In this document: positions 1 to 64,000 of the stretch, in pieces
Layout: each line of letters starts with the position of its first letter
Position numbering within the stretch: the first letter of the stretch is position 1
Source of the DNA: Arenibacter sp. ARW7G5Y1
Lineage (GTDB): Bacteria; Bacteroidota; Bacteroidia; Flavobacteriales; Flavobacteriaceae
DNA length: 64,000 nucleotides
Direction: 5' to 3'
Assembly (NCBI RefSeq): GCF_003201775.1
Contig: NZ_QJJZ01000001.1
Span: forward strand, 753,233-817,232
Program-made: the position numbers and the translations under genes
Notes under the pieces: model-generated
What the model saw: only the letters and a program-made list of their open reading frames with translations
Database searches by the model: none
What the model was told of the DNA's origin: nothing

Positions 1-1432
1 TTTCCTCAATATCTTTTTTAGAGGTCCTAAAGTTGACGATACATCCCCTTAGGCAGTATTTATGATGTACTATGGCATTTGATAGGAAAACCTTGCCGGC
101 CTGTTGTAGCTCATCCAAGAGAGCTTCATTCAAGGTGTTTAAATAGGTTTCGTTCTTATCGGTTTTGTCACCATAACCCTCTGGAACATACCTCAAGGTA
201 GTTATGCTCAAGCTTTGGGTGATAGCTTCCAATTCGGAATGATTTTCAGCCAATAGGAACAGTAGTTTGGATAATTCCATATCTTCCCTGATGGTTTTCA
301 AATAACCATTTCTACCTATCTGCCTTAAGGCCATCCATACTTTAAGAGCTCTAAATCCACGTGAATTCTGTAGGCCATATTCGTAAAAATTCAAAGCTGG
401 CCCATGATCATTTTTACTAAAATTATAATATTCGGGGTGGGAACTATAGGTGTCTGTAAGGTGTTTGGGGTTCTTTACCAACGTACATCCTGCTTCCAAC
501 GGGCTATAGAGCCATTTGTGCGGATCTAGTGCAATGGAATCTGCCTCTTTAATTCCCATGAACATTTGCTTTAATTCTGGATCAATAGCAGCAGGTATAC
601 CATAGGCCCCATCTATATGGAACCATAGATCATAGGTCTTGCATATGGATGCAATGCCATTTAAATTGTCTACAGTTCCCGTACTCACATCGCCGGCCGT
701 TCCAACCACCATAAATGGTTGATGACCTTCATCCAGATCATTTTTTATGGCTTGTTCCAAGAGCATATTATCCATTTTGTTTGTAGAGTCCGTTGGGATC
801 CACCTGGTGGATTTAGACCCGTGACCAAAAAGAATGGCGGCCTTTTCTACCCAGGTATGGGTAGTTTTTGAACAATAGATCAGCAGCTTTTTTGAAGTGG
901 AGCTAAGTCCGTCTTCCTTAATGGTTTTTGGGGCCTTAGCGGTACGCGCTGCTAAAAAAGCAGTGAAATTGGCCATATTGCCACCACTTACCAATATTCC
1001 ACCATAGTCTGGGGAGACCCCAATAAATTCTGCCAGCCATTGTACGGTTTGCTTTTCTATTTCTGTCGCCATGGGGCTCAGTATATGTGCGCCCACATTA
1101 GAGTTTACCGAAGCAGCCAATAAATCGGCAAGCATGCCAATAGGGGCAGGGGATGAGGTAATGTAGCCCATGAATTTTGGATGACCGTTGAGTAGGGAAT
1201 GGTCCATCAACAGTGCTGCTGCATTCGAAACAATATCTTCCGTTGGACTTCCATTCTCGGGGAGGGATGATCTTCCTAATATTTTTTGCAATTCTTGTGA
1301 CCCTTCCCCCGGGGTAACCGGTTTTTCATCTATTGTGTCCAAGAATTCGGCTATCTTATCTATTAACTGATAACCGATTGTTTTAAACTGTTCTTTGTTT
1401 ATTTCCAATGATGTATTTCGTTTATCGGTCAT
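1..1432 (-). CDS. PLP-dependent (group II) amino-acid decarboxylase, C-terminus cut by window edge
   Basis: About 477 residues are visible from an ATG at 1430-1432 on the minus strand; the frame stays open to base 1, so the stop lies outside. The fold-type I decarboxylase signature is clear: an N-terminal segment reading HPKFMGYITSSPAP, a GG(N)xAN phosphate-binding loop near residue 150, the HIDGAYG aspartate motif, and DPHKW with the PLP-binding lysine at about K306. The last visible residues (CIVNFRTSKKDIEE) resemble the usual end of the family, so little is missing. The family decarboxylates aromatic amino acids, glutamate or diaminobutyrate in the cytosol; the substrate cannot be chosen from sequence alone. 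It stands alone on this strand, with the next gene about 100 bp away. Confidence 0.9.
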   Translation of the reverse strand, partial: MTDKRNTSLEINKEQFKTIGYQLIDKIAEFLDTIDEKPVTPGEGSQELQKILGRSSLPENGSPTEDIVSNAAALLMDHSLLNGHPKFMGYITSSPAPIGMLADLLAASVNSNVGAHILSPMATEIEKQTVQWLAEFIGVSPDYGGILVSGGNMANFTAFLAARTAKAPKTIKEDGLSSTSKKLLIYCSKTTHTWVEKAAILFGHGSKSTRWIPTDSTNKMDNMLLEQAIKNDLDEGHQPFMVVGTAGDVSTGTVDNLNGIASICKTYDLWFHIDGAYGIPAAIDPELKQMFMGIKEADSIALDPHKWLYSPLEAGCTLVKNPKHLTDTYSSHPEYYNFSKNDHGPALNFYEYGLQNSRGFRALKVWMALRQIGRNGYLKTIREDMELSKLLFLLAENHSELEAITQSLSITTLRYVPEGYGDKTDKNETYLNTLNEALLDELQQAGKVFLSNAIVHHKYCLRGCIVNFRTSKKDIEE

Positions 1433-1534
1433 TTCCTTCAATAATTTTATTGTTAGTCGACTCTATCTTTATAGTTGATGTAGTATTATTTTGTACGCTA
1501 TTCCTTTAAAATGTTCTGTAGTGGCCCTTTTGGG

Positions 1535-2257
1535 TCATTGGAAATATGTGATTATTTCTTCTGCAATGAGTTTATGCCCTTCTGCATTTGGATGATTTAC
1601 CTGGGACATAAACTTTGGAATGCTATCTCCGGCCAAAACCTTTTCTTTGAATAAAGTGTAACTGTCCACGAGTCCAACCCGGTTCTCTTTGGCCAAGAGT
1701 TGAATCTGATTTTTGTACTGTTCCAATACATTGTCCACTTCCAAAATATTTACCCTTTGGTCGGGGGAAGGGGTTAAAAGAATTATTTTGATTTTCAGAT
1801 TCATGGCCTTTTTAATCATTTTGTTCCAAGCTTCATAGGATTTCTCAAGGCCTACTCCAATATCGTTTAAGGCATAATCTATGAAGAGAACATCTGGCTT
1901 ATGGATTAATACCTCCGATTCAAACCGTTCCGAACCGCTAACTGAATTCTCGCCACCTATGGAAGTATTGATAATGTTGATGACCGCAAAGGGATATTGT
2001 TCTTTGAGTAATTTCAATACTTGGTAAGGGTAGGAGTCCAAGGTATTGACAATAGGAGTCTTAAAATACCCTGCTGGAACGGAATGCCCGTGAAAGACCA
2101 AATTTATGGTGCGGTTATGGGGCCATTTTATGCCAAGATCTTCTTTGATTTCCTTTAGATAATCCAAAGGATCGGCCATCCTATTTTGGGTTCTTCCTTC
2201 CCAGGAAAATAAAACCAAAAAGAAAAGGATTACATTTATTTTTCTCATTATTCCCAA
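1535..2257 (-). CDS. Secreted SGNH/GDSL-family hydrolase
   Basis: A 240-residue protein with a Sec-type signal peptide (about residues 1-23), so probably periplasmic or surface exposed. SGNH blocks are visible: the nucleophile serine S59 in FHGHSVPAG, a block II glycine near G101 (INTSIGGENS), the block III asparagine N131 (YALNDIG), and the block V histidine H222 in NHPNAEGH. The family hydrolyses esters, often acetyl groups on carbohydrates. The aspartate normally three residues before the catalytic histidine is glutamine here (Q219), so the triad may be incomplete or completed elsewhere. A second start at codon 4 (MRKINV) is equally possible. No operon partner is evident. Confidence 0.8.
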   Translation of the reverse strand: MGIMRKINVILFFLVLFSWEGRTQNRMADPLDYLKEIKEDLGIKWPHNRTINLVFHGHSVPAGYFKTPIVNTLDSYPYQVLKLLKEQYPFAVINIINTSIGGENSVSGSERFESEVLIHKPDVLFIDYALNDIGVGLEKSYEAWNKMIKKAMNLKIKIILLTPSPDQRVNILEVDNVLEQYKNQIQLLAKENRVGLVDSYTLFKEKVLAGDSIPKFMSQVNHPNAEGHKLIAEEIITYFQ

Positions 2258-2520
2258 CCTATTTAAATTATTTTAAATATACTCCAAAGTCTCCTAGGAC
2301 CATTGGCAAGTAAAGAAAATAGATTCTATTTTACCTCCAAAAGGGCAAAAAATATATCGAAAAAATACTGTCATTCCTTTGTTTCTTTTATAAGTGGACA
2401 CTGTTAATTTGTTTTTGGACAGTAGCGTAGAGACTTTAACCTTGGATTGTCGTAGACCTAAGGGTTGTTTATTGTTGGTTAAAAGTAATGGGGAGGGAGG
2501 TATTCCGATTTTCCTTTCTT

Positions 2521-2528
2521 TATATTTG
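2521..2528 (+). promoter_or_regulatory. Candidate Bacteroidota -7 box for ppnP
   Basis: The octamer TATATTTG matches the Bacteroidota -7 consensus TAnnTTTG and lies 25 bp before the ATG at 2554. No clear -33 TTTG element is seen at the usual spacing. If used, the transcript would start inside a longer upstream reading frame, which favours the 93-residue PpnP start. Confidence 0.35.
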
Positions 2529-2553
2529 CTGGCTATTTTATAAAAGTAAATTG

Positions 2554-2835
2554 ATGATCTCGAATAATGAATATTTTGATGGAACCGTAAAATCCCTTGG
2601 TTACACTTCGGCTACCGGGAAGTCTACCATTGGGGTGATGGAGCCGGGTGAGTATGAATTTGGTACCTCGGCCAAGGAAACTATGATTGTGATAGAGGGT
2701 GAATTAATAGCTTTGTTGCCAGGTGAATCGGAATGGAAATCCTTTAAGGCGGGTACTTCGTTCAAAGTGGGGGCCAATACTTCATTTAAAGTGAAGTCGG
2801 TTGGGCAAACCTCTTATTTGTGCCGGTACGAATAG
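2554..2835 (+). CDS. ppnP: Pyrimidine/purine nucleoside phosphorylase PpnP
   Basis: A 93-residue single-domain cupin of the PpnP (YaiE/DUF1255) family, which phosphorolyses several ribonucleosides to base and ribose-1-phosphate in the cytosol. The protein begins MISNNEYFDGTVKSLG and ends TSYLCRYE, matching the conserved ends of the E. coli protein (about 94 residues); GVMEPGEYEF is the conserved central motif. The reading frame is open 22 codons further upstream, but those residues have no counterpart in the family and a -7-like box lies inside them, so the ATG at 2554 is chosen. It is convergent with the VOC gene downstream. Confidence 0.92.
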   Translation: MISNNEYFDGTVKSLGYTSATGKSTIGVMEPGEYEFGTSAKETMIVIEGELIALLPGESEWKSFKAGTSFKVGANTSFKVKSVGQTSYLCRYE

Positions 2836-2928
2836 TTCACCATTTGGAGTCAGGAATTTTAGACAATTGATTTTTTGGCAAAGGGCCAACGGATTTTTGT
2901 TCTTGATTGTGGATTGAGTTGGGTGTTT

Positions 2929-3366
2929 TTATATAATTTGGTTGAATTCCAGTTTTTCCCCATCCAGTCCACGTATAGCAAAATACTTGCAACCGTTTTC
3001 CCAGAAATTAAGAAATACCGGTTTCTCCTCTATTATGGTAAATCCTGCTTCCGATAGTTCCTTAAAAGCCTTTTCAACATCGGCCACATCAAAGGCAATA
3101 TGATCTACATGCCCATCTTTTCTCGATTTTAGTTCCAACATTTCGTTTTTGGTAACCTGGTATAGTTCAATAATTACGCCTTTCTGCTCCATCATGGCCA
3201 CCAGAATGCTGTCATTTTCTGTAGGAATATCTACATGAGAGGACATAATTCTTTTAAAACCGAGGGATTTGTAAAATTCCAAGGAAGCCTGCAGGTTTGA
3301 AACCGGCAGCCCAAGGTGCTGCAGGCCTTTGAAATTGCCTTGGAGAAAGGTTTTGCTTGGCTTCAT
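2929..3366 (-). CDS. VOC (glyoxalase/bleomycin-resistance) superfamily protein
   Basis: A 145-residue cytosolic protein with two betaalphabetabetabeta modules typical of the vicinal oxygen chelate fold. Module 1 starts LQHLGLPVSNLQASLEFY and ends in IIELYQ; module 2 starts HVDHIAFDVADVEKAF and ends in DGEKLEF. Histidines near 17 and 87 and glutamates near 67 and 139 are positioned like metal ligands. Members include lactoylglutathione lyases, dioxygenases and resistance proteins, and nothing here fixes the reaction. It is convergent with ppnP and is probably transcribed alone. Confidence 0.75.
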   Translation of the reverse strand: MKPSKTFLQGNFKGLQHLGLPVSNLQASLEFYKSLGFKRIMSSHVDIPTENDSILVAMMEQKGVIIELYQVTKNEMLELKSRKDGHVDHIAFDVADVEKAFKELSEAGFTIIEEKPVFLNFWENGCKYFAIRGLDGEKLEFNQII

Positions 3367-3694
3367 AGGTATTGGTTTTGGATTGATATTGTAAGATAGT
3401 CAAATTTATTATTAGGCTTTTCCTTTATCATAATTGGGATTGGATGGCCGATACTTTTTAATGGTGACGATAAAACCATTTTTCAATACTTCCACTGCAT
3501 ATTATAAGATGGTACGCTTTTACGGGCATGCGGTCTTTGGTGGTATATTTTTCACATAATCATGTGATTGACGGCATTGTACTTTCTGCCTTCCTTTGTC
3601 AAGTATGTTTTAATCTCCGGCCTGTGTTTTTATGGGTATGTGATTGAAACTAAATGTTCTTATATCCATAAAGTAAAATTTAAATTAAAAGTTT
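3367..3694. other. Intergenic region, no gene recognised
   Basis: This 328-bp stretch separates the divergent VOC and cytochrome c genes. Apart from a short palindrome (CACAT-AATC-ATGTG, near 3553-3566) no conserved element or plausible protein is seen. The region should hold both promoters, but no exact TAnnTTTG box was found. Confidence 0.5.
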
Positions 3695-4264
3695 ATGAAA
3701 AAAACATTTTTGGCACTGGCCATCACCGGTCTTTTGATAAGTGCATGTGGCTCACCAAAGCAAAAGGAAGTTGCGAAAGCAGATCTGCCCAACTCTGGCG
3801 ACCAGATAGAACGGGGGGAATTTTTGGTAACGACCTTGGGGTGTAATGATTGCCATTCCCCAAAAGTTATGACCGAAAGAGGCCCCATCCCCGATCCCAA
3901 CAGATTTTTGTCGGGTCATGATTCCGGCGAAGTTTTACCTGGCTATGATCCCCAATCGGTTGGGGGCTATGTACTGTTCAATATGAATGGAACAGCTACT
4001 ATTGGACCTTGGGGCACCTCCTTTGCAGCCAATTTAACCCCGGATGCTACAGGTATTGGATTTTGGTCCGAAGCACAATTTATAAAGGCCATAAAATCTG
4101 GAAAATATAAGGGTCTCGATAATAGTAGGCCACTATTGCCCCCAATGCCATGGGAAGGATATTCCAAACTGCCAGACGAGGACCTAAAAGCAATTTTCGC
4201 CTATTTAAAGAGCATAAAGCCCGTCAAGAATATAGTTCCACAAGCTATCTTGCCAGGGACATAG
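3695..4264 (+). CDS. Lipoprotein c-type cytochrome (monoheme)
   Basis: A 189-residue protein with a lipoprotein signal peptide: lipobox LISAC with the lipidated cysteine at C18. One covalent heme site is present, CNDCH at residues 50-54, and M151 in PPMPWEGY is a likely axial methionine. The C-terminal helix LPDEDLKAIFAYLKSI is typical of class I cytochromes c. It would carry electrons at the periplasmic face of a membrane. No oxidase or dehydrogenase partner is adjacent; the molybdenum hydroxylase pair at 16.1-18.8 kb would need an acceptor, but a link is speculative. Confidence 0.85.
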   Translation: MKKTFLALAITGLLISACGSPKQKEVAKADLPNSGDQIERGEFLVTTLGCNDCHSPKVMTERGPIPDPNRFLSGHDSGEVLPGYDPQSVGGYVLFNMNGTATIGPWGTSFAANLTPDATGIGFWSEAQFIKAIKSGKYKGLDNSRPLLPPMPWEGYSKLPDEDLKAIFAYLKSIKPVKNIVPQAILPGT

Positions 4265-4311
4265 GCCATTCTTGGAAAATAAGTTCGAAAACTAAATTTT
4301 GTAGGGCAAAG

Positions 4312-4366
4312 ATGCCATTCTCTAAGCGTTAATGAATAAGGGGCAAAATTAAAAAGAGAATGGCAT
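4312..4366. repeat. 12-bp perfect inverted repeat with 31-nt spacer
   Basis: ATGCCATTCTCT (4312-4323) is repeated as its exact reverse complement at 4355-4366. It lies between the convergent cytochrome c gene and the SDR gene. It could form the stem of a transcript-end structure, but the loop is long and no strong T-run follows. Confidence 0.5.
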
Positions 4367-4431
4367 TGTTGTTATTCATCACTCAAGCTTACTAAAAAGT
4401 ATAAAGCTCAAATGATATATGAAAATTCCTT

Positions 4432-5358
4432 TTAATAATCGGATTTAATGATTTCTTTAATTCCTTCCAAATAGGGAGTGGTCCTAAAATCAAAATGCCT
4501 GTCAAATTTATCCGAATTAAAAACATAATCCCGGTCGTACTGATACATCATTTCAGGTAATTCCCGCATGAGCGATACAAAGAGGCCCATTATTTTTAAC
4601 ATTAGCCTGCTGGCAACCTGAAACCTGGGCTTTATCCCCATTTCACTGGCAATGATTGTTATCCACTCCCTTCCTGTATACGGATTTTTCGCGGTAGGTA
4701 AATGCCAGACCTGATTGTAGGCCTTTGCCGAATTACCAAGTAAGGCGGTGGCTCTACCAGCGTCCGGTGTATAGGTAAAGGAGTGTTTGAAATTTACTGA
4801 AGATAGCCAATTCGCTTTTTTCCCATTACTTAGAGGTTTAAAAACCATCTCTGTCAACATGCTCGAATATTTAATACTGGGGCCATAAAAATCGGCAGAT
4901 CGGGCAATCAAGGCTTCAAGGCGACCTTCCTTGACCTTGTCCATAATCATTGCCGCTACCTCTGTACGAATTTTACCTTTCTTGCTTGGAGGATTAATGG
5001 GTGTTTCCTCATTCATTCCATCCAAAAAATTGGCATCGTACATGTATATATTGTCGAAAAATACCAGTTTACAATTGTATTCAATGCAGGCATCTATTAC
5101 ATTTTTGATAAATTTCGGCCAATGCTGCTGCCAAAATTTAAGGTTATATGGAAATCCAACAGTGACATAAACAATGGAGGAGCCCTGTATTGCTTCAAAA
5201 ACTTTGGATCTATCCAATAAGTCTGCATATACTAGTTGATCGGATTTATTCACCTTTTTGGGATTTCTGCTTACCAACCTTATTTTACTGGTATATTGGG
5301 TTAAGGCCTTGGCCAGTTCAATACCAATTGCCCCTCCAGCCCCCAATATTGTTTGCAT
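4432..5358 (-). CDS. NAD(P)-dependent epimerase/dehydratase-like SDR protein
   Basis: A 308-residue cytosolic Rossmann protein of the extended or atypical SDR group. The N-terminal nucleotide-binding motif GAGGAIG is at residues 6-12, followed by an acidic strand-end (VYADLLD) and VTVGFPYN after beta-4. The region expected to hold the catalytic tyrosine reads FFDNIYMYDANF and lacks a clean YxxxK, so the protein may be an atypical reductase or binding protein rather than a true epimerase. It is divergent from the six-hairpin gene. The substrate is unknown. Confidence 0.7.
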   Translation of the reverse strand: MQTILGAGGAIGIELAKALTQYTSKIRLVSRNPKKVNKSDQLVYADLLDRSKVFEAIQGSSIVYVTVGFPYNLKFWQQHWPKFIKNVIDACIEYNCKLVFFDNIYMYDANFLDGMNEETPINPPSKKGKIRTEVAAMIMDKVKEGRLEALIARSADFYGPSIKYSSMLTEMVFKPLSNGKKANWLSSVNFKHSFTYTPDAGRATALLGNSAKAYNQVWHLPTAKNPYTGREWITIIASEMGIKPRFQVASRLMLKIMGLFVSLMRELPEMMYQYDRDYVFNSDKFDRHFDFRTTPYLEGIKEIIKSDY

Positions 5359-5618
5359 AGCTATTTCTTTAAATTGATTAATGTGATATTTTGGATCTTT
5401 CGTTTGATATTGGTTGACTTTGTTGTGTATTAGTTACAGGAATTTCTTGCTAATATTTTTTGACCGTCTGAATAACTTGTTTAAAATTAATAATTTTCCT
5501 TATTCCAATAAAGCTGTATTGGGTTTTAACTATCTTATATTTAGATACTTATATCCGTCTTTTAGGTTAGGGACTTTTTCCAGTATTAAATTGTATTTTA
5601 GAAGTGCCCCAATATTGC

Positions 5619-5625
5619 AAGGAGG
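5619..5625 (+). promoter_or_regulatory. Strong Shine-Dalgarno sequence deciding the start at 5630
   Basis: AAGGAGG lies four bases before the ATG at 5630. Such a strong site is rare in this window and argues against the much longer frame that is open from 5414, and for a product beginning MLNLKHKMNFLKK with a signal peptide. Confidence 0.6.
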
Positions 5626-5629
5626 CGGT

Positions 5630-7009
5630 ATGTTAAATTTGAAACATAAAATGAATTTTCTAAAGAAATCGGTAATAAACCTATTCTTGATTGCCGTTGT
5701 GGTATCTGGTTATGGGCAATCTGTAATTACACCAAAGAACCCTATTTTAAGTGGTAAGGATTTTCAATTTCTTGAAAGCCTTACGGCAACCATTATTGAT
5801 AGTTCCCGTATTTATCCAGGACAGAAGGTTGCGGATCAAATGGGTAATAACAATACTGGGTCAATCTTGGTTAAACCTGGGGGAAGGGGTAGTTATCCTG
5901 CTTTTTGGATACGTGATTATGCCATGTCGTTGGAATCCGGGTATATAACAGGGGACGAGCAAAGGAATATGTTAATACTAACGGCGGCAACTCAGGCCGA
6001 TAAAACATGGATTACCAAAAATGGTTCATTAATCCCCTTAGGGGCAATTGCGGATCACATACGTATGGATGACAGTCTGCCTATTTACTTTCCGGGGACC
6101 TATAGCTTCGAGGAACAGGGAACTCCTCAATTTGGTAGGACTCCGCCCTATGGTGATCAGTTCCTGTTTGTTCATATGGTCCATTATTATGTGAAGACTA
6201 CAAAAGACCTATCTATTTTAAATCAGGAAATAAACGGTACTAGGCTCATAGACCGACTAGAAATTGCATTTAATGTGCCTCCATCAGGATTGGATAATCA
6301 TATTGTGACTACCACGGAACATTTTAGGGGTATCGATTTTGGTTTTAGGGATGTCATGACCATTACAGGAGATCTTTGCTATCCATCCATATTAAAATTT
6401 AGGGCGGCTATGGAGCTTGCCGAATTGTTTGAAAAATTGGAAAATAAGACCAAAGCGGATAAATACAGTTTAATCGCTTCTAAGATCAAGGGAGCATTGC
6501 CGTTAGTTTTTATGGATGAAAGGGGCATGCTTAAAGCATCCACTGGAAAAGGTAATCAAGCAGATGTTTGGTCTACTGCCTTGGCTATTTATTACGATAT
6601 CTTAAGTAAGGAAAATACCGAAAGAACTAGCCGCTTTTTGTCCAAAGCCTACGAGAATGGTCATTTGTCCTATAAAGGCAATATTAGGCACATATTAACC
6701 ACGGATGATTTTAGCGAGTCTACAGCTTGGGAATTTTCATTGGCGCAGAAAAATACATACCAGAATGGAGCATATTGGGGAACACCAACGGGATGGGTAT
6801 GTTATGCCATAGCTAAAACCAATTTTAAACTTGCGCAGAAATTAGCCAAAGAATTCATAGATGATTTGCGTGAAAACGATTTTAGAAAAGGTTTGGAATA
6901 CGGAGCTCCCTATGAATGTTTTCATCCTTCCGGACACAGACAAAACCCTTTGTATATGACCACAGTAAGTTGTCCCTTGGCTGCGTTTAGGGCAATTGCA
7001 AAACCTTGA
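5630..7009 (+). CDS. Secreted (alpha/alpha)6 six-hairpin glycosidase-like protein
   Basis: A 459-residue product when started at the ATG behind a strong ribosome-binding site. A Sec signal peptide ends near GYGQS. The body looks like a six-hairpin glycosidase: a WIRDYAMSLE motif (W-x-R-D is typical of this fold) near residue 95, an IADHIRMDD segment, aromatic-rich helices, and WEFSLAQ and YWGTPTGW motifs in the last third that would line the active-site pocket. No CAZy family can be assigned with confidence; rhamnosidase-like and other clan GH-G/L/M relatives are possible. Its position beside a sulfatase suggests a role in breaking down a sulfated glycan outside the cytoplasm. Confidence 0.65.
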   Translation: MLNLKHKMNFLKKSVINLFLIAVVVSGYGQSVITPKNPILSGKDFQFLESLTATIIDSSRIYPGQKVADQMGNNNTGSILVKPGGRGSYPAFWIRDYAMSLESGYITGDEQRNMLILTAATQADKTWITKNGSLIPLGAIADHIRMDDSLPIYFPGTYSFEEQGTPQFGRTPPYGDQFLFVHMVHYYVKTTKDLSILNQEINGTRLIDRLEIAFNVPPSGLDNHIVTTTEHFRGIDFGFRDVMTITGDLCYPSILKFRAAMELAELFEKLENKTKADKYSLIASKIKGALPLVFMDERGMLKASTGKGNQADVWSTALAIYYDILSKENTERTSRFLSKAYENGHLSYKGNIRHILTTDDFSESTAWEFSLAQKNTYQNGAYWGTPTGWVCYAIAKTNFKLAQKLAKEFIDDLRENDFRKGLEYGAPYECFHPSGHRQNPLYMTTVSCPLAAFRAIAKP

Positions 7010-7072
7010 AAGAGAGACTATTTTTTTCTTCTATTTGGGATTTATAGGCTTCTATATTGATTATGGGCTGTA

Positions 7073-8950
7073 CTAAATAATATTCAGGTATTTCAATCTG
7101 AGCTTTACTTCCGAATCTTCCGCAACTACTTTTGAAATTTTGTTCAAGTCGATATCAAAAGTATAATTGTAGTTACTGGAATTCATTAAGACCACAGAAT
7201 TTAAAATAAGAAGGGCTTCACTCGGCTTATCGGATTTGTACAAGGCATTGGTCATCACTGCCGATGGATCCGATTGTTTCATAATTGCCATAAATTCTGC
7301 CGCACGTACCCTGTTTATAAGCTCTGGGTCCTTGGTTGTGATCGATTTGATTTTGGCCCCCATGGCCATAGCCTGTTCTCCAAAGGTACTGCAGACAATG
7401 ATGGCCCAATATCGTTCCCATGGATCCGAAGAATCCAAGGCTGCTGCCAATGAATTTTTGGCCTCCTTAAAGTTTAAAAGGCCCAGGTTGGCAATTTCAA
7501 TATATTTTATAATTTCCTCTTTGTGTTTTTGGCCAAACGCCACTGGGTTCTCAAAAGCTTTATCTATAAGGACATGTTCAGGGTAAAAAGAGAGGTCGGG
7601 CATTCCTTTTACCCAAGTATTTAGCCTGTTTCTCAAGTCTATTAAAGTAGTTTTGTAGGCTGGGTCATTGGCCAGATTTTTTGTTTCATAGGGGTCTTCA
7701 TCTATATTGAAAAGCATTTCACAGGGGCGGGCTTCAAAGAAGGCCGATTGTGTTTTGTTCAGTTCTCCTTTGTCATAGAGTGCTTTCCATTCTTGGTAGG
7801 CCAATTGCTTGTAACGGTAGTTGTTCATTAGGCCATCAAAATTAAAGGGCTGATAGTTTCTAATATATTTGTACTTTCCTTTTCGAACGGCCCTCACCAT
7901 ATCGTATTTCTCATCAAACCTATCCGCATAGCTATAGGTCTCATCAGGGGCATGCACCTCTGGGTTACTGTTGTCAGGGCCTAAAAATGCCTTTCCATCC
8001 ATTCCTTTTGGCTTTGTAACCCCTGCTAGGTTTAAGACTGTTGGTGCCAAGTCGATAAAGCTTATAAAATCGTTTACGGTACTGCCAACGGGTTTATTTA
8101 CGAGATGTTTATATTTTTCGGGAACGTGGACTACCATTGGAACGTGGAGTCCAGTTTCGTATAGGTATCCCTTGCTTCCTGGCAAAACCCCTCCATGATC
8201 GCCAAAGTAAAAAATAAAGGTATCGTCCAACCTGCCATCAGCCCTTAGTTCATTGATAACTGTTCCAACCTGCCGATCCATCTCCCTAATTTTATCCCGG
8301 TACAGGGCGTTGGTGTATTTAAATAGTTCAGTATCGGGGTGTTTGGGCTCAACTTTGAATGAATTTTGGTCCGTTTCAGGCAATGTGTCGTCCATATCCT
8401 CATGGGTAAAGTGCATGCTCGACTCATGGGAAACCCCGATATTGAAAACGTGGAAAAAGGGCTGATTTTCATTCCTATTCCTCCAACTGGCCTTCTTTGA
8501 GGATTCGTCCCAAACTCCATCCCTTTTCCTAATATTGTAGTCTTCCTTACTATTGTTGGTAGTGTAATAACCTACCTGCCTTAAATATGCCGGAAACATC
8601 TTTAGGGAATCGGGCATAGGGACCATCACCATTTTCCTATGGAATTGGGTCCCAATACGGGGACCGTAACAACCAGTGATGATGGCCGACCTGGCGACAC
8701 TGCAAACCGGTGCATTTGAAAATGCGCGATTAAAGATTAAACCCTTTTCCGCAAGGGATTGAATATGGGGGGTGGGAACACCATTGTCGTCAAAGAGGTC
8801 GAGGTAGTGCTTGGAATTATCCTCGGAGGTAATCCAGACAATGTTGGGGGGACGATCCTCCATCTGTTTTGCTTGGGATACCAAGGCAGTGGTATACATG
8901 AGATTTATAACCAGGGCTGTGAAAAATATACGGGAATCAAATATGGTCAT
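7073..8950 (-). CDS. Sulfatase (S1 family, heparan-N-sulfatase-like build) with unusual C-S-V-A-R motif
   Basis: A 625-residue secreted sulfatase. The signal peptide is followed by PPNIVWITSEDNS (metal-binding acidic residues) and the active-site segment with Cys83, the residue expected to become formylglycine. The motif reads C-S-V-A-R, whereas the family consensus is C/S-x-P/A-x-R. The second metal site FYFGDHGG and a C-terminal helical tail of about 150 residues (HEAT-like) are present. It closely resembles the sulfatase at 31411 in layout, including the tail. It would remove sulfate from a glycan in the periplasm or at the surface. It is convergent with the six-hairpin gene. Confidence 0.88.
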   Translation of the reverse strand: MTIFDSRIFFTALVINLMYTTALVSQAKQMEDRPPNIVWITSEDNSKHYLDLFDDNGVPTPHIQSLAEKGLIFNRAFSNAPVCSVARSAIITGCYGPRIGTQFHRKMVMVPMPDSLKMFPAYLRQVGYYTTNNSKEDYNIRKRDGVWDESSKKASWRNRNENQPFFHVFNIGVSHESSMHFTHEDMDDTLPETDQNSFKVEPKHPDTELFKYTNALYRDKIREMDRQVGTVINELRADGRLDDTFIFYFGDHGGVLPGSKGYLYETGLHVPMVVHVPEKYKHLVNKPVGSTVNDFISFIDLAPTVLNLAGVTKPKGMDGKAFLGPDNSNPEVHAPDETYSYADRFDEKYDMVRAVRKGKYKYIRNYQPFNFDGLMNNYRYKQLAYQEWKALYDKGELNKTQSAFFEARPCEMLFNIDEDPYETKNLANDPAYKTTLIDLRNRLNTWVKGMPDLSFYPEHVLIDKAFENPVAFGQKHKEEIIKYIEIANLGLLNFKEAKNSLAAALDSSDPWERYWAIIVCSTFGEQAMAMGAKIKSITTKDPELINRVRAAEFMAIMKQSDPSAVMTNALYKSDKPSEALLILNSVVLMNSSNYNYTFDIDLNKISKVVAEDSEVKLRLKYLNII

Positions 8951-9032
8951 AGGGGTTTATGTTTGCTTTTATACGGAATAGTATTGGCTCATTGTTTTTA
9001 ATGATGCCCCTAATATACCAAATTCCCTAAAT

Positions 9033-9449
9033 CTATATTTTCCCCTCTGCTTCCAGAGTATCCACTATGGCAGAGAGTTGTTCCGGGGTAATGGGCTTAA
9101 TTATGTAATCGGATATCTCGCTAATTTGGTTTGCTTGGGCCAAATCCACTGGGTCTACCGAAGAACTGACCATGTAAATGGTAACTTCCTTTCCTACCCT
9201 AGGTTTGATCTTTACGTATTCTTCCATGAACTGAAAACCATCCAATATGGGCATGTTGATGTCCAGAAAAATAACGTCAGGCAATTTCTGGTTGTTTCCA
9301 ACATTATCGATCATAAATTCCAAAGCTTCTTCACCATTGGAAAACATCAATATTTTTCTAGCTAGTTTATGGGTTTTAATGGTTCTTGTAATGGTATATT
9401 TATAGATGTCATCATCATCTATAAGGCAAATAATGAACGGTTTCGTCAT
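9033..9449 (-). CDS. Stand-alone response-regulator receiver protein
   Basis: A 138-residue CheY-like protein consisting of one receiver domain and nothing else. The acidic pocket D11-D13, the phospho-acceptor D63 in FLDINMP, the switch serine near S95-S97 and the conserved K118 (IIKP) are all present. The start lies only 4 bp after the stop of the histidine kinase upstream, so the two are almost certainly co-transcribed and paired. With no output domain it must act through a protein partner or a phosphorelay. Confidence 0.92.
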   Translation of the reverse strand: MTKPFIICLIDDDDIYKYTITRTIKTHKLARKILMFSNGEEALEFMIDNVGNNQKLPDVIFLDINMPILDGFQFMEEYVKIKPRVGKEVTIYMVSSSVDPVDLAQANQISEISDYIIKPITPEQLSAIVDTLEAEGKI

Positions 9450-9453
9450 AATA

Positions 9454-12246
9454 TTAAAATTTAATTGTAAATGTTGTTCCTTTTCCTACTTCACTTTCCG
9501 CGGTAATGGTACCGCCCATTGTTTCAATGTGGTTCTTTGTAAGGAAGAGCCCAATACCTCTGGCATCCTTGTGTTGGTGAAATGTTTTATGAAGGCCGAA
9601 TAATCTATTGCCATGCCTTTTAAGGTCTATGCCCAAACCGTTATCCTTTACTGTCATAAACAATCTTTTGTTTTTTGTTTTTGTCCAGATTTCAATTTCG
9701 GGCACTCTTTTCGGGTCCTTGTATTTTATGGCATTGGTTAGCAGGTTAAGGAAGATGCTTTCCATATAATTGCGATTATATATAATCTGATTGGCTTTGG
9801 AGAAATCTGCTTTGATTATTGCGCCTGTTTCCATGATCTGGGCACTGATTATCTCTTGCGTCTTTTTGAGAACTTCATCAAATTTAATGTTCTCTTTTTC
9901 CTTTTTGGCTTCATCCCTAATTTTTAATGCCTCCACCAAACTATCCAACGTAGAAGTAAGATGATGGATTACAACCTCGAATTTTTCAAATAGCAATTCT
10001 CTATCTTCATCACTTTCGGACGTTTTGTAAAAATGTAATAGTGCGTTAAGATTGCCTACTGGAGAACGCAGGTTGTGGGAAGTGATATGTGCAAAACTAG
10101 CCAATTGTGTATTTTGGGCAGTTAGTTTTTCGGCAAGAATTTCCAGTCTTCCCTTGGCCTCTGCCAGTTTACGTTGGCTTTCAATACGTTCACTAATATC
10201 GATCGCTATCCCCAAGAATCCCGTTACTTCGCCATCTTTTGCGCTTCCTAATGCCGCTACATTTAAGAGTACGGTTACAGTTGAGCCGTCTTTACGTATA
10301 TAGGTCCATTCCCGGGTTTCATTGTTCTCTTGGTTGGCCAATTCCACAAATACATCAAATCCCGTTATATTACGTCCCAAATTTGAAGATAGCTCCTCGC
10401 CGCGCTGTATCACTTCTTGTTCGAGATGAATGGCTGATGGCGTTTTTTTTCCGATCATTTCCTCGGCGGAATATTGCAACATTTCCTCAGCACCCCTATT
10501 GAAATGACTAATAACACCATCGATATGGGTTCCAATAATTGAAATTGACCCTGTGTTGAATATAGCCTTCAACTCTTCATTGGCCCTAGCTAAAGTATTC
10601 TCCGTTGTCTTTATTTTGTTAATATCTTGAAAAACACCATAGAGCCTTTTGCATTTTCCATCAACAAATTCGGTTTGGCCTATGGCACGTGCCCATATGG
10701 TATTTCCCTTCCCGGTTACAAGTTCCAATTCCAGGTCATAGGGCGTACCTTTTTCCATTGCTTCTGCAACTACCTTCTGTATTTTATTCCGGCTATCACC
10801 GGCTTTGAAAAAATTGATTCCAGTGGTCATATCGGGAATGTAGTCTGCTGGCACTTCATGAATTTCTCTGGTAATCCTGCTCCAAACAATTGTCCCTGAT
10901 TGTATGTCAATTTCCCATGTACCTATTCGTGCCACCTCATTGGCCTTGTCCAGTATTTCCTCGGTCCTAAGTTTCTCTTGATCCTTTTGTTTGGCCTCCT
11001 GTTGAAGTTTTAGTTGTAGGGTAATATCCCTGATGGCGGCAGAAACCCATATTTCACCTTCCATTTTTACAGGGTTTAAGGATACTTCCACAGGTATTTC
11101 CTGTCCTCCTTTTTTTAAAGCAAACAGTTGCTTGCCAGCACCCATAGTTCTTGCTTTAGGAGCATCGGTAAAATGCTTTCGATGACTTATGTGGCCCATT
11201 TTAAAGCGTCCCGGTAGTAGTATTTCAATGGGTTGACCAATTAATTCCTCTTTTTTGTAGTTAAAAACATTTTCGGTCTGCTCATTGATTACCTGTATTT
11301 TTCCATTTTCACTCACAATGACAATGGGGTCCGGGGTTGCATTCAAAAACGAACTTACCTTCATAAGGCTTCCCTCTGCCTCCGATCTTTTCTGTGCTAT
11401 TCGATTAAGAATCCCTGAAGTTCTCCAGATTAAAAACAGGCTGCTTAGCAAAAATGAAATTGCAAATAACAGGATTCCAAACTCTACCGATATTAAATTA
11501 AAACGATGGGTCAGTATTCTGAGAAAGCCCAATGCCAGTATCATAATCGTTAATTGGAAATAAAGGATCCTAGCCATTTTGTTGCCTATTTTACTTCCAG
11601 TAAATAAACTGGTTATTCCCAATGACGGATTAAGTAGGGACGCGGCAATCGATATAATAAAAAAGGCCAAAGAAGTATGGAGGGCCATGGATGTTAGAAA
11701 TGAAAGTTTGTAGGAGGTAGGAACATTGAATAGGTATCCCAAAATGGCGATGAACGATAAAATAGTAACCAGATTCAATAAAGCCTGGACAATAAAGCGG
11801 AGGCTTCTATTCGGGTTATTTATAAATACCAAAGAGAAACCCATCATAGAGAAACAAATGGCCGATAATGGAGACATTCTCCCTGGAACGGGATTGTTGG
11901 CAGCCGCAGCGTCCAGATCGGTTATAAAAAGTTGATCTAATCCAATGTGGATATAGTATGTTCCTTGAAGTAATGTTAATCCCCCAATTGCAAAAACAGC
12001 AAATGCCAATAACTTTGAAAAGTGTTGCCGATTTTCATATTTTATTTCAGTTACTAGATATAGCGAAGCCCCGGATAAAGCAATTCCAAGTGCGGTATTG
12101 AATTTCATTGTAACATAGCCCGGAAGTACACTCTTTAAAAAAGATATATCCAAGAACCATCCTATCATTACTAATATTCCTAAGCTAATAGCAATAACAC
12201 TGATCTGGTGGATGAAATTTTTAAATTTCCTAGGAGTATTGTCCAT
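9454..12246 (-). CDS. Membrane PAS-repeat sensor histidine kinase
   Basis: A 930-residue inner-membrane kinase. Roughly the first 290 residues form about eight membrane helices. At least three PAS/PAC modules follow (near 300-420, 440-560 and 565-690). The dimerisation helix carries the phospho-histidine H724 in the motif SHNLRSP, an H-box variant common in bacteriophytochrome-like kinases. The ATPase domain has NLLTNAIKY (N box), KDNGLGID (G1) and a GIGLFLTK G2 box. The signal is unknown; PAS domains suggest a cytosolic redox, light or small-molecule cue. It is followed at once by its receiver protein. Confidence 0.92.
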   Translation of the reverse strand: MDNTPRKFKNFIHQISVIAISLGILVMIGWFLDISFLKSVLPGYVTMKFNTALGIALSGASLYLVTEIKYENRQHFSKLLAFAVFAIGGLTLLQGTYYIHIGLDQLFITDLDAAAANNPVPGRMSPLSAICFSMMGFSLVFINNPNRSLRFIVQALLNLVTILSFIAILGYLFNVPTSYKLSFLTSMALHTSLAFFIISIAASLLNPSLGITSLFTGSKIGNKMARILYFQLTIMILALGFLRILTHRFNLISVEFGILLFAISFLLSSLFLIWRTSGILNRIAQKRSEAEGSLMKVSSFLNATPDPIVIVSENGKIQVINEQTENVFNYKKEELIGQPIEILLPGRFKMGHISHRKHFTDAPKARTMGAGKQLFALKKGGQEIPVEVSLNPVKMEGEIWVSAAIRDITLQLKLQQEAKQKDQEKLRTEEILDKANEVARIGTWEIDIQSGTIVWSRITREIHEVPADYIPDMTTGINFFKAGDSRNKIQKVVAEAMEKGTPYDLELELVTGKGNTIWARAIGQTEFVDGKCKRLYGVFQDINKIKTTENTLARANEELKAIFNTGSISIIGTHIDGVISHFNRGAEEMLQYSAEEMIGKKTPSAIHLEQEVIQRGEELSSNLGRNITGFDVFVELANQENNETREWTYIRKDGSTVTVLLNVAALGSAKDGEVTGFLGIAIDISERIESQRKLAEAKGRLEILAEKLTAQNTQLASFAHITSHNLRSPVGNLNALLHFYKTSESDEDRELLFEKFEVVIHHLTSTLDSLVEALKIRDEAKKEKENIKFDEVLKKTQEIISAQIMETGAIIKADFSKANQIIYNRNYMESIFLNLLTNAIKYKDPKRVPEIEIWTKTKNKRLFMTVKDNGLGIDLKRHGNRLFGLHKTFHQHKDARGIGLFLTKNHIETMGGTITAESEVGKGTTFTIKF

Positions 12247-12898
12247 TTAAATGTTTTCGATGGTTAGTGGCACTGAAATTACCATATGAGTTTTAATAAG
12301 GTAAAATATCATGCCCTTTTCAACCGTCCTAGGAATCGGATTAGGTAGAACATGTCGTCCCTTATCCAGCATGGAAGAAGTGGTTGGAAAAAGTCACAAT
12401 CCCCTCCTTTATTATATTGGTATTATATATAATTGATAAACTAAATTCTAAGGTTGGGGTTACAGGAATCAAATCTTAACCAACCCTTCAGGTCTCTTAA
12501 AGATACGTAATTTTTTGATATACAGATGTTTCAAATAAAGGGTTTCTAAGAAATTTACTTAAATGTTGTTCTTGCTTTCATTCAAAATGCAAAAAAAATT
12601 GTTACATTGAAATTTGGAATTACTTGGCCATAATTTTTTCTGGCCGGATTTTTAATCTAAGGATTTCCTGATGATAATGAATTAATTGGAAATCATGCCT
12701 TTGTCTTTTTCATGTCTATATTGTAGGTAATTAATCCATGGCGGGTTTTAAATTGCCTAGGGAGAACCAGAGTAAAGATTAAATGCTTAGTAGCTTCTGC
12801 CATTCTAGTTTAGAACAAAGGAAATATAAACGGAGGTCCCTATTACGGTTAGGGAATAAAAAAATAACATATAATAAACTATACATTAATTACCAATT
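12247..12898. other. 652-bp intergenic region, no gene recognised
   Basis: This lies between the divergent kinase and ThuA genes. It is AT-rich and no open frame shows family features. No exact TAnnTTTG box, tRNA-like fold or clear repeat was found by eye. A regulatory RNA cannot be excluded. Confidence 0.4.
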
Positions 12899-13747
12899 AT
12901 GAAAAGTAAAAGAATCCAAACTGTTGCTACCATTATTTTATCCCTAATGTTTTTATCAACCTTTAGTTTAATTGCGCAGGAGCATCTTGATGTTGACCAC
13001 CAAAAGAAAATGTACGAGCGAAATGCCATGGGAGACGGAACAGCATTGAAGGTTTTACTTTTTTCCGGTACTGGTTGGTTCAGGCATCCTGATATCCCCA
13101 TTGTAAATGGATGGATCGTACGGCTAGGTGCCGAAAACAACATGCAGATAGATGTAAGTGAAACTGGAAGTGATATATCCAAGGAAAAACTGGGTTATTA
13201 CGACGTGTTGCTGTTCAACAATGCCAATGTTCTGGATAAGGTTCTTAACCAAGACCAACGCAATGTCATTGAAGAATGGTATAGGGCTGGGGGTGCAATT
13301 GTTGGCTTACATGCATTGTTGGTGCACCAGGAAAACTGGCCATGGTTGATGGAATTGGGAGGATGTGATTTCAATAGTGATTCCGAATTTCTCAAAGCCA
13401 AAGTGGTGGTTGATCCTGCCGCTATGGATCATCCTGCGGTTAAGGGAATGGGTAAGGAGTTTTGGTACGAGGCGGATTGGACCAACCACACCAAGGTTGT
13501 TACCGGTTTGCCAGGTGTACAGGTTTTACTTAGGGTAGACGAATCCACATACGAACCGGTTAGGGAGTATTTCAAGACCAGGGGAGGTGTAGCTATGGGA
13601 AAAGATCATCCAATAGCCTGGACCAGGGAATGGGACGGAGGTAGATTTTTCTATACAGAGTTGGGGCATGACATCCGTTCATTGAATACGGATTTTGGGC
13701 GACAACATCTTATAGAAGCAATAAAATGGGTAGTTAACAAAGAGTGA
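12899..13747 (+). CDS. Secreted ThuA-domain (trehalose-utilisation-like) protein
   Basis: A 282-residue protein with a Sec signal peptide (to about residue 25). The rest is one ThuA domain with a class I glutamine-amidotransferase-like fold: LKVLLFSGTGWFRHP at the first strand, YYDVLLFNNAN, a GGAIVGLHAL turn, and the conserved C-terminal WTREWDGGRFFYTELGHD. ThuA proteins often accompany sugar-oxidation or glycan-degradation genes; the biochemical role is not settled. The stop is followed with no gap by an open frame that is the tail of an unrelated gene. Confidence 0.85.
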   Translation: MKSKRIQTVATIILSLMFLSTFSLIAQEHLDVDHQKKMYERNAMGDGTALKVLLFSGTGWFRHPDIPIVNGWIVRLGAENNMQIDVSETGSDISKEKLGYYDVLLFNNANVLDKVLNQDQRNVIEEWYRAGGAIVGLHALLVHQENWPWLMELGGCDFNSDSEFLKAKVVVDPAAMDHPAVKGMGKEFWYEADWTNHTKVVTGLPGVQVLLRVDESTYEPVREYFKTRGGVAMGKDHPIAWTREWDGGRFFYTELGHDIRSLNTDFGRQHLIEAIKWVVNKE

Positions 13748-14026
13748 CAATGCCGTTCTAATTTTATCGAGGTAGCCAATCAACTGTCCAATATTGATAA
13801 TCTTAACAGAAGTTATGAATTAAAAGTAGGGCAGGTACAGGCACTTACGGAGACTATCGATATTTCCATTAAACTTTTTCAGTCGGCCAGGGCAGACTAT
13901 ATGGAGGTACTTTTGACCCAGCGGGATGCCCTCGAATCCAGTGAGGAACTTGTAGAGACCAAAAAGGACCAAATGTTGGCCAAGGTGGGTATCTATAGGG
14001 CCTTGGGAGGAGACTGGGATAGATAA
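13748..14026 (+). pseudogene. 3' remnant of a TolC/CusC-family outer-membrane efflux gene
   Basis: Reading on in the ThuA frame directly after its stop gives about 92 codons that end at a TAA at 14024-14026. They read like the C-terminal helix pair of an RND-type outer-membrane factor: FIEVANQLSNI, SARADYMEVLLTQRDALESS and a final IYRALGGDW. There is no start codon, signal peptide or the first roughly 370 residues of the family. An upstream copy was probably lost by deletion or displaced when ThuA arrived. The tail keeps its likely terminator at 14061-14100. Confidence 0.8.
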
Positions 14027-14060
14027 AGCTTATACAAGGTTTGATAATAACTTTAAAGGG

Positions 14061-14100
14061 AAGCCATTTTACATTCGTGTAGAATGGCTTTTCCTATTTT
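14061..14100 (+). terminator. Likely rho-independent terminator of the TolC remnant
   Basis: AAGCCATT (14061-14068) pairs with AATGGCTT (14083-14090) around a 14-nt loop, followed by TTCCTATTTT. It sits 34 bp after the remnant's stop codon. Confidence 0.55.
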
Positions 14101-14228
14101 AAGGCTGATAAGACTTTTGGATTAAGTCCAAAATGAAGTGCCAACTCAAATTTATTTGAGGATTATCCATAAACCTTATATATTTATTGTTCCCTATATT
14201 AGTAGCCTTATTAAAACCATCCAATTAT

Positions 14229-15839
14229 ATGAAAGTTTTATCTCTATTTTTCCTTGGCACCTTGTGTTTTTTATCAATGAACAGTTGTGCTGAGAAAGAA
14301 GGGAAGAAACCCCAAAAGCCCAACTTCTTATTTATTATGTCCGATGATCACGCCTATCAGGCCATTAGTGCCTATAGTGATCATTTGATTCAAACCCCAA
14401 ATATAGATCGGTTGGCCAAGGAGGGCATGTTGTTCAGAAACGCTAGTGTTACCAACTCTATCTGTGCGCCATCAAGGGCCACAATACTCACCGGGAAACA
14501 TACCCATATTAATGGGAAAATAGACAATCACAATCCCTTCGATACTACACAGGTTACCTTTCCACAGATATTTCAGAAGGCGGGTTACCAAACGGCTATG
14601 TTCGGGAAACTGCATTTTGGAAATAATCCCAAGGGCGTGGACGATTTTATGATTCTCCCCGGGCAGGGACATTATATTAATCCGGATTTTATTACCCCAA
14701 AGGGCGATACTACGGTAACCGGGTATGTAACTGATATCATTACGGACATGAGTTTGGAATGGTTGGATAAGAAACGGGATCCCAACAAGCCGTTTTTTTT
14801 AATGTATTTGCACAAAGCACCACATAGACCTTGGTGGCCAAGGGCGGATAAGTTTAAGGAGTATACCCAAAAAACCTTTCCTTTACCGGAAACCCTTTTT
14901 GACGATTATACGAATAGGGGCACTGCTGCCAAAACAGCAGAAATGAATTTGTTATACCATATGCAGTATAGTCATGATAGCAAGATTTGGCCCGAAACTT
15001 TAGAGGCCATGGGAGGAGTAGAGCCATTTGTGGAAGGTTCCCAGGCCGATGTTTATAACGAATTCAATCGAGGAAACGAGGAGCAAAGGCAAGAATATAA
15101 GCCTATTATAGATGCCATTAATCAGGATTTTAAGGAAAAGTGGCCTACGTTTACGGATAAGGAAAAAATGATCTGGAAATACCAAAGGTATATGCAGGAT
15201 TATTTGGGAAGTATTTCCTCCGTGGATGACAATGTTGGGAGGGTATTGGATTATCTGGATGACAATGGTCTGGCCGAAAATACGATAGTGGTCTATACCT
15301 CGGATCAAGGGTTTTATTTAGGGGAGCACGGTTGGTTCGACAAGCGTTTTATTTATGATGAATCTTTTAAAACACCCTTGTTGATTCGCTGGCCCAATGA
15401 AATTAAGCCAGGAACCACTGAGGAGGAAATGGTACAAAACCTTGATTTTGCCCAGACTTTTTTGGAAGCGGCACAAATTGAAGCACCAACTGATATGCAA
15501 GGGGAAAGCCTTTTACCGTTGCTAAAAGGGAAATCGGCCCAATGGAATCGAGAAGCTGTTTATTACCATTATTATGAATACCCAAGTGTACATATGGTTA
15601 AACGTCACTACGGCATTGTGACCAAGGAGTATAAACTGGCCCATTTTTATTATGATGTGGACGAATGGGAGTTATATGATCGTAAAAAAGACCCCAAGGA
15701 ATTAAACAATGTTTATGATGACCCGGCCTATGCGGAAATAGTGCAGGAGCTAAAGGAAAAACTGGCCCAGCTTAGGGTAAAATATAAGGATTCCAAGGAG
15801 TTGGATGATAAATATATTGAACAGTCCAAAAAATATTAA
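14229..15839 (+). CDS. Sulfatase lipoprotein (S1 family, possibly N-acetylglucosamine-6-sulfatase-like)
   Basis: A 536-residue product from the ATG at 14229; the frame is open 14 codons earlier, but the lipoprotein signal begins here and the lipidated cysteine is C20 (FLSMNSC). Metal-binding MSDDHAYQAIS and the active-site CAPSR with formylglycine precursor C79 are canonical, and the second metal-site motif YTSDQGFYLGEHG lies near residue 370. This pattern is common in 6-O-sulfatases acting on hexosamines, but the subfamily is not proven. It would act on the cell surface. It is the first gene after the TolC remnant and faces the molybdenum hydroxylase genes. Confidence 0.9.
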   Translation: MKVLSLFFLGTLCFLSMNSCAEKEGKKPQKPNFLFIMSDDHAYQAISAYSDHLIQTPNIDRLAKEGMLFRNASVTNSICAPSRATILTGKHTHINGKIDNHNPFDTTQVTFPQIFQKAGYQTAMFGKLHFGNNPKGVDDFMILPGQGHYINPDFITPKGDTTVTGYVTDIITDMSLEWLDKKRDPNKPFFLMYLHKAPHRPWWPRADKFKEYTQKTFPLPETLFDDYTNRGTAAKTAEMNLLYHMQYSHDSKIWPETLEAMGGVEPFVEGSQADVYNEFNRGNEEQRQEYKPIIDAINQDFKEKWPTFTDKEKMIWKYQRYMQDYLGSISSVDDNVGRVLDYLDDNGLAENTIVVYTSDQGFYLGEHGWFDKRFIYDESFKTPLLIRWPNEIKPGTTEEEMVQNLDFAQTFLEAAQIEAPTDMQGESLLPLLKGKSAQWNREAVYYHYYEYPSVHMVKRHYGIVTKEYKLAHFYYDVDEWELYDRKKDPKELNNVYDDPAYAEIVQELKEKLAQLRVKYKDSKELDDKYIEQSKKY

Positions 15840-16105
15840 AGTATTTTTTGTTGGATTCTTATATAGCAGTATTGGGTAATCGATTTGGCATTGGTTCTAC
15901 TATGTCCCTTTTCCAAGGGAAGGGGCCTATTATCAGCTTTTATTAATTTGATAGTTCCGAGCCGATACTATGTTTTGGTTGCGCCACCTGTGTGATTTAG
16001 CTCATGACATACCTATTTTAGGGGTATTCGTGAACCTTCGGTTTCTCCCTGCCGGTCTAAATGACCTATGCTATTATAATCAGTTTGACTTTATGGAATA
16101 TTGGC

Positions 16106-18328
16106 CTATGTATTTAATATCTTATCTGGCGTAATCGGCAGATCGTAAACGCGTTTACCACATGCTTTATAAATGGCATTGGCAATGGCAGCTGCAGATG
16201 GCGGCATGGCGACTTCCCCAACGCCATAGGCAGTTTCCTTAGGTCTATTTATTATGGCCACTTCCACTTCGGGTATTTCCGAAAAACGTAAAATGGGGTA
16301 TTTTATCCAATCTGTACTAGTGATTTCCTTTGTATTGAAAGTTACTTGTTCCTTTAGGGTCCAGCTGGCTGCCTGGATCATACCTCCTTCAACCTGATTT
16401 GTAATTCCATCCATATTGATTACTTCGCCAACATCTACGACCGCCCACATTTTGATTAACTCAATATGGCCATTTACTTTATTAACGGCAACCTTGGCGG
16501 AAACGGCAATATAGGCGTCCGAATTTTTATAGCGCATAAAGGCATATCCAATCCCCTCACCATCCAATGTATTTTGTGAGTTGGTCAAAGCTTTAACCTT
16601 TTGGATTACCGCTATGGCCCTTTCGTCTTCCAAGTGGTTTAATCGAAAATGTAAGGGGTCTTGTCCCGCCTTTTCGGCCAAGGCATCCATAAAGGATTCA
16701 ACGGCAAAGATATTGGTGAAAGATCCCAAGCTACGTAATGAGGATACTCGAAAGGGTCCGTCATAGTAGTGTGCATTTAGCTTTATGTTGGGAATAGTGT
16801 AATAGGGGTCGGCATTTCTATGGCCTCCTCCCAAGTATCCTCTCGATTTCATGGTGAATGGTACTTCCAAATACCTGGCTGCCAATACCGTTCCGGCATC
16901 TTTATTGGGGCGCATACTGTGGGAGTCCGACCACACCTCGGACTTCCAAGAATTTATTCGCTGGTTTTCATCCAAGCTGGCTTCCAATTCTGTAATCAAT
17001 GCAGGGCCATAAGGGTCCCATGAATGCTCATCATGTCTGGACCATTGTACCCTAACATGGGCGTTGGGGTATTCCAAAGCCAAAATCGCTGCATCGGTGG
17101 CGGCATCATCTGCTGTGCTATGACCAAAACAGCCAGCCCCAGGAACGGCTTTAATATGTATTTTATCGGTCTCCATAGATAACATTGTTGCCAATGCCTC
17201 CCTCAAAGGATATATTCCCTGACTATGTGACCAGAGGTGTAATACTTCCCCATCAAACATGGCCAGTCCACAAGCTGGGCCTAAAGAAGCGTGTTTAAGA
17301 TAGGGTTTGGTATATCTTGCCTTGACGGTTTCCACCCCTTTAAAAGCTGCTTCCACGTTACCTTCTTTCCTTATGGTTTCAGGATTATCGGCAATCTCTT
17401 TTATATGCGTAAATAGATTTTCAGGTTTGGGAAAGGGTGTGGAAGTAGTCCATTTAGAGTGGTTCCTAAGGTATTGTTCTGCCTTTACCGCTTGGTATTC
17501 CCTTTCGGTAATAACGCCCACAAAACTACCTTTTATGACCGTTTTAATTACCCCTGCCACTTCGGCCTTTAAGCCATTCCCATCTATGGCGGTCAGTTGG
17601 GAAGTGTATCCTGGAGGTCTAACCACCCTTGCGTGTACCATGCCTGGGAAGCGTAGATCCTGGATGTACACAGCTGGCCCTTGGACCATGTTCAATATAT
17701 CTGTTCTGGGAACAGCCTTTCCAACATATCGATGTTCCCGGTAGTCCTTAATGGGAACTGGAAGGCTTATTTCCCGATCTATTTGTTCCCCTTCAAGGAT
17801 TTCAGCAAAAGTGTAGGATTTGTCATCCAATTTGGACTTAACAATGCCGTTGTAAAGCATTAGGTTGTCAACACTGGTGTTTAGTTTTTTACCCGTCAGG
17901 GCCAACAATTCCTGTCTGGCCGTAGCAGCTGCAAAACGAACGGACATAGCGCTGTTTTGAATAGAGGCGCTGGCACCGGTATAGCCTTCGTTTGGAGTGA
18001 TACCAGTCTCTGCTAAATGCACCTGTACCTTATCAAGCTCCATATCCAATTCTTCAGCGGCCACCTGTTGGATGGCAGTGCGTATTCCCTGTCCCAGTTC
18101 TACCTTTCCCGATAGTATCATTATACTCCCATCTTCCAATATTTTCAACCAAGCGTTTACGGTTTTGGCACGCCCTATGCTGCCAGGTAGTTTTCTATTG
18201 TAATTCACTCGGGCTGCCATTATAGGGTCTTCTGTACCTGAGCAGGACCCCAACAATGTGAATCCTACACTGATATAGCCCAAGTTTTTTATAAATTTTC
18301 GCCTAGATTGAAGTGGTATGGCAGTCAT
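16106..18328 (-). CDS. Tat-exported molybdenum hydroxylase large subunit (xanthine dehydrogenase family, IorB-like)
   Basis: A 740-residue molybdopterin-binding subunit. The N-terminus carries a twin-arginine signal (SRRKFIKN) followed by a cysteine (GSCSG), so it is exported and may be lipidated. Typical features are DGSIMILSGKVELGQGIRT near 65, PGAGCFGHSTADD in the middle and the catalytic glutamate of GVGEVAMPPS at about E705. Relatives oxidise aldehydes or N-heterocycles by hydroxylation. The upstream 2Fe-2S subunit gene ends 12 bp before this start, so they form one operon. There is no FAD subunit, in keeping with the IorAB layout, where electrons pass to cytochromes. The substrate is unknown. 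Confidence 0.88.
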   Translation of the reverse strand: MTAIPLQSRRKFIKNLGYISVGFTLLGSCSGTEDPIMAARVNYNRKLPGSIGRAKTVNAWLKILEDGSIMILSGKVELGQGIRTAIQQVAAEELDMELDKVQVHLAETGITPNEGYTGASASIQNSAMSVRFAAATARQELLALTGKKLNTSVDNLMLYNGIVKSKLDDKSYTFAEILEGEQIDREISLPVPIKDYREHRYVGKAVPRTDILNMVQGPAVYIQDLRFPGMVHARVVRPPGYTSQLTAIDGNGLKAEVAGVIKTVIKGSFVGVITEREYQAVKAEQYLRNHSKWTTSTPFPKPENLFTHIKEIADNPETIRKEGNVEAAFKGVETVKARYTKPYLKHASLGPACGLAMFDGEVLHLWSHSQGIYPLREALATMLSMETDKIHIKAVPGAGCFGHSTADDAATDAAILALEYPNAHVRVQWSRHDEHSWDPYGPALITELEASLDENQRINSWKSEVWSDSHSMRPNKDAGTVLAARYLEVPFTMKSRGYLGGGHRNADPYYTIPNIKLNAHYYDGPFRVSSLRSLGSFTNIFAVESFMDALAEKAGQDPLHFRLNHLEDERAIAVIQKVKALTNSQNTLDGEGIGYAFMRYKNSDAYIAVSAKVAVNKVNGHIELIKMWAVVDVGEVINMDGITNQVEGGMIQAASWTLKEQVTFNTKEITSTDWIKYPILRFSEIPEVEVAIINRPKETAYGVGEVAMPPSAAAIANAIYKACGKRVYDLPITPDKILNT

Positions 18329-18340
18329 GGTAGGTTGGGG

Positions 18341-18805
18341 TTAAAGGTTTTTGGCCGCAGTTTTAATGGCGCGGATAATTCTGCTATGACTGCCGCAGCG
18401 ACATAGGTTACCTTGCAGTGCATTTCTAATTTCCGCCTCATCAGGATTTGCGTTTGTATTTAAAAGGCTAACAGCGACCATTACCATGCCATTGAGGCAA
18501 TATCCACATTGGGCAGCTTGCTCGTTTACAAATGCCTGCTGCACGGTGTGTAGCTTGTTCTTTTCAGTGGCAAGACCTTCCAGGGTGGTTATTTCGGCAT
18601 CCCCAACAGATGATACAGGTAACATACAGCTAGTAGAAGCACTTCCGTTTATAAGGATGTTGCATGCTCCGCATTGGGCAAGCCCACAGCCAAATTTTGG
18701 ACCGTTTAGTTCCAAATAGTCCCTCAATACGTAGAGTAGTGGTGTGTCGGCTTTCGTTTCCACTTTTTTTAGGGAACCATTGATGTTGAGCTGGTAGGTT
18801 GGCAT
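18341..18805 (-). CDS. 2Fe-2S subunit of the molybdenum hydroxylase (IorA-like)
   Basis: A 154-residue protein with two 2Fe-2S clusters. The plant-ferredoxin-type site uses C40, C45, C48 and C60; the C-terminal four-helix site uses C100, C103, C135 and C137 (CGYCLNGM and CRCGSH). The length matches the small subunit of isoquinoline-1-oxidoreductase-type enzymes. It has no signal peptide and would be carried across the membrane in complex with the Tat-tagged large subunit encoded 12 bp downstream. Confidence 0.92.
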   Translation of the reverse strand: MPTYQLNINGSLKKVETKADTPLLYVLRDYLELNGPKFGCGLAQCGACNILINGSASTSCMLPVSSVGDAEITTLEGLATEKNKLHTVQQAFVNEQAAQCGYCLNGMVMVAVSLLNTNANPDEAEIRNALQGNLCRCGSHSRIIRAIKTAAKNL

Positions 18806-19035
18806 AGCAACGAGTTAAGCTTCTAAGATAATGAATTGCTTTTTTAAAACAAATGAACTGGAAATTATCGAAAGCAGGAATCCATAGCTTGATGGGTTTT
18901 TTGTTAGACCTTGGAAAACTTCTGCTATTACTTACTTTACTTTGTTTGTATATGGCAGCAATGTAGGTAACTAATTTGTTTCTTGCTTGAAGTGGTGGTA
19001 CCGTTCCAATATGACGGATTTTTGGACTGCAGTAT

Positions 19036-20496
19036 TTATCGTTGGTTTTTTTCTTGGATCATCCGTTGTTCAAAGGTCGCGTTGTATTCAGGATTGCTTT
19101 GGCTTGGAACCAAGGCATGGGTTGCTGTTCGCCACCCTGTTAATTTTTTATGGAGTTCCTGAGTTTTATCCGGGTTTTGTTCGGCAACATTATTTTCTTC
19201 ACTTGGGTCCGAGGTTAAATTGTATAGCTCCAAAGCACTGTCTTCAAAATATTCATGAAGTTTCCAGTCGCCCGAAATTATTACGGAACCTGGGCGGGTA
19301 CGGAACAGGGGATCTCGACTACCATCCTGTATTCCTTGATATTCCTGAAGGTAGATGGGAAAATGAAAATATAGTTCTCTATCAAATAGGGGTTTACCAT
19401 TAAAAATAGGTGTAAGGTCCATACCATCAAGTAGCTTGGCACTTTTCTTTGGTTTTGCAATATTTTGTAGGGTAGGATAAAAGTCCATATTGCTTACACG
19501 GACGGTAGAGCTGGAATTAGGTTTTATTCTTTCGGGCCATTTAATCAGTAATGGCACACGGATTCCCCCTTCATAATAAGAACCCTTTCCTGCACGCAAG
19601 GGATTTTGTTCGGATATGGCCCTAATCCCACCATTGTCCGATGTAAATATTACCATGGTATTTTTTTCCAATCCGTTTGCTTTTAGCGAGCTAAGTAGTT
19701 TGCCCACGTTTTCGTCCATGGAGGCTACCATGGCGGCATAGTCCGGTCTATTTTGACCATTGGAACCTTTTTTATCCTTAAATTTTTTTATTAGTTCCTC
19801 TTTGCCCATTATTGGGGTATGCACCGTATAAAAAGGAAGGTAAAGGAAAAAAGTGGTGTCACGGTATTTTTCAACAAAAGTGATGGCCTCCTTGGTGATA
19901 CGGTCCGTTAAATACTCCCCATCGGGTCCATGGGTTATATGGTCTATCTTATAAGGGGAAAAATACCCCCCTTTCCCAGGATTGCCCTTGGCGCTTCCAC
20001 CAATATTTATATCTATACCCTGTTCTTTAGGATTATTGCCTACGTGCCACTTCCCGAAACTGCCGGTGACATATCCTGCCGACTTCAACATTTGTGGGAG
20101 GGTGTATATGGTGTCGTTAAGATGATCCGTATTTTTTATAGGAATCAATTTCCGCGTCTTGGAATTTCCGCGGTCCGATGGACTTACCGTATAAACGCCG
20201 TGTCGTGGCGTATTAAGTCCGGATAGGAGACAAGCACGGCTGGGAGCGCAATTTGCAGCTGCGGCATAAGCATTGTAAAATATCATACCCTCCTTTGCCA
20301 ATTTATCCAGATTGGGTGTTTCGTAATATTGGCTGCCCATAAAACCTAAATCTTTCCATCCTAGATCGTCCACGTTAATGAGTACGATATTGGGCAGGGA
20401 CCTTGGTGATGCGTTATCTTTGGACGACCTACAAGATAGTAAGGTTGTGGCTAAAACCAAGGCAATAATTATGGGGAGATGTTTTAGGTATTTCAT
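19036..20496 (-). CDS. Sulfatase lipoprotein (arylsulfatase A-like, S1 family)
   Basis: A 486-residue surface lipoprotein with lipobox TTLLSC (C22). The metal-binding NVDDLGWKDLG and the active site CAPSR with C83 are canonical; FTSDNGG is the second metal site and GKWHVGN holds the conserved lysine and histidine. It belongs to the compact arylsulfatase type without a C-terminal extension. It is transcribed in the same direction as the hybrid sensor upstream (140 bp apart) and away from susC, so it lies at the edge of the regulated locus. Confidence 0.92.
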   Translation of the reverse strand: MKYLKHLPIIIALVLATTLLSCRSSKDNASPRSLPNIVLINVDDLGWKDLGFMGSQYYETPNLDKLAKEGMIFYNAYAAAANCAPSRACLLSGLNTPRHGVYTVSPSDRGNSKTRKLIPIKNTDHLNDTIYTLPQMLKSAGYVTGSFGKWHVGNNPKEQGIDINIGGSAKGNPGKGGYFSPYKIDHITHGPDGEYLTDRITKEAITFVEKYRDTTFFLYLPFYTVHTPIMGKEELIKKFKDKKGSNGQNRPDYAAMVASMDENVGKLLSSLKANGLEKNTMVIFTSDNGGIRAISEQNPLRAGKGSYYEGGIRVPLLIKWPERIKPNSSSTVRVSNMDFYPTLQNIAKPKKSAKLLDGMDLTPIFNGKPLFDRELYFHFPIYLQEYQGIQDGSRDPLFRTRPGSVIISGDWKLHEYFEDSALELYNLTSDPSEENNVAEQNPDKTQELHKKLTGWRTATHALVPSQSNPEYNATFEQRMIQEKNQR

Positions 20497-20636
20497 TTGT
20501 GTTGGGAATCCGGCACAGGGGCTTTAGTATTTTGATGGATATTGATTCAAATTTACCCTAAAACATTTACTTTGGGGATACATTTTGTATCAAAGACAGG
20601 GCTTAGATGTTGAATGTGGCTTTGAAGATTCCCATT

Positions 20637-23600
20637 TTATCCATTTTTTTCGGTTGTCTCTGTTGTATATTGTTTGGCAAATTCGGTCGGACTTTTTCCA
20701 AACTCCTTGCTAAAGCATTTGCTAAAATATTTTTGATTATTAAAGCCGGTCATATAAGCCACTTCGGAAATATACATTTTGTTTTTCTTTAATAGCTGGG
20801 CAGCTCTTTTTAAACGTATCTGCTTAATAAAGTTCACCGGAGTGTCATTGACTATGGCCTGAAGTTTTCTATAAAGATTGGCCCTGCTCATACCCACTTC
20901 CGAGGCCAGGTATTCCACACTCAGTAAATGATCGTCCATAGAATCTTCAACAATTTGTATCAGTTTTTTTATAAATCTTTCCTCATTGGAATCTACTTCA
21001 ATATCAGAGGGTTCGGAGGTGATTATTTTGCTGTACTTTTCTTTTAGGTCTTGCCTGGTCATTAAGGCGTTCTTTACTTTCCATTTTACAAATTCTAGAC
21101 TGAACGGCTTTTCTATATAATCCTCCGCTCCCAAACTCAGGCATTCAATTTTTGTTTCATCCGAGTTTTTTGCGGTCAACATAAAAATGGGAATGGAATT
21201 AATGTGATTATTCTCCTTAACCCGTTTTAGCATGGAAATGCCGTCTTCAATTGGCATGAGTATATCGCAAATTACCAATTGGGGCTTGTCTTTTAGAATG
21301 ATGTCGTAGCCCTCCATACCATTCGAGGCTTCAAGTACATAGAAATCATGTTTTAATTCCTCTTTTACCATAAACCTCAGGTCATTATTATCCTCAACAA
21401 GCAATATTTTGGGTTTATCTGACTTAATGGATTGTGATTTTGCTTCAAATTCAGTGGAGACTTCCTCAATAACCTGAAATTCTGAATTATGGATGAAATT
21501 TTTTGTTAGAGGTTTGCCTGTGTTTATCCTTTCTTTTTTATTGAAAGCATTTTTATAGATCGGTAGAAAAAAGGTGAATTCAGTGAATACGCCCTCTTCA
21601 CTTTCAACCCTAATGGCACCGTGATGTCTTTCCACTAGTTTTTGAACCAGTTCCATTCCTATACCGGTACCAGGAATTTGATTGCTATAGGCCTTTGTCG
21701 CCTGATAATAACGGTCGAATATATGTGGCAAGTCTTTTTCAGGTATTCCGATGCCATTGTCCCGAACACTGCATTTAATATAGGGGCCTTTTTTTGTGTC
21801 CTTTGATATTAAGTCCGGATCGTATTTATTTGACAGCTCAAGAAAAACACTGATCTCACCTTTTTTAAGGGTATATTTAAAGGCATTGGAAAGCAGGTTA
21901 AAAAGTATTTTTTCCAAAATATCAACATCGTACCAGCCCCTTATTTCATCCTTGTCACAGATAAAATTGTATTTTATTTCATATATCCTGGCAAAATCGT
22001 TGAAGGCATTTTTAATGATGCTTATATCCTTTACGATATCATTTTTGGATATACGCAATTTGAGTTTGCCTTCGTCAAATTTTCTTATATCCATTATCTG
22101 ATTGATCAGCCTATGCATTCTAAGGGTATTGTTGTAGATGCGTTGGGAGGTAAGCGGGCTCAAGGTGAATTTCTTTTCCTTTACTACTTTTTCAATAGTA
22201 CCAAGAATTAAGGCCAAGGGTGTGCGCAATTCATGGGATATGTCTGTAAAGAAGACCATTTTCATTCGGTTGAGCTCATTGTCCTTTTCTCTGCTGATGG
22301 TTTCTGTGACTAAATTTTTCTTTAAGGTATACCATCTCTGGACGAGCAAAAAAGTGATATAGATGCATGTCGATAAAAGCAATGTGTACACTAAATAGGC
22401 CAGATTACTTTTCCAATACGGCGGGGCGATTACAAAGCTAAGTTCTGCAGGCTCCGTATTCCAAACCCCGTCGCTATTGGAGCTTTTCACCTTAAAAGTG
22501 TATTTTCCAGGGGGTAGGTCATTATAATTGGCATTTCTATTGGAGGCCTTTGTATGGTGCCATACATCGTTAATGCCATGTAACAAATAGGCATATTCAT
22601 TTTTGTTGGGAGCGGTTAAATCCAATGATGAGAATTCAATGGCAATGTTATTATTGTTGTATGGCAATTTCAAATCCTGTGATGTATTTATCGAAAGGAT
22701 TTTGGAAGTAAAATCTTCTGTTTTTAGATTTTTGTTTTGGTCGCCTAATACGGTAAAATTGGTTATTATCGTATTGGGTTGCAAATATGATTTCTTGTAA
22801 TTCTTGGCATATACGCTATAAAATCCGCCTGGGCAACCAAAGTATAGGTTACCGTCTTTGTCTTTGGTATGGGAATTAAAGATGAAATGACTTTCGGCTA
22901 GGCCATCTTCAATTCCAAAATTCACGAATTTTTTGTCCAAGACCTGAAAACGTGATATTCCCCCATGGGTGCTTAGCCATAGATTACCGGACATATCCAT
23001 TTCAATACTGGAAATGGTCGAGGACAATAAGCCTTCCTTTTTGCCAAAGGATTTTATGGTTTGGTCTTGGGCGTTGTAAAAATTTAAACCCCCGCCCCTT
23101 GTTCCGATCCATAGGTTTCCTTGTCCGGTTTCCATTAAACTTAGTATGGCATTAGACGATAGGCCATCCTTGATCGTAGGATTGAATGTCCTTATTTCTT
23201 CCTTTATTAGGTCAACCTTAAAAAGACCATCCCCTCTTGTGCCTACCCATAAATTTTGCATTTTGTCCAAATGCATTACCGAAACATTTTTCCCCATTAG
23301 ATGGGAGATAGTTTTTAATTTAAAATCTGAAATATCTGTAACGGTATTCACAATGTCGATTCCACCACCCCACAGACCTACCCAAATTTCATTCTCATTT
23401 AAGGGAACTATATCTTTTATGCCTTTGGAAAATTGTTTTAAGGTGTCTACTTCCAAGGTTTCATTTTTTTGGGAATAGTTATTGGATTTTATAAGGGACG
23501 TGCCAAACCCGATCAAAAGCTCTTTTCCTTCGTAATTTTTTTTTACAACGGTATAATTTTCCTTGGTGGCCAGTAGGAGTTCGCTGATGTTTAACGCTTT

Positions 23601-24737
23601 GTTAAATCGGTATAGCCCTTTTTGGTTTATGGTCATTAAAAATTCCCGTTCATTTTCCTTCATTAAGGCTTGGGGAAAGAAATTGGTTAAATTTTCATCT
23701 ATGCAAGTATATTCGAATATTGAAGTTCTACCTATATATTTATTGACCCCTTTGTTTGTTGCTATCCATAGATTATTATAACGATCAAGAGCCAAGGAGT
23801 TGATACCACTTTCGTTGGTGGCGCTCTGATTGTTGGTGTTATTTATGTTTTCAAAAGTATATTCATTCTTGTTGCGTATTCCCTTTATTAGACCGGATTG
23901 GGTTCCTATCCATAGGGTTGAGGTTTCCATTTCTTGGGTTAATGTGGTAACTTTTGGTAAGAGGGATTTGTTACCTGGAAAATCGGTATAGGTTTCCAAT
24001 ATTTTCAATTGGTTATTCGCCTTTCCATAACCGAGTACAAAGAGACCTTCAGTGGTGTTTGCAATAAACTTGTTGTTATTTGTGTTGATTAGTAAATCTG
24101 TGTTTTTGGTAAATCCGGTTTCAATCAATTTATTGCCCTTTCCAAAAACTTGTATTCCATTAGGAGAAGCGAACCACATTCTGCCAAATTTGTCTTCGGC
24201 GAAATGATTGATCTGTTTCTCCTTGGCCCAAATGCTGTTTTCTTGTTTATAATTAAATTCGGTCTGAAATACAATGCTCTCGACCTTCTCATGGGGAAGT
24301 ATTTTTACGACCCCGGTATTGCGTAAATTGGCCCATATGGTGCCGTTCGAAGATTTCCCCAAAACTTTTGAGGTGCTGTTTTTGTAATAGCCTTTGAATC
24401 TATTTGCTTTTCTTTCGTATAATATCAAGTAGCTTTCACTTCCTATCCATAAATTTCCAAGATCATCTTCAAGTATTGAGTTTATGCTATTGTTGGGAAT
24501 CGAGTGTTCATCAAAAACATCATATTGATTTTCTATAAGGGAATGACCATCATATCTATAGAGTCCACTATCTGTTCCCAACCATAGAAACCCCAAATGA
24601 TCTTCAAAAACCACATTTGTTTTTTTATTAAAGGGAATTCCGTCTATGTGTAATTTGTGAATATAGGTTCTATTTTCCTGGGACAAGCCGCCTAGATGGA
24701 ACAGTATTACAAAAAAGAAAATTGTCAGGGTCTTCAT
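20637..24737 (-). CDS. Hybrid two-component system sensor/AraC regulator (HTCS)
   Basis: A 1366-residue one-protein signalling system. After a signal peptide, a periplasmic two-propeller sensor of repeated Reg_prop motifs (LWIGT and similar) reaches about residue 690, then a Y_Y_Y domain and one membrane helix near 775-800. The kinase core has phospho-histidine H835 in ISHELRTP, NLLSNAFKYT and an ATPase domain; the receiver has D1158 in CDILMP; the last 105 residues are an AraC-type DNA-binding domain (AYMTGFNNQKYFSKCF). Such proteins bind an oligosaccharide in the periplasm and switch on the nearby susCD operon. It is divergent from susC with 318 bp between them. Confidence 0.95.
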   Translation of the reverse strand: MKTLTIFFFVILFHLGGLSQENRTYIHKLHIDGIPFNKKTNVVFEDHLGFLWLGTDSGLYRYDGHSLIENQYDVFDEHSIPNNSINSILEDDLGNLWIGSESYLILYERKANRFKGYYKNSTSKVLGKSSNGTIWANLRNTGVVKILPHEKVESIVFQTEFNYKQENSIWAKEKQINHFAEDKFGRMWFASPNGIQVFGKGNKLIETGFTKNTDLLINTNNNKFIANTTEGLFVLGYGKANNQLKILETYTDFPGNKSLLPKVTTLTQEMETSTLWIGTQSGLIKGIRNKNEYTFENINNTNNQSATNESGINSLALDRYNNLWIATNKGVNKYIGRTSIFEYTCIDENLTNFFPQALMKENEREFLMTINQKGLYRFNKALNISELLLATKENYTVVKKNYEGKELLIGFGTSLIKSNNYSQKNETLEVDTLKQFSKGIKDIVPLNENEIWVGLWGGGIDIVNTVTDISDFKLKTISHLMGKNVSVMHLDKMQNLWVGTRGDGLFKVDLIKEEIRTFNPTIKDGLSSNAILSLMETGQGNLWIGTRGGGLNFYNAQDQTIKSFGKKEGLLSSTISSIEMDMSGNLWLSTHGGISRFQVLDKKFVNFGIEDGLAESHFIFNSHTKDKDGNLYFGCPGGFYSVYAKNYKKSYLQPNTIITNFTVLGDQNKNLKTEDFTSKILSINTSQDLKLPYNNNNIAIEFSSLDLTAPNKNEYAYLLHGINDVWHHTKASNRNANYNDLPPGKYTFKVKSSNSDGVWNTEPAELSFVIAPPYWKSNLAYLVYTLLLSTCIYITFLLVQRWYTLKKNLVTETISREKDNELNRMKMVFFTDISHELRTPLALILGTIEKVVKEKKFTLSPLTSQRIYNNTLRMHRLINQIMDIRKFDEGKLKLRISKNDIVKDISIIKNAFNDFARIYEIKYNFICDKDEIRGWYDVDILEKILFNLLSNAFKYTLKKGEISVFLELSNKYDPDLISKDTKKGPYIKCSVRDNGIGIPEKDLPHIFDRYYQATKAYSNQIPGTGIGMELVQKLVERHHGAIRVESEEGVFTEFTFFLPIYKNAFNKKERINTGKPLTKNFIHNSEFQVIEEVSTEFEAKSQSIKSDKPKILLVEDNNDLRFMVKEELKHDFYVLEASNGMEGYDIILKDKPQLVICDILMPIEDGISMLKRVKENNHINSIPIFMLTAKNSDETKIECLSLGAEDYIEKPFSLEFVKWKVKNALMTRQDLKEKYSKIITSEPSDIEVDSNEERFIKKLIQIVEDSMDDHLLSVEYLASEVGMSRANLYRKLQAIVNDTPVNFIKQIRLKRAAQLLKKNKMYISEVAYMTGFNNQKYFSKCFSKEFGKSPTEFAKQYTTETTEKNG

Positions 24738-24744
24738 GGATTTC

Positions 24745-24961
24745 TAATTGCACCTTTATGAAACAGAGTGTCCACTAAGGAAACGTTTTGGTACCCGCCC
24801 TCGGACAATCTTGAATTGTATAATTCGTATTCGATAGATAATAAATGTACGGGTCTAATAAGGAGTACAGGGGAACCTTATGTCTAAATATTAGGGTAAT
24901 TATGTTGCATAATTAAGCTATTTAAGCCTTTAAAACAAGCGCATGCAACATAATTGCACCT
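24745..24961. promoter_or_regulatory. Eleven-bp direct repeat in the HTCS-susC intergenic region
   Basis: TAATTGCACCT occurs at 24745-24755, just upstream of the HTCS start codon, and again at 24951-24961, overlapping the right arm of the inverted repeat. Repeated TTGCA half-sites on both sides of the divergent promoter region suggest a site for autoregulation and susC activation by the AraC domain. This is inference from spacing and repetition only. Confidence 0.45.
24898..24955. promoter_or_regulatory. Thirteen-bp inverted repeat, candidate HTCS operator
   Basis: AATTATGTTGCAT (24898-24910) and its exact reverse complement (24943-24955) are separated by 32 bp, 101 bp before the susC start. 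Centre-to-centre distance is 45 bp, about four helical turns. It could bind the AraC-type domain as spaced dimers, or form a stem in the leader RNA. Confidence 0.55.
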
Positions 24962-25055
24962 ATTTGGGATTTATAATCTTAGAGCACCCTATACATTTAC
25001 ATAATCCCGATTGTTGTGGAATGATCGGATTTAATATTAACCAACAAACACCAAT

Positions 25056-28000
25056 ATGAATTTAAAAAGAATATTATTGCTACTGCTGTTTTTCAGTATT
25101 GTATCGCTACAGGCTCAGCAAATTATAAGCGGAACGGTTACCGATGAATCTGGTCAGCCCCTTCCCGGGGTGAACGTTATAGTTCAGGGGACAGCGAACG
25201 GGACTGTTGCGGATTTTGATGGAAATTATTCGATAAATGCAGCGGAAGGAGCTGTTTTGGAATTTAGTTATTTGGGTTTTTTAGCTCAAAATGTTCAAGT
25301 GGGAAAAGCAACTACAATTAACGTGGTGTTGCAGGAAGATGTTTCCCTATTGGATGAGGTAGTGGTCATTGGATATGGTACCTCTTCCAAGAAAGACTTG
25401 GTTTCTTCGGTATCAAGTATTAAATCGGATGTTTTGGAAAACCAACCGGTGGCAAGGGTAGATCAAGCCTTACAAGGTAGAGCTACAGGGGTAGAGGTTA
25501 CTTCCAATAACGGATCACCTGGTACGGGTTCCACCATTCGTATTAGGGGTAACAGCTCCATCAATGGAAATAATGATCCATTGTACGTAATAGACGGTTT
25601 TATTGCAGGGACAGGTTTTAATCTTAATACTATCAATGTCAATGATATAGCATCGATTGAAATTTTAAAGGATGCCACTGCTCTTTCCATATACGGAACG
25701 AGGGGTGCTTCTGGGGTAATATTGATTACGACCAAAAATGGTAAGGGAATGGCTCCTGGTAAGCCAGTAATTGCCATTAATCATTATCAAAGTATACAGG
25801 AAACGGCCAACCGCATCAATATCCTAGGCGGTAGGGATTTTATTGATTACAAAAACGAATCCTATCAGTTTGTGCCCGGGCCAGACGGTTTTGGGTTTAC
25901 GGACACTACCCTGCCATTGGTTTTGGATCCGGAAAATACAACCACCACAGATTGGTTGGATTTGGTAGAGCAACCTGGTTCCATCTCGAATACGGATGTG
26001 TCCATAACGGGAAATTCTGAAAACGCCAATTATTTTATTTCTGGAAATTACTTTAATCAAAAAGGATTGCTAAGGGGATCTGGTTTGGAAAGGGTGAATT
26101 TCAGAACCAATCTTGATGTTAAGGTTTCCGATAGGTTTAAGACCGGCATTAGAACAAACATAACGCATTATAAGATAGAGAACAATAAAGTGAATTATGG
26201 CAATATTGTTTCCAGTGTTTTGCCAATAAGACCTATTTATTTGGAAGATGGAAGTTTCTCTTTTGAAAACCCTATAAGTGCCGGTCTGGAGCGAAACCCG
26301 GAAGCGGATATACAACATAGAGTGGATCACGACTTGGTTACCCAAATCATAACGAATGCCTATGCAGAGTATGAATTGGCAAAAAATCTTTCGTTTAAAT
26401 CTACTTTTGGGGCACAGTTAAATTATGTGAAGCAGAACAACTACTTGCCCGGGATTCTTCCCGAACGTGTAAATGGTGGGTTCGGTAGAATAAACACCAA
26501 TTTCTCTAAAAGTATTTTGAATGAGAATACGCTTAATTATAACTTGGATTTAAATGATCATTCCTTGAAGATTTTAGGAGGTTTTACCTGGCAGAAAGAT
26601 AGTAACGAAAGTACATTTTCAGAAGCCGATAATTTTCCAAATGATGTAGTATCGTTCAATAACCTTGCACTTGGTGATTCGGAAACGGCAAAAGTTGGTT
26701 CCGGTTATGGCCAACGAACCCTTACTTCCTTTCTTGGTCGTGTCAACTATGGCTACAAAAGTAAATACCTTCTTACTTTGGTAGGCAGATATGACGGGTC
26801 TTCTGTATTTGAGACAGGTAATAAATATGCCTTTTTTCCTTCTGTAGGTGCCGCTTGGAACGTTGATGAGGAAGAGTTTATGGCAGATTCCAATGTAATC
26901 AACAGGTTTAAAATAAGAGGTAGTTATGGTATAGTTGGGGAACAAGGTGTTGCTGCCTACAATTCTATTGCAACCTATGCCAATACCACAACGGTATTTA
27001 ATGGTTCTTCGGTAAATGGGGTGCTTGTTGGGCAGGTTCCCAGTAGTGGTTTAACTTGGGAAACAACCAAACAGATGGACTTAGGTCTAGAATTGGGCTT
27101 TTTGAACAATAGGATTTCCTTTGAGGCGGATTATTATAAAAAGACAACAGATGATTTACTTTTATCAGTGGCCTTGTCGGGCCAGGTAGGAGCCAATTCA
27201 ACCACCCAATTACAGAACTTGGGCTCAGTAGAAAACAGAGGCTTTGAGTTTGGTCTAAATACCATCAACATACAGAACGATAACTTTTCATGGGAGTCCA
27301 ACCTAAGTATATCCTCTAACAAAAGTGAGATATTGGAGTTGGATGATCAAGAGTATATTTCTTTACAATCTACTGGTAACCAAGGAGGTAATTCAGCTAG
27401 GTTGATTGTTGGGGAGGCACTGCCAACCTTTGTAGGCGCCAAGTACTTAGGAACCTATAAGACAGCTGAGGAAATTACTGCAGATGGAAGGGCGGGCCGC
27501 TCGTTTATTGGAGGCCCTAGATATGAAGATGTAAATGGGGATACCAATATCAATGATGAGGATTTTCAGGTGTTGGGTAGTCCGGTTCCTGATTTTTATG
27601 GAGGTTTTAGAAATACCTTCAAGTATAAAAACCTTTCATTGGATGTATTTTTTCACGGTAGTTATGGTGCCGAAATCTGGAATGTGCGAACCCAGACTGC
27701 CTACTATGGTAGGGGGGAACAAAATGTGGATCCTATCGTATTGCAACGTTGGATAGCCGGGGTAAATGAAACTTCCGATATTCCAAGGGCTGGTCCATCC
27801 AATAGTCTATTTAACGTAAATAGTGATTTGAACATAGAGGATGGTTCTTATTTGAGATTGAAAACGATGACCTTAAATTATGATATTCCTATGGAATCAA
27901 AAGGACTCGGAAATGTATTCAGCTCAATGAATGTATATGTAACCGGAACAAACCTTTTCCTTTGGTCCGACTTTACTTTGGGTGATCCGGAAGTGAATGC

Positions 28001-28103
28001 TTTTACTGCAGGTAGCGGACTAGGTTCTGTTTCCCAAGGTTTTGCTTCAGGCCAATATCCATATGCCAAGACGATAACCCTAGGTGTAAAACTAGAATTT
28101 TAA
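25056..28103 (+). CDS. SusC-like TonB-dependent outer-membrane transporter
   Basis: A 1015-residue TonB-linked transporter. The signal peptide ends at LQAQ, followed by a carboxypeptidase-regulatory-like domain (about 22-95, GVNVIVQGTANGT), a TonB-box region near VVVIGYGT, a plug with the SusC signature LQGRATGVEV and IRIRGNSSINGN, and a C-terminal 22-strand barrel ending in ITLGVKLEF. It imports oligosaccharides released or captured at the surface together with the SusD lipoprotein, whose gene starts 12 bp downstream. Transcription is probably controlled by the divergent HTCS. Confidence 0.95.
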   Translation: MNLKRILLLLLFFSIVSLQAQQIISGTVTDESGQPLPGVNVIVQGTANGTVADFDGNYSINAAEGAVLEFSYLGFLAQNVQVGKATTINVVLQEDVSLLDEVVVIGYGTSSKKDLVSSVSSIKSDVLENQPVARVDQALQGRATGVEVTSNNGSPGTGSTIRIRGNSSINGNNDPLYVIDGFIAGTGFNLNTINVNDIASIEILKDATALSIYGTRGASGVILITTKNGKGMAPGKPVIAINHYQSIQETANRINILGGRDFIDYKNESYQFVPGPDGFGFTDTTLPLVLDPENTTTTDWLDLVEQPGSISNTDVSITGNSENANYFISGNYFNQKGLLRGSGLERVNFRTNLDVKVSDRFKTGIRTNITHYKIENNKVNYGNIVSSVLPIRPIYLEDGSFSFENPISAGLERNPEADIQHRVDHDLVTQIITNAYAEYELAKNLSFKSTFGAQLNYVKQNNYLPGILPERVNGGFGRINTNFSKSILNENTLNYNLDLNDHSLKILGGFTWQKDSNESTFSEADNFPNDVVSFNNLALGDSETAKVGSGYGQRTLTSFLGRVNYGYKSKYLLTLVGRYDGSSVFETGNKYAFFPSVGAAWNVDEEEFMADSNVINRFKIRGSYGIVGEQGVAAYNSIATYANTTTVFNGSSVNGVLVGQVPSSGLTWETTKQMDLGLELGFLNNRISFEADYYKKTTDDLLLSVALSGQVGANSTTQLQNLGSVENRGFEFGLNTINIQNDNFSWESNLSISSNKSEILELDDQEYISLQSTGNQGGNSARLIVGEALPTFVGAKYLGTYKTAEEITADGRAGRSFIGGPRYEDVNGDTNINDEDFQVLGSPVPDFYGGFRNTFKYKNLSLDVFFHGSYGAEIWNVRTQTAYYGRGEQNVDPIVLQRWIAGVNETSDIPRAGPSNSLFNVNSDLNIEDGSYLRLKTMTLNYDIPMESKGLGNVFSSMNVYVTGTNLFLWSDFTLGDPEVNAFTAGSGLGSVSQGFASGQYPYAKTITLGVKLEF

Positions 28104-28115
28104 AAAAAAACAGAT

Positions 28116-29675
28116 ATGAAAACTATAATAACAAGCAAATTTTTGATGCTACTTGTGGGCTTACTGGTTTTGAGCTCATGTGACAAGTTTCTGGAAGAAG
28201 ATTTAAGGGACGAGATTACACCGGATGCTTTTTTTACCAATGATAAAGAAGCTGAACTTGCTGTAAACGGTGTTTACCGCCTATTTCACAATAACAACCT
28301 TTACGGACAACGTGGGCTGGACAATTATTACACAAGTGGTGCCGATATACAGGCCGCCAATAGAAACGTGAACAACGAGATACACAATTATCTCATTCAA
28401 GAAGGTACAGCAGATGGTAATGGTACTTGGATCCAACTTTATCGTGTGATAAACAATACTACCGAGTTCATCTCCAATATTGAAGGAAATGAAAGTTTAT
28501 CGCAAGAAGCAAGGGATCAAAGAGTGGGGGAGCTGATCTTTCTAAGGGCATTGGCCTATTATCATTTGACCAATCTTTGGGGCGACGTTCCGTTTTACAC
28601 CGAACAATTGCCGGTTCCCGAAAGATCTCTGCTGGGGAGAACGGCAAAAGCGGAAATTAGAAGTGCCATGAAAATAGATTTGGCAAAGGCTTTTGACCTA
28701 TTGCCCAGTTCCTATTCCGGAAGTAATTTGGGTAGGGCCACAAAGTGGGCAGCAGCAACCCTTAAGGCCAAATATCATCTTTTTGATAAAGAGTGGGGAT
28801 TGGCAAAGATAGAATGTGATATAGTAATTGATCAAAGTCCACATGTGCTTTTGGATGATTACGCCGATGTGTTCGACCAATCCGATCCAAGCGCCCAATA
28901 CAACAACGAATATATTTTTGTTATTGATTTTGAGGCCGATTTGGTTGGGGAATTATCTACCACAAGAACGGATGACTACAACCCCCGTATCAGGGATGAA
29001 CCAGCCAACCGAAATAAAGATACTGTAGTAGACGGGGTCTCTGGGTCCAAGGTGAATATATTTCAAGGCCTGTTGCGAACAAGAAATGAAGATATGACCG
29101 GTTATGGTTGGTCGGTACCTTTGCCAGAGTTTTCTTTACAAGAAAATTGGCAGGATGGCGATTTACGTTATGATGCCACCATTGTAACCGAATATTTAGG
29201 CTGGAAATTGTCGTTCCCATACTTTCGTAAAAATTGGAATTTGGACCAAGAAAATTCGTTACGTGGCAATCACCCCGAAAACTATATCGTATTTCGTTTG
29301 GCGGATGTTTATTTAATGGCGGCTGAAGCCGAAAACGAGGCAAATGGTCCTGGTAATGCCTATGCCTATGTAAATAAGGTTAGGGAACGCGCTTTTGAGC
29401 CAGATCAACCTTGGAGCGGTATGTCGCAAGTGCAATTTAGGGAGGCCATGTACGACGAGCGAAGGTTTGAACTAAGTGCCGAAGGCCATCGCCGTATGGA
29501 TCTTATTCGCTGGGGTATTTTATTGGACAGGGTAAAATCTGTTGAACATCGTTCATGGAACAATCCTGCTGCCAACATTCAGCCTTATCACGTTTTATTG
29601 CCCATTCCGCAAAATCAGTTGGAATTGAACCCAAATTTATTGGAGTCGGATCCTACGAACAACGGATACAGGTAA
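28116..29675 (+). CDS. SusD/RagB-like glycan-binding lipoprotein
   Basis: A 519-residue surface lipoprotein with lipobox LSSC (C22). The N-terminal AVNGVYRLFHNNNLY region and TPR-like helices are followed by the family C-terminus: AYVNKVRERAF, YDERRFELSAEGHRRMDLIRWG and a final LLPIPQNQLELNPN. It forms the lid on the adjacent SusC and binds the glycan. The operon continues into three sulfatases, but a hairpin follows 20 bp after the stop codon and may lower downstream expression. Confidence 0.95.
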   Translation: MKTIITSKFLMLLVGLLVLSSCDKFLEEDLRDEITPDAFFTNDKEAELAVNGVYRLFHNNNLYGQRGLDNYYTSGADIQAANRNVNNEIHNYLIQEGTADGNGTWIQLYRVINNTTEFISNIEGNESLSQEARDQRVGELIFLRALAYYHLTNLWGDVPFYTEQLPVPERSLLGRTAKAEIRSAMKIDLAKAFDLLPSSYSGSNLGRATKWAAATLKAKYHLFDKEWGLAKIECDIVIDQSPHVLLDDYADVFDQSDPSAQYNNEYIFVIDFEADLVGELSTTRTDDYNPRIRDEPANRNKDTVVDGVSGSKVNIFQGLLRTRNEDMTGYGWSVPLPEFSLQENWQDGDLRYDATIVTEYLGWKLSFPYFRKNWNLDQENSLRGNHPENYIVFRLADVYLMAAEAENEANGPGNAYAYVNKVRERAFEPDQPWSGMSQVQFREAMYDERRFELSAEGHRRMDLIRWGILLDRVKSVEHRSWNNPAANIQPYHVLLPIPQNQLELNPNLLESDPTNNGYR

Positions 29676-29694
29676 TGCATTAAAAATTTTACAG

Positions 29695-29723
29695 CCATGG
29701 GACATATATTTTTTGTTCCATGG
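29695..29723 (+). terminator. Hairpin between susD and the first sulfatase
   Basis: CCATGGGACA (29695-29704) pairs with TGTTCCATGG (29714-29723), nine Watson-Crick pairs and one G-T, with a 9-nt T-rich loop. It follows susD by 20 bp and may act as a partial terminator or an RNA-processing site that sets a high susCD to enzyme ratio. It also buries the in-frame ATG at 29720. Confidence 0.5.
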
Positions 29724-29743
29724 TCTTATTTCACATGATTCTT

Positions 29744-31234
29744 ATGATAAGACAATTCTCTTATTTTGTAACTCTTTTCCTCTTGATTTTCGGAATGTAC
29801 TCTTGTAGAAATAAGGGGCAGAGAACAGGGGTGTCCAAAAAAGATAGCATTCAGGAAATGGTTGCCAAACCAAACATCATATACATATTGGCCGATGATC
29901 TGGGCTATGGTGATCTAAGTGCCTATGGGCAGCAGAAGTTCACAACTCCCAATATAGATAAGTTGGCCAGGGAGGGCATGCTATTTACCCAGCATTATTC
30001 TGGTAGTACGGTTTGTGCACCTTCCAGATCGGCATTGTTGACAGGTATGCATACAGGTCATACTTTTGTGCGCGGCAATAAGGAAATACAGCCGGAAGGG
30101 CAATACCCGATCCCTGACAATACCTTTACCTTGGCAGAGGCAATGAAAAAAGCGGGCTATGTTACTGGTGCATTTGGTAAATGGGGACTTGGTTATCCAG
30201 GTTCTGAAGGGGATCCCTTGAATCAAGGTTTTGATACTTTTTTTGGATATAATTGCCAGCGCTTGGGACATAATTATTATCCGCGCCATTTGTGGGCCAA
30301 TAGTGATTCCTTGGTATTGGAGGAAAATTCGGGAAAAGGGAAAGGTATTTATGCTCCGCAATTGATTCATGAAAAGACCTTGGATTTTATAGAATTTAAT
30401 AAGGAAAATCCATTTTTTCTTTATGTGGCATCGATTATTCCACATGCAGAACTTGCGGCGCCAGAGGAAATCTTAGAAACTTATAGAGGTAAATTTCCTC
30501 CAGAAAAAGCTTATAAAGGTGTGGATGACGGACCGGAGTACAGGAATGGCCCCTATGAATCACAGAAAGAAACCCACGCTGCCTTTGTGTCTATGGTTCA
30601 CATATTGGATAAGCAAGTAGGGGAGATCATGGCCAAATTGGAAAAGCTTGGCATAGCCGAAAATACCATTGTAATATTTACCTCGGACAATGGTCCGCAC
30701 ACTGAAGGAGGTGCCGACCCCGATTACTTTAATAGCAATGGCCCCTTTAAGGGCACCAAGAGAGACCTTTATGAAGGAGGTATAAGGGTCCCTTTAATTG
30801 TGAAATGGCCAGGGCACGTAGAACCTAATACCAGAACCGATCACGTTTCTGCATTTTGGGATGTATTTCCTACGTTTTCAAATATTGTGAATATGGAGGT
30901 TCCGCCTTCCTTGGATGGTGTTTCTTTTTTGCCTACCCTATTGGGTAACGATAAGGATCAAAAAGAACATGAATACCTGTATTGGGAATTTCATGAGAAA
31001 GGCGGTCGACAAGCAATCCGAAAAGGTAATTGGAAGGCCGTTAAGTACAATGTATTTAGTCCATCGGATGCGCCAATAGAGCTTTATGACCTTGATGCCG
31101 ATCTGGGCGAGGAGAATAATCTTGCACAAGATTATCCGAAGGTGGTAGAGGAAATGAAAAATATTTTTGAACAGGCCAGGACGCCTTCAGAAGTGTTTAC
31201 CTTTGATCAAGGCACTTATTTGAATGTCGAATAA
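29744..31234 (+). CDS. Sulfatase lipoprotein (arylsulfatase A-like), paralog 1
   Basis: A 496-residue protein when started at 29744; ATGs at 29720 and 29735 are in frame, but the first is inside a hairpin stem and the signal peptide MIRQFSYFVTLFLLIFGM fits the third best. The lipobox is GMYSC (C21). The active site is CAPSR with C91, metal sites are LADDLGYGD and FTSDNGPHTEGG, and FGKWGLG carries the conserved lysine. It is closely similar to the sulfatase at 33452 along its whole length, suggesting duplication within the locus. It would desulfate the SusCD ligand. Confidence 0.92.
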   Translation: MIRQFSYFVTLFLLIFGMYSCRNKGQRTGVSKKDSIQEMVAKPNIIYILADDLGYGDLSAYGQQKFTTPNIDKLAREGMLFTQHYSGSTVCAPSRSALLTGMHTGHTFVRGNKEIQPEGQYPIPDNTFTLAEAMKKAGYVTGAFGKWGLGYPGSEGDPLNQGFDTFFGYNCQRLGHNYYPRHLWANSDSLVLEENSGKGKGIYAPQLIHEKTLDFIEFNKENPFFLYVASIIPHAELAAPEEILETYRGKFPPEKAYKGVDDGPEYRNGPYESQKETHAAFVSMVHILDKQVGEIMAKLEKLGIAENTIVIFTSDNGPHTEGGADPDYFNSNGPFKGTKRDLYEGGIRVPLIVKWPGHVEPNTRTDHVSAFWDVFPTFSNIVNMEVPPSLDGVSFLPTLLGNDKDQKEHEYLYWEFHEKGGRQAIRKGNWKAVKYNVFSPSDAPIELYDLDADLGEENNLAQDYPKVVEEMKNIFEQARTPSEVFTFDQGTYLNVE

Positions 31235-31272
31235 AAATAGTTAGTAGTTGATTAGTTAATTTTTTATTGCAA

Positions 31273-31302
31273 AAAAGGGCTCCTATGTTTTGAAGCCCTT
31301 TT
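31273..31302 (+). terminator. Rho-independent terminator after sulfatase paralog 1
   Basis: AAAAGGGCT (31273-31281) pairs perfectly with AGCCCTTTT (31294-31302) around a 12-nt loop, and the 3' arm ends in TTTT. It is 38 bp past the stop codon, so the next sulfatase probably relies on read-through or its own promoter. Confidence 0.65.
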
Positions 31303-31410
31303 ATGTTTTACAAAAGGTTGAATGTTCAAGGTTTTTACATAATTTCAATGGTAATATTGGAACTAGTAAATGGAAATTAATACTAAAATCGTTTTCAAAA
31401 AGTATGCACA

Positions 31411-33396
31411 ATGAAACTTAATAAAATATTTACCCTAAAAGATTTAATGGTTCTGTTAATCCTTATAGGGATGACCTCTAATTCCTATCCCCAAGGAAAG
31501 GCAAAACCCAATGTTCTTTTTTTAGTGATAGAGGATACTTCTCCATATCTTTTTCCTGCCTATGGAAACACGAGTATCAAGACTCCAAATTTAGATTGGT
31601 TGGCTAAAAATGGGGTAGTATTTAACAATGCTTTTGCCAATGCCCCGTATTGTTCCCCTGCTAGGTCTACACTTATCAGTGGAACCCAGGCTACCGTGTA
31701 TGGCAATGATATCCACCGAGAAGGCCATATCCAAAAAGAACCCTATTTTTTGGTAAAAAAATTGACAGATGCGGGTTATTTTACCGTAAACAAGGGTAAA
31801 ATGGATTACAATATAACTGGTAAGAAAACCAAAGAAATTTTAAAGACCGTTTGGAGTATGAATGGGGACAATGCTAGCTATAATGACCCTACCAGGGCCG
31901 CAAAGCCCTTCTTTGGGCAATTCAATAACGTCTCTACCCATATGAGCAGAATGACAACCATTACCATTGACCGACGTTTAAAATGTGAGGTAGATCCCGG
32001 CAACGTGATTTTGCCTCCCCATGTGCCAGATCTTCCCGAAATAAGGGCGGATTATGCGCTACACCTGGAGGGCGTTCAGAATATTGATGAGTGGGTAGGC
32101 GTATTTTTGGATGATTTAAAAGAGCGTAAGCTTTTGGAAAATACCATCATTTTCTTTTTTTCAGATCATGGAGGGTGTTTGCCAAGGGGAAAGGCCTTTC
32201 CATATGATACGGGACATCGAGTGCCAATGATCGTTTATGCGCCTGAAAGATATAAAAATCAATTGCCCGTGGCTATAGGAGGGCGATCTGATAGGATGGT
32301 GAGTTTTGATGATTTTATCCCCACAGTTCTTAGTTTGGCCGGAGTTAAGCCACCAAATTATGTAACGGGTAAGCCATTTATGGGCAAATATACCGAAGAA
32401 GCCCGGGAATACGTTTATACCTTTCGGACCAATACTGAAATGCATTTTGATCCCTCTCGGGGCGTACACGATGGCGAATACCACTACATTAGAAATTACA
32501 CGCCCCACAAAATACATGCCCTAACCCAGAGTTTTCAATGGCAAATGCCGGCCCAATTGGCTTGGGATAAAAGCTATATGGCCGGTAATACATCAACCTC
32601 ACACAATTCTTATTACGAGCCTCATCCCACGGAAGCACTGTATAATTTAAAGAGTGATCCATGGGAGCAAAATAACCTTGCCGCCGAGCCTGCTTACCAG
32701 ACCAAATTGGCGGAATTAAGGGAGGCAAATAATAGATATATAAGACAGGTAAAAGATCTAGGTTTCCTTTCTTGGGAGGAACGTACTGCCCTAACTCAAC
32801 AGGGAAAGGACTTTTACAGTTGGGCTAGGGAAATCAATTATCCTTTGTCCGACTTAATTTCCTTGGCGGAAAAGGCATCCGATGGCAAAATGGAAGATTT
32901 GCCTATATTTTTGGACAACCTAAAAAGCGATAAGTCCTCCTTTCGCTTTTGGGGTATTTCCGGCTTGGCCCATTTGGCGCAAAGAGGTAAATTAAAAGCT
33001 ATTCCAAAAGAAATTAGGCCTTTATTGGATCCTAATGAAGATGAAGACGTTTCAGCTTTAGCAGCCGAAATATTGGTAAGGATGGGAGAAGAAGAGAGAG
33101 GCTTGAGGTTTCTATTGTCCAAATTCAAACCTATGGGTTTCGCCATATCATCTTTAGAGAATTTATGGGACAAAACAACTCCTATAGAAAATGAGCTTAT
33201 AAGCCTGGCCACTGAAAGCCAGGATGAAAAAACAAGACTCTTTGCCAGGAGCTTACTTATAAAACAGGGAAAAATGGGTGTAGGGGAATTGTATGGGCAA
33301 AAACAGATAGATAAGAATTACAAAACCTATCTTAATAGGGTAGATAACTACTTACAGAACCTACCTAATACCGAGGTCCTGGATAATGGGAAGTAG
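31411..33396 (+). CDS. Sulfatase (S1 family, heparan-N-sulfatase-like build) with HEAT-like tail
   Basis: A 661-residue secreted sulfatase with a Sec signal peptide. The metal-binding segment is LVIEDTSPYLFPAYG rather than the usual DD pair, and the active site is a canonical CSPAR with C81. FFFSDHGG is the second metal site. The last 150 residues form HEAT-like helices, as in the sulfatase at 7073, its closest relative in the window. Its end overlaps by 11 bp an upstream extension of the next frame, but the preferred start of that gene is 33452. It would act in the periplasm on imported oligosaccharide. Confidence 0.9.
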   Translation: MKLNKIFTLKDLMVLLILIGMTSNSYPQGKAKPNVLFLVIEDTSPYLFPAYGNTSIKTPNLDWLAKNGVVFNNAFANAPYCSPARSTLISGTQATVYGNDIHREGHIQKEPYFLVKKLTDAGYFTVNKGKMDYNITGKKTKEILKTVWSMNGDNASYNDPTRAAKPFFGQFNNVSTHMSRMTTITIDRRLKCEVDPGNVILPPHVPDLPEIRADYALHLEGVQNIDEWVGVFLDDLKERKLLENTIIFFFSDHGGCLPRGKAFPYDTGHRVPMIVYAPERYKNQLPVAIGGRSDRMVSFDDFIPTVLSLAGVKPPNYVTGKPFMGKYTEEAREYVYTFRTNTEMHFDPSRGVHDGEYHYIRNYTPHKIHALTQSFQWQMPAQLAWDKSYMAGNTSTSHNSYYEPHPTEALYNLKSDPWEQNNLAAEPAYQTKLAELREANNRYIRQVKDLGFLSWEERTALTQQGKDFYSWAREINYPLSDLISLAEKASDGKMEDLPIFLDNLKSDKSSFRFWGISGLAHLAQRGKLKAIPKEIRPLLDPNEDEDVSALAAEILVRMGEEERGLRFLLSKFKPMGFAISSLENLWDKTTPIENELISLATESQDEKTRLFARSLLIKQGKMGVGELYGQKQIDKNYKTYLNRVDNYLQNLPNTEVLDNGK

Positions 33397-33451
33397 TAAG
33401 GTTACATTAATCCTTGCAGTTTTTTTAATAATCAAATTAGTTCTAAAAATC

Positions 33452-34879
33452 ATGAAGTGTTTTACGACTATCCGAAAAAAAGTTCTTACCCAATTTCTTA
33501 TTCTACTGTTCACCCTTTACGGCAGTGCGCAAAACGCTGGAAAAATTGTTGGTGATAGCCAGAAGCCCAACATTATCTACATTCTTGCGGATGATCTTGG
33601 GTATGGCGATTTAAGTTGTTTTGGACAAAAGAAATTTTCAACACCAAACATTGATAAGTTGGCAGAACAAGGTATGATTTTTACCCAACATTATGCAGGG
33701 TCAACGGTCTGTGCCCCGTCCCGATCTTCGTTGATGACTGGGCAGCATACGGGACATACACCAATTAGAGGTAATAAAGCAGTGCCGTTGCCTGCTGAAA
33801 GTGTAACATTGGCGGAGGTCTTAAAAGAAAAAGGTTATACCACAGGTGCTTTTGGGAAATGGGGTATGGGATATGCTACCACTGAAGGGGATCCCTTAAA
33901 TCAAGGTTTTGACCATTTTTACGGCTATATCAATCAATCCTTGGCACATAATTACTACCCCTATTTTTTATGGGACGATGGTAAAAAAGTTGTTTTAGAA
34001 GGGAATAAGGGCAAAGCTACTGCAGAGTATGCTCCCAGTTTGATCCATAAAAAAGCGCTCGACTTTATTGATAGAAATAAAGACAACCCCTTTTTTCTTT
34101 ATTATCCGTCTATCATGCCGCATGCAGAACTTGTGGCACCTAGCCACTATATGGATAAGTATAAGGGAACCTTGGAGCCGGAGAGTCCGTACAAGGGAGT
34201 TGACGATGGTCCCAAATATAGAAAAGGCCCCTACGCATCCCAAGAATATCCACATGCTGCCTTTGTAGCCATGATAAATGTACTGGATGATCAGGTGGGG
34301 GAAATTATGCAGAAGGTTGGGGAGCTTGGCTTGTCCGATAATACCATAATTATTTTTACCTCGGATAACGGACCACATAAAGAAGGGGGTGCCGACCCTG
34401 ATTATTTTGATAGCAATAGCATTTATAGGGGTTACAAGAGAGATTTGTACGAGGGTGGAATTCGTGTGCCTATGATTGCCAGTTGGCCCGATAAAATTAA
34501 AAAAAACACGAAATCGGACCATATTTCCGCTTTTTGGGATGTCTTGCCTACCATGGCCGACCTTTTGGATATAAAAGTGGAATCGGAAATAGATGGAATA
34601 TCATTTTTGCCTACGTTACTGGGTAAAAAGAACCAAAAGAATCACGATTATTTGTATTGGGAATTTCATGAACGTGGCGGGAGACAAGCTTTATTGGCCG
34701 GGAATTGGAAATTAATTAGATATAATGTAAATGATGATGGAGATTATGAGCTGTACAACTTAAAAGAAGATCCCGGTGAAACCAGAAATGTCATAAAGGA
34801 CTACCCCAAAAAGGCCAAGGGACTCATTGGGGAATTAAATAAAAGTAGAACGCCTTCCAAGGAATTTCAATTTAAATAA
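33452..34879 (+). CDS. Sulfatase (arylsulfatase A-like), paralog 2
   Basis: A 475-residue secreted sulfatase. The frame is open from 33386, but a proper signal peptide starts at the ATG at 33452 (MKCFTTIRKK, then a hydrophobic core ending GSAQ). The active site is CAPSR with C87; the metal motifs LADDLGYGD and FTSDNGPHKEGG and the FGKWGMG lysine motif are nearly identical to paralog 1 at 29744. Unlike paralog 1 it has no lipobox, so the two copies may work in different compartments. The GH30 gene follows 14 bp downstream, indicating one operon. Confidence 0.92.
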   Translation: MKCFTTIRKKVLTQFLILLFTLYGSAQNAGKIVGDSQKPNIIYILADDLGYGDLSCFGQKKFSTPNIDKLAEQGMIFTQHYAGSTVCAPSRSSLMTGQHTGHTPIRGNKAVPLPAESVTLAEVLKEKGYTTGAFGKWGMGYATTEGDPLNQGFDHFYGYINQSLAHNYYPYFLWDDGKKVVLEGNKGKATAEYAPSLIHKKALDFIDRNKDNPFFLYYPSIMPHAELVAPSHYMDKYKGTLEPESPYKGVDDGPKYRKGPYASQEYPHAAFVAMINVLDDQVGEIMQKVGELGLSDNTIIIFTSDNGPHKEGGADPDYFDSNSIYRGYKRDLYEGGIRVPMIASWPDKIKKNTKSDHISAFWDVLPTMADLLDIKVESEIDGISFLPTLLGKKNQKNHDYLYWEFHERGGRQALLAGNWKLIRYNVNDDGDYELYNLKEDPGETRNVIKDYPKKAKGLIGELNKSRTPSKEFQFK

Positions 34880-34893
34880 TCGTAGATACAGGT

Positions 34894-36486
34894 ATGATCA
34901 AGAATTGGAAATTATTACCGGTTGGGCCATTCTCTAAATATTTTAAAATAAAATTCAATATTGTTTTTGCTGTCCTTACCTGCCATTTTGCTTTTTCACA
35001 GGAAAGGGAGATGGTCAAGGTGAACATTTCCACAGATAAGGAATATCAGACCATACATAACTTTGCAGCTTCCGACGCATGGGCGGCCCAGTTTACGGGC
35101 TTATGGCCAGATGATAAAAAGAACCTAATGGCCGATTGGTTGTTTAGTTTGGAAAACAATACGGATGGTTCCCCAAGAGGAATAGGACTGTCCGCCTGGC
35201 GTTTTAATATTGGGGCAGGAAGTGAGGCCCAAGGTGAAGAAAGTGGGATTAAGGATCCTTGGAGAAGGGCTGAAGGCTTTTTACAGGATAATGCAAATTA
35301 TGATTGGCACCAACAGGCGGGGCAACAATGGTTTCTTCAGGCAGCAAAAGAAAGAGGGGTAAATCAGTTCATAGCGTTTGTGAATAGTCCGCCCATACAA
35401 ATGACCAGAAACAACAAGGCACATTCCAAGGACGGATTGGCGGCTAATCTATCCTATGACAGGTATGTGGATTATGGGGTGTTCCTAGCAAATTTTCTTC
35501 ACCATTTTAGGGATAGTCTTGCCATTGATTTTGATTACATAAGTCCTTTCAACGAGCCCCAGTGGGAATGGAAAGGTGGGCAGGAAGGTTCGCCCTGGAA
35601 CAATGATGAATTGGCGAATGCCACTAGGGTAATAGATTCGATTTTTGTCACTGCAAACCTCAATTCAAAGATAGAAATCACTGAAGCCGGTCAAATCGAC
35701 TATTTAACAGGTGAAAAAGAAAAGTACCACAATAGGAGCAATCAGATTGAAACATTTTTTAATCCTGTCAGTCCCAATTATCTGGGGAATTTAAGATCCG
35801 TAGCGCTAAAGATAGCGGCACATAGTTATTTTACTACCTGGGACATTTCAAAACTTAAAAAGGAAAGGGAGCGAATAGCCAAAAAACTGGAGGAATATCC
35901 TTCCCTGGAATATTGGATGAGCGAATATTGTATTTTGGAGAACAATGAGGAGATTAAGGGAAAAGGGAGGGATTTAGGGATGAAGACGGCACTTTATGTG
36001 GCCCGTCTTATCCATGCCGATCTAACCATTGCCAATGCGAGTGCCTGGCATTGGTGGTTGGCTATGAGTCCCTACGATTTTAAGGACGGACTTATCTATG
36101 TGGATAAGGAGACTAATGACAGAGATTTTTACGACTCCAAATTGTTATGGGCCTTGGGTAATTATTCCAGGTTTATCAGGCCGGGAGCCAAAAGGGTGTC
36201 TGTTGCCTATGATAACTATAATACAGAGGAAAACCTAAAGAACGGGGTGCTGCTATCCGCCTATAAAAATACCGATGATAGTTTGGTGCTGGTTGCAATA
36301 AATCAAAGTGATGCCGTAACGGATATAAAATTGAATGTGCCCTTACCGCCCAATACCAAAATAGAGAGGTATGTTACCAGTGAATCTCACAATCTTAGTA
36401 AAATACCCAACGGTCAATTTGGTAAAGGTAAAATACAGGTCCTGGGTAAATCGCTCACCACATTTGTTTTTAATGTTGGTGAATAA
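34894..36486 (+). CDS. Secreted GH30-family glycoside hydrolase
   Basis: A 530-residue clan GH-A enzyme with a signal peptide ending at AFSQ. The acid/base glutamate is E221 in SPFNEPQWEW and the nucleophile is E344 in WMSEYC; a C-terminal beta-sandwich (about 440-530, LVLVAINQSD) completes the GH30 pattern. It resembles the endo-beta-1,6-galactanase branch (NFAASDAWAAQF, GLSAWRFNIGAGS), though subfamily assignment needs a search. With three upstream sulfatases it suggests a sulfated galactan-type or related substrate. It acts outside the cytoplasm. Confidence 0.85.
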   Translation: MIKNWKLLPVGPFSKYFKIKFNIVFAVLTCHFAFSQEREMVKVNISTDKEYQTIHNFAASDAWAAQFTGLWPDDKKNLMADWLFSLENNTDGSPRGIGLSAWRFNIGAGSEAQGEESGIKDPWRRAEGFLQDNANYDWHQQAGQQWFLQAAKERGVNQFIAFVNSPPIQMTRNNKAHSKDGLAANLSYDRYVDYGVFLANFLHHFRDSLAIDFDYISPFNEPQWEWKGGQEGSPWNNDELANATRVIDSIFVTANLNSKIEITEAGQIDYLTGEKEKYHNRSNQIETFFNPVSPNYLGNLRSVALKIAAHSYFTTWDISKLKKERERIAKKLEEYPSLEYWMSEYCILENNEEIKGKGRDLGMKTALYVARLIHADLTIANASAWHWWLAMSPYDFKDGLIYVDKETNDRDFYDSKLLWALGNYSRFIRPGAKRVSVAYDNYNTEENLKNGVLLSAYKNTDDSLVLVAINQSDAVTDIKLNVPLPPNTKIERYVTSESHNLSKIPNGQFGKGKIQVLGKSLTTFVFNVGE

Positions 36487-36525
36487 AGTGTGTAGGACTA
36501 AATTCTTAAATTAAAAAACTATATA

Positions 36526-37346
36526 ATGACTACTAAATTCATTACTCTGTTTACCTTGGTATTTGCGTTGTCATGCATTGGTCAAACTGTTAAACGGCCC
36601 AACATAGTTCTTATTTTGGTAGATGATATGGGGTTTGCCGAATTGGGATGTTATGGTAGCCCAATTATAGAAACCCCAAATCTGGATTCATTAGCTGAAA
36701 TGGTTTACGTTTTGCCCAGTTTTATAATACCGCACGTTGTTCACCATCCCGAGCATCACTTTTAACAGGTTTATATCCGCATCAAGCAGGAATGGGGTAT
36801 TTGGATCGTATGGATGTAGCGGTAGGCACACTAATTAAGGGATTGAAAGAAAGAGGTCAATTTGAAAATACACTGATTGTATTTATGTCAGATAATGGAG
36901 CTAACCCAGAGCAAGGCCCCTTTGGAAAATATAGTGGTAAAGAAATATCGGGAACTGTTGATTCTAAGGTTTATCAAGGCCAGTCATGGGCTACTTATTC
37001 CAATATTCCTTTTAGAAGATATAAACATTTTACGCATGAAGGAGGTATTTCCACTCCTCTAATTGTTCATTGGCCCAAGGGGATTTCCAAATTTAAAAAT
37101 GGCCAAGTTATTCAGAATGAATCACACATAATAGACATAATGCCAACCTTGGTAGAAATCACCAATGCCACTTATCCCTCAGAATTAAATGGGCATGTGA
37201 TACAACCAATGGAAGGAGAAAGTCTTATGCCCATTTTTAAAAGTAAATCATTTCGCAGAACAGAACCAATTTATTGGGAGCATGAGGGTAACAGGGCGGT
37301 TAGAAGTGGTCAGTGGAAAATAGTTTCGATAAACCATAAACCATAA
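36526..37346 (+). pseudogene. Broken sulfatase: frameshift plus internal deletion plus lost C-terminus
   Basis: The first 58 codons encode a signal peptide and a normal sulfatase start ([23 protein letters not shown]). At the AAA run 36698-36700 one A is missing; restoring it gives [18 protein letters not shown] in a second frame, with the active-site cysteine codon at 36738. That frame runs on to 37346 but jumps from HQAGMG straight to YLDRMDVAVG, so about 150-200 residues of the sulfatase core are absent. It then contains the second metal site FMSDNGANP and stops at VSINHKP inside the usual RSGQWKxV segment, missing the C-terminal end. The product cannot be active. Confidence 0.85.
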
Positions 37347-37349
37347 ACC
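37329..37349 (+). repeat. Three tandem ATAAACC heptamers at a gene-fusion junction
   Basis: Three exact copies of ATAAACC (37329-37335, 37336-37342, 37343-37349) lie precisely where sulfatase sequence ends and GH43-like sequence begins, and supply the stop codon of the broken sulfatase. This looks like a scar of replication slippage or end joining. Confidence 0.75.
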
Positions 37350-37640
37350 ATGGGAATTCCCTATGGAAGTAAAGCGGAAAAAGAAGCGAATATTTACTCT
37401 TACGATGTGGTGATAGCATCGGCAGACCATATTTATGGTCCATATAACGATCGTTATACAGCAGTTACGGGTGGGCGACATAACAATTTTTTTAAGGACA
37501 AAGAAGGACAATGGTGGAGTCCCATGTTCGGCAATCCCCGGGGAGACCTTTTGGATCGACCTTTTATAGCAAGACCCGCTATTGTTCCCATTATTTATAA
37601 TAAGGGGAAATTCATGGTTGATACGAACAGGAAATTATAA
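37350..37640 (+). pseudogene. C-terminal fragment of a GH43-like glycoside hydrolase
   Basis: Ninety-six codons read like the last blade of a five-bladed-propeller glycosidase: VVIASADHIYGPYNDRY, GGRHNNFFKDKEGQWW, MFGNP and ARPAIVPIIY. These match the end of GH43/GH117-like enzymes, which usually have at least 300 further residues before this point. There is no signal peptide and no catalytic aspartates, so it is a truncated remnant; the ATG at 37350 is probably fortuitous. It suggests the ancestral locus held a GH43-like enzyme downstream of the sulfatase. Confidence 0.7.
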
Positions 37641-37743
37641 ACTTCAACCTGATACAGATAAAACACCATAGTTTGCACATTATAAGCCTTGTCCTTAACT
37701 AAGGTTGCGTACAAGGACGGATTACTCCGATAATCTTACAAAA

Positions 37744-40700
37744 TCAATGCCCTATCTCACAGGAACATCCCGTATGTGTTTCCCCGTGCCAATCAAAGGC
37801 GGGGGCATAATCGCTTAGTTCCCAGTAGAAAGGGCTTCTAGGTTTATCATAGTTTCCAATCTCGTTCATGGTCTCTGTATCGTACAGACGTCCATTGATC
37901 ATGGTATAGATTATGGAATTGGAATTTTGAATATCCACCAATGGATTTTTGTCCAATACGATGAGATCGGCCAATTTTCCCTTTTCCAAGGAACCCAGTT
38001 CATCTCCCATTCCAAGGTATGAGGCTCCGTTAATGGTGGCTGCTTTTAAGGCTTCCATATTGCTCATCCCTCCTTGGGCCAACATCCATAGTTCCCAATG
38101 CGCACCAAGACCTTGCAATTGCCCATGGGCACCGAGGTTTATTTTTACACCGGCGTCGGCCAATTTTTTGGTAGCGTTGGCAACCAGGATATGTCCGTTT
38201 TCATATTCCTTAATAGGCGCCATGGTACGATGCCTGGAACGTGCATCGATCACACTTCTTGGGGTATATTTTAAAAGCTTTTCGTTTTCCCAAACATTGG
38301 TGGTCTGGTACCAAAAATATTCCCCATTCAATCCGCCGTAATTAACGATCAGGGTAGGGGTGTAGGCAGTTTCACTGGCCGACCATAATTGTAGCACATC
38401 ATTGTAAATGGGAGCCACCGGTATATTGTGTTCTATGCCTGTATGCCCGTCAAGAATCATGGACATATTGTGAAAGAAGGTGGACCCTCCTTCCGGGACT
38501 ACTTCTATCTGTTTCTCATGGGCCGCTTTAATGATCTGCTGTCTTTGGTCACGTCTGGGCTGATTGTAGCTTTTTACGGAAAATGCACCAAAGGCTTTGG
38601 TCCTTAGAATAGCGGAACGAGCATCTTCCAAATTGTTCACTGTAGCCTTGAAATCACCGTCCGCACCATATAAAATAACTCCTGTGGAGAAAATTCGGGG
38701 TCCCACCATAGTCCCTGCCTTCACCATTTCCGATTGGGAAAATACCACTTCGGTATTGGCCGAAGGATCGTGGGTAGTAGTTACACCAAAGGCTAGATTG
38801 GCATAATAGGGCCAGTGTTTTTGAGCGCTCAATCCATACCTAAAATGACTAAGATGTGCATGTGCATCCACTAATCCGGGCATTATGGTCTTACCGCGAA
38901 CATCAAAAATTTTGGCATCGTCAGGGATGTTTACAGCATCGCTGGAACCAAGGTTTGTAATTCTATTGCCGTTAATGATGATGGTACCGTCCTCTATAAC
39001 TTTATCATTGTTCATAGTAATGAGCCTGGCACCTTTTAGGGCAATGGTACCCTTTGGTCTGTCGGTTGGTAGGTTGAGGTTGATTTTTATGCCTACAGTG
39101 TCCATCGCCGAAATGCTATCCGGAGCCCCCTCCAAGAAGGTAAACCGCTGGTTGATGGCAGTATTGAAATAGGCATCGCCCAAGGTCCAATAAAGTTTGT
39201 CGCTATTGGAAGACCAATGTAGGTTGATGCCGGCATCGCGAGCTACTTGAGCCACTGGAACATTGGTGGCATTGCCATCCAGTTCAATAGTATTGCCTGT
39301 TTTGGGCAGGGCTGCAATATATACTTTGTACAAATTTGTAAAGGCCAACCATTTATCATCAGGACTGGGGATGATCCGTTGTGCGTATTTGGATTTTACA
39401 ATTTCCCGTACTTCCTGGCCCTGAAGGTTGACCGATTTCAAGGTCTTGGTAATGTTCCCTAAAAGATAGCCACCGGTTTGAAAGTAGATCCGACTGGCAT
39501 CTTTATTAAAACTTGGAAATATACCTTCCTTTACCACTAATTTTTTATTGGTACTGATACCGGATTTTCTGGATTCACTTATTTCCATAAGATAGATTCC
39601 GGGCTCTTTGGTATTTACATATCCCTGATGTTGATTCCCATTTTCTTCGCGGTATACAATATGGTTGTTGTTGATGGGGGAAAAACTGGGTTCTCTATAA
39701 ATGGCCTTTTCAGGGGTTAATTTAATAGGACTACTTTTGCTGGAGGATAGGTCCAGCCTATGGATGGCCCCCATATGCTCATCGTTCCAAGTTACGTATA
39801 CTAAGTATTTTCCGTCCTTGGAAAAGGCAGGTTCATATTCCAGATCCGTTCCCTTGGTAAGTCGGGCAGGGATGCCATAGGGAAGTGATTTCTTCCACAG
39901 GTAACCGGCCGCATGGAAAACCAGCATTGTTCCATCGGGGGAGGTAACCGCATTGCGTATGGCTTTCGGGGTAAAAGTATCCGGAGCTGCCTTGTTTTGA
40001 AATTTAAGGGCATTCACAATTTTATGTTCTGCCGTAGCCTTAAAGGGAATATCACTAGCTTTCAGGGAATTGAGGTCAATTTTTTTGATTTTCCCCTGTA
40101 CCCAAATAATGATGGCGCTATCATCTGGGGTAAAATTGAATCCCGTATAAGGTCCAAATATGGCCCATGCTTCCTGTTGGTCCTTGCTGAGTTGGTCATA
40201 AACAGGCCATTCCCTCCCGGTTTTAAGATCGTGCAGATAGAGCACTGTTTTTTCCCTTACCCTTTTTACAAAGGCCATTACATCGCCTTTGTGAGAAATT
40301 ACGGGACGTATGGCTCCTCCAGGTCCGCCGGTCACCCTTTCTATTTCCCCATCTTCCAGGTTATAACGGTTTATAACATAAATCTGGCTATTGGGATCCT
40401 TATTGTACTGAAATTCCCCACCAGGATAAACGTCTTCGCTATAGTACACATATTTGCCATCCGGTGAAGCCCAAGGTTCCCCAACATCCTGTTGGTCGTT
40501 TTTCTTTTTGGTAAGCTGAATACCCTTACCGCCAGATTTATGGTACATCCATATTTCGCCCGCACCTAGGGAGCGGGTGGAGGTAAAATGTTTACGGCAA
40601 AAAATATAGTTTCCATCTACGGACCAAACCGCATTGTTAACCAATCTAAAATCCTCCTTGGTGATCTGTTCGGCTTCGGAACCGTCGGTGTTCATCACCC

Positions 40701-41046
40701 AAATATTGTCGCCACCACCAGCATCACTGGTAAAGCTGATATGTTTTCCGTCCGGGCTGTACCTAGGTTGCACTTCAAAGGCATGGCCGCCCCGTATCAG
40801 AGTGGCGTTGCCCCCACTGATGGGCATGGTATAGATGTCGCCCAGCATATCAAAAACGATCTGCTTCCCATCCGGACTTACATCCAGGCTTATCCAAGAC
40901 CCTTCGTTAGTGGTAATGGAAACATCTTTAAAGGGCAGGGCAGGGGTGTTGACATCCCATTTGTCCTTTTTGGCTTCTTCTTTATCCTGTGAAAAGGAGG
41001 TATGGCAAATAAGTAATAGAAGGGCTAATACGATGCTGTTTTTCAT
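37744..41046 (-). CDS. Exported TolB-like propeller fused to amidohydrolase
   Basis: A 1100-residue protein from the ATG at 41046; the frame opens 11 codons earlier, but the signal peptide MKNSIVLALLLLICHTSFSQ fits this start. Residues about 40-640 contain repeated PD40/WD40-type strands (SPDGKQIVFD, SPDGKHISFTSD and others) making one or two propellers. Residues about 670-1080 form a metal-dependent amidohydrolase: LVDAHAHLSHF carries the metal histidines, and GTHLGAHG-like KINLGAHGQ and KGKLADLIVLDKNP end the domain. It may hydrolyse peptides or cyclic amides in the periplasm. The tail HTGCSCEIGH is cysteine- and histidine-rich. It seems unrelated to the sulfatase locus. Confidence 0.88.
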   Translation of the reverse strand: MKNSIVLALLLLICHTSFSQDKEEAKKDKWDVNTPALPFKDVSITTNEGSWISLDVSPDGKQIVFDMLGDIYTMPISGGNATLIRGGHAFEVQPRYSPDGKHISFTSDAGGGDNIWVMNTDGSEAEQITKEDFRLVNNAVWSVDGNYIFCRKHFTSTRSLGAGEIWMYHKSGGKGIQLTKKKNDQQDVGEPWASPDGKYVYYSEDVYPGGEFQYNKDPNSQIYVINRYNLEDGEIERVTGGPGGAIRPVISHKGDVMAFVKRVREKTVLYLHDLKTGREWPVYDQLSKDQQEAWAIFGPYTGFNFTPDDSAIIIWVQGKIKKIDLNSLKASDIPFKATAEHKIVNALKFQNKAAPDTFTPKAIRNAVTSPDGTMLVFHAAGYLWKKSLPYGIPARLTKGTDLEYEPAFSKDGKYLVYVTWNDEHMGAIHRLDLSSSKSSPIKLTPEKAIYREPSFSPINNNHIVYREENGNQHQGYVNTKEPGIYLMEISESRKSGISTNKKLVVKEGIFPSFNKDASRIYFQTGGYLLGNITKTLKSVNLQGQEVREIVKSKYAQRIIPSPDDKWLAFTNLYKVYIAALPKTGNTIELDGNATNVPVAQVARDAGINLHWSSNSDKLYWTLGDAYFNTAINQRFTFLEGAPDSISAMDTVGIKINLNLPTDRPKGTIALKGARLITMNNDKVIEDGTIIINGNRITNLGSSDAVNIPDDAKIFDVRGKTIMPGLVDAHAHLSHFRYGLSAQKHWPYYANLAFGVTTTHDPSANTEVVFSQSEMVKAGTMVGPRIFSTGVILYGADGDFKATVNNLEDARSAILRTKAFGAFSVKSYNQPRRDQRQQIIKAAHEKQIEVVPEGGSTFFHNMSMILDGHTGIEHNIPVAPIYNDVLQLWSASETAYTPTLIVNYGGLNGEYFWYQTTNVWENEKLLKYTPRSVIDARSRHRTMAPIKEYENGHILVANATKKLADAGVKINLGAHGQLQGLGAHWELWMLAQGGMSNMEALKAATINGASYLGMGDELGSLEKGKLADLIVLDKNPLVDIQNSNSIIYTMINGRLYDTETMNEIGNYDKPRSPFYWELSDYAPAFDWHGETHTGCSCEIGH

Positions 41047-41176
41047 AGGTGGAGCTACTTGTAAAATGATGTTCTTCACTTAGGTTTCAATTAAAAGTTT
41101 AAAGATAGTATTTTGGTTTAAATTGCCCTATGGAAACATGGTTTTGTACCTTGGGAACAGCGTATAGTGTACGGGA

Positions 41177-41202
41177 TGTGCGAAGTCTGGAGACTTCGCA
41201 CA
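41177..41202. repeat. Perfect 12-bp-arm palindrome, copy 1 of a short repeat
   Basis: TGTGCGAAGTCT-GG-AGACTTCGCACA forms a 26-nt perfect stem with a 2-nt loop. Its core CGAAGTCT/AGACTTCG is shared with the second copy about 110 bp away. Confidence 0.8.
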
Positions 41203-41287
41203 GGGGTAGGAGATATTATGTTTGGAATTGGCCAGATCGATAAAGAATGAAATTATAGGGTAAATCGAAATTGGGCACTATGAAGGA

Positions 41288-41311
41288 GCACGAAGTCTAT
41301 AGACTTCGTGC
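41288..41311. repeat. Perfect 24-nt palindrome, copy 2 of a short repeat
   Basis: GCACGAAGTCTA-TAGACTTCGTGC is self-complementary over all 24 bases. It shares the CGAAGTCT core with the palindrome at 41177 but differs at the outer and central bases in a compensating way. It sits 29 bp downstream of the stop end of the Gfo/Idh/MocA gene. Confidence 0.8.
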
Positions 41312-41340
41312 AGTGATGTTAATTAGGCAATGGGGTATCT

Positions 41341-42657
41341 TTAAATAACCTCTGTTTTACCTGGAATGGGGATGGTGTAATTTCCATCTTTTCCTGGCAT
41401 ATCCGGCATTTTGGCATCCCATGTATATGCTTCAGGTAGAATACTTCTTTTGGAAGCCAAGACTTGATCTATATTAAACCTTTGACCTGAGTGAATGGAC
41501 ATTCGGCCCATGATGGTGGTCAAGGTTGATTTTGCACCGTATTCAACCTGGTTTATGGGTTTGTTGTTTATGATTGAGTTAACAAAATTGGACTGACATT
41601 TTTGGGAAGACCCTAATGTTTCTTCCTTGTTGCGATATCTCCAAATTAATTCACCAGCCGCATTGAATATTTGGGATTTATCATCGGCATAGCCCTTTGT
41701 TCCCCGAATATGAAATCCACTCTTGTTCCAGTTATTGTCTATATTTCTACATTGAACGTGTAATTTTACTTTATTTGGGTATTCGTATTCTGCGTAATGA
41801 TGGTCAAAGGTATTTCCTTGATTGGGTCCGGAATACGCCTGCCTCCCACCTAATCCATTTACCGTAATTGGATAATCGTCCATAATCCAATTCATAAGGT
41901 CTATTTGATGAATTGCCTGCCCTGCCAGTTGCCCGCCCCAAAGCCAAGTAAAATACCTCCAATTCCTCATCTGATAATTCATTTCGGACTGTTCCGGTTG
42001 TCTTGGGAAAATCACGGGAGCACCTACATTATAATAAACGTCCAAGGAAGTAATGTCACCAATCTCACCATTATCTATTCTGTCCTTCATTTCTTGATAA
42101 CCACTTTCGTAACGCAATTGTAGTCCAACACCGATGCTCAAATTTTTTTGCTTTGCAATCTTGTTGGTTTCCATTATTTTTAAATACCCTGGGATGTCAA
42201 CAAATAAGGGTTTTTCCACAAAAGCATGTTTTCCGGCTTCAACAGCAGCTTCTAAATGTATTGGGCGGAACGGGGGAGGTGTTGCCAGGATAATAACATC
42301 ACAATGTTCCAAAACTTTTTTATAGGCGTCAAATCCAACAAATCTCCGGGTGTCGGGTATATCTACCTGATCAGGAAAGCTATTTTTTAAATTTTGATGG
42401 GCACTCATAAGCCTGTCTTCAAAAACTTCGCCAAGTGCCACTAATTTTACATTGGAAGAAGTGCCCAGTGCCTCATAGGCAGCCCCTGTACCTCTTCCAC
42501 CACAACCTACCAGTCCAACTTTTAGTACGCTTTTATCATTATTGGCACTATTTCCAAAGGCATTCATGGGTACTCCGCCAATTAGAGTTCCGCTTGCAAG
42601 GATGACCCCTGTTTTTACAAAATCTCTTCTGCTTCGGGCTGTTCTCTTTTTGTTCAT
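41341..42657 (-). CDS. Tat-exported Gfo/Idh/MocA family oxidoreductase
   Basis: A 438-residue protein. It begins with a twin-arginine-type signal (RSRRDFVKTG then a hydrophobic stretch), so it is exported folded with its cofactor. The Rossmann motif is GLVGCGGRGTG (48-58) and the conserved EKP lysine motif is at 148-150; the C-terminal domain has YFTWLWGGQLAGQAIHQIDL. The family oxidises or reduces sugars and inositols with NAD(P) and is common in Bacteroidota and Planctomycetes glycan loci. Periplasmic members usually hold the cofactor tightly. The exact substrate is not evident. Confidence 0.9.
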   Translation of the reverse strand: MNKKRTARSRRDFVKTGVILASGTLIGGVPMNAFGNSANNDKSVLKVGLVGCGGRGTGAAYEALGTSSNVKLVALGEVFEDRLMSAHQNLKNSFPDQVDIPDTRRFVGFDAYKKVLEHCDVIILATPPPFRPIHLEAAVEAGKHAFVEKPLFVDIPGYLKIMETNKIAKQKNLSIGVGLQLRYESGYQEMKDRIDNGEIGDITSLDVYYNVGAPVIFPRQPEQSEMNYQMRNWRYFTWLWGGQLAGQAIHQIDLMNWIMDDYPITVNGLGGRQAYSGPNQGNTFDHHYAEYEYPNKVKLHVQCRNIDNNWNKSGFHIRGTKGYADDKSQIFNAAGELIWRYRNKEETLGSSQKCQSNFVNSIINNKPINQVEYGAKSTLTTIMGRMSIHSGQRFNIDQVLASKRSILPEAYTWDAKMPDMPGKDGNYTIPIPGKTEVI

Positions 42658-42834
42658 CGTTGAAGGTTTTAATATTATAGTTATAATTAAATTGTCTACT
42701 GTGACATTTAGTTTTCTTATTTATAATCCAACTTTATTAGGGAAACTCAATTTTGAGAAGTCAGTAAGACACACTTAAAATTGCAAGTTGAACTAATCCC
42801 GCCTTTTTCGGCAGGCCCTGAGGTTTAATTCCTT

Positions 42835-44076
42835 TTATTTAAAAAAAAGGAAATAGATACTGTAAATGGACATTAGTATCAAAATTGAAATACCAATAAT
42901 GCCCAGGGCAGTGGTGAACATATTATTTTTGAGTCCTTCCGAAATTCTTTTTCCGTTTGAAAAAATCAGAATTATAACCGCAATCATAGGTACTATCATG
43001 ATGGTTATGCCTTGTGCGAAAATGATGAGTTCCAAAGGAAGCGATCCAAATATGTGAGCTATGGTGGCACCTATCAGGATTACCAATATAATCATGGCAC
43101 GAACTTTCAATTTTCGAAGGTTACTAATACCGAACAGAGTGTCTGCCAAGATTACGCCCCCTATGGTTGCATTGCCGATCATTGATGAAAAGGACGCCGC
43201 AAAAAAACCGATCATGAACGCATATGATGTAAATGGGCCGAAAAGAGGTTCCAAGGCCATGCCTAGGTCGGAAGCACTAAGCACGTCTATATTATTGCTT
43301 TTTAGAACCGATGCGGCACAAATCATGACCAAGGTAGAAAGCATACCAAGGATAATGATTCCCGTTCTACTTTCCCTTAAACTATCTTTCTTATCTGCAA
43401 TGCCAACACCTTTTTCCTGGGTAAGATAAGATTGATAAAAGGCTCCAACTATTGAAAAGCTGGAAGCGGTGAGGGTTATGATAAAATATTCGGACCCATC
43501 AGGGACAGATGGGATGATTCCCATAAGTATTTCTTGAATATTTGGGGCCACCATGATTATGGTCAGTAAAAAGGACGTCAACATCAGAATCACCAATCCT
43601 ATCATCAATTTCTCCAGAATTTTGTAAAAAGATTTAAAGAATAAGAGAAATATGGCCAGAGAGGTAAATATTAATATCCAAATCCACATGGGGGTGGAAA
43701 ACAACTCGGAAAAAGCCAGGCTGGCTCCAACGGTATTCCCAGCTTGAAAGGAGGCTGTGGTCAAGAAGATGCCTAGGCCAACTAGCAAGGCCGTCCGCTG
43801 GCCGATTTCAGTCTTAATACGCGATATAAAAGAATCCTTACTGTACAGTCCAATTTTGGTGGACATGTTGGTAAAAGCTGTCATTAAGATCATGGATAGC
43901 AATAGAACCCAAATTAAAGAATAGCCATAATTGGCACCTAGCTTGGTGTTAATGGTAAGGCTTCCAGGTCCAAATACCAAAGCCGCTGTAATAATGCCAG
44001 GGCCGAGTTTCTTTAGAAAGGATTTGGGTGCCTGCCCAATTGGGCTTTTTGGGGCAGTCTTTTTTATTAAACTCAT
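42835..44076 (-). CDS. Nramp-related membrane transporter lacking the metal-binding motifs
   Basis: A 413-residue inner-membrane protein with about 11 helices, aligning from GPGIITAALVF through GYSLIWVLLLS with helix 1 of Nramp transporters. The metal-binding DPGN of helix 1 reads GPGS, and the helix 6 MPHN-type site reads FYQS, so the residues that coordinate Mn or Fe are absent. A different substrate is likely. The gene is divergent from the agaS operon, with 284 bp between, which may hint at a link to amino-sugar use. Length matches the family. Confidence 0.82.
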   Translation of the reverse strand: MSLIKKTAPKSPIGQAPKSFLKKLGPGIITAALVFGPGSLTINTKLGANYGYSLIWVLLLSMILMTAFTNMSTKIGLYSKDSFISRIKTEIGQRTALLVGLGIFLTTASFQAGNTVGASLAFSELFSTPMWIWILIFTSLAIFLLFFKSFYKILEKLMIGLVILMLTSFLLTIIMVAPNIQEILMGIIPSVPDGSEYFIITLTASSFSIVGAFYQSYLTQEKGVGIADKKDSLRESRTGIIILGMLSTLVMICAASVLKSNNIDVLSASDLGMALEPLFGPFTSYAFMIGFFAASFSSMIGNATIGGVILADTLFGISNLRKLKVRAMIILVILIGATIAHIFGSLPLELIIFAQGITIMIVPMIAVIILIFSNGKRISEGLKNNMFTTALGIIGISILILMSIYSIYFLFFK

Positions 44077-44319
44077 TGCGTATTATTTTTTATGATGACC
44101 AAAGGGCAAATTACAAATTTTTAGAAGCCTTGGGGTGTATAATTTCAATTGGATTACAAGTTTCTGTTTTCATGTAAACCAATTCCGTTCATTTAAATTC
44201 TATATAAAGGTTCGTAAACGGCTAATTTTTGTTTAACAAATATATCCAATAAATTTTTAAATAATAAGGAATAATAAATAAAAACGTAAAAAATACTTTC
44301 GTTTACTTAAAAGTTTAGT

Positions 44320-44327
44320 TACATTTG
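44320..44327 (+). promoter_or_regulatory. Candidate -7 box for the agaS operon
   Basis: TACATTTG fits the Bacteroidota TAnnTTTG consensus and ends 33 bp before the agaS ATG. No clean -33 TTTG is seen upstream. The same octamer occurs in the leader of the second susC gene at 52446-52453. Confidence 0.35.
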
Positions 44328-44360
44328 ATTTCTTTTAAGATTAATTTTGATATTGAAAGT

Positions 44361-45521
44361 ATGATTGAAAATAAAAACGGGACAAGTCCAAGTTATACGG
44401 CCACCGAAATAATGGGTCAACCTTATTTGTGGAAAAGGACCTATGAAGATGTTGTTGCTGCGAAACAGGAATTGTCCGCTTTCCTAAATAAAGTGCTGGT
44501 ATATGATAATCTGAGGGTTATTTTGACAGGAGCCGGTACTTCGGCTTTTATTGGAGACGTGCTCCATAAAAAGTTTCAGAAAAATTTTGGGAGGTCTACC
44601 GAGGTAATCGCATCAACTGATTTTATTTCGCATCCCGCGGATTATATAATGGATTCCGAACAACCGGTATTGATGGTGTCATTCGCCCGTTCCGGCGATA
44701 GTCCGGAAAGCGTTGCGACCGTAGATCTGGCAAATGAATATTGTACCACAATTTTTCACTTGATAATCACTTGTAATGCTACCGGTAAGCTTGCCAATTT
44801 GGCCGATCTTGATAATTCTTTTGTGTTGTTGATGCCGGCAGGGGCCAATGATAAAGGCTTGGCAATGACTGCATCCTTTACCACTATGCTTTTGGCGGGA
44901 ATCTTGGTGTCTGATATTAAGGGTTTGGAACGGAATAGGAAACACGTGGAACAATTGGAGAGGTATGGAAAAACTATTCTAAACAAATATGCCCAAAAGA
45001 TCAAGGCCGTGGCAGCTCTGGAATTTAACAGGGTGGTTTTCTTAGGGTCAGGTGCTTTAAAAGGGATTGCTAGGGAGTCCCATTTAAAAGTACAGGAATT
45101 ATCGGATGGGCAAGTAGTGTGCAAATACGATTCCTTTCTGGGATTAAGGCATGGGCCTAAAGCGGTAATCAATGAATCTACTTTGGTAGTGTATCTTTTC
45201 TCCAATGATGATTTTGTAAACAATTATGAGTACGACCTGGTCAGATCTATAAATCGACAAAAAGAAAAGTTGTACGAGATTGGAATCGGTGAGGTGATAA
45301 AAAATAAAGAATCAATTTCTTTGGACTTGTCCATTGAAGTGGCCGAATCCAATAACATTCCCGAAGAATTTTTTGCTGTGTGCGCTGTGCTTCCCAGTCA
45401 GCTCTTAGGGTTGTTCAAATCCCTGGATTTGGGTCTTTCGCCTGATTCCCCTTCGGTAAATAATTCCATTAATCGAGTAGTGCAAGGGGTTGAAATTTAT
45501 AAGATCAAAAAAAAGGTATAA
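44361..45521 (+). CDS. agaS: AgaS-type SIS-domain ketose/aldose isomerase (amino-sugar deaminase)
   Basis: A 386-residue cytosolic protein with two SIS domains; AgaS of E. coli is about 384 residues. A frame with a TTG start 12 codons earlier exists, but the ATG at 44361 fits the family length. Motifs include LTGAGTSAFIGDVLH, VSFARSGDSPESVA (sugar-phosphate loop), FLGSGALKGIARES and RHGPKAVI. Known members convert galactosamine-6-phosphate to tagatose-6-phosphate and ammonia. A PfkB kinase and a class II aldolase follow, exactly the next two steps of that route. It heads a forward operon. Confidence 0.85.
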   Translation: MIENKNGTSPSYTATEIMGQPYLWKRTYEDVVAAKQELSAFLNKVLVYDNLRVILTGAGTSAFIGDVLHKKFQKNFGRSTEVIASTDFISHPADYIMDSEQPVLMVSFARSGDSPESVATVDLANEYCTTIFHLIITCNATGKLANLADLDNSFVLLMPAGANDKGLAMTASFTTMLLAGILVSDIKGLERNRKHVEQLERYGKTILNKYAQKIKAVAALEFNRVVFLGSGALKGIARESHLKVQELSDGQVVCKYDSFLGLRHGPKAVINESTLVVYLFSNDDFVNNYEYDLVRSINRQKEKLYEIGIGEVIKNKESISLDLSIEVAESNNIPEEFFAVCAVLPSQLLGLFKSLDLGLSPDSPSVNNSINRVVQGVEIYKIKKKV

Positions 45522-45629
45522 AATTAACATTCTAGATAGATTTTCCTGTAGTCGTTATGCAATCACAGAAATAGTGATAATTTAGGAATGATATAGGAAA
45601 ATATTCAATAATGTTCGAAAATATAGTTT

Positions 45630-46586
45630 ATGACTAGGGAATTTGATGTCATAGTTGTGGGGGAGCTCAATGTGGATTTGATTTTCAATCAGGTCAATGG
45701 CTTTCCTGTAGTTGGAAAGGAAATTTTGTCGGATCACATGACTTTGACCTTGGGCAGTTCTTCTGCCATATGTGCAAGTAATTTAAGTTCCTTGGGCTTA
45801 AAAGTAGCGTTTATCGGTAAGATCGGCAATGATGTTTTTGGGCAATTTATAATTGAAAAACTAAATAGATCCGGTGTTGATACTTCAATGTTGATGATTG
45901 ATGGGGACCTTAAGACGGGTGCCACGGTAGCACTCAGTTATGGCGAGGATAGGGCTATGATAACACATCAAGGCGCAATGTCGCATTTGGGATTAAATGA
46001 TATTGATGAAGATCAGTTGTTACGGGCCAAACACCTTCATTTTTCTTCTTATTTTTTTCAGCCAGGTTTTAAAAATAATGTCCATAGGTTATTTGAAATG
46101 GCCAAAAATGTGGGAACTACCACTTCCTTGGATGTGCAATGGGATCCGGCTGAAACATGGGAGCTTAATTTGGGCCAGGTGCTTCCTTATGTGGATGTTT
46201 TTATTCCCAATGAGGTAGAGCTTAAAAAATTGACTGGGCTTTCGAGTGTTGATCGGGCCATTGAAAGTATTAAAAATATTAGCAACTATGTAGTGGTCAA
46301 ATGTGGAAGTAGTGGGTCCGTTATGTACTACGATAATAAAGAGGTGAGGCAAAATCCTTTTTTGAATAAGGATGTGGTTGATACTATTGGCGCGGGCGAT
46401 AGTTTCAATGCGGGTTTTATTTCAAAGTTTATAAAGGGGGCTTCCCCCGAAGAGTGTCAAGAATTTGGAAACTTAATCGGTGCCATTTCCACTACCAAAG
46501 CAGGTGGGACCGGGGCTTTTAAAAATCTAGACGGGATAATGGAAATTGCAAGGAATAGGTTTAATTATCAGGAATCAAAAGAATGA
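45630..46586 (+). CDS. PfkB-family sugar kinase
   Basis: A 318-residue ribokinase-fold enzyme. The N-terminal VVGELNVDLIF and GSSSAICASNLSSLGL motifs are family typical, and the C-terminal signature DTIGAGDSFNAGF holds the catalytic base D257. Next to agaS and the aldolase it most likely phosphorylates tagatose-6-phosphate, though fructokinase or 2-keto-3-deoxygluconate kinase activity cannot be excluded. Its end overlaps the aldolase start by 4 bp (ATGA), implying translational coupling. Confidence 0.88.
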   Translation: MTREFDVIVVGELNVDLIFNQVNGFPVVGKEILSDHMTLTLGSSSAICASNLSSLGLKVAFIGKIGNDVFGQFIIEKLNRSGVDTSMLMIDGDLKTGATVALSYGEDRAMITHQGAMSHLGLNDIDEDQLLRAKHLHFSSYFFQPGFKNNVHRLFEMAKNVGTTTSLDVQWDPAETWELNLGQVLPYVDVFIPNEVELKKLTGLSSVDRAIESIKNISNYVVVKCGSSGSVMYYDNKEVRQNPFLNKDVVDTIGAGDSFNAGFISKFIKGASPEECQEFGNLIGAISTTKAGGTGAFKNLDGIMEIARNRFNYQESKE

Positions 46587-47407
46587 AATTACAGGACAAG
46601 TTTATAGAGTTAAGGAGTAAACGACAGGGGATTCTGGCCACTAATTTTTATAATTATGAAACACTAAAAGGTGTTTTATTGGCGGCAAAAGCCAAGGAAC
46701 AACCAATTATTTTACAATTGACCAGAAGTTCTATAGATTATATGGGACTTCCTGTAGCATTTCAAATGGCCAAATCCATGTTGGATTATCACGGAGTTGA
46801 AGGTTGGGTGCATTTGGATCATGGGGACTCCTATGACTTGGTGGCCCAATGTTTGGATGCGGGATTTGATTCGGTAATGATCGATGCCAGTGAAAAGTCT
46901 TTTAGTGAAAATATTGCGGTTACGAGTAAAGTAGTGAAATTGGCCGAAAGGTATGGTGCCAATGTAGAGGCGGAACTCGGTTATATTGCCAAATTGGGTC
47001 AGGATAAGGAAAAAGGAGGTTTTACCCAGCCTTTGGAGGCCAAGGAATTTGTGGATGCCACAGGTGTAAATGCCCTGGCCATTGCTATTGGTACTGCCCA
47101 TGGTTTTTATGATAAGGAGCCGGAGTTACAACTTGCAAGGCTTTCTGAAATCGCAGCAATAACCAATGCAACATTGGTGTTGCACGGCGGCTCCGGTGTT
47201 CCAGGGGATAGTCTTAGGGAGGCGGTGGACAGAGGGATTTGTAAAATAAACCTTGCTACTGAAATCAAAAATATTTTTATGCAGACCTTGAAGGCAAAGC
47301 TATTGACCAATGAGGAAATTGATTTACGAAAAGTTTTTCCGGTAGCAACCGATCAAATTGTTGGATTGGTAAAGGATAAATTGGATATTGTAAAAAATTT
47401 GAAATAA
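46583..47407 (+). CDS. Class II tagatose/fructose-bisphosphate aldolase
   Basis: A 274-residue zinc-dependent aldolase. D79 and H80 in HLDHGDS, H173 in GTAHGFY and H201 in LHGGSG match the catalytic aspartate and the three zinc histidines; VEAELGYIAK is the usual loop. The size is close to KbaY/GatY (about 285). It would split tagatose-1,6-bisphosphate (or fructose-1,6-bisphosphate) into dihydroxyacetone phosphate and glyceraldehyde-3-phosphate, finishing the AgaS-PfkB route. It is translationally coupled to the kinase. Confidence 0.9.
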   Translation: MKLQDKFIELRSKRQGILATNFYNYETLKGVLLAAKAKEQPIILQLTRSSIDYMGLPVAFQMAKSMLDYHGVEGWVHLDHGDSYDLVAQCLDAGFDSVMIDASEKSFSENIAVTSKVVKLAERYGANVEAELGYIAKLGQDKEKGGFTQPLEAKEFVDATGVNALAIAIGTAHGFYDKEPELQLARLSEIAAITNATLVLHGGSGVPGDSLREAVDRGICKINLATEIKNIFMQTLKAKLLTNEEIDLRKVFPVATDQIVGLVKDKLDIVKNLK

Positions 47408-47479
47408 CGTGCTTGGAATTCAGTCCTATATTTTGGACGGGCCAAGCTCATCTAGTTTTGTAGCATAACAGATAGGTAA

Positions 47480-48595
47480 ATGAATGTTATCTCTTTAACA
47501 CGGGACCTAATAAAATTCAATACAATAAACCCTCCGGGCAATGAGGAAGAGGTTGCCAGATATGTGGGTGCCATTCTAGCCGATCATGGGTTTGATGTGG
47601 ATTATCCCAAATATTCCGAAGGGCGGTTAAATGTGGTGGCCACCAAAGGTCTTTCTGGGCAAGTGGCCCCCATTGTACTTACGGGACATTTGGATGTTGT
47701 TCCGCTTGGGGCTAAGGAATGGAAAACAGACCCGTTTGAGGGTAAGGTGTTTGATGGTAAATTGTTCGGGCGCGGTTCCTCCGATATGAAGGGGGGCATA
47801 GCGGCCATGATGATGGCAGCAATACAGTGTTTTAATAATGACCCGCCCAAGGGAGGGGTGAAACTAATTTTTACGGCAGATGAAGAGTTGGGGTGCAATG
47901 GAGCAAGGCATCTACGTGGGAGTGGTTATGATATTGGAAGTGCAAGCGCTATGCTGGTTGGTGAGCCTACTTCCAATGCACCTCTGATTGGGCACAAAGG
48001 AGGTTTGTACATAAATGCAAAAACTACCGGGGTTACCGCGCATTCTTCCATGCCAGAATTGGGGGATAATGCAATTTATAAAGCTGCGAGGGCGATAAAT
48101 AGCATTGAAAAATTGAAATTTGATGTTTCGGAAGATAATTTGTTGGGGTTTCCCACCATTAATGTAGGTACAGTTAAAGGCGGATTGAACTTAAATTCGG
48201 TACCTGATAAAGCCGAATTTACTATTGATGTTAGATCAACCCCGAAATTGGATAATGCGATGGCCTTTGCAATCCTGGACAAAACTTTGGGACCAGAGGT
48301 GGACCTGGTAAAAATGGTCGATTTAGACGCTATTGCTACTGCCGAGAATCATTCTTTTGTAAAATTGGTGGCCCAGGTTTGCAATGTAGATTTTAACGCG
48401 GCAGAAATACAAAAGGCAGCTAGTTATTTAACCGATGCCTCCGTACTTACTCCTTGGCTAAATAATGTACCCACGATCATCTTGGGTCCGGGGGAGGCAC
48501 ATATGGCCCATCAAACAGATGAATTCTGCTATGTACATAAACTGGAGGAAGCTGTAGAAATATATAAGAAAATTATTCAGGAAAACGGTAAATAG
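47480..48595 (+). CDS. M20-family metallohydrolase (ArgE/DapE-like deacylase)
   Basis: A 371-residue cytosolic two-zinc hydrolase. Metal and catalytic motifs are visible: LTGHLDVVP, FGRGSSDMKGG (bridging aspartate), TADEELGCNGA (catalytic and metal glutamates), VGEPTS and AHQTDEF. The dimerisation domain with HKGGLYINAKTTGVTAHSS lies in between. Family members remove acyl groups from N-acetylornithine, N-succinyl-diaminopimelate and other N-acyl amines. In this operon it may deacylate an amino-sugar-derived compound. It starts 72 bp after the aldolase and 8 bp before the SDR gene. Confidence 0.88.
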   Translation: MNVISLTRDLIKFNTINPPGNEEEVARYVGAILADHGFDVDYPKYSEGRLNVVATKGLSGQVAPIVLTGHLDVVPLGAKEWKTDPFEGKVFDGKLFGRGSSDMKGGIAAMMMAAIQCFNNDPPKGGVKLIFTADEELGCNGARHLRGSGYDIGSASAMLVGEPTSNAPLIGHKGGLYINAKTTGVTAHSSMPELGDNAIYKAARAINSIEKLKFDVSEDNLLGFPTINVGTVKGGLNLNSVPDKAEFTIDVRSTPKLDNAMAFAILDKTLGPEVDLVKMVDLDAIATAENHSFVKLVAQVCNVDFNAAEIQKAASYLTDASVLTPWLNNVPTIILGPGEAHMAHQTDEFCYVHKLEEAVEIYKKIIQENGK

Positions 48596-48603
48596 AAATT
48601 GTA

Positions 48604-49638
48604 ATGGAGCATCAAAAGTATTTTAAGGACGAAAATGAACTGGAAGAGGCATTGTCCAGGCCTACTTCGGAGTTGGTGGAAATGTTCAAAACCCTGGATG
48701 GGGATATTATATTATTGGGTGTTGCCGGTAAAATGGGAGTTTCCATGGCGCGTATGGCCAAAAGGGCCTGTAAAATGGCCGGTATTGACAAACGGATTAT
48801 TGGGGTTTCCAGATTTAGCGATAAGGGGCAACAGTCCTATCTTGAAGAAAGTGGCATTGAGACCATTAAGGGAGATCTTTTGGATCTGGAATTTATAAAT
48901 AGTCTGCCGGAAGTGGAGAATGTTATTTATTTGGCAGGAATGAAATTTGGCACTGCGGGCAACGAATCCTTTACTTGGGCTATGAATTCCTTCTTACCTG
49001 GATTGGTGGCCCAAAAGTTCAAAAAATCAAGAATTGTGGCGTTTTCAACCGGATGTGTTTACCCCTTGGTTGATATCACTTCAGGCGGATCCAAGGAATC
49101 CGATACTCCAGAACCGGTAGGGGAGTACGCACAATCCTGTTTGGGAAGGGAACGCTTGTTCGAATATGGAAGTTTAAAGTTCGGAACTCCAGTAGTGCTT
49201 ATACGATTGAATTATGCTGTGGAAATGCGGTATGGGGTATTAGTGGATATTGCTTCCAAGGTATACAATCAGGAAACATTGGATGTAACCATGGGCTATG
49301 CCAATGTTATCTGGCAAGGAGATGCCAATGAGATGATTCTAAGAAGTTTGCAGTATTGTACTTCCCCTGCGGCGCATTTGAATATTAGTGGGGCCGAATT
49401 GATCTCCGTGACCGAAGTGGCCAAGAAGTTTGGGAAAATAATGGGCAAGGAAGTGAAGTTAAAAGGTGTTGAGGCAAATTCGGCCCTATCGGTCGATGTC
49501 TCCAAGAGTATAGGACTGTTGGGAACTTCTTCGGTAGGTTTGGATCAGCTAATTGAATGGACTGCCCATTGGATCGGTTCTGACAAACGTTTGTTGGGCA
49601 AGTCAACCCATTTTGAGGTAAGGGACGGTAAGTATTAA
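48604..49638 (+). CDS. NAD-dependent epimerase/dehydratase-like SDR protein lacking catalytic lysine
   Basis: A 344-residue Rossmann protein. The nucleotide-binding stretch LLGVAGKMGVSMARMA is at about 37-52, NVIYLAG follows beta-4 and AFSTGCVYP holds the S/T of the active site (148-149). The YxxxK motif reads YAQSC (175-179), so the lysine is replaced by cysteine, which is unusual for a catalytic epimerase. It is packed 8 bp behind the M20 gene and 19 bp before the DapA-like gene, so it is surely part of the same operon. Possible roles are oxidation of a sugar carbon or a non-canonical dehydratase. Confidence 0.78.
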   Translation: MEHQKYFKDENELEEALSRPTSELVEMFKTLDGDIILLGVAGKMGVSMARMAKRACKMAGIDKRIIGVSRFSDKGQQSYLEESGIETIKGDLLDLEFINSLPEVENVIYLAGMKFGTAGNESFTWAMNSFLPGLVAQKFKKSRIVAFSTGCVYPLVDITSGGSKESDTPEPVGEYAQSCLGRERLFEYGSLKFGTPVVLIRLNYAVEMRYGVLVDIASKVYNQETLDVTMGYANVIWQGDANEMILRSLQYCTSPAAHLNISGAELISVTEVAKKFGKIMGKEVKLKGVEANSALSVDVSKSIGLLGTSSVGLDQLIEWTAHWIGSDKRLLGKSTHFEVRDGKY

Positions 49639-49657
49639 TAATTAAAGATTTGGAACA

Positions 49658-50713
49658 TTGAGTAGTTTATTGACAGACGAATTGAAAGAATTATTGCAAG
49701 GAGGGCTGGCGATACCCGCCAATCCTACCGCTTTAACCCGCGATTTAAAATTGGATGAACGAAGACAGCGAGCCTTGTCCAGGTATTATTTGGATGCCGG
49801 GTCAGGGGGGTTGGCCATTGGGGTGCATACCAGTCAATTTGAAATTAGGGAAGTTGGGCTGTACCAGCCTGTATTGGAATTGGGGAAGGAAGAAATGGAT
49901 TCCTTTTTTAATAAAAGTGGGAAGCCGGTTTTTAGGATAGCAGGGGTATTGGGCAATACTGCACAAGCTGTACAAGAAGCCAAGATAGCATCGGATTTAG
50001 GGTATCATGCAGTATTGTTGGGCTTGGCGGCCTTAAAAGGTAAATCGAACAGGGAGTTGGTAGAACATTGTAGGGCCGTTGCAGAAATTATACCTGTAAT
50101 TGGATTTTACTTGCAGACGTCGGTTGGGGGAGCTGTGTTGGATACGGAATTTTGGCGCGAATTTTCTAAGATTGAAAATGTTGTGGCTATAAAAATGGCA
50201 CCATTTAATAGGTATAATACACTAGATGTGGTACGGGGTGTTGTGGAATCCGGAAGAGGTAAAGATATAGCCCTGTATACTGGAAATGATGACAACATTG
50301 TGGCGGATTTATTAACGGAATACCAAATCCCGACAGCAGCAGGGGTAATTAAGAAAAGAATAGTAGGTGGCTTGTTGGGACATTGGGCAGTTTGGAACAA
50401 AAAAGCAGTAGAACTTTTTGAAAGGATAAAAAATGCACCTCCTTCTGAAGCATTGGAACTTTTGTCGGTGGGTATTGGCATAACAGATGCCAATGCGGCC
50501 TTCTTCGATTCCAGGAATGGTTTCAAAGGGTCCATAGCGGGTATTCATGAGGTGTTGATAAGGCAGGGTTTACTTGAGGGCAACTACACCATTGATCCAA
50601 AAGAAAGGCTCAGTCCGGGTCAGAAAGAGGAAATAGATAGGGTATATGCCATGTATCCCGAATTGAACGATGATGGGTTTGTTAGTGAGAACTTGGATAA
50701 ATGGTTGCGTTGA
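49658..50713 (+). CDS. DapA/NanA-family aldolase or dehydratase, TTG start
   Basis: A 351-residue TIM-barrel protein of the dihydrodipicolinate-synthase superfamily. The Schiff-base lysine is K179 in VVAIKMAPFN and the conserved tyrosine is Y151 in IGFYLQTS. It is longer than DapA (about 292), with extra residues at both ends. No ATG or GTG precedes the conserved sequence before an in-frame stop, so TTG at 49658 is the start. Family reactions include pyruvate aldol chemistry, sugar-acid dehydration and deamination of 1-pyrroline-4-hydroxy-2-carboxylate. The operon context suggests it acts on a keto-acid product of the M20 or SDR enzymes. Confidence 0.82.
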   Translation: MSSLLTDELKELLQGGLAIPANPTALTRDLKLDERRQRALSRYYLDAGSGGLAIGVHTSQFEIREVGLYQPVLELGKEEMDSFFNKSGKPVFRIAGVLGNTAQAVQEAKIASDLGYHAVLLGLAALKGKSNRELVEHCRAVAEIIPVIGFYLQTSVGGAVLDTEFWREFSKIENVVAIKMAPFNRYNTLDVVRGVVESGRGKDIALYTGNDDNIVADLLTEYQIPTAAGVIKKRIVGGLLGHWAVWNKKAVELFERIKNAPPSEALELLSVGIGITDANAAFFDSRNGFKGSIAGIHEVLIRQGLLEGNYTIDPKERLSPGQKEEIDRVYAMYPELNDDGFVSENLDKWLR

Positions 50714-50806
50714 TAAGGAGCTTTTTATAAGAACTGTTCCCTTGGTTTAAAAAAGGATGAAACTAGTGGAATAGTTTCAAAATAAATATTATTATTTGAA
50801 TACGAT

Positions 50807-51718
50807 ATGAAAGAAAGTAAGAAGAAGCCCTGGTTGTTATATGCAATAGTTGCTACTGTGTTTTGGGGAGTATGGGGTGCATTTACCAGTGTTCCTTCGC
50901 GTAATGGGTTTCCGGATACATTGATCTATTGTGTTTGGGCCCTTACAATGATCGTCCCTGCTGTTTTTGTGCTTTGGCGGATCAATTGGAAGTTGGAAAT
51001 GGATAAAAAAGCCATTTTATACGGTTTAATCATCGGTCTCTTGGGGGCTGGAGGTCAAATGATACTATTTTATGCGGTAACGATTGGACCAACGTATTTA
51101 ATCTTTCCTATAATTTCCCTTTCCCCATTAATAACTATTGTACTTTCTCTTTTATTTTTAAAGGAGCGGACCGGTTTGTTGGGGGTTATAGGCATTCTTC
51201 TGGCCTTGTTCTCCTTGCCGTTATTTGAATATAGCGGGGACCTTCCAACTGAAGAGTTGGGTGAAAATGGAACCCTATGGTTCGTACTTGCCATTTTGGT
51301 TTTGGTGGCTTGGGGTGTACAGGCTTATTTCATGAAGTTGGCAAATGGCTCTATGAGCGCGGAAAGTATATTTTTCTATATGATGATTACGGGAATTATG
51401 CTTATTCCAATGGCCTTTTATATGACGGATTTTTCCCAGGAAATTAATTGGGGTTGGGATGGTCCCTACTTAGCTGCGGCCATTCAAATTTTAAATGCTA
51501 TCGGTGCCCTTTGCCTTGTATTTGCATTTAGGTATGGCAAGGCTATAGTGGTTTCTCCCATGACCAATGCCGGAGCTCCTCTGATGACCTCGATTATATC
51601 CTTGCTGGTGTTGGGTATAATGCCCGGACAATTTAAGGTAGTGGGAATTATTTTTGCTGTTATTGCGGCATTTCTTTTGGCAATACAGCCAGAAGGCAAG
51701 AAACCGGTCAAAGATTAG
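50807..51718 (+). CDS. DMT/EamA-type inner-membrane transporter
   Basis: A 303-residue protein with ten membrane helices arranged as two EamA repeats (LLYAIVATVFWGVWGAF at the start of the first; LAILVLVAWGVQAYF at the start of the second). Relatives move sugars, amino acids or metabolites across the inner membrane. As the last gene of the catabolic run it probably brings in the monomer handled by the upstream enzymes. No binding protein is present. Confidence 0.82.
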   Translation: MKESKKKPWLLYAIVATVFWGVWGAFTSVPSRNGFPDTLIYCVWALTMIVPAVFVLWRINWKLEMDKKAILYGLIIGLLGAGGQMILFYAVTIGPTYLIFPIISLSPLITIVLSLLFLKERTGLLGVIGILLALFSLPLFEYSGDLPTEELGENGTLWFVLAILVLVAWGVQAYFMKLANGSMSAESIFFYMMITGIMLIPMAFYMTDFSQEINWGWDGPYLAAAIQILNAIGALCLVFAFRYGKAIVVSPMTNAGAPLMTSIISLLVLGIMPGQFKVVGIIFAVIAAFLLAIQPEGKKPVKD

Positions 51719-52625
51719 TTTTGGGAAATAGTGGCATGGGTTTCCTTGTGTAAGATTAAAATACGGCATGCCGCACTAGGTCATTGCCAAATTGCCGATC
51801 CAATGTGGTTGGTTTAAAGTCCACTATGTCCAGAACTGCTTTCATCTATTGATTGCCCTAGGTATACTTTGGGGCATCAGTTTTAAACAATTTTCTGTTT
51901 CCCCTGTACTTTTCCAAATAACTTTCCAATTAACAGAGGGTTGAGGTCTGGTAAATTTGGAACAATTTATTCGCAGTATTCGATTTTCAAGAAAGTTTCG
52001 AAAGGAATAATAAGGTTTTGTATGCTATATTGTGTTTAATGTTTAAATCAAAAATTAAAATCAATATTGTTTTTTTGTTCTTTTAAGGGGTCTATACTTG
52101 TGTATTTATAGGGTTTTATTACTTGCTTCCCAAAAAAATACAGTAAAGGGTATTGTTTTTTCTGCTCTGGGAAACCTTGATTCCGTATGAATTTAAATCA
52201 TATCCAAAATGTAAATTTTGGCTGTATAGTATTTATTATAAGCCTTATACGTGGTTGGTATGGGGGTGAAAATAATTGTGGTACGGCAGCTTTCGTTGTC
52301 GAGGACCTTTACGGTCTATTATAAAAAGGTGTAAGTTTCATCAATCTTCTACTTCCTTTCAAATTTGTATCTCCTTGGAGGATGTATCTTAAAAAATATG
52401 TCTTTTAAATGATTATTTACTTATTTAAATTGGTTTCGTATAGTTTACATTTGGATTAAAATACTTTCATAACATTATTTTTATGTAAAATATTTATTAA
52501 TTTTTGTTGGTTATTATCATTCGACTTATTATATTGCAATGAATTAGTAGTATCTCTTACGAAATAGTATTGATTTTAACACTTTGAAATGAAGAACAAC
52601 TTAAATTAACCAAAACTAGATAACT
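51719..52625. other. 907-bp intergenic leader before the second susC
   Basis: No gene is recognised. The stretch is AT-rich and contains a TACATTTG -7-like box at 52446-52453, which would give a leader of about 165 nt, and an AAAATACTTTC stretch (52458-52468) also found upstream of agaS (44290-44300). A CGGCATGCCG palindrome near 51764 follows the transporter gene. The length is unusual for this compact window and could hide a regulatory RNA. Confidence 0.45.
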
Positions 52626-55600
52626 ATGAAGAAAATTTTGATTTTTGCAATTTTTACACTTTGTGTTTCGCAAGTGTTTTCGCAAGAACGGTCGGTCTCG
52701 GGAACTGTGACCGATGCAAGTGACGGAACTCCCCTTCCAGGAGTGAATGTTATTATTAAAGGAAGCTCCACGGGAGTGTCGGCGGATTTTGATGGCAACT
52801 ATACGATCAAGGTCCCCAACAATAATGTGTCCTTGGAATTTTCATACATAGGTTATGAAAGTCAGTCCGTAGCCGTAGGGTCCAGGTCGGTAATCAATAT
52901 TGCCATGAATACTTCCAGTACAGAACTTTCGGAGGTGGTCGTTACGGCCTTTGGTATAGAAAGGGAAAAGAAGGCCTTGGGGTATTCGGCACAGGAAATT
53001 GTGGGTGAATCCTTGACCGAGGCAAGAGAGGTCAATGTGGCCAATTCGCTAAAGGGTAAGGTAGCGGGTGTATTTGTTACTTCGGGCTCTGGTGGTCCTG
53101 CGGGATCTACCTTTGTTCAGATAAGGGGTAGTAGTTCCTTAAGCGGCAACAACCAACCTCTGTATGTAGTGGATGGGATTCCGATAAGTAACGATAACCT
53201 AAACCAAACGAATATTTTTGCAGGCCGGGATTTTGGTGATGGTATAAAGGATATCAACCCGGATGATATAGCTACTATTTCTGTTTTAAAGGGGCCAAAT
53301 GCTGCTGCTCTTTATGGATCCCGGGGTGCTAATGGTGTTATTTTGATAACAACCAAAAAATCCTCCTCCAAAAAAAGAATGGGGGTTACCTATAATTCCA
53401 ATACCACTATAGAAATGGTGAATGTTATGCCCAAGTTTCAAAATAATTATGGAGTAGGGTATGATGATTCATTTGGTTTTGGAACAGCCGAGTATGAGGG
53501 AGTGGAATATCCTGCCCAAGGTGGTGGTGTAGATAGTTGGGGAGGAAAGTTTGACGGAAGGCTTATATTGATCAACAATTTAATTGATCTAGGTCCTGTG
53601 CCGTATTCTGCCCAACCTAAGGATAATTTAAGGGATTTCTACAACGTAGGAAGCACGTTGACCAATACAATTGCAGTTGATGGCGGATCTGAAAAAATTA
53701 ATTATAGGGTGTCTGCCTCTACTTTGCACAATAAAGGTATAGTTCCAAATTCCAAGTTTGCAAGACAAACTTTTACGGCAACCTTTGGGGCTGATGTTTC
53801 TGATAGACTTCATGTAGAAACAAAGGCGAATTACGTTAAAAGTGGTGCCGATAATAGGCCTATTGTTGGTGTGTCGAGTGGTCGAAATGTGGCAGCGGCC
53901 CTAAACTTGGTGCCAAGGAATATCGACTTGGCCTGGTTGGCAATGAATGGTGGTCGAAATGAAGATGGCAGCTACCGTAATTACAAGGGAGGAAGTCCAA
54001 CTAACCCTTTTTGGCTGATCAATGAGGTGACCAGTGAAGATAATCGCGACCGTTTTGTGGGGCTTTTGTCTGCTACCTACAAAATTACGGATTGGTTAAA
54101 TATAATGGGCCGTGTAGGTAGTGATAGTTATGTAGAGACACAACGTCAACAGTACAGTGCCGGTACGCCTGGCGGTTCGTATGTTAATGGGCGGGTAGAT
54201 TTTGACACATATAGGGTCAATGAATTAAATACCGATGTTCTATTAACGGCAAGTGGGAAGCTTTCCAATGATTTTACGGGTTCCATGTCATTGGGAGCCA
54301 CTCAATATAAACGACGCTATGAAAGGTCGGCAACAATAGGGCAAAATATGAATATTCCAGAATTGTACACCATCGAAAATGCGGATTTGGTAATTCCCTC
54401 CTATACCTTAATAAGAAAGGAAATCCAATCCGTGTTTATGACCGGTCAGTTGGCCTATAAGAATTATGCCTTTCTTGATCTAACCGCACGTAACGACTGG
54501 TCCAGTACCTTGGGTGAGGGGAACTACTCCTTTATGTATCCTTCTGCAAGTTTAAGTTATGTGCTTTCGGATGCCTTTAATTTTAATTCCAATGCAATAA
54601 CCTTTTCCAAACTAAGGTTGTCTTACGCCCAAGCGGGGAATGATGCAGACCCTTATCAGACCAAAGGTGGGTACACGGTGCAAAGCAATACATTCCAAGG
54701 GCAACGATTTGCGAGAATTAATGGGAGTGTCCCGGCAACAGATCTGAAAAATGAGTTGACAACCTCTTTTGAGATTGGTACCGATCTGAGGTTCTTTAAT
54801 AATAGATTGAGTTTGGATTTTACCTATTACAACTCTAAGACCAGTAACCAAATTATGCAAATTGGCTTGTCGGAGTCTACTGGATTTGGTGGTTTGTACT
54901 TAAATGCTGGGGAGGTTTCCAACAAAGGGATCGAATTATTTGTTTCTATGACCCCAATAAAGGTGGCAGATACCTTTAAATGGGTTGCCGATGTTAATTT
55001 TTCCAAAAATACCTCCAATATTGAAAGTTTAGTAGAGGGAATAGATCGATATAATTTTATATCAACGGGCAACGCTAGTATTATTGCCCAACCAGGATTG
55101 CCTTATGGTAGTATCTTAGGGTACGAGTATAAAAGAAGTCCAACTGGCGAATTGGTTGTGAACGCGGATGGAAAATCATATGTGCGGGCAGATGAACTGT
55201 CAATTTTAGGGAATATCCAACCAGATTGGTTGGGAGGATTTACAAATACCTTTACCTATAAAGGTTTGTCCTTGAGTGCGTTGATCGACGTAAGGATGGG
55301 GGGAGAAGTATATTCTTGGAGTAGGTATGATCAAAATGCCAAGGGAACAGGTGTTTGGACCAATGTTAGGGAAAATTTAACCGTGGAAGGTGTAATAGAC
55401 AATGGGGATGGTACCTATACGCCATCGGTTCAGAACAATGTTTTGGGACAGGACTATTTTGCGGCAAGGTCATGGGGGAATATTGGTGAGGAATTTGTGT
55501 TGGATGCAACAAATGCTTCGCTGAGAGAGGTAACCTTAGGGTATACTTTCAATAAAAAGACCTTAGAGAGTACCCCTTTTGATACAGCCAGATTGTCTCT

Positions 55601-55763
55601 CGTGGCCCGTAACGTAATGTATCTTTATAGGGATTCCAAATTTGTAGAAATGGGGATTGCGCCAGATACGGCATTTTCACCCACGGCAGCGGCACAAGGT
55701 TACGAATCTTTTTCAATGCCCACCACTAGAAGTCTAGGTTTTAATCTCTCAGTAACATTTTAA
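52626..55763 (+). CDS. Second SusC-like TonB-dependent transporter
   Basis: A 1045-residue outer-membrane protein with a signal peptide ending at VFSQ, a carboxypeptidase-regulatory-like domain (GVNVIIKGSSTGVSADFDG), a TonB-box region VVVTAFG, a plug with LKGKVAGVFV and VQIRGSSSLSGN, and a barrel ending SLGFNLSVTF. The plug motif and VVVTAFGIEREKKALGYS differ from the first SusC, so it is not a recent duplicate and probably takes a different ligand. It pairs with the SusD gene 10 bp downstream. No HTCS or sigma/anti-sigma regulator is adjacent. Confidence 0.95.
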   Translation: MKKILIFAIFTLCVSQVFSQERSVSGTVTDASDGTPLPGVNVIIKGSSTGVSADFDGNYTIKVPNNNVSLEFSYIGYESQSVAVGSRSVINIAMNTSSTELSEVVVTAFGIEREKKALGYSAQEIVGESLTEAREVNVANSLKGKVAGVFVTSGSGGPAGSTFVQIRGSSSLSGNNQPLYVVDGIPISNDNLNQTNIFAGRDFGDGIKDINPDDIATISVLKGPNAAALYGSRGANGVILITTKKSSSKKRMGVTYNSNTTIEMVNVMPKFQNNYGVGYDDSFGFGTAEYEGVEYPAQGGGVDSWGGKFDGRLILINNLIDLGPVPYSAQPKDNLRDFYNVGSTLTNTIAVDGGSEKINYRVSASTLHNKGIVPNSKFARQTFTATFGADVSDRLHVETKANYVKSGADNRPIVGVSSGRNVAAALNLVPRNIDLAWLAMNGGRNEDGSYRNYKGGSPTNPFWLINEVTSEDNRDRFVGLLSATYKITDWLNIMGRVGSDSYVETQRQQYSAGTPGGSYVNGRVDFDTYRVNELNTDVLLTASGKLSNDFTGSMSLGATQYKRRYERSATIGQNMNIPELYTIENADLVIPSYTLIRKEIQSVFMTGQLAYKNYAFLDLTARNDWSSTLGEGNYSFMYPSASLSYVLSDAFNFNSNAITFSKLRLSYAQAGNDADPYQTKGGYTVQSNTFQGQRFARINGSVPATDLKNELTTSFEIGTDLRFFNNRLSLDFTYYNSKTSNQIMQIGLSESTGFGGLYLNAGEVSNKGIELFVSMTPIKVADTFKWVADVNFSKNTSNIESLVEGIDRYNFISTGNASIIAQPGLPYGSILGYEYKRSPTGELVVNADGKSYVRADELSILGNIQPDWLGGFTNTFTYKGLSLSALIDVRMGGEVYSWSRYDQNAKGTGVWTNVRENLTVEGVIDNGDGTYTPSVQNNVLGQDYFAARSWGNIGEEFVLDATNASLREVTLGYTFNKKTLESTPFDTARLSLVARNVMYLYRDSKFVEMGIAPDTAFSPTAAAQGYESFSMPTTRSLGFNLSVTF

Positions 55764-55773
55764 ACGATAAATT

Positions 55774-57294
55774 ATGAAAACAGTAATAAAAATACCAATT
55801 ACGCTATCAGTACTTATAGCACTATTATGTATACCTCTTTCTTGTACAGATGGTTTTGAGGAGCTAAATACAAATCCAAAACTAATTACTGATGATGATA
55901 TAAAACCTTCCCTATTGTTTACAAGGGTATTGAAGGAGTCTGGTTTTGATATTTTAAACGTAGGCCGAATAGGGGAATTCTCCAGCTATATAAAAAGAGG
56001 GGATTCGGGTAACATGCTTGCCCTTACCGATTTTTCGGAACCGTTTAATTATTATACTGCCTATATAGAAAACTTGGCGGCAATTATTAGGCTTACGGCC
56101 GATGACCCTGAGTTGCGCAATCAAAATGCCATGGCTAGAATATGGAAAGTCTGGGTATACCATCGTATGACAGATGCCTATGGTGATATTCCTTATACTG
56201 AGGTTGCCACTTCTTTTGATGATATAGTACTGTATCCGAAATATGATACGCAGGAATCAATATATGTGGACATGTTAAAAGAGTTGAAGGAAGCCGCGTC
56301 AGCATTGAGTACTTCGTCGGAGCAAAAAGGTTTTGGTGCTGCAGATGTGCTTTTTGCCGGTGATGCGGATTCATGGAAACGATTTGCAAATTCTTTGAGA
56401 TTGAGATTGGCTTTAAGGGTTCGTTATGCCGACGAGACTATGGCACAACAAAATGTGGGAGATGTATTTTCATCTAGTTTAATCGCCAACAATGACCAAA
56501 ATGCGGTTATTACCAGTGAGGGCCCTGATGCAGCGGATTTATCCAATACCAACCCACTATATCAAGAAGTAGTGAATGGTAACCCTGGTGCTGGATCTTC
56601 AATTTCTGCCGGCCTGGCATTGGTTGAGAATCTGTTGAACAATGATGATCCCCGATTGACGATATATTTGGAACCTAATAATGATTTGGAATATATAGGC
56701 GGGGCTATAAATCTAACTGCTGAAGAAAAGGCACTCTATCCGCAGTCGTCCAAATGGAGCCAATACTTTCGTAATGCCACATATGATTTTAATGTAATAC
56801 AGGCGTCTGAAGTTAACTTTTTAAAAGCGGAGGCTGTTTTAGCAGGTATGGCAACAGGTGATGCCAACGAGTTTTATCAAAATGGAATTACGCTGGCAAT
56901 GCAACAATATGGTGTTGACCCAGCTGATATTACCGCTTTCCTTTCCTCTCCTGCAGGTGTTCTTTCCGGAACTGATGAGGAGAAACTTGAAATGATCATA
57001 ACGCAAAAGTACTTGGCACTTATTGGGGATTCATATGAGGTTTTTGCTGAACATCGTAGAACTGGTTATCCCAGGGTTTGGATAGGTAGTGAACCTGCTG
57101 CTGAAACAAATAACGCTTTGCCTAGAAGGTTGCCTTATCCACTAATAGAGTATAATTTGAACGCCCAGGGCGTTGAAGGTGCCGCCGGAAGATTGACTGG
57201 TGGTGATAAAATGAAATCAAGAATTTGGTGGGATGCCAAAGCTGGTGTGCCTTTTGCACACCCAAAACAGGGGACTTTTCCTCCATATGAATAA
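55774..57294 (+). CDS. SusD-like lipoprotein (SusD/RagB second type)
   Basis: A 506-residue surface lipoprotein with lipobox PLSC (C24). The N-terminal FEELNTNPKLITDDDIKPSLLF and C-terminal IITQKYLALIGDSYEVFAEHRRTGYP motifs mark the SusD-like group common in Flavobacteriia, distinct from the classic SusD at 28116. It would bind the ligand at the mouth of the upstream SusC. Two hairpins follow in the 261-bp gap before the deacetylase gene. Confidence 0.93.
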   Translation: MKTVIKIPITLSVLIALLCIPLSCTDGFEELNTNPKLITDDDIKPSLLFTRVLKESGFDILNVGRIGEFSSYIKRGDSGNMLALTDFSEPFNYYTAYIENLAAIIRLTADDPELRNQNAMARIWKVWVYHRMTDAYGDIPYTEVATSFDDIVLYPKYDTQESIYVDMLKELKEAASALSTSSEQKGFGAADVLFAGDADSWKRFANSLRLRLALRVRYADETMAQQNVGDVFSSSLIANNDQNAVITSEGPDAADLSNTNPLYQEVVNGNPGAGSSISAGLALVENLLNNDDPRLTIYLEPNNDLEYIGGAINLTAEEKALYPQSSKWSQYFRNATYDFNVIQASEVNFLKAEAVLAGMATGDANEFYQNGITLAMQQYGVDPADITAFLSSPAGVLSGTDEEKLEMIITQKYLALIGDSYEVFAEHRRTGYPRVWIGSEPAAETNNALPRRLPYPLIEYNLNAQGVEGAAGRLTGGDKMKSRIWWDAKAGVPFAHPKQGTFPPYE

Positions 57295-57325
57295 TTTATA
57301 GCTGATTGTTATTCCATTGAATGCC

Positions 57326-57362
57326 TTCCATTCCCCAGGTATAATTTTTTTAGGGGATGGAA
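57326..57362 (+). terminator. Hairpin downstream of susD-2
   Basis: TTCCATTCCCC (57326-57336) pairs with GGGGATGGAA (57353-57362) with one bulged T and a T-rich 16-nt loop. It follows the stop codon by 31 bp; no T-run follows the stem, so it may be an mRNA-stabilising or attenuating structure. Confidence 0.4.
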
Positions 57363-57418
57363 TGGTACAAGATGATAACTGTTAAGCATATTGAGTTGGT
57401 TTGTTAGTTAGTTATGTT

Positions 57419-57449
57419 GCGAAGTTGCGGGGATAACCTGCAACTTTGC
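57419..57449 (+). terminator. Second hairpin between susD-2 and the deacetylase
   Basis: GCGAAGTTGC (57419-57428) pairs with GCAACTTTGC (57440-57449) with one G-T pair, extended inward by GG/CC. It lacks a T-run and may be an attenuator. Confidence 0.35.
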
Positions 57450-57555
57450 CATATATCCAAACCCTATAAATCCACACAACTGCTTTAATCAATTGTCTAT
57501 CAGGTAGATATATAAATTTCAATATACCCTTACTCCCACTTTTAATGATGACCAT

Positions 57556-58479
57556 ATGAAAAACAAACAAAACGTATTATTTTATTTAAAATCCAAAAGT
57601 ACTCCTGTGGTCTTTTGGGGAGGTTTTGGCAAGTCGTTGCAAGCAATTTTCACCTTATTTATGCTAGCAGGAACCCTATTATCCTGCGAAGAGAAGAAAA
57701 AAAATTCAACAGAACAATCTAACGTTGTCCCAGTGGATGTTTCCGCAAAGGGAAAAACTATTATGGCCGTTTTTGCACATCCGGACGATGAAATTTACAT
57801 TGGCCCACTCATGGCAAAATATGCACGTGAAGGAGCTAAGGTGCAATTGGTCACCGTAACCGATGGACGTTATGGTACCGGGCAGACCGATTTGAAGCCT
57901 GGGGACGAATTAACGGCTTTGCGCCAAGAGGAAGTAAATTGCGCAGCTGATCACATGGGAATTGAAAAGCCCATTTGGATGGGATATCACGATCAATTGA
58001 AATTAAAGGACGGTTTTTTTGGACATGTTCCATACATACAGGAAATAATGGTAAAATTGGATAGTCTCGTAATGGATATTGACCCGGATGTAATTATTAC
58101 ATGGGGTCCGGATGGAGGTTCCAATCATATGGACCACAGGTTGGTCGGCGCATCCATGACCCAGGTGTATTTGAGCAAGTCCAGGGTAAAACCCCTAAGT
58201 CTGTATTATGTGGCGACTCCTTCGTCCCATATAAAGGATGAAGATCAGCGACTCTTGGCAGGTATTGCGGACGATTACCTTACTACTCAAATTGCTTATT
58301 CCGAAGAGGATAGGGAGAATACAATTCTTGCTTTTCAATGCTATAAGACACAGTTTTCCGAGGAGGCCATGAAACGGAGAGCCGATCGATTGAGATCAGG
58401 TGATCAAAAAATTTATTTGCGGCCGGTGCTAAAGTCCAAAACAAAAAAAGATAACCTTTTTGTTGTAGATGGCGAGTAG
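57556..58479 (+). CDS. Secreted PIG-L/LmbE-family deacetylase lipoprotein
   Basis: A 307-residue zinc hydrolase. An unusually long N-terminal region leads to a lipobox LLSC with C44, so the enzyme is probably anchored outside the cytoplasm. The zinc motif AHPDDE is at 74-79 and the second ligand site is SNHMDHRLVG. Family members remove N-acetyl groups from GlcNAc- or similar amino-sugar-containing molecules. Near a GH20 hexosaminidase and AgaS it could turn N-acetylhexosamine into free hexosamine before import, covering a step for which no cytosolic AgaA/NagA is present. Confidence 0.85.
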   Translation: MKNKQNVLFYLKSKSTPVVFWGGFGKSLQAIFTLFMLAGTLLSCEEKKKNSTEQSNVVPVDVSAKGKTIMAVFAHPDDEIYIGPLMAKYAREGAKVQLVTVTDGRYGTGQTDLKPGDELTALRQEEVNCAADHMGIEKPIWMGYHDQLKLKDGFFGHVPYIQEIMVKLDSLVMDIDPDVIITWGPDGGSNHMDHRLVGASMTQVYLSKSRVKPLSLYYVATPSSHIKDEDQRLLAGIADDYLTTQIAYSEEDRENTILAFQCYKTQFSEEAMKRRADRLRSGDQKIYLRPVLKSKTKKDNLFVVDGE

Positions 58480-58520
58480 GAACGTTTCATTGAACAGTGA
58501 ATATATTGGAAGGGATTTTG

Positions 58521-59768
58521 ATGAATAATACGGAATCTGACGTAGTTATTATTGGCGGAGGAATAATTGGTTTGTTCTGTGCCTATTACTTAATGGAAGA
58601 GGGAAAAACCGTTACCGTGTTGGATCAAGGACAGATAAAGGATTCTTGTTCCTATGGCAATTGTGGTCTGGTAAGCCCAAGTCACGCCCTGCCATTGAAC
58701 AGTCCTCAACTACTATTAAAGGCATTGGTATGGCTTTTTCAAAAGAATTCCCCTTTTTATATCAAGCCACAAATGGATATGGAATTTATGGGTTGGATGA
58801 TGGGGTTTGCATTTAATTCCTTTAGTGGGAAGCAGCTGGAAAAAAGTATGAAAGGCCGTGGCAGCTTGTTGATGGATTCCAGGACATTGTACGATGATAT
58901 TTTTAAAGAACATAAGTGGGACTGTAATTGGGCACCCAGTGGAATACATTTTGTTTACAGCCAGGAAAAGAGTTTTAACGCCTATCAGAGTAAAGATTCA
59001 AAACTGGCAGAATTGGGTCTGGCGGCCGAACCCATTATAGGGCGAGAACTTTTTAACAAGGAACCTTCACTAACAGAGCATGCCTATGGCTCTTGGTTTT
59101 ATAAGATAGATGCTTCTCTCAACCCTGGAAAATTGCTAAATGAACTTCGTGGACACCTGCTATCAAGAGGAGTTCAAATAAGGGAATTATGTAAGGTAGA
59201 TACCTTTGAGGAATCCAATGGCAGGATTACCGAAATAACTACAAATCACGGCAATTTTAAGGCAAGGGATGTGGTAATGGCTACAGGAGCATGGACGGCC
59301 AATTTGGCAAAACAGTTAAAACTTAAAATCCCGGTTATCCCTGGAAAGGGCTATAGTATCACAATGAAATCGCCTACAGTTCATCCAACATGTCCCATTA
59401 TCTTTGATGAGAACAAGGTAGTTGTTACACCTTGGAAAGAAGGCTATAGATTGGGGGGAACCATGGAGTTTTCGGGTTACGATACCACATATAATGAGCA
59501 TAGGATCCAAACGCTTAAAAATGTTGCCAATCTATATTTGAAGGAGCCTTATACAAATGAAGGGGTTGAAGAATGGTACGGGTGGAGACCAATGACCAAC
59601 AATGGTTTGCCCATTATAGATAGATCTCCCGTGCATAACAACTTATTTGTGGCCTGCGGACATAATATGTTGGGGTTAAGTATGGCTCCCAGTACAGGAA
59701 AACTTATAACCGAAATGGTGATAGGTAAAGAGAAACACCTTGAAAGTGATCCGTATGCTTTTGCTTGA
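58521..59768 (+). CDS. D-amino-acid dehydrogenase-like FAD oxidoreductase (DAO family)
   Basis: A 415-residue flavoprotein from the ATG at 58521, which has GGAAGGG upstream; a GTG eight codons earlier is less likely. The FAD motif VVIIGGGIIGLFCAYYL is at residues 8-24, DVVMATGAW in the middle, and YGWRPMTNNGLPIIDRSP with CGHNMLGLSMAPSTGK at the end. It resembles DadA and cis-4-hydroxy-D-proline dehydrogenases, oxidising an amine to an imine and passing electrons to the respiratory chain. With the DapA-like protein at 49658 it could form a deamination route. It follows the PIG-L gene by 41 bp. Confidence 0.85.
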   Translation: MNNTESDVVIIGGGIIGLFCAYYLMEEGKTVTVLDQGQIKDSCSYGNCGLVSPSHALPLNSPQLLLKALVWLFQKNSPFYIKPQMDMEFMGWMMGFAFNSFSGKQLEKSMKGRGSLLMDSRTLYDDIFKEHKWDCNWAPSGIHFVYSQEKSFNAYQSKDSKLAELGLAAEPIIGRELFNKEPSLTEHAYGSWFYKIDASLNPGKLLNELRGHLLSRGVQIRELCKVDTFEESNGRITEITTNHGNFKARDVVMATGAWTANLAKQLKLKIPVIPGKGYSITMKSPTVHPTCPIIFDENKVVVTPWKEGYRLGGTMEFSGYDTTYNEHRIQTLKNVANLYLKEPYTNEGVEEWYGWRPMTNNGLPIIDRSPVHNNLFVACGHNMLGLSMAPSTGKLITEMVIGKEKHLESDPYAFA

Positions 59769-59884
59769 TTGTAATTTTCCAAAGAGGTGTTGGAATTAAG
59801 ACGAACCAGTGAAAATTTGTCCTTATCTTATGTTTTATTTAGATAAAGGTAATTGGATATTTAAAAAAGAATAAACATTTAAAG

Positions 59885-62062
59885 ATGAAAAGAATCTTAT
59901 TATTTCGAAGCTTGATCATAGTATTTTTTTGCATTCTAAATACAGTCGCAGCCCAAAAGGGAACATCGGAACTTGCCTCATTGGGAATACATATAATTCC
60001 ATATCCACAGGAAGTACAACTTGGGGGCGATGACTTTATATTGCAGAACAGCCTGAACGTTATTCTTGATAAGGACGCAACGCCCACGGACCTTAAAACA
60101 GCGGAATTATTAAAAAATGCCCTTGTTGATGATTGGGGTCTGACCGTTAATATCTCTCGGGAAAATGACACTAAGGGTATAGTTCTTACCAGAAAGGGTG
60201 TTGGCGCTTCCATAAAAGATCAAGGATATAGCCTTGGAACGGACATGGACCGATTGTCGATATTGGCTAAGGATGAGGATGGTTTATTTTATGGAGTACA
60301 GACTTTCTTGCAGCTCATTAAAAAAGATAGGACCAGGCTGTTTGTTCCGGGAATGGAAATTTTGGACTGGCCCGATGTAAAAATCCGTGCAGCACATTAT
60401 GATACCAAGCACCATCAGGATAGGGCAAGTTATGTTAAAAGTTTTATAAGGGATTTGGCCAAATATAAGATCAATATGCTGGTATGGGAATGGGAAGATA
60501 AACTGGCATATAAAAGTCATCCCGAAATTGGGGCGCCAGGTGCTTTTACCCTGGAAGAAATGAAGGAATTTACAGCCTATGCCAGAGATTATCACATAGA
60601 ATTAACTCCTTTGGTACAGGGGTTGGGGCACGTAAGTTTCATATTGAAATGGCCACAGTACAGGGACTTAAGGGAAGTAGAGGATTCAGATTGGGAGTTT
60701 TGCCCCTTGGAAGAGGGCACCTATGATCTGCTTTTTGATCTTTGGGACGAAGCCATGGAAGCTACTCCTGGATCCAAATACATTCATATTGGTTCGGACG
60801 AGACTTTTGAACTGGGAGTCTGTGATAAATGCCAGGAAAAGGCCAAGGAAATTGGGAATAGTGGTTTGTATCATTTGTTTGCGGAAAAAGCGGCCAAGCA
60901 TTTAAAGAAATCACGAAAAGTAATGCTTTGGGAAAGACCCATGGGATGGGAAAACAGTGGCTCCCCTATTAAGAATATGAAACCGGATTCAGATCTGGTG
61001 CTGACCGAAGAATATCATTATGAGAGTCCTGACTTTAAATTTGCGGGGCAGGCTAAAAATATGGGATTTGAAATGTTTATGTATGACCCTAATCCAGGCT
61101 TGGAACCACTTTTTCTACCCTATCATTTTAAAATGACTTCCAATCGTATTTCAAGTTCCCCGAGGAAAGTTAAGGGAAGTCTGAAGGATTCATATGATTT
61201 ATTGACTGCATCGGCTAACTCTGGACTGTTTCATGGGATGGTCAATACGTCCTGGGACGATTCCGGGCTACATAACCAAATGTGGATGTTAAGTTTTGCA
61301 ACATCGGCACAATACTCATGGAATGCTACAGCGCCTGGCTTGGAGGAATTTGAAAATTCATTTTTTCAGAACTATTATGGATCAAATGTCAAGGATATGG
61401 AAGAGCTATATGAGCTTCTCAATGAGGGAGCTTATTATTATGCCCATTCCATGGAGCGCAATGTTTGGCATCATGGAGATATTGGAAAGACCCACTTGCC
61501 CGATCTTCCCCGAGGGCAATATGTAGAATATGACCTGTATTGGAATAACGAGTACTCAGATATAGTAAAGAGGTCCAGAACGCAAAAAGAGAGTATGAAA
61601 AGGGCTTTGCAGATTATCGATATCAATATGGGGCAGGTGGAGAGAAATGCCTATGATTTTGAAGTATATCAAAGTATTGCAAAATTGATAGAACATACCT
61701 GTCTTACTTATTTGGATCTTTCCGAATTGGAATATACTATAACCCAGGCCCATAAGAATGCGTTCTTGGATAGGGCGGCGACATTGAGAAGTTTGGAAAA
61801 GGCGGAACAGCTTATTGGGAATAGTCTCCTGCGAAGAGAAAAAGTGTTTGCAGATCTGGTAAGCGTATGGGAAAAAACAAGATTGCCAAAAGGTATGTCC
61901 ACCCCGGCTAAAAAATACTTCTTTAAAATGGACCGTTCAAGACATTTTGCCAATAGAACCCCGGACATGAGCTATTTAATTTATGATGAGCAATTGTTGG
62001 ATATGGAAGGGTATCTTGAAAAGTTACGAGCGTATCGCAAGTCGTTCCAGTTGAAATTTTAA
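59885..62062 (+). CDS. GH20 beta-N-acetylhexosaminidase
   Basis: A 725-residue secreted enzyme with a signal peptide ending at VAAQ. Residues about 30-150 form the GH20b domain, then the TIM barrel carries the substrate-assisted catalytic pair D305-E306 in HIGSDETFE. WEWEDKLAY, LVQGLGHV and NTSWDDSG line the pocket, and a helical C-terminal extension of about 200 residues completes the protein. It releases terminal beta-linked GlcNAc or GalNAc. It is the main evidence that this right-hand locus targets an N-acetylhexosamine glycan. Confidence 0.9.
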   Translation: MKRILLFRSLIIVFFCILNTVAAQKGTSELASLGIHIIPYPQEVQLGGDDFILQNSLNVILDKDATPTDLKTAELLKNALVDDWGLTVNISRENDTKGIVLTRKGVGASIKDQGYSLGTDMDRLSILAKDEDGLFYGVQTFLQLIKKDRTRLFVPGMEILDWPDVKIRAAHYDTKHHQDRASYVKSFIRDLAKYKINMLVWEWEDKLAYKSHPEIGAPGAFTLEEMKEFTAYARDYHIELTPLVQGLGHVSFILKWPQYRDLREVEDSDWEFCPLEEGTYDLLFDLWDEAMEATPGSKYIHIGSDETFELGVCDKCQEKAKEIGNSGLYHLFAEKAAKHLKKSRKVMLWERPMGWENSGSPIKNMKPDSDLVLTEEYHYESPDFKFAGQAKNMGFEMFMYDPNPGLEPLFLPYHFKMTSNRISSSPRKVKGSLKDSYDLLTASANSGLFHGMVNTSWDDSGLHNQMWMLSFATSAQYSWNATAPGLEEFENSFFQNYYGSNVKDMEELYELLNEGAYYYAHSMERNVWHHGDIGKTHLPDLPRGQYVEYDLYWNNEYSDIVKRSRTQKESMKRALQIIDINMGQVERNAYDFEVYQSIAKLIEHTCLTYLDLSELEYTITQAHKNAFLDRAATLRSLEKAEQLIGNSLLRREKVFADLVSVWEKTRLPKGMSTPAKKYFFKMDRSRHFANRTPDMSYLIYDEQLLDMEGYLEKLRAYRKSFQLKF

Positions 62063-62100
62063 GAGTAATATTTACCATGTATATAATAAATACAAAACCC

Positions 62101-63180
62101 ATGAAAATTGTTTTATGTTGCTTAGTGTTATTTACGCTTTTATCCTGTTCGGAAAAACAGGCCTACTACACCTTGGAAGACTTTGGGAAGGTAGAAAAGA
62201 TAGACACCCATATTCACGTATCCACTGATAGGGACGTATTTGTGGAACAGGCTAAGAGGGACAATTTTAAGCTTTTGAATATTGTAGTGGACTTTACCAA
62301 GGGAAGGGAATTCGTTGAAGAGGAGTTCGCCTACAGGTTGGATCAAAAGAGCAGGCATCCTGAAAGTTTTGAAATGGCAACGGCATTTTCCATTAAAGAA
62401 TGGGACGATCCAAATTGGTTAAACCAAACTTTGGATTGGTTGAAAAGGAATATAGACGAAGGCGCCCTTGCGGTAAAAGTCTGGAAAAATGTAGGGATGG
62501 TCTTTAAGGATTCAACCGGGCAATTAGTAATGGTGGACAATCCCAAGCTCGATACTATATTCAAGTTTTTAACCGAGCGCAAAATACCCGTAATTGGGCA
62601 TTTGGGCGAACCAAAAAATTGTTGGCTGCCATTAGAGGAGATGTCCGTAAACAATGATCGGGTCTATTTTGAAGAGCATCCACAGTATCATATGCACAAG
62701 CATCCTGAACTGCCTACCTATGAGGATCAGATTGCGGCACGGGACAGAATGCTTGAAAAACATCCAGAGCTCATTTTTGTTGGAGCCCATATGGGCAGTT
62801 TGGAATGGAGCGTGGACGAATTGGCGAAAAGATTGGATAAATTCCCCAATATGTCCATAGATCTTGCTGCCCGTATAGGTCAGGTTTTTTACCAAACCAT
62901 TGAGGATAGGGAAAAAGTAAGGGAATTTTTTGTTAAATATCAGGACCGAATTCTATATGCCACGGACTTGTCCGACGGGGGAAAGGATGACCCGAAAAAG
63001 CTTATAAGGGAAATGCACGATGCCTGGATACTGGATTGGCAGTTTTTTGTAACCGATGATATTATGACCAGCGATAGGGTAAATAATGAATTTCGCGGGT
63101 TGAAACTGCCTAGGGAAGTGGTAGATAAGATATATAATGGCAATGCCAGAAAGTGGTTAAAAATGTTCCCCGGTGAATAG
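62101..63180 (+). CDS. Amidohydrolase_2-family lipoprotein
   Basis: A 359-residue lipoprotein from the ATG at 62101 (MKIVLCCLVLFTLLSC, lipidated C16); an ATG eight codons earlier is possible. The metal-dependent TIM-barrel motifs are KIDTHIHVS (metal histidines), VIGHLGEP, FVGAHMGSLEW and YATDLSDG (catalytic aspartate). Relatives are decarboxylases or hydrolases of small ring compounds and lactones. The gene starts 38 bp after GH20 and ends 1 bp before the next gene, so all three are likely co-transcribed. Its extracytoplasmic site is notable; the substrate is unknown. Confidence 0.8.
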   Translation: MKIVLCCLVLFTLLSCSEKQAYYTLEDFGKVEKIDTHIHVSTDRDVFVEQAKRDNFKLLNIVVDFTKGREFVEEEFAYRLDQKSRHPESFEMATAFSIKEWDDPNWLNQTLDWLKRNIDEGALAVKVWKNVGMVFKDSTGQLVMVDNPKLDTIFKFLTERKIPVIGHLGEPKNCWLPLEEMSVNNDRVYFEEHPQYHMHKHPELPTYEDQIAARDRMLEKHPELIFVGAHMGSLEWSVDELAKRLDKFPNMSIDLAARIGQVFYQTIEDREKVREFFVKYQDRILYATDLSDGGKDDPKKLIREMHDAWILDWQFFVTDDIMTSDRVNNEFRGLKLPREVVDKIYNGNARKWLKMFPGE

Positions 63181-63181
63181 G

Positions 63182-64000
63182 ATGATTAAAAATATCCAAG
63201 TTTTTGTGTCCACGTTAAAAGAGGGGCGTAAAATGGTTTTTCTGTTATTCGTTTTCCTTTTTGCCTTATTTGGTTTTGAAGAGGCAAGACAGAATCAGAA
63301 TGGTTTGGCTATGGTAGGGGGAGCTAAAGGAAAAGGGTTGTCCAATGTGGAAACTCCGCATATAGATTATGTTGCCATGTCTTCTGATCAGTATCACAAA
63401 AATTTAACGGAAACCATCTGGTACGACGATTTTTCTACTAAGAAACCGTATATGGATTCCCGTGGGGCACTGGATACCATCGTTAATTTTGGAGTTAAGG
63501 GAGGCTCGGTAAATGTAGGATTTAATAAAGGGGATGTTTTTGGACACGGAGATAGGAAGGTGGCTTTTGGGGATTTTCCGGGAAATGGTCCAGTTATAAA
63601 ACAAGGACAATCGTTTGATGAAATTTACTGGCGTATCTATGTAAAGCATGAATACGGCTGGAACGGTTCCCCTGCAAAAATGTCAAGGGCAACCAGTATA
63701 GTATCCGATACATGGAAACAGGCGATGATCGCTCATGTGTGGAATGGTGGGGGACCCGTGTTAACTTTGGATCCGGCTCGGGGTGTATATGATCAAACCG
63801 ACAGTATAATTACAACCAAGTATAATGATTTTGATAATCTGGTTTGGCTGGGGAATAGTCCAACTTCACAATTTCCACTGACCTCTACCGAAGAATCCGG
63901 GTATTGGGTCTTGGTAGAATCCAGGGTAAAGTTAAATACACCAGGCAAAAATGATGGGATAAACCAGCTTTGGATCGATGGGATATTGGAAGTGGAACGC
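63182..64000 (+). CDS. Secreted jelly-roll/polysaccharide-lyase-like protein, cut by window edge
   Basis: The first 273 codons of a gene that runs past the window end. A membrane or signal segment (MVFLLFVFLFALFGF) lies near residues 18-32. After it, YWRIYVKHEYGWNGSPAKMSR, MIAHVWNGGG and LWIDGILEVE look like beta-strands of a concanavalin-A-like or lyase domain seen in secreted glycan-active proteins, but no family is recognised with certainty. It follows the amidohydrolase by 1 bp. It probably binds or cleaves the same glycan as GH20. Confidence 0.55.
   Translation, partial: MIKNIQVFVSTLKEGRKMVFLLFVFLFALFGFEEARQNQNGLAMVGGAKGKGLSNVETPHIDYVAMSSDQYHKNLTETIWYDDFSTKKPYMDSRGALDTIVNFGVKGGSVNVGFNKGDVFGHGDRKVAFGDFPGNGPVIKQGQSFDEIYWRIYVKHEYGWNGSPAKMSRATSIVSDTWKQAMIAHVWNGGGPVLTLDPARGVYDQTDSIITTKYNDFDNLVWLGNSPTSQFPLTSTEESGYWVLVESRVKLNTPGKNDGINQLWIDGILEVER

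Follow-up and report, generated by a model that had tools for sequence, protein, structure and literature searches.

A putative galactosamine utilisation locus of Arenibacter sp. ARW7G5Y1 built from two gene modules

An initial annotation of the window, here the whole 64,000-nucleotide stretch of contig NZ_QJJZ01000001.1 (positions 753,233 to 817,232) from Arenibacter sp. ARW7G5Y1, described a tight run of seven genes in which AgaS, PfkB and a class II aldolase would lead from galactosamine-6-phosphate to triose phosphate, while the other four genes had no evident place in that route. This raises the question of whether the seven genes form one pathway, and of what the second half acts on.

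Extent and layout of the locus

The run itself was confirmed. All seven open reading frames were found on the + strand between 44361 and 51718, and each assignment passed its curated Pfam cut-off, that of the SDR narrowly (22.5 vs. 20.9 bits):

44361..45521, + strand: AgaS-type galactosamine-6-phosphate deaminase/isomerase (SIS domain; TIGR02815 best family; PDB relatives)
45630..46586, + strand: ribokinase-like sugar kinase of the PfkB type, a candidate 6-kinase for the amino sugar (Pfam PfkB)
46583..47407, + strand: class II ketose-bisphosphate aldolase (Pfam F_bP_aldolase, 268 bits; cbbA subfamily over its cut-off)
47480..48595, + strand: M20 deacylase of the ArgE/DapE family (TIGR01910, 262 vs. 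cut-off 217.6 bits)
48604..49638, + strand: extended-SDR-like protein with YxxxC (Pfam Epimerase)
49658..50713, + strand: Schiff-base enzyme resembling DapA, from a distinct family (351 aa; Pfam DHDPS)
50807..51718, + strand: DMT (EamA) transporter, which goes with AgaS (two Pfam EamA domains)

The successive intergenic gaps are 108, -4, 72, 8, 19 and 93 bases. The gene order is kept in the congener G165 (87-96% identity) and, without the M20 gene, in the congener G161 (73-94%), which indicates that the arrangement is more than chance. These seven genes form only the central part of the unit. The full locus extends from 41341 to an AgaR gene beyond the window end and includes these flanking genes:

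41341..42657, - strand: Gfo/Idh/MocA oxidoreductase with a Tat-like leader by eye (Pfam GFO_IDH_MocA and C3)
42835..44076, - strand: Nramp-like transporter with GPGS for DPGN (Pfam Nramp, 219 bits)
52626..55763, + strand: SusC-like outer-membrane transporter, by eye (same place in L186 and L187)
55774..57294, + strand: SusD-like lipoprotein, by eye (same place in L186 and L187)
57556..58479, + strand: PIG-L de-N-acetylase, a candidate for GalNAc deacetylation in the periplasm (Pfam PIG-L; lipoprotein leader by eye; in L186 and L187)
58497..59768, + strand: DadA-like FAD D-amino-acid dehydrogenase (Pfam DAO, 232 bits)
59885..62062, + strand: GH20-like protein of the beta-N-acetylhexosaminidase family (Pfam Glyco_hydro_20b and Glyco_hydro_20)
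62077..63180, + strand: amidohydrolase_2 (Pfam Amidohydro_2; 40% identity to a protein of the L162 aga operon)
L128:10029-10799, roughly 7 kb after the window ends: AgaR repressor (NF040755, 281.5 vs. 260 bits)
L128:11002-12687, in this locus: Pfam GSDH (sugar dehydrogenase) gene

Promoter and terminator scans gave close to the expected numbers and were therefore not used (Bacteroidota-type promoter pattern, 5 matches vs. 3.2 expected; sigma-70-like, 63 vs. 55.5; terminator-like, 16 vs. 18.5), and repeats in the operon were chance-like.

Comparison across genomes separated the run into two parts. Of 84 loci drawn from many phyla, 75 have the SDR gene near the DapA-like gene. Linkage of AgaS was seen at only one of the 84, in addition to three genomes of the window's genus (the window included). 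Among 149 Flavobacteriaceae genomes, again counting the window's own, seven contain a true AgaS and only the window's links it to SDR-DapA; in G011 both are present on separate contigs. The seven genes are not, then, a conserved flavobacterial unit. Separate occurrence of the two halves had been named beforehand as the finding that would count against the annotated reading, and with linkage this rare it is literally what the neighbourhood comparison gave: M20-SDR-DapA usually lies apart from AgaS. The DMT gene, previously counted with the second half, groups instead with AgaS. In L161 (70%) and L166 (48%) its homologues are no more than about 5 kb away from AgaS, and among the 84 SDR-DapA loci it occurs only in L039, where AgaS is also present. 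The locus is very probably a fusion of two modules, AgaS-PfkB-aldolase-DMT and M20-SDR-DapA. The initial interpretation, taken as a whole, holds in part. These counts rest on tblastn, since the script's gene calls were imperfect in GC-rich loci (in 14 loci a cluster of presumed antisense calls covered DapA).

The galactosamine module

AgaS, PfkB, the aldolase and DMT together make up a flavobacterial module for galactosamine (aga). The SIS domain of the first protein is well above its cut-off (PF01380, 59.5 vs. 25 bits) and the PDB entries closest to it are isomerases of the AgaS type (E 8e-84); TIGR02815 is its top NCBIfam match, yet the score is below the curated cut-off (380.1 vs. 529.2 bits), for which reason the protein is called AgaS-type and not a certified AgaS member. 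The reading of the first three genes as an aga module was borne out by the AgaR gene downstream, which is over its NCBIfam cut-off, and by agaS operons with a LacC-type kinase, PfkB and aldolase that recur in four other Flavobacteriaceae. The operons in L162-L165 also carry GH109-like, amidohydrolase_2 and AgaR-like genes. The motif TTTCGTTT (44297..44304, + strand), a possible operator core judged by the AgaR consensus, lies 64 bases before the AgaS ATG and is conserved in the window, L186 and L187. It was also present upstream of agaS in L161, L162 and L165 and was not found there in L039, L163, L164 and L166 (250-300 bases scanned in each case); a literature search gave no confirmation of the consensus.

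The absence of a first-step kinase and of an AgaA/NagA deacetylase, noted in the initial annotation, held for the deacetylase within the cluster. The only NagA of the genome over its cut-off, and just above it (226 vs. 225.65 bits), is on another contig. As for the kinase, PfkB orthologues (43-66%) adjoin a separate LacC/1-PFK-type kinase in L039 and in L162-L165, so the PfkB of the window may itself be the first-step amino-sugar kinase. Both missing functions have plausible candidates. In the proposed route, acetyl groups would be removed by PIG-L or amidohydrolase_2, outside the cell or at the membrane, galactosamine would be imported, possibly by the DMT transporter, and possibly phosphorylated by PfkB, and AgaS would deaminate and isomerise the product to tagatose-6-phosphate, to be phosphorylated by another kinase and then split by the aldolase; AgaR would belong to the same module.

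According to the text available for it, the E. coli aga/gam regulon likewise has AgaS, a tagatose-bisphosphate aldolase, AgaR and a galactosamine-6-phosphate route (PMC3668189). The present locus differs from what is described there in its PfkB-family kinases, in having no AgaA in the cluster, and in the added second module (PMC3668189). Among the genes read here, no PTS was noticed. A SusC/D-type locus for GalNAc-bearing glycans, BT4240-50 of B. thetaiotaomicron, shares GH109 with the related flavobacterial aga operons (PMC11992087). However, it uses an APH-family GalNAc 1-kinase (BT4240), AgaS does not occur in the paper's text by term search, and M20-SDR-DapA was not seen in the part of the paper covered (PMC11992087).

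The M20-SDR-DapA module and its partners in other genomes

The M20-SDR-DapA genes are a separate module, widespread and uncharacterised. The metal-site residues of the M20 protein (H70, D102, E135/E136, E162 and H344) are invariant in 22 of 22 sequences. An M20 gene of at least 50% identity is present in 20 of the 84 SDR-DapA loci and missing from the other 64, some of whose contigs end early. Short copies were left out before the family alignments. In the SDR, Y175 is invariant across 85 aligned homologues, while position 179, the lysine site of YxxxK, is Cys in 74 and Cys, Val, Ala or Thr in all 85, never Lys. The reported lack of the catalytic lysine is true of all 85, which makes a simple sugar dehydrogenase role doubtful. 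The model (pLDDT 95) has TerB and sugar epimerases as its nearest PDB folds.

The DapA-like protein had appeared over-long at 351 aa, and it is long because its entire family is (median 355 aa, n=94). The Schiff-base lysine K179 is conserved in 94 of 94 sequences and the catalytic Tyr Y151 in 92, and the model (pLDDT 94) has a DHDPS fold (Z 33.8). The protein has the fold, Lys and Tyr of the DHDPS/NAL superfamily (DapA, NanA, HOGA); it differs in an extra C-terminal part, in its very distant sequence (19.2 bits to dapA TIGR00674, cut-off 206) and in having GVHTTQ in place of GTTGE, the pocket motif of DHDPS. The YxxxC-bearing SDR and the GVHTTQ-bearing DapA-like protein are two sequence-tight families, each placed by fold searches at superfamily level only. 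No description of the pair or of galactosaminate catabolism was found in the literature searched, which was mainly open access and in part incompletely available.

Two flanking genes also accompany the pair elsewhere. Relatives of the Nramp-like gene are present in 18 of the 84 loci, and all 17 sequences spanning the metal-binding site have GPGS there in place of DPGN, the metal-binding motif of Nramp transporters. Homologues of the Gfo/Idh gene (50-69%) are found near SDR-DapA-Nramp in L035, L036, L037 and L111 and in six of eight congener loci, and in one of the latter (L187) a D-cysteine-desulfhydrase-family gene adjoins it. GH20 and Gfo/Idh genes are common in Bacteroidota generally, and the partner counts given here stand without a background rate.

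Several partner types recur. NagA is over its cut-off in L035 and L044, and NagB-like genes are found in L035, L037 and L050, all of which miss the nagB cut-off, with an edge fragment in L036. Together with the AgaS of L039, these genes mark 6 of the 27 loci grouped as Bacteroidota, for which the binomial uses an assumed background rate and is indicative only. Outside that group tblastn found no close relative of NagA, NagB or AgaS, the one NagA-like match being at 26% in L084. GH20 is present in L041, L052 and L055, and GH109 in L041 and L043. Oxidation of sugars is represented by Pfam GSDH, accompanied by cytochrome c, in L046 and L100 and marginally in L043, by GSDH relatives in L042 and L069, and by the GSDH gene of the present locus. 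Aldonate partners are a galactonate dehydratase over its cut-off in L069 and galactonate-transporter-family MFS proteins, below their cut-off, in L044 and L050.

Of 93 loci, a set that leaves out L124 because it has no DapA, 12 had a Ser/Thr ammonia-lyase no more than 4.5 kb from DapA and one had it further out, over similar base numbers. Near and far counts of this kind are biased in that families were picked after being seen near DapA and related loci were counted repeatedly. NagA (1 near, 2 far), NagB (1 and 3) and galactonate dehydratase (0 and 3) were mostly >5 kb away from DapA, and little or no preference for nearness was seen for TetR (9 and 3), one Gfo/Idh type (11 and 8), class III aminotransferase (2 and 4), FabG-type SDR (1 and 4), SSS (3 and 2), galactonate-family MFS (3 and 2), NagX (3 and 2) or GH109 (6 and 4). 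The earlier guess of a modified or N-acylated amino sugar or sugar acid fits these partners, namely NagA, NagB, GH20, GH109, sugar dehydrogenases and Ser/Thr ammonia-lyases.

Possible substrates of the second module

The whole is best described as an AgaR-type galactosamine utilisation locus of two modules, the second of which is probably for a chemically altered, related sugar. Gene content, the two modules, the conserved active-site residues and the recurring partners are observations, whereas we infer every substrate and the sequence of steps. Our tentative choice is a C1-oxidised N-acetylhexosaminate, degraded by M20, SDR and DapA-like enzymes with the Gfo/Idh protein, the Nramp-like carrier and, here, the DadA-like protein. 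M20 would deacetylate the compound, and an amino-acid-type enzyme, DadA-like in this locus, would strip it of its amino group, leaving a 2-keto acid. The DapA-like enzyme would split or dehydrate this acid through its lysine Schiff base, and the SDR would carry out one further step. This reading is supported by the recurrence of hexosamine, oxidation, aldonate and deaminating partners at SDR-DapA loci. Also in its favour, the DadA-like gene is retained in G165 (90%), where M20 is also present, and both are absent from G161, although the pattern amounts to one event in three genomes. Against it, NagA, NagB and AgaS act on unoxidised amino sugars and give no reason to expect an aldonate, and tblastn found them no close relative outside the Bacteroidota group. 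L-Ser/L-Thr lyases and ArgE-type M20 enzymes favour L-amino acids, while C2 of galactosaminate is D-like, which also counts against it. SDR-DapA persist in G161, so their core step is independent of M20 and the DadA-like enzyme. Among the 149 family genomes, the window's own was the only one in which a DadA orthologue (E to 1e-90) was found.

Among the nearest known systems is the ong cluster of Pseudoalteromonas prydzensis, for catabolism of oxidised GlcNAc (GlcNAc1A), and, on the published text available, it shares with the route proposed here GH20, deacetylation of an oxidised amino sugar, amino-acid-type deamination, a 2-keto acid, a sugar kinase and TonB-type import (PMC9537276). Some SDR-DapA loci also have an SSS carrier (Pfam) and a RidA-like gene (by eye), although that of L081 had no NCBIfam match at E 1e-15. 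The enzymes differ: OngB is a D-aminoacylase-like amidohydrolase barrel (PMC12017989) where M20 is found here, OngC, a putative deaminase of D-amino acids that uses PLP, has a DadA-like flavoprotein as its counterpart here, and neither the SDR-DapA pair nor an AgaS branch is among the ong enzymes described (PMC9537276). No deaminase of the OngC type was found among ten window genes scanned. By this analogy, the best reading of the second module is an oxidative hexosaminate branch that may work like ong and is not homologous to it.

It is possible, if rather doubtful, that the modules serve two building blocks of one polymer, galactosamine and a chemically unlinked sugar acid such as a uronate or deoxy-keto sugar. 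The second module is mostly found without AgaS, and KdgD is the top, though very weak, NCBIfam match of the DapA-like protein. Partners annotated on plasmids include Gfo/Idh, sugar isomerases, a mandelate racemase, ABC transporters for sugars and a tripartite tricarboxylate transporter. Nitrogen chemistry is suggested instead by linkage to NagA, NagB, AgaS, GH20 and GH109 within Bacteroidota and, in other groups, to Ser/Thr ammonia-lyases.

A sugar-hydroxyamino-acid conjugate (GalNAc-Ser/Thr), with the second module handling the amino-acid half, is unlikely. It would fit the Ser/Thr ammonia-lyases that some four lineages (Paenibacillaceae, a Chlamydiota-labelled MAG with a relative, Prescottella and Phycisphaerae) have close to SDR-DapA, and also GH109 both in aga operons and near SDR-DapA, amino-acid-type ABC genes adjoining SDR-GNAT-DapA in L085 (by eye), and the amines and N-acyl amines that are substrates of M20 and GNAT classes. 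However, released Ser/Thr would need neither SDR nor DapA, no other peptidase was recognised in the locus by eye, and B. thetaiotaomicron enzymes including GH109 are described as cleaving core GalNAc off mucin without such a module (PMC11992087, available text).

A chance or transient co-location, by recombination of an unrelated, perhaps detoxifying, module into the aga operon, is very unlikely: outside the genus the fusion occurs at only one of 84 loci and one congener lacks M20 and DadA-like genes, but it is kept in G165, G161 and an Allomuricauda MAG (66-77% identity), which indicates retention over long divergence, and the coding gaps are tight. Three further routes were rejected or set aside: a lysine/diaminopimelate-like pathway of DapA, DapE and a DapB-like SDR, as the dapA cut-off is far missed and the SDR model is that of an extended SDR; a hydroxyproline route of DadA and a DapA-like deaminase, as DapA has the SDR for its conserved partner and a DadA relative is found in 0 of the 84 loci L034-L117 (tblastn); and a FrlB/FrlD-like Amadori-product route, as the AgaS and aldolase partners fit aga better.

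Extending the hexosaminate reading beyond this genus is somewhat speculative. SDR-DapA may be the core of an undescribed catabolism of amino-sugar acids, or related amino-hydroxy acids, in many bacterial phyla, and at least the SDR in haloarchaea, in which amino-acid-type deacylases and ammonia-lyases would replace the ong enzymes and, in Bacteroidota, an Nramp-fold carrier without metal ligands would import the organic substrate. Its fusion with the route for galactosamine in the window's genus would then allow both forms of the sugar, reduced and oxidised, to be eaten. The pair travels through many phyla and, in the part of the literature searched, has no assigned function; because this locus ties it to amino-sugar breakdown, its function can be tested with a short list of substrates. 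For the Nramp-fold carrier the locus offers a non-metal candidate substrate, and for marine Bacteroidota it suggests a route of galactosamine use in which PfkB-family kinases work with AgaS.

Extent and composition of the locus

The tight run of seven genes described in the initial annotation was confirmed: the open reading frames are close-packed on the + strand at 44361-51718, and Pfam matched each to the family named for it. The AgaS protein had the AgaS family as its top NCBIfam match yet scored below the cut-off (380 of 529 bits), and its closest solved structures by sequence were AgaS-type isomerases (E 8e-84). The M20 protein was above the cut-off for the ArgE/DapE-family deacylases and was closest to solved succinyl-diaminopimelate and acetylornithine deacylases, while PfkB was closest to ribokinase-like sugar kinases. 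No NCBIfam model matched the SDR, and the DapA-like protein had only marginal matches to KdgD and dapA; their closest solved structures were distant epimerase-domain proteins and distant DHDPS proteins, respectively. The locus is bigger than these seven genes.

Genes of the locus
41341-42657, upstream, divergent: Gfo/Idh protein
42835-44076, upstream, divergent: Nramp-like transporter
44361-51718, + strand: AgaS, PfkB, class II aldolase, M20, SDR, DapA-like and DMT genes
Downstream of the seven genes: SusC/SusD-like genes (read by eye)
Downstream of the seven genes: PIG-L deacetylase
Downstream of the seven genes: DadA-like flavoprotein
Downstream of the seven genes: GH20-like protein
Downstream of the seven genes: amidohydrolase_2
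Past the window end, among others: Melibiase-domain protein
Past the window end: DeoR-type regulator (281.5 bits; AgaR equivalog cut-off 260)
Just past AgaR, L128:11002-12687 in the locus extended beyond the window (G000:C1:825001-826686 in its genome): GSDH-cytochrome c protein (sugar-dehydrogenase domain)

One congener, G165, has the block from the Gfo/Idh gene to the GH20-like gene in unchanged order, with identities of 87-96%. Another, G161, has it at 73-94%, minus the M20 and DadA-like genes; no orthologue of either was found elsewhere in the G161 genome, the best matches being 28% and 34% identical. DapA relatives were present in 8 of the 18 genomes of the genus, and AgaS was absent from the compared stretches in the five other than these two and the window genome. 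By eye, a degraded sulfatase-like gene (36525-37640) has a sulfatase start near 36600, after which the frame is broken, with separate pieces at 36792-37346 and 37350-37640.

The locus very probably has a two-module structure. Module 1 comprises AgaS, PfkB, the aldolase and the DMT transporter, the last placed here because relatives occur near AgaS in two other loci (L161 and L166). Module 2 comprises M20, SDR and DapA-like, with the Nramp-like and Gfo/Idh genes assigned to it because their relatives lie near SDR-DapA in other loci.

The aga module

Module 1 is an aga module, of the same kind as the known galactosamine route, here with PfkB-family kinases. True AgaS (E < 1e-90) was found in 7 of 149 Flavobacteriaceae genomes, including the window genome. 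Four of the other six (L162-L165) had an operon of agaS, a LacC-type kinase, a ribokinase-like PfkB, aldolase, amidohydrolase_2, Gfo/Idh and an AgaR-like gene, with a SusC-like gene on the opposite strand. The Gfo/Idh protein of L162 has the C-terminal domain of GH109, the alpha-N-acetylgalactosaminidase family, and the other three copies share 71-73% identity with it. In L162 the LacC-type kinase was barely above the cut-off of the hexose kinase (1-PFK) subfamily and below that of lacC, and the one in L039, an Allomuricauda MAG, narrowly missed the 1-PFK cut-off.

Orthology (43-66% identity) links the window PfkB to the ribokinase-like kinase rather than to the LacC-type one; the closest relative of the latter in the window genome was only about 24-28% identical. 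Because a LacC-type kinase adjoins the PfkB orthologue elsewhere, a PfkB of the window type makes a good candidate for the kinase that acts first on the amino sugar, in which case the tagatose-6-phosphate kinase would be encoded elsewhere. A NagA homologue is encoded on another contig, and E. coli NagA is reported to be able to substitute for AgaA (PMC3668189).

A TTTCGTTT box lies 64 bases upstream of the window AgaS start, is kept in both congener loci and also precedes agaS in L161, L162 and L165; it was not found before agaS in L039, L163, L164 or L166. The box is a putative core of the AgaR operator, for which the literature searched gave no confirmation.

Distribution and neighbors of module 2

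Module 2 occurs widely as a unit of its own. When named genomes were scanned with the DapA-like protein, at least 415 relatives were returned; the best 80 of these, with 4 further Flavobacteriaceae genomes, made up 84 loci. By tblastn the SDR was detected in 75 of them and M20 in 23 (at ≥ 50% identity in 20). The Nramp-like carrier was present in 18; AgaS, aldolase and DMT were present in one, L039. The seven-gene unit is a lineage-specific fusion, not a conserved pathway; the initial interpretation was half correct, in that its amino-sugar theme stands. By record title the loci, many from MAGs, include Bacteroidota, Planctomycetota, Verrucomicrobiota, Acidobacteriota, Alphaproteobacteria, Paenibacillaceae and others; plasmid records extend the range to Streptomyces and Rhodococcus, among other taxa, and place the SDR in haloarchaea as well.

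SDR and DapA sequence variation was correlated (Pearson 0.72, 84 shared rows including the window), part of which is expected from shared ancestry alone. All DapA-like family members have the Schiff-base Lys179 and nearly all have Tyr151, with GVHTTQ in place of the GTTGE pocket of DapA. Tyr175, Lys43 and Lys114 do not vary across the SDR family, and in all 85 sequences the Lys of the YxxxK pair is replaced by Cys or a different residue. The AlphaFold model of the DapA-like protein (pLDDT 94) matched DHDPS-fold enzymes (Z 33.8). That of the SDR (pLDDT 95) matched extended SDRs, among them TerB and sugar epimerases (Z about 31); the fold search gave no closer class for either. By the tests applied, the two proteins are not members of DapA proper or of the classical SDR dehydrogenases. 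The Nramp-family carrier and its relatives in 17 aligned locus sequences have GPGS for the reference DPGN and lack the MPH-type motif; the carrier is linked genetically to a catabolic module, and its substrate may be organic.

Hexosamine genes occurred in 6 of the 27 loci grouped as Bacteroidota, mostly more than 5 kb from DapA: NagA over cut-off (L035, L044), NagB-like below the nagB cut-off (L035, L037, L050; an edge fragment in L036) and AgaS (L039). Over cut-off were also GH20 (L041, L052, L055) and GH109 (L041, L043). Among sugar-acid genes, galactonate dehydratase was over cut-off (L069) and galactonate-transporter-family carriers (L044, L050) were below it. This group also included GSDH with cytochrome c domains in L046, L100 and marginally L043, with relatives in L042 and L069; the protein just past AgaR in the window's locus has this same recurring domain pair.

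Among genes for amino-acid chemistry, eight loci (five Paenibacillaceae) had SdaA-type L-serine ammonia-lyases and four (Planctomycetota) had IlvA-type lyases, all within 4.5 kb of DapA. A single Ser/Thr ammonia-lyase lay farther away, though the far sequence searched was slightly longer. A D-serine lyase in L119 also lay at a greater distance. A two-domain GNAT was near DapA in 17 loci, with no far case, and an M20D hydrolase was near in 10, with one far case; such counts overstate the signal, since the families were chosen after being sighted near DapA and the loci do not count as independent. Relatives of a NagX-type membrane acyltransferase occur in five M20-SDR-DapA loci (L039, L044, L055, L059, L065), the L039 copy having NagX as its sole NCBIfam match, below cut-off. 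In Paenibacillaceae a protein of about 450 aa, possibly a regulator, recurs near SDR-DapA (L091, L093, L105, L107, L120, and L114 with a shorter frame); Pfam showed only a GdpP-like GGDEF domain in the L091 copy.

A possible hexosaminate branch

Amino-sugar acids in N-acetylated form are N-acyl alpha-amino acids bearing a beta-hydroxyl, suited to deacylases of the ArgE/DapE type, amino-acid oxidases and Ser/Thr ammonia-lyases, and the resulting 2-keto acid is the substrate type of DapA-fold enzymes. Because these classes fit, and the ong pathway for oxidized GlcNAc does likewise with other families, module 2 might be an oxidative branch for hexosaminate (C1-oxidized hexosamine). A sugar dehydrogenase would oxidize the amino sugar outside, M20 would remove the acetyl group, the DadA-like enzyme would carry out the deamination in the window locus, and the DapA-like protein would act as aldolase or dehydratase. 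We propose this only tentatively, since the D-like C2 configuration ill suits L-specific lyases, M20 is often missing, and NagA, NagB and AgaS require unoxidized sugar.

That G161 lacks both M20 and the DadA-like gene is consistent with consecutive steps, although this is a single event and SDR-DapA remain in that genome without either. There a D-cysteine-desulfhydrase-family PLP gene (L187:17731-18708) adjoins Gfo/Idh, a position in which it was not seen in the window; its product is a possible stand-in deaminase.

The families described for the ong pathway include OngB (D-aminoacylase-like), OngC (a putative D-amino acid deaminase) and KdgK (PMC9537276, PMC12017989). By the tests applied, module 2 does not belong to this pathway, though it may work by analogy with it. 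B. thetaiotaomicron is reported to process GalNAc via a 1-kinase (PMC11992087), so the window locus represents a different solution within the phylum.
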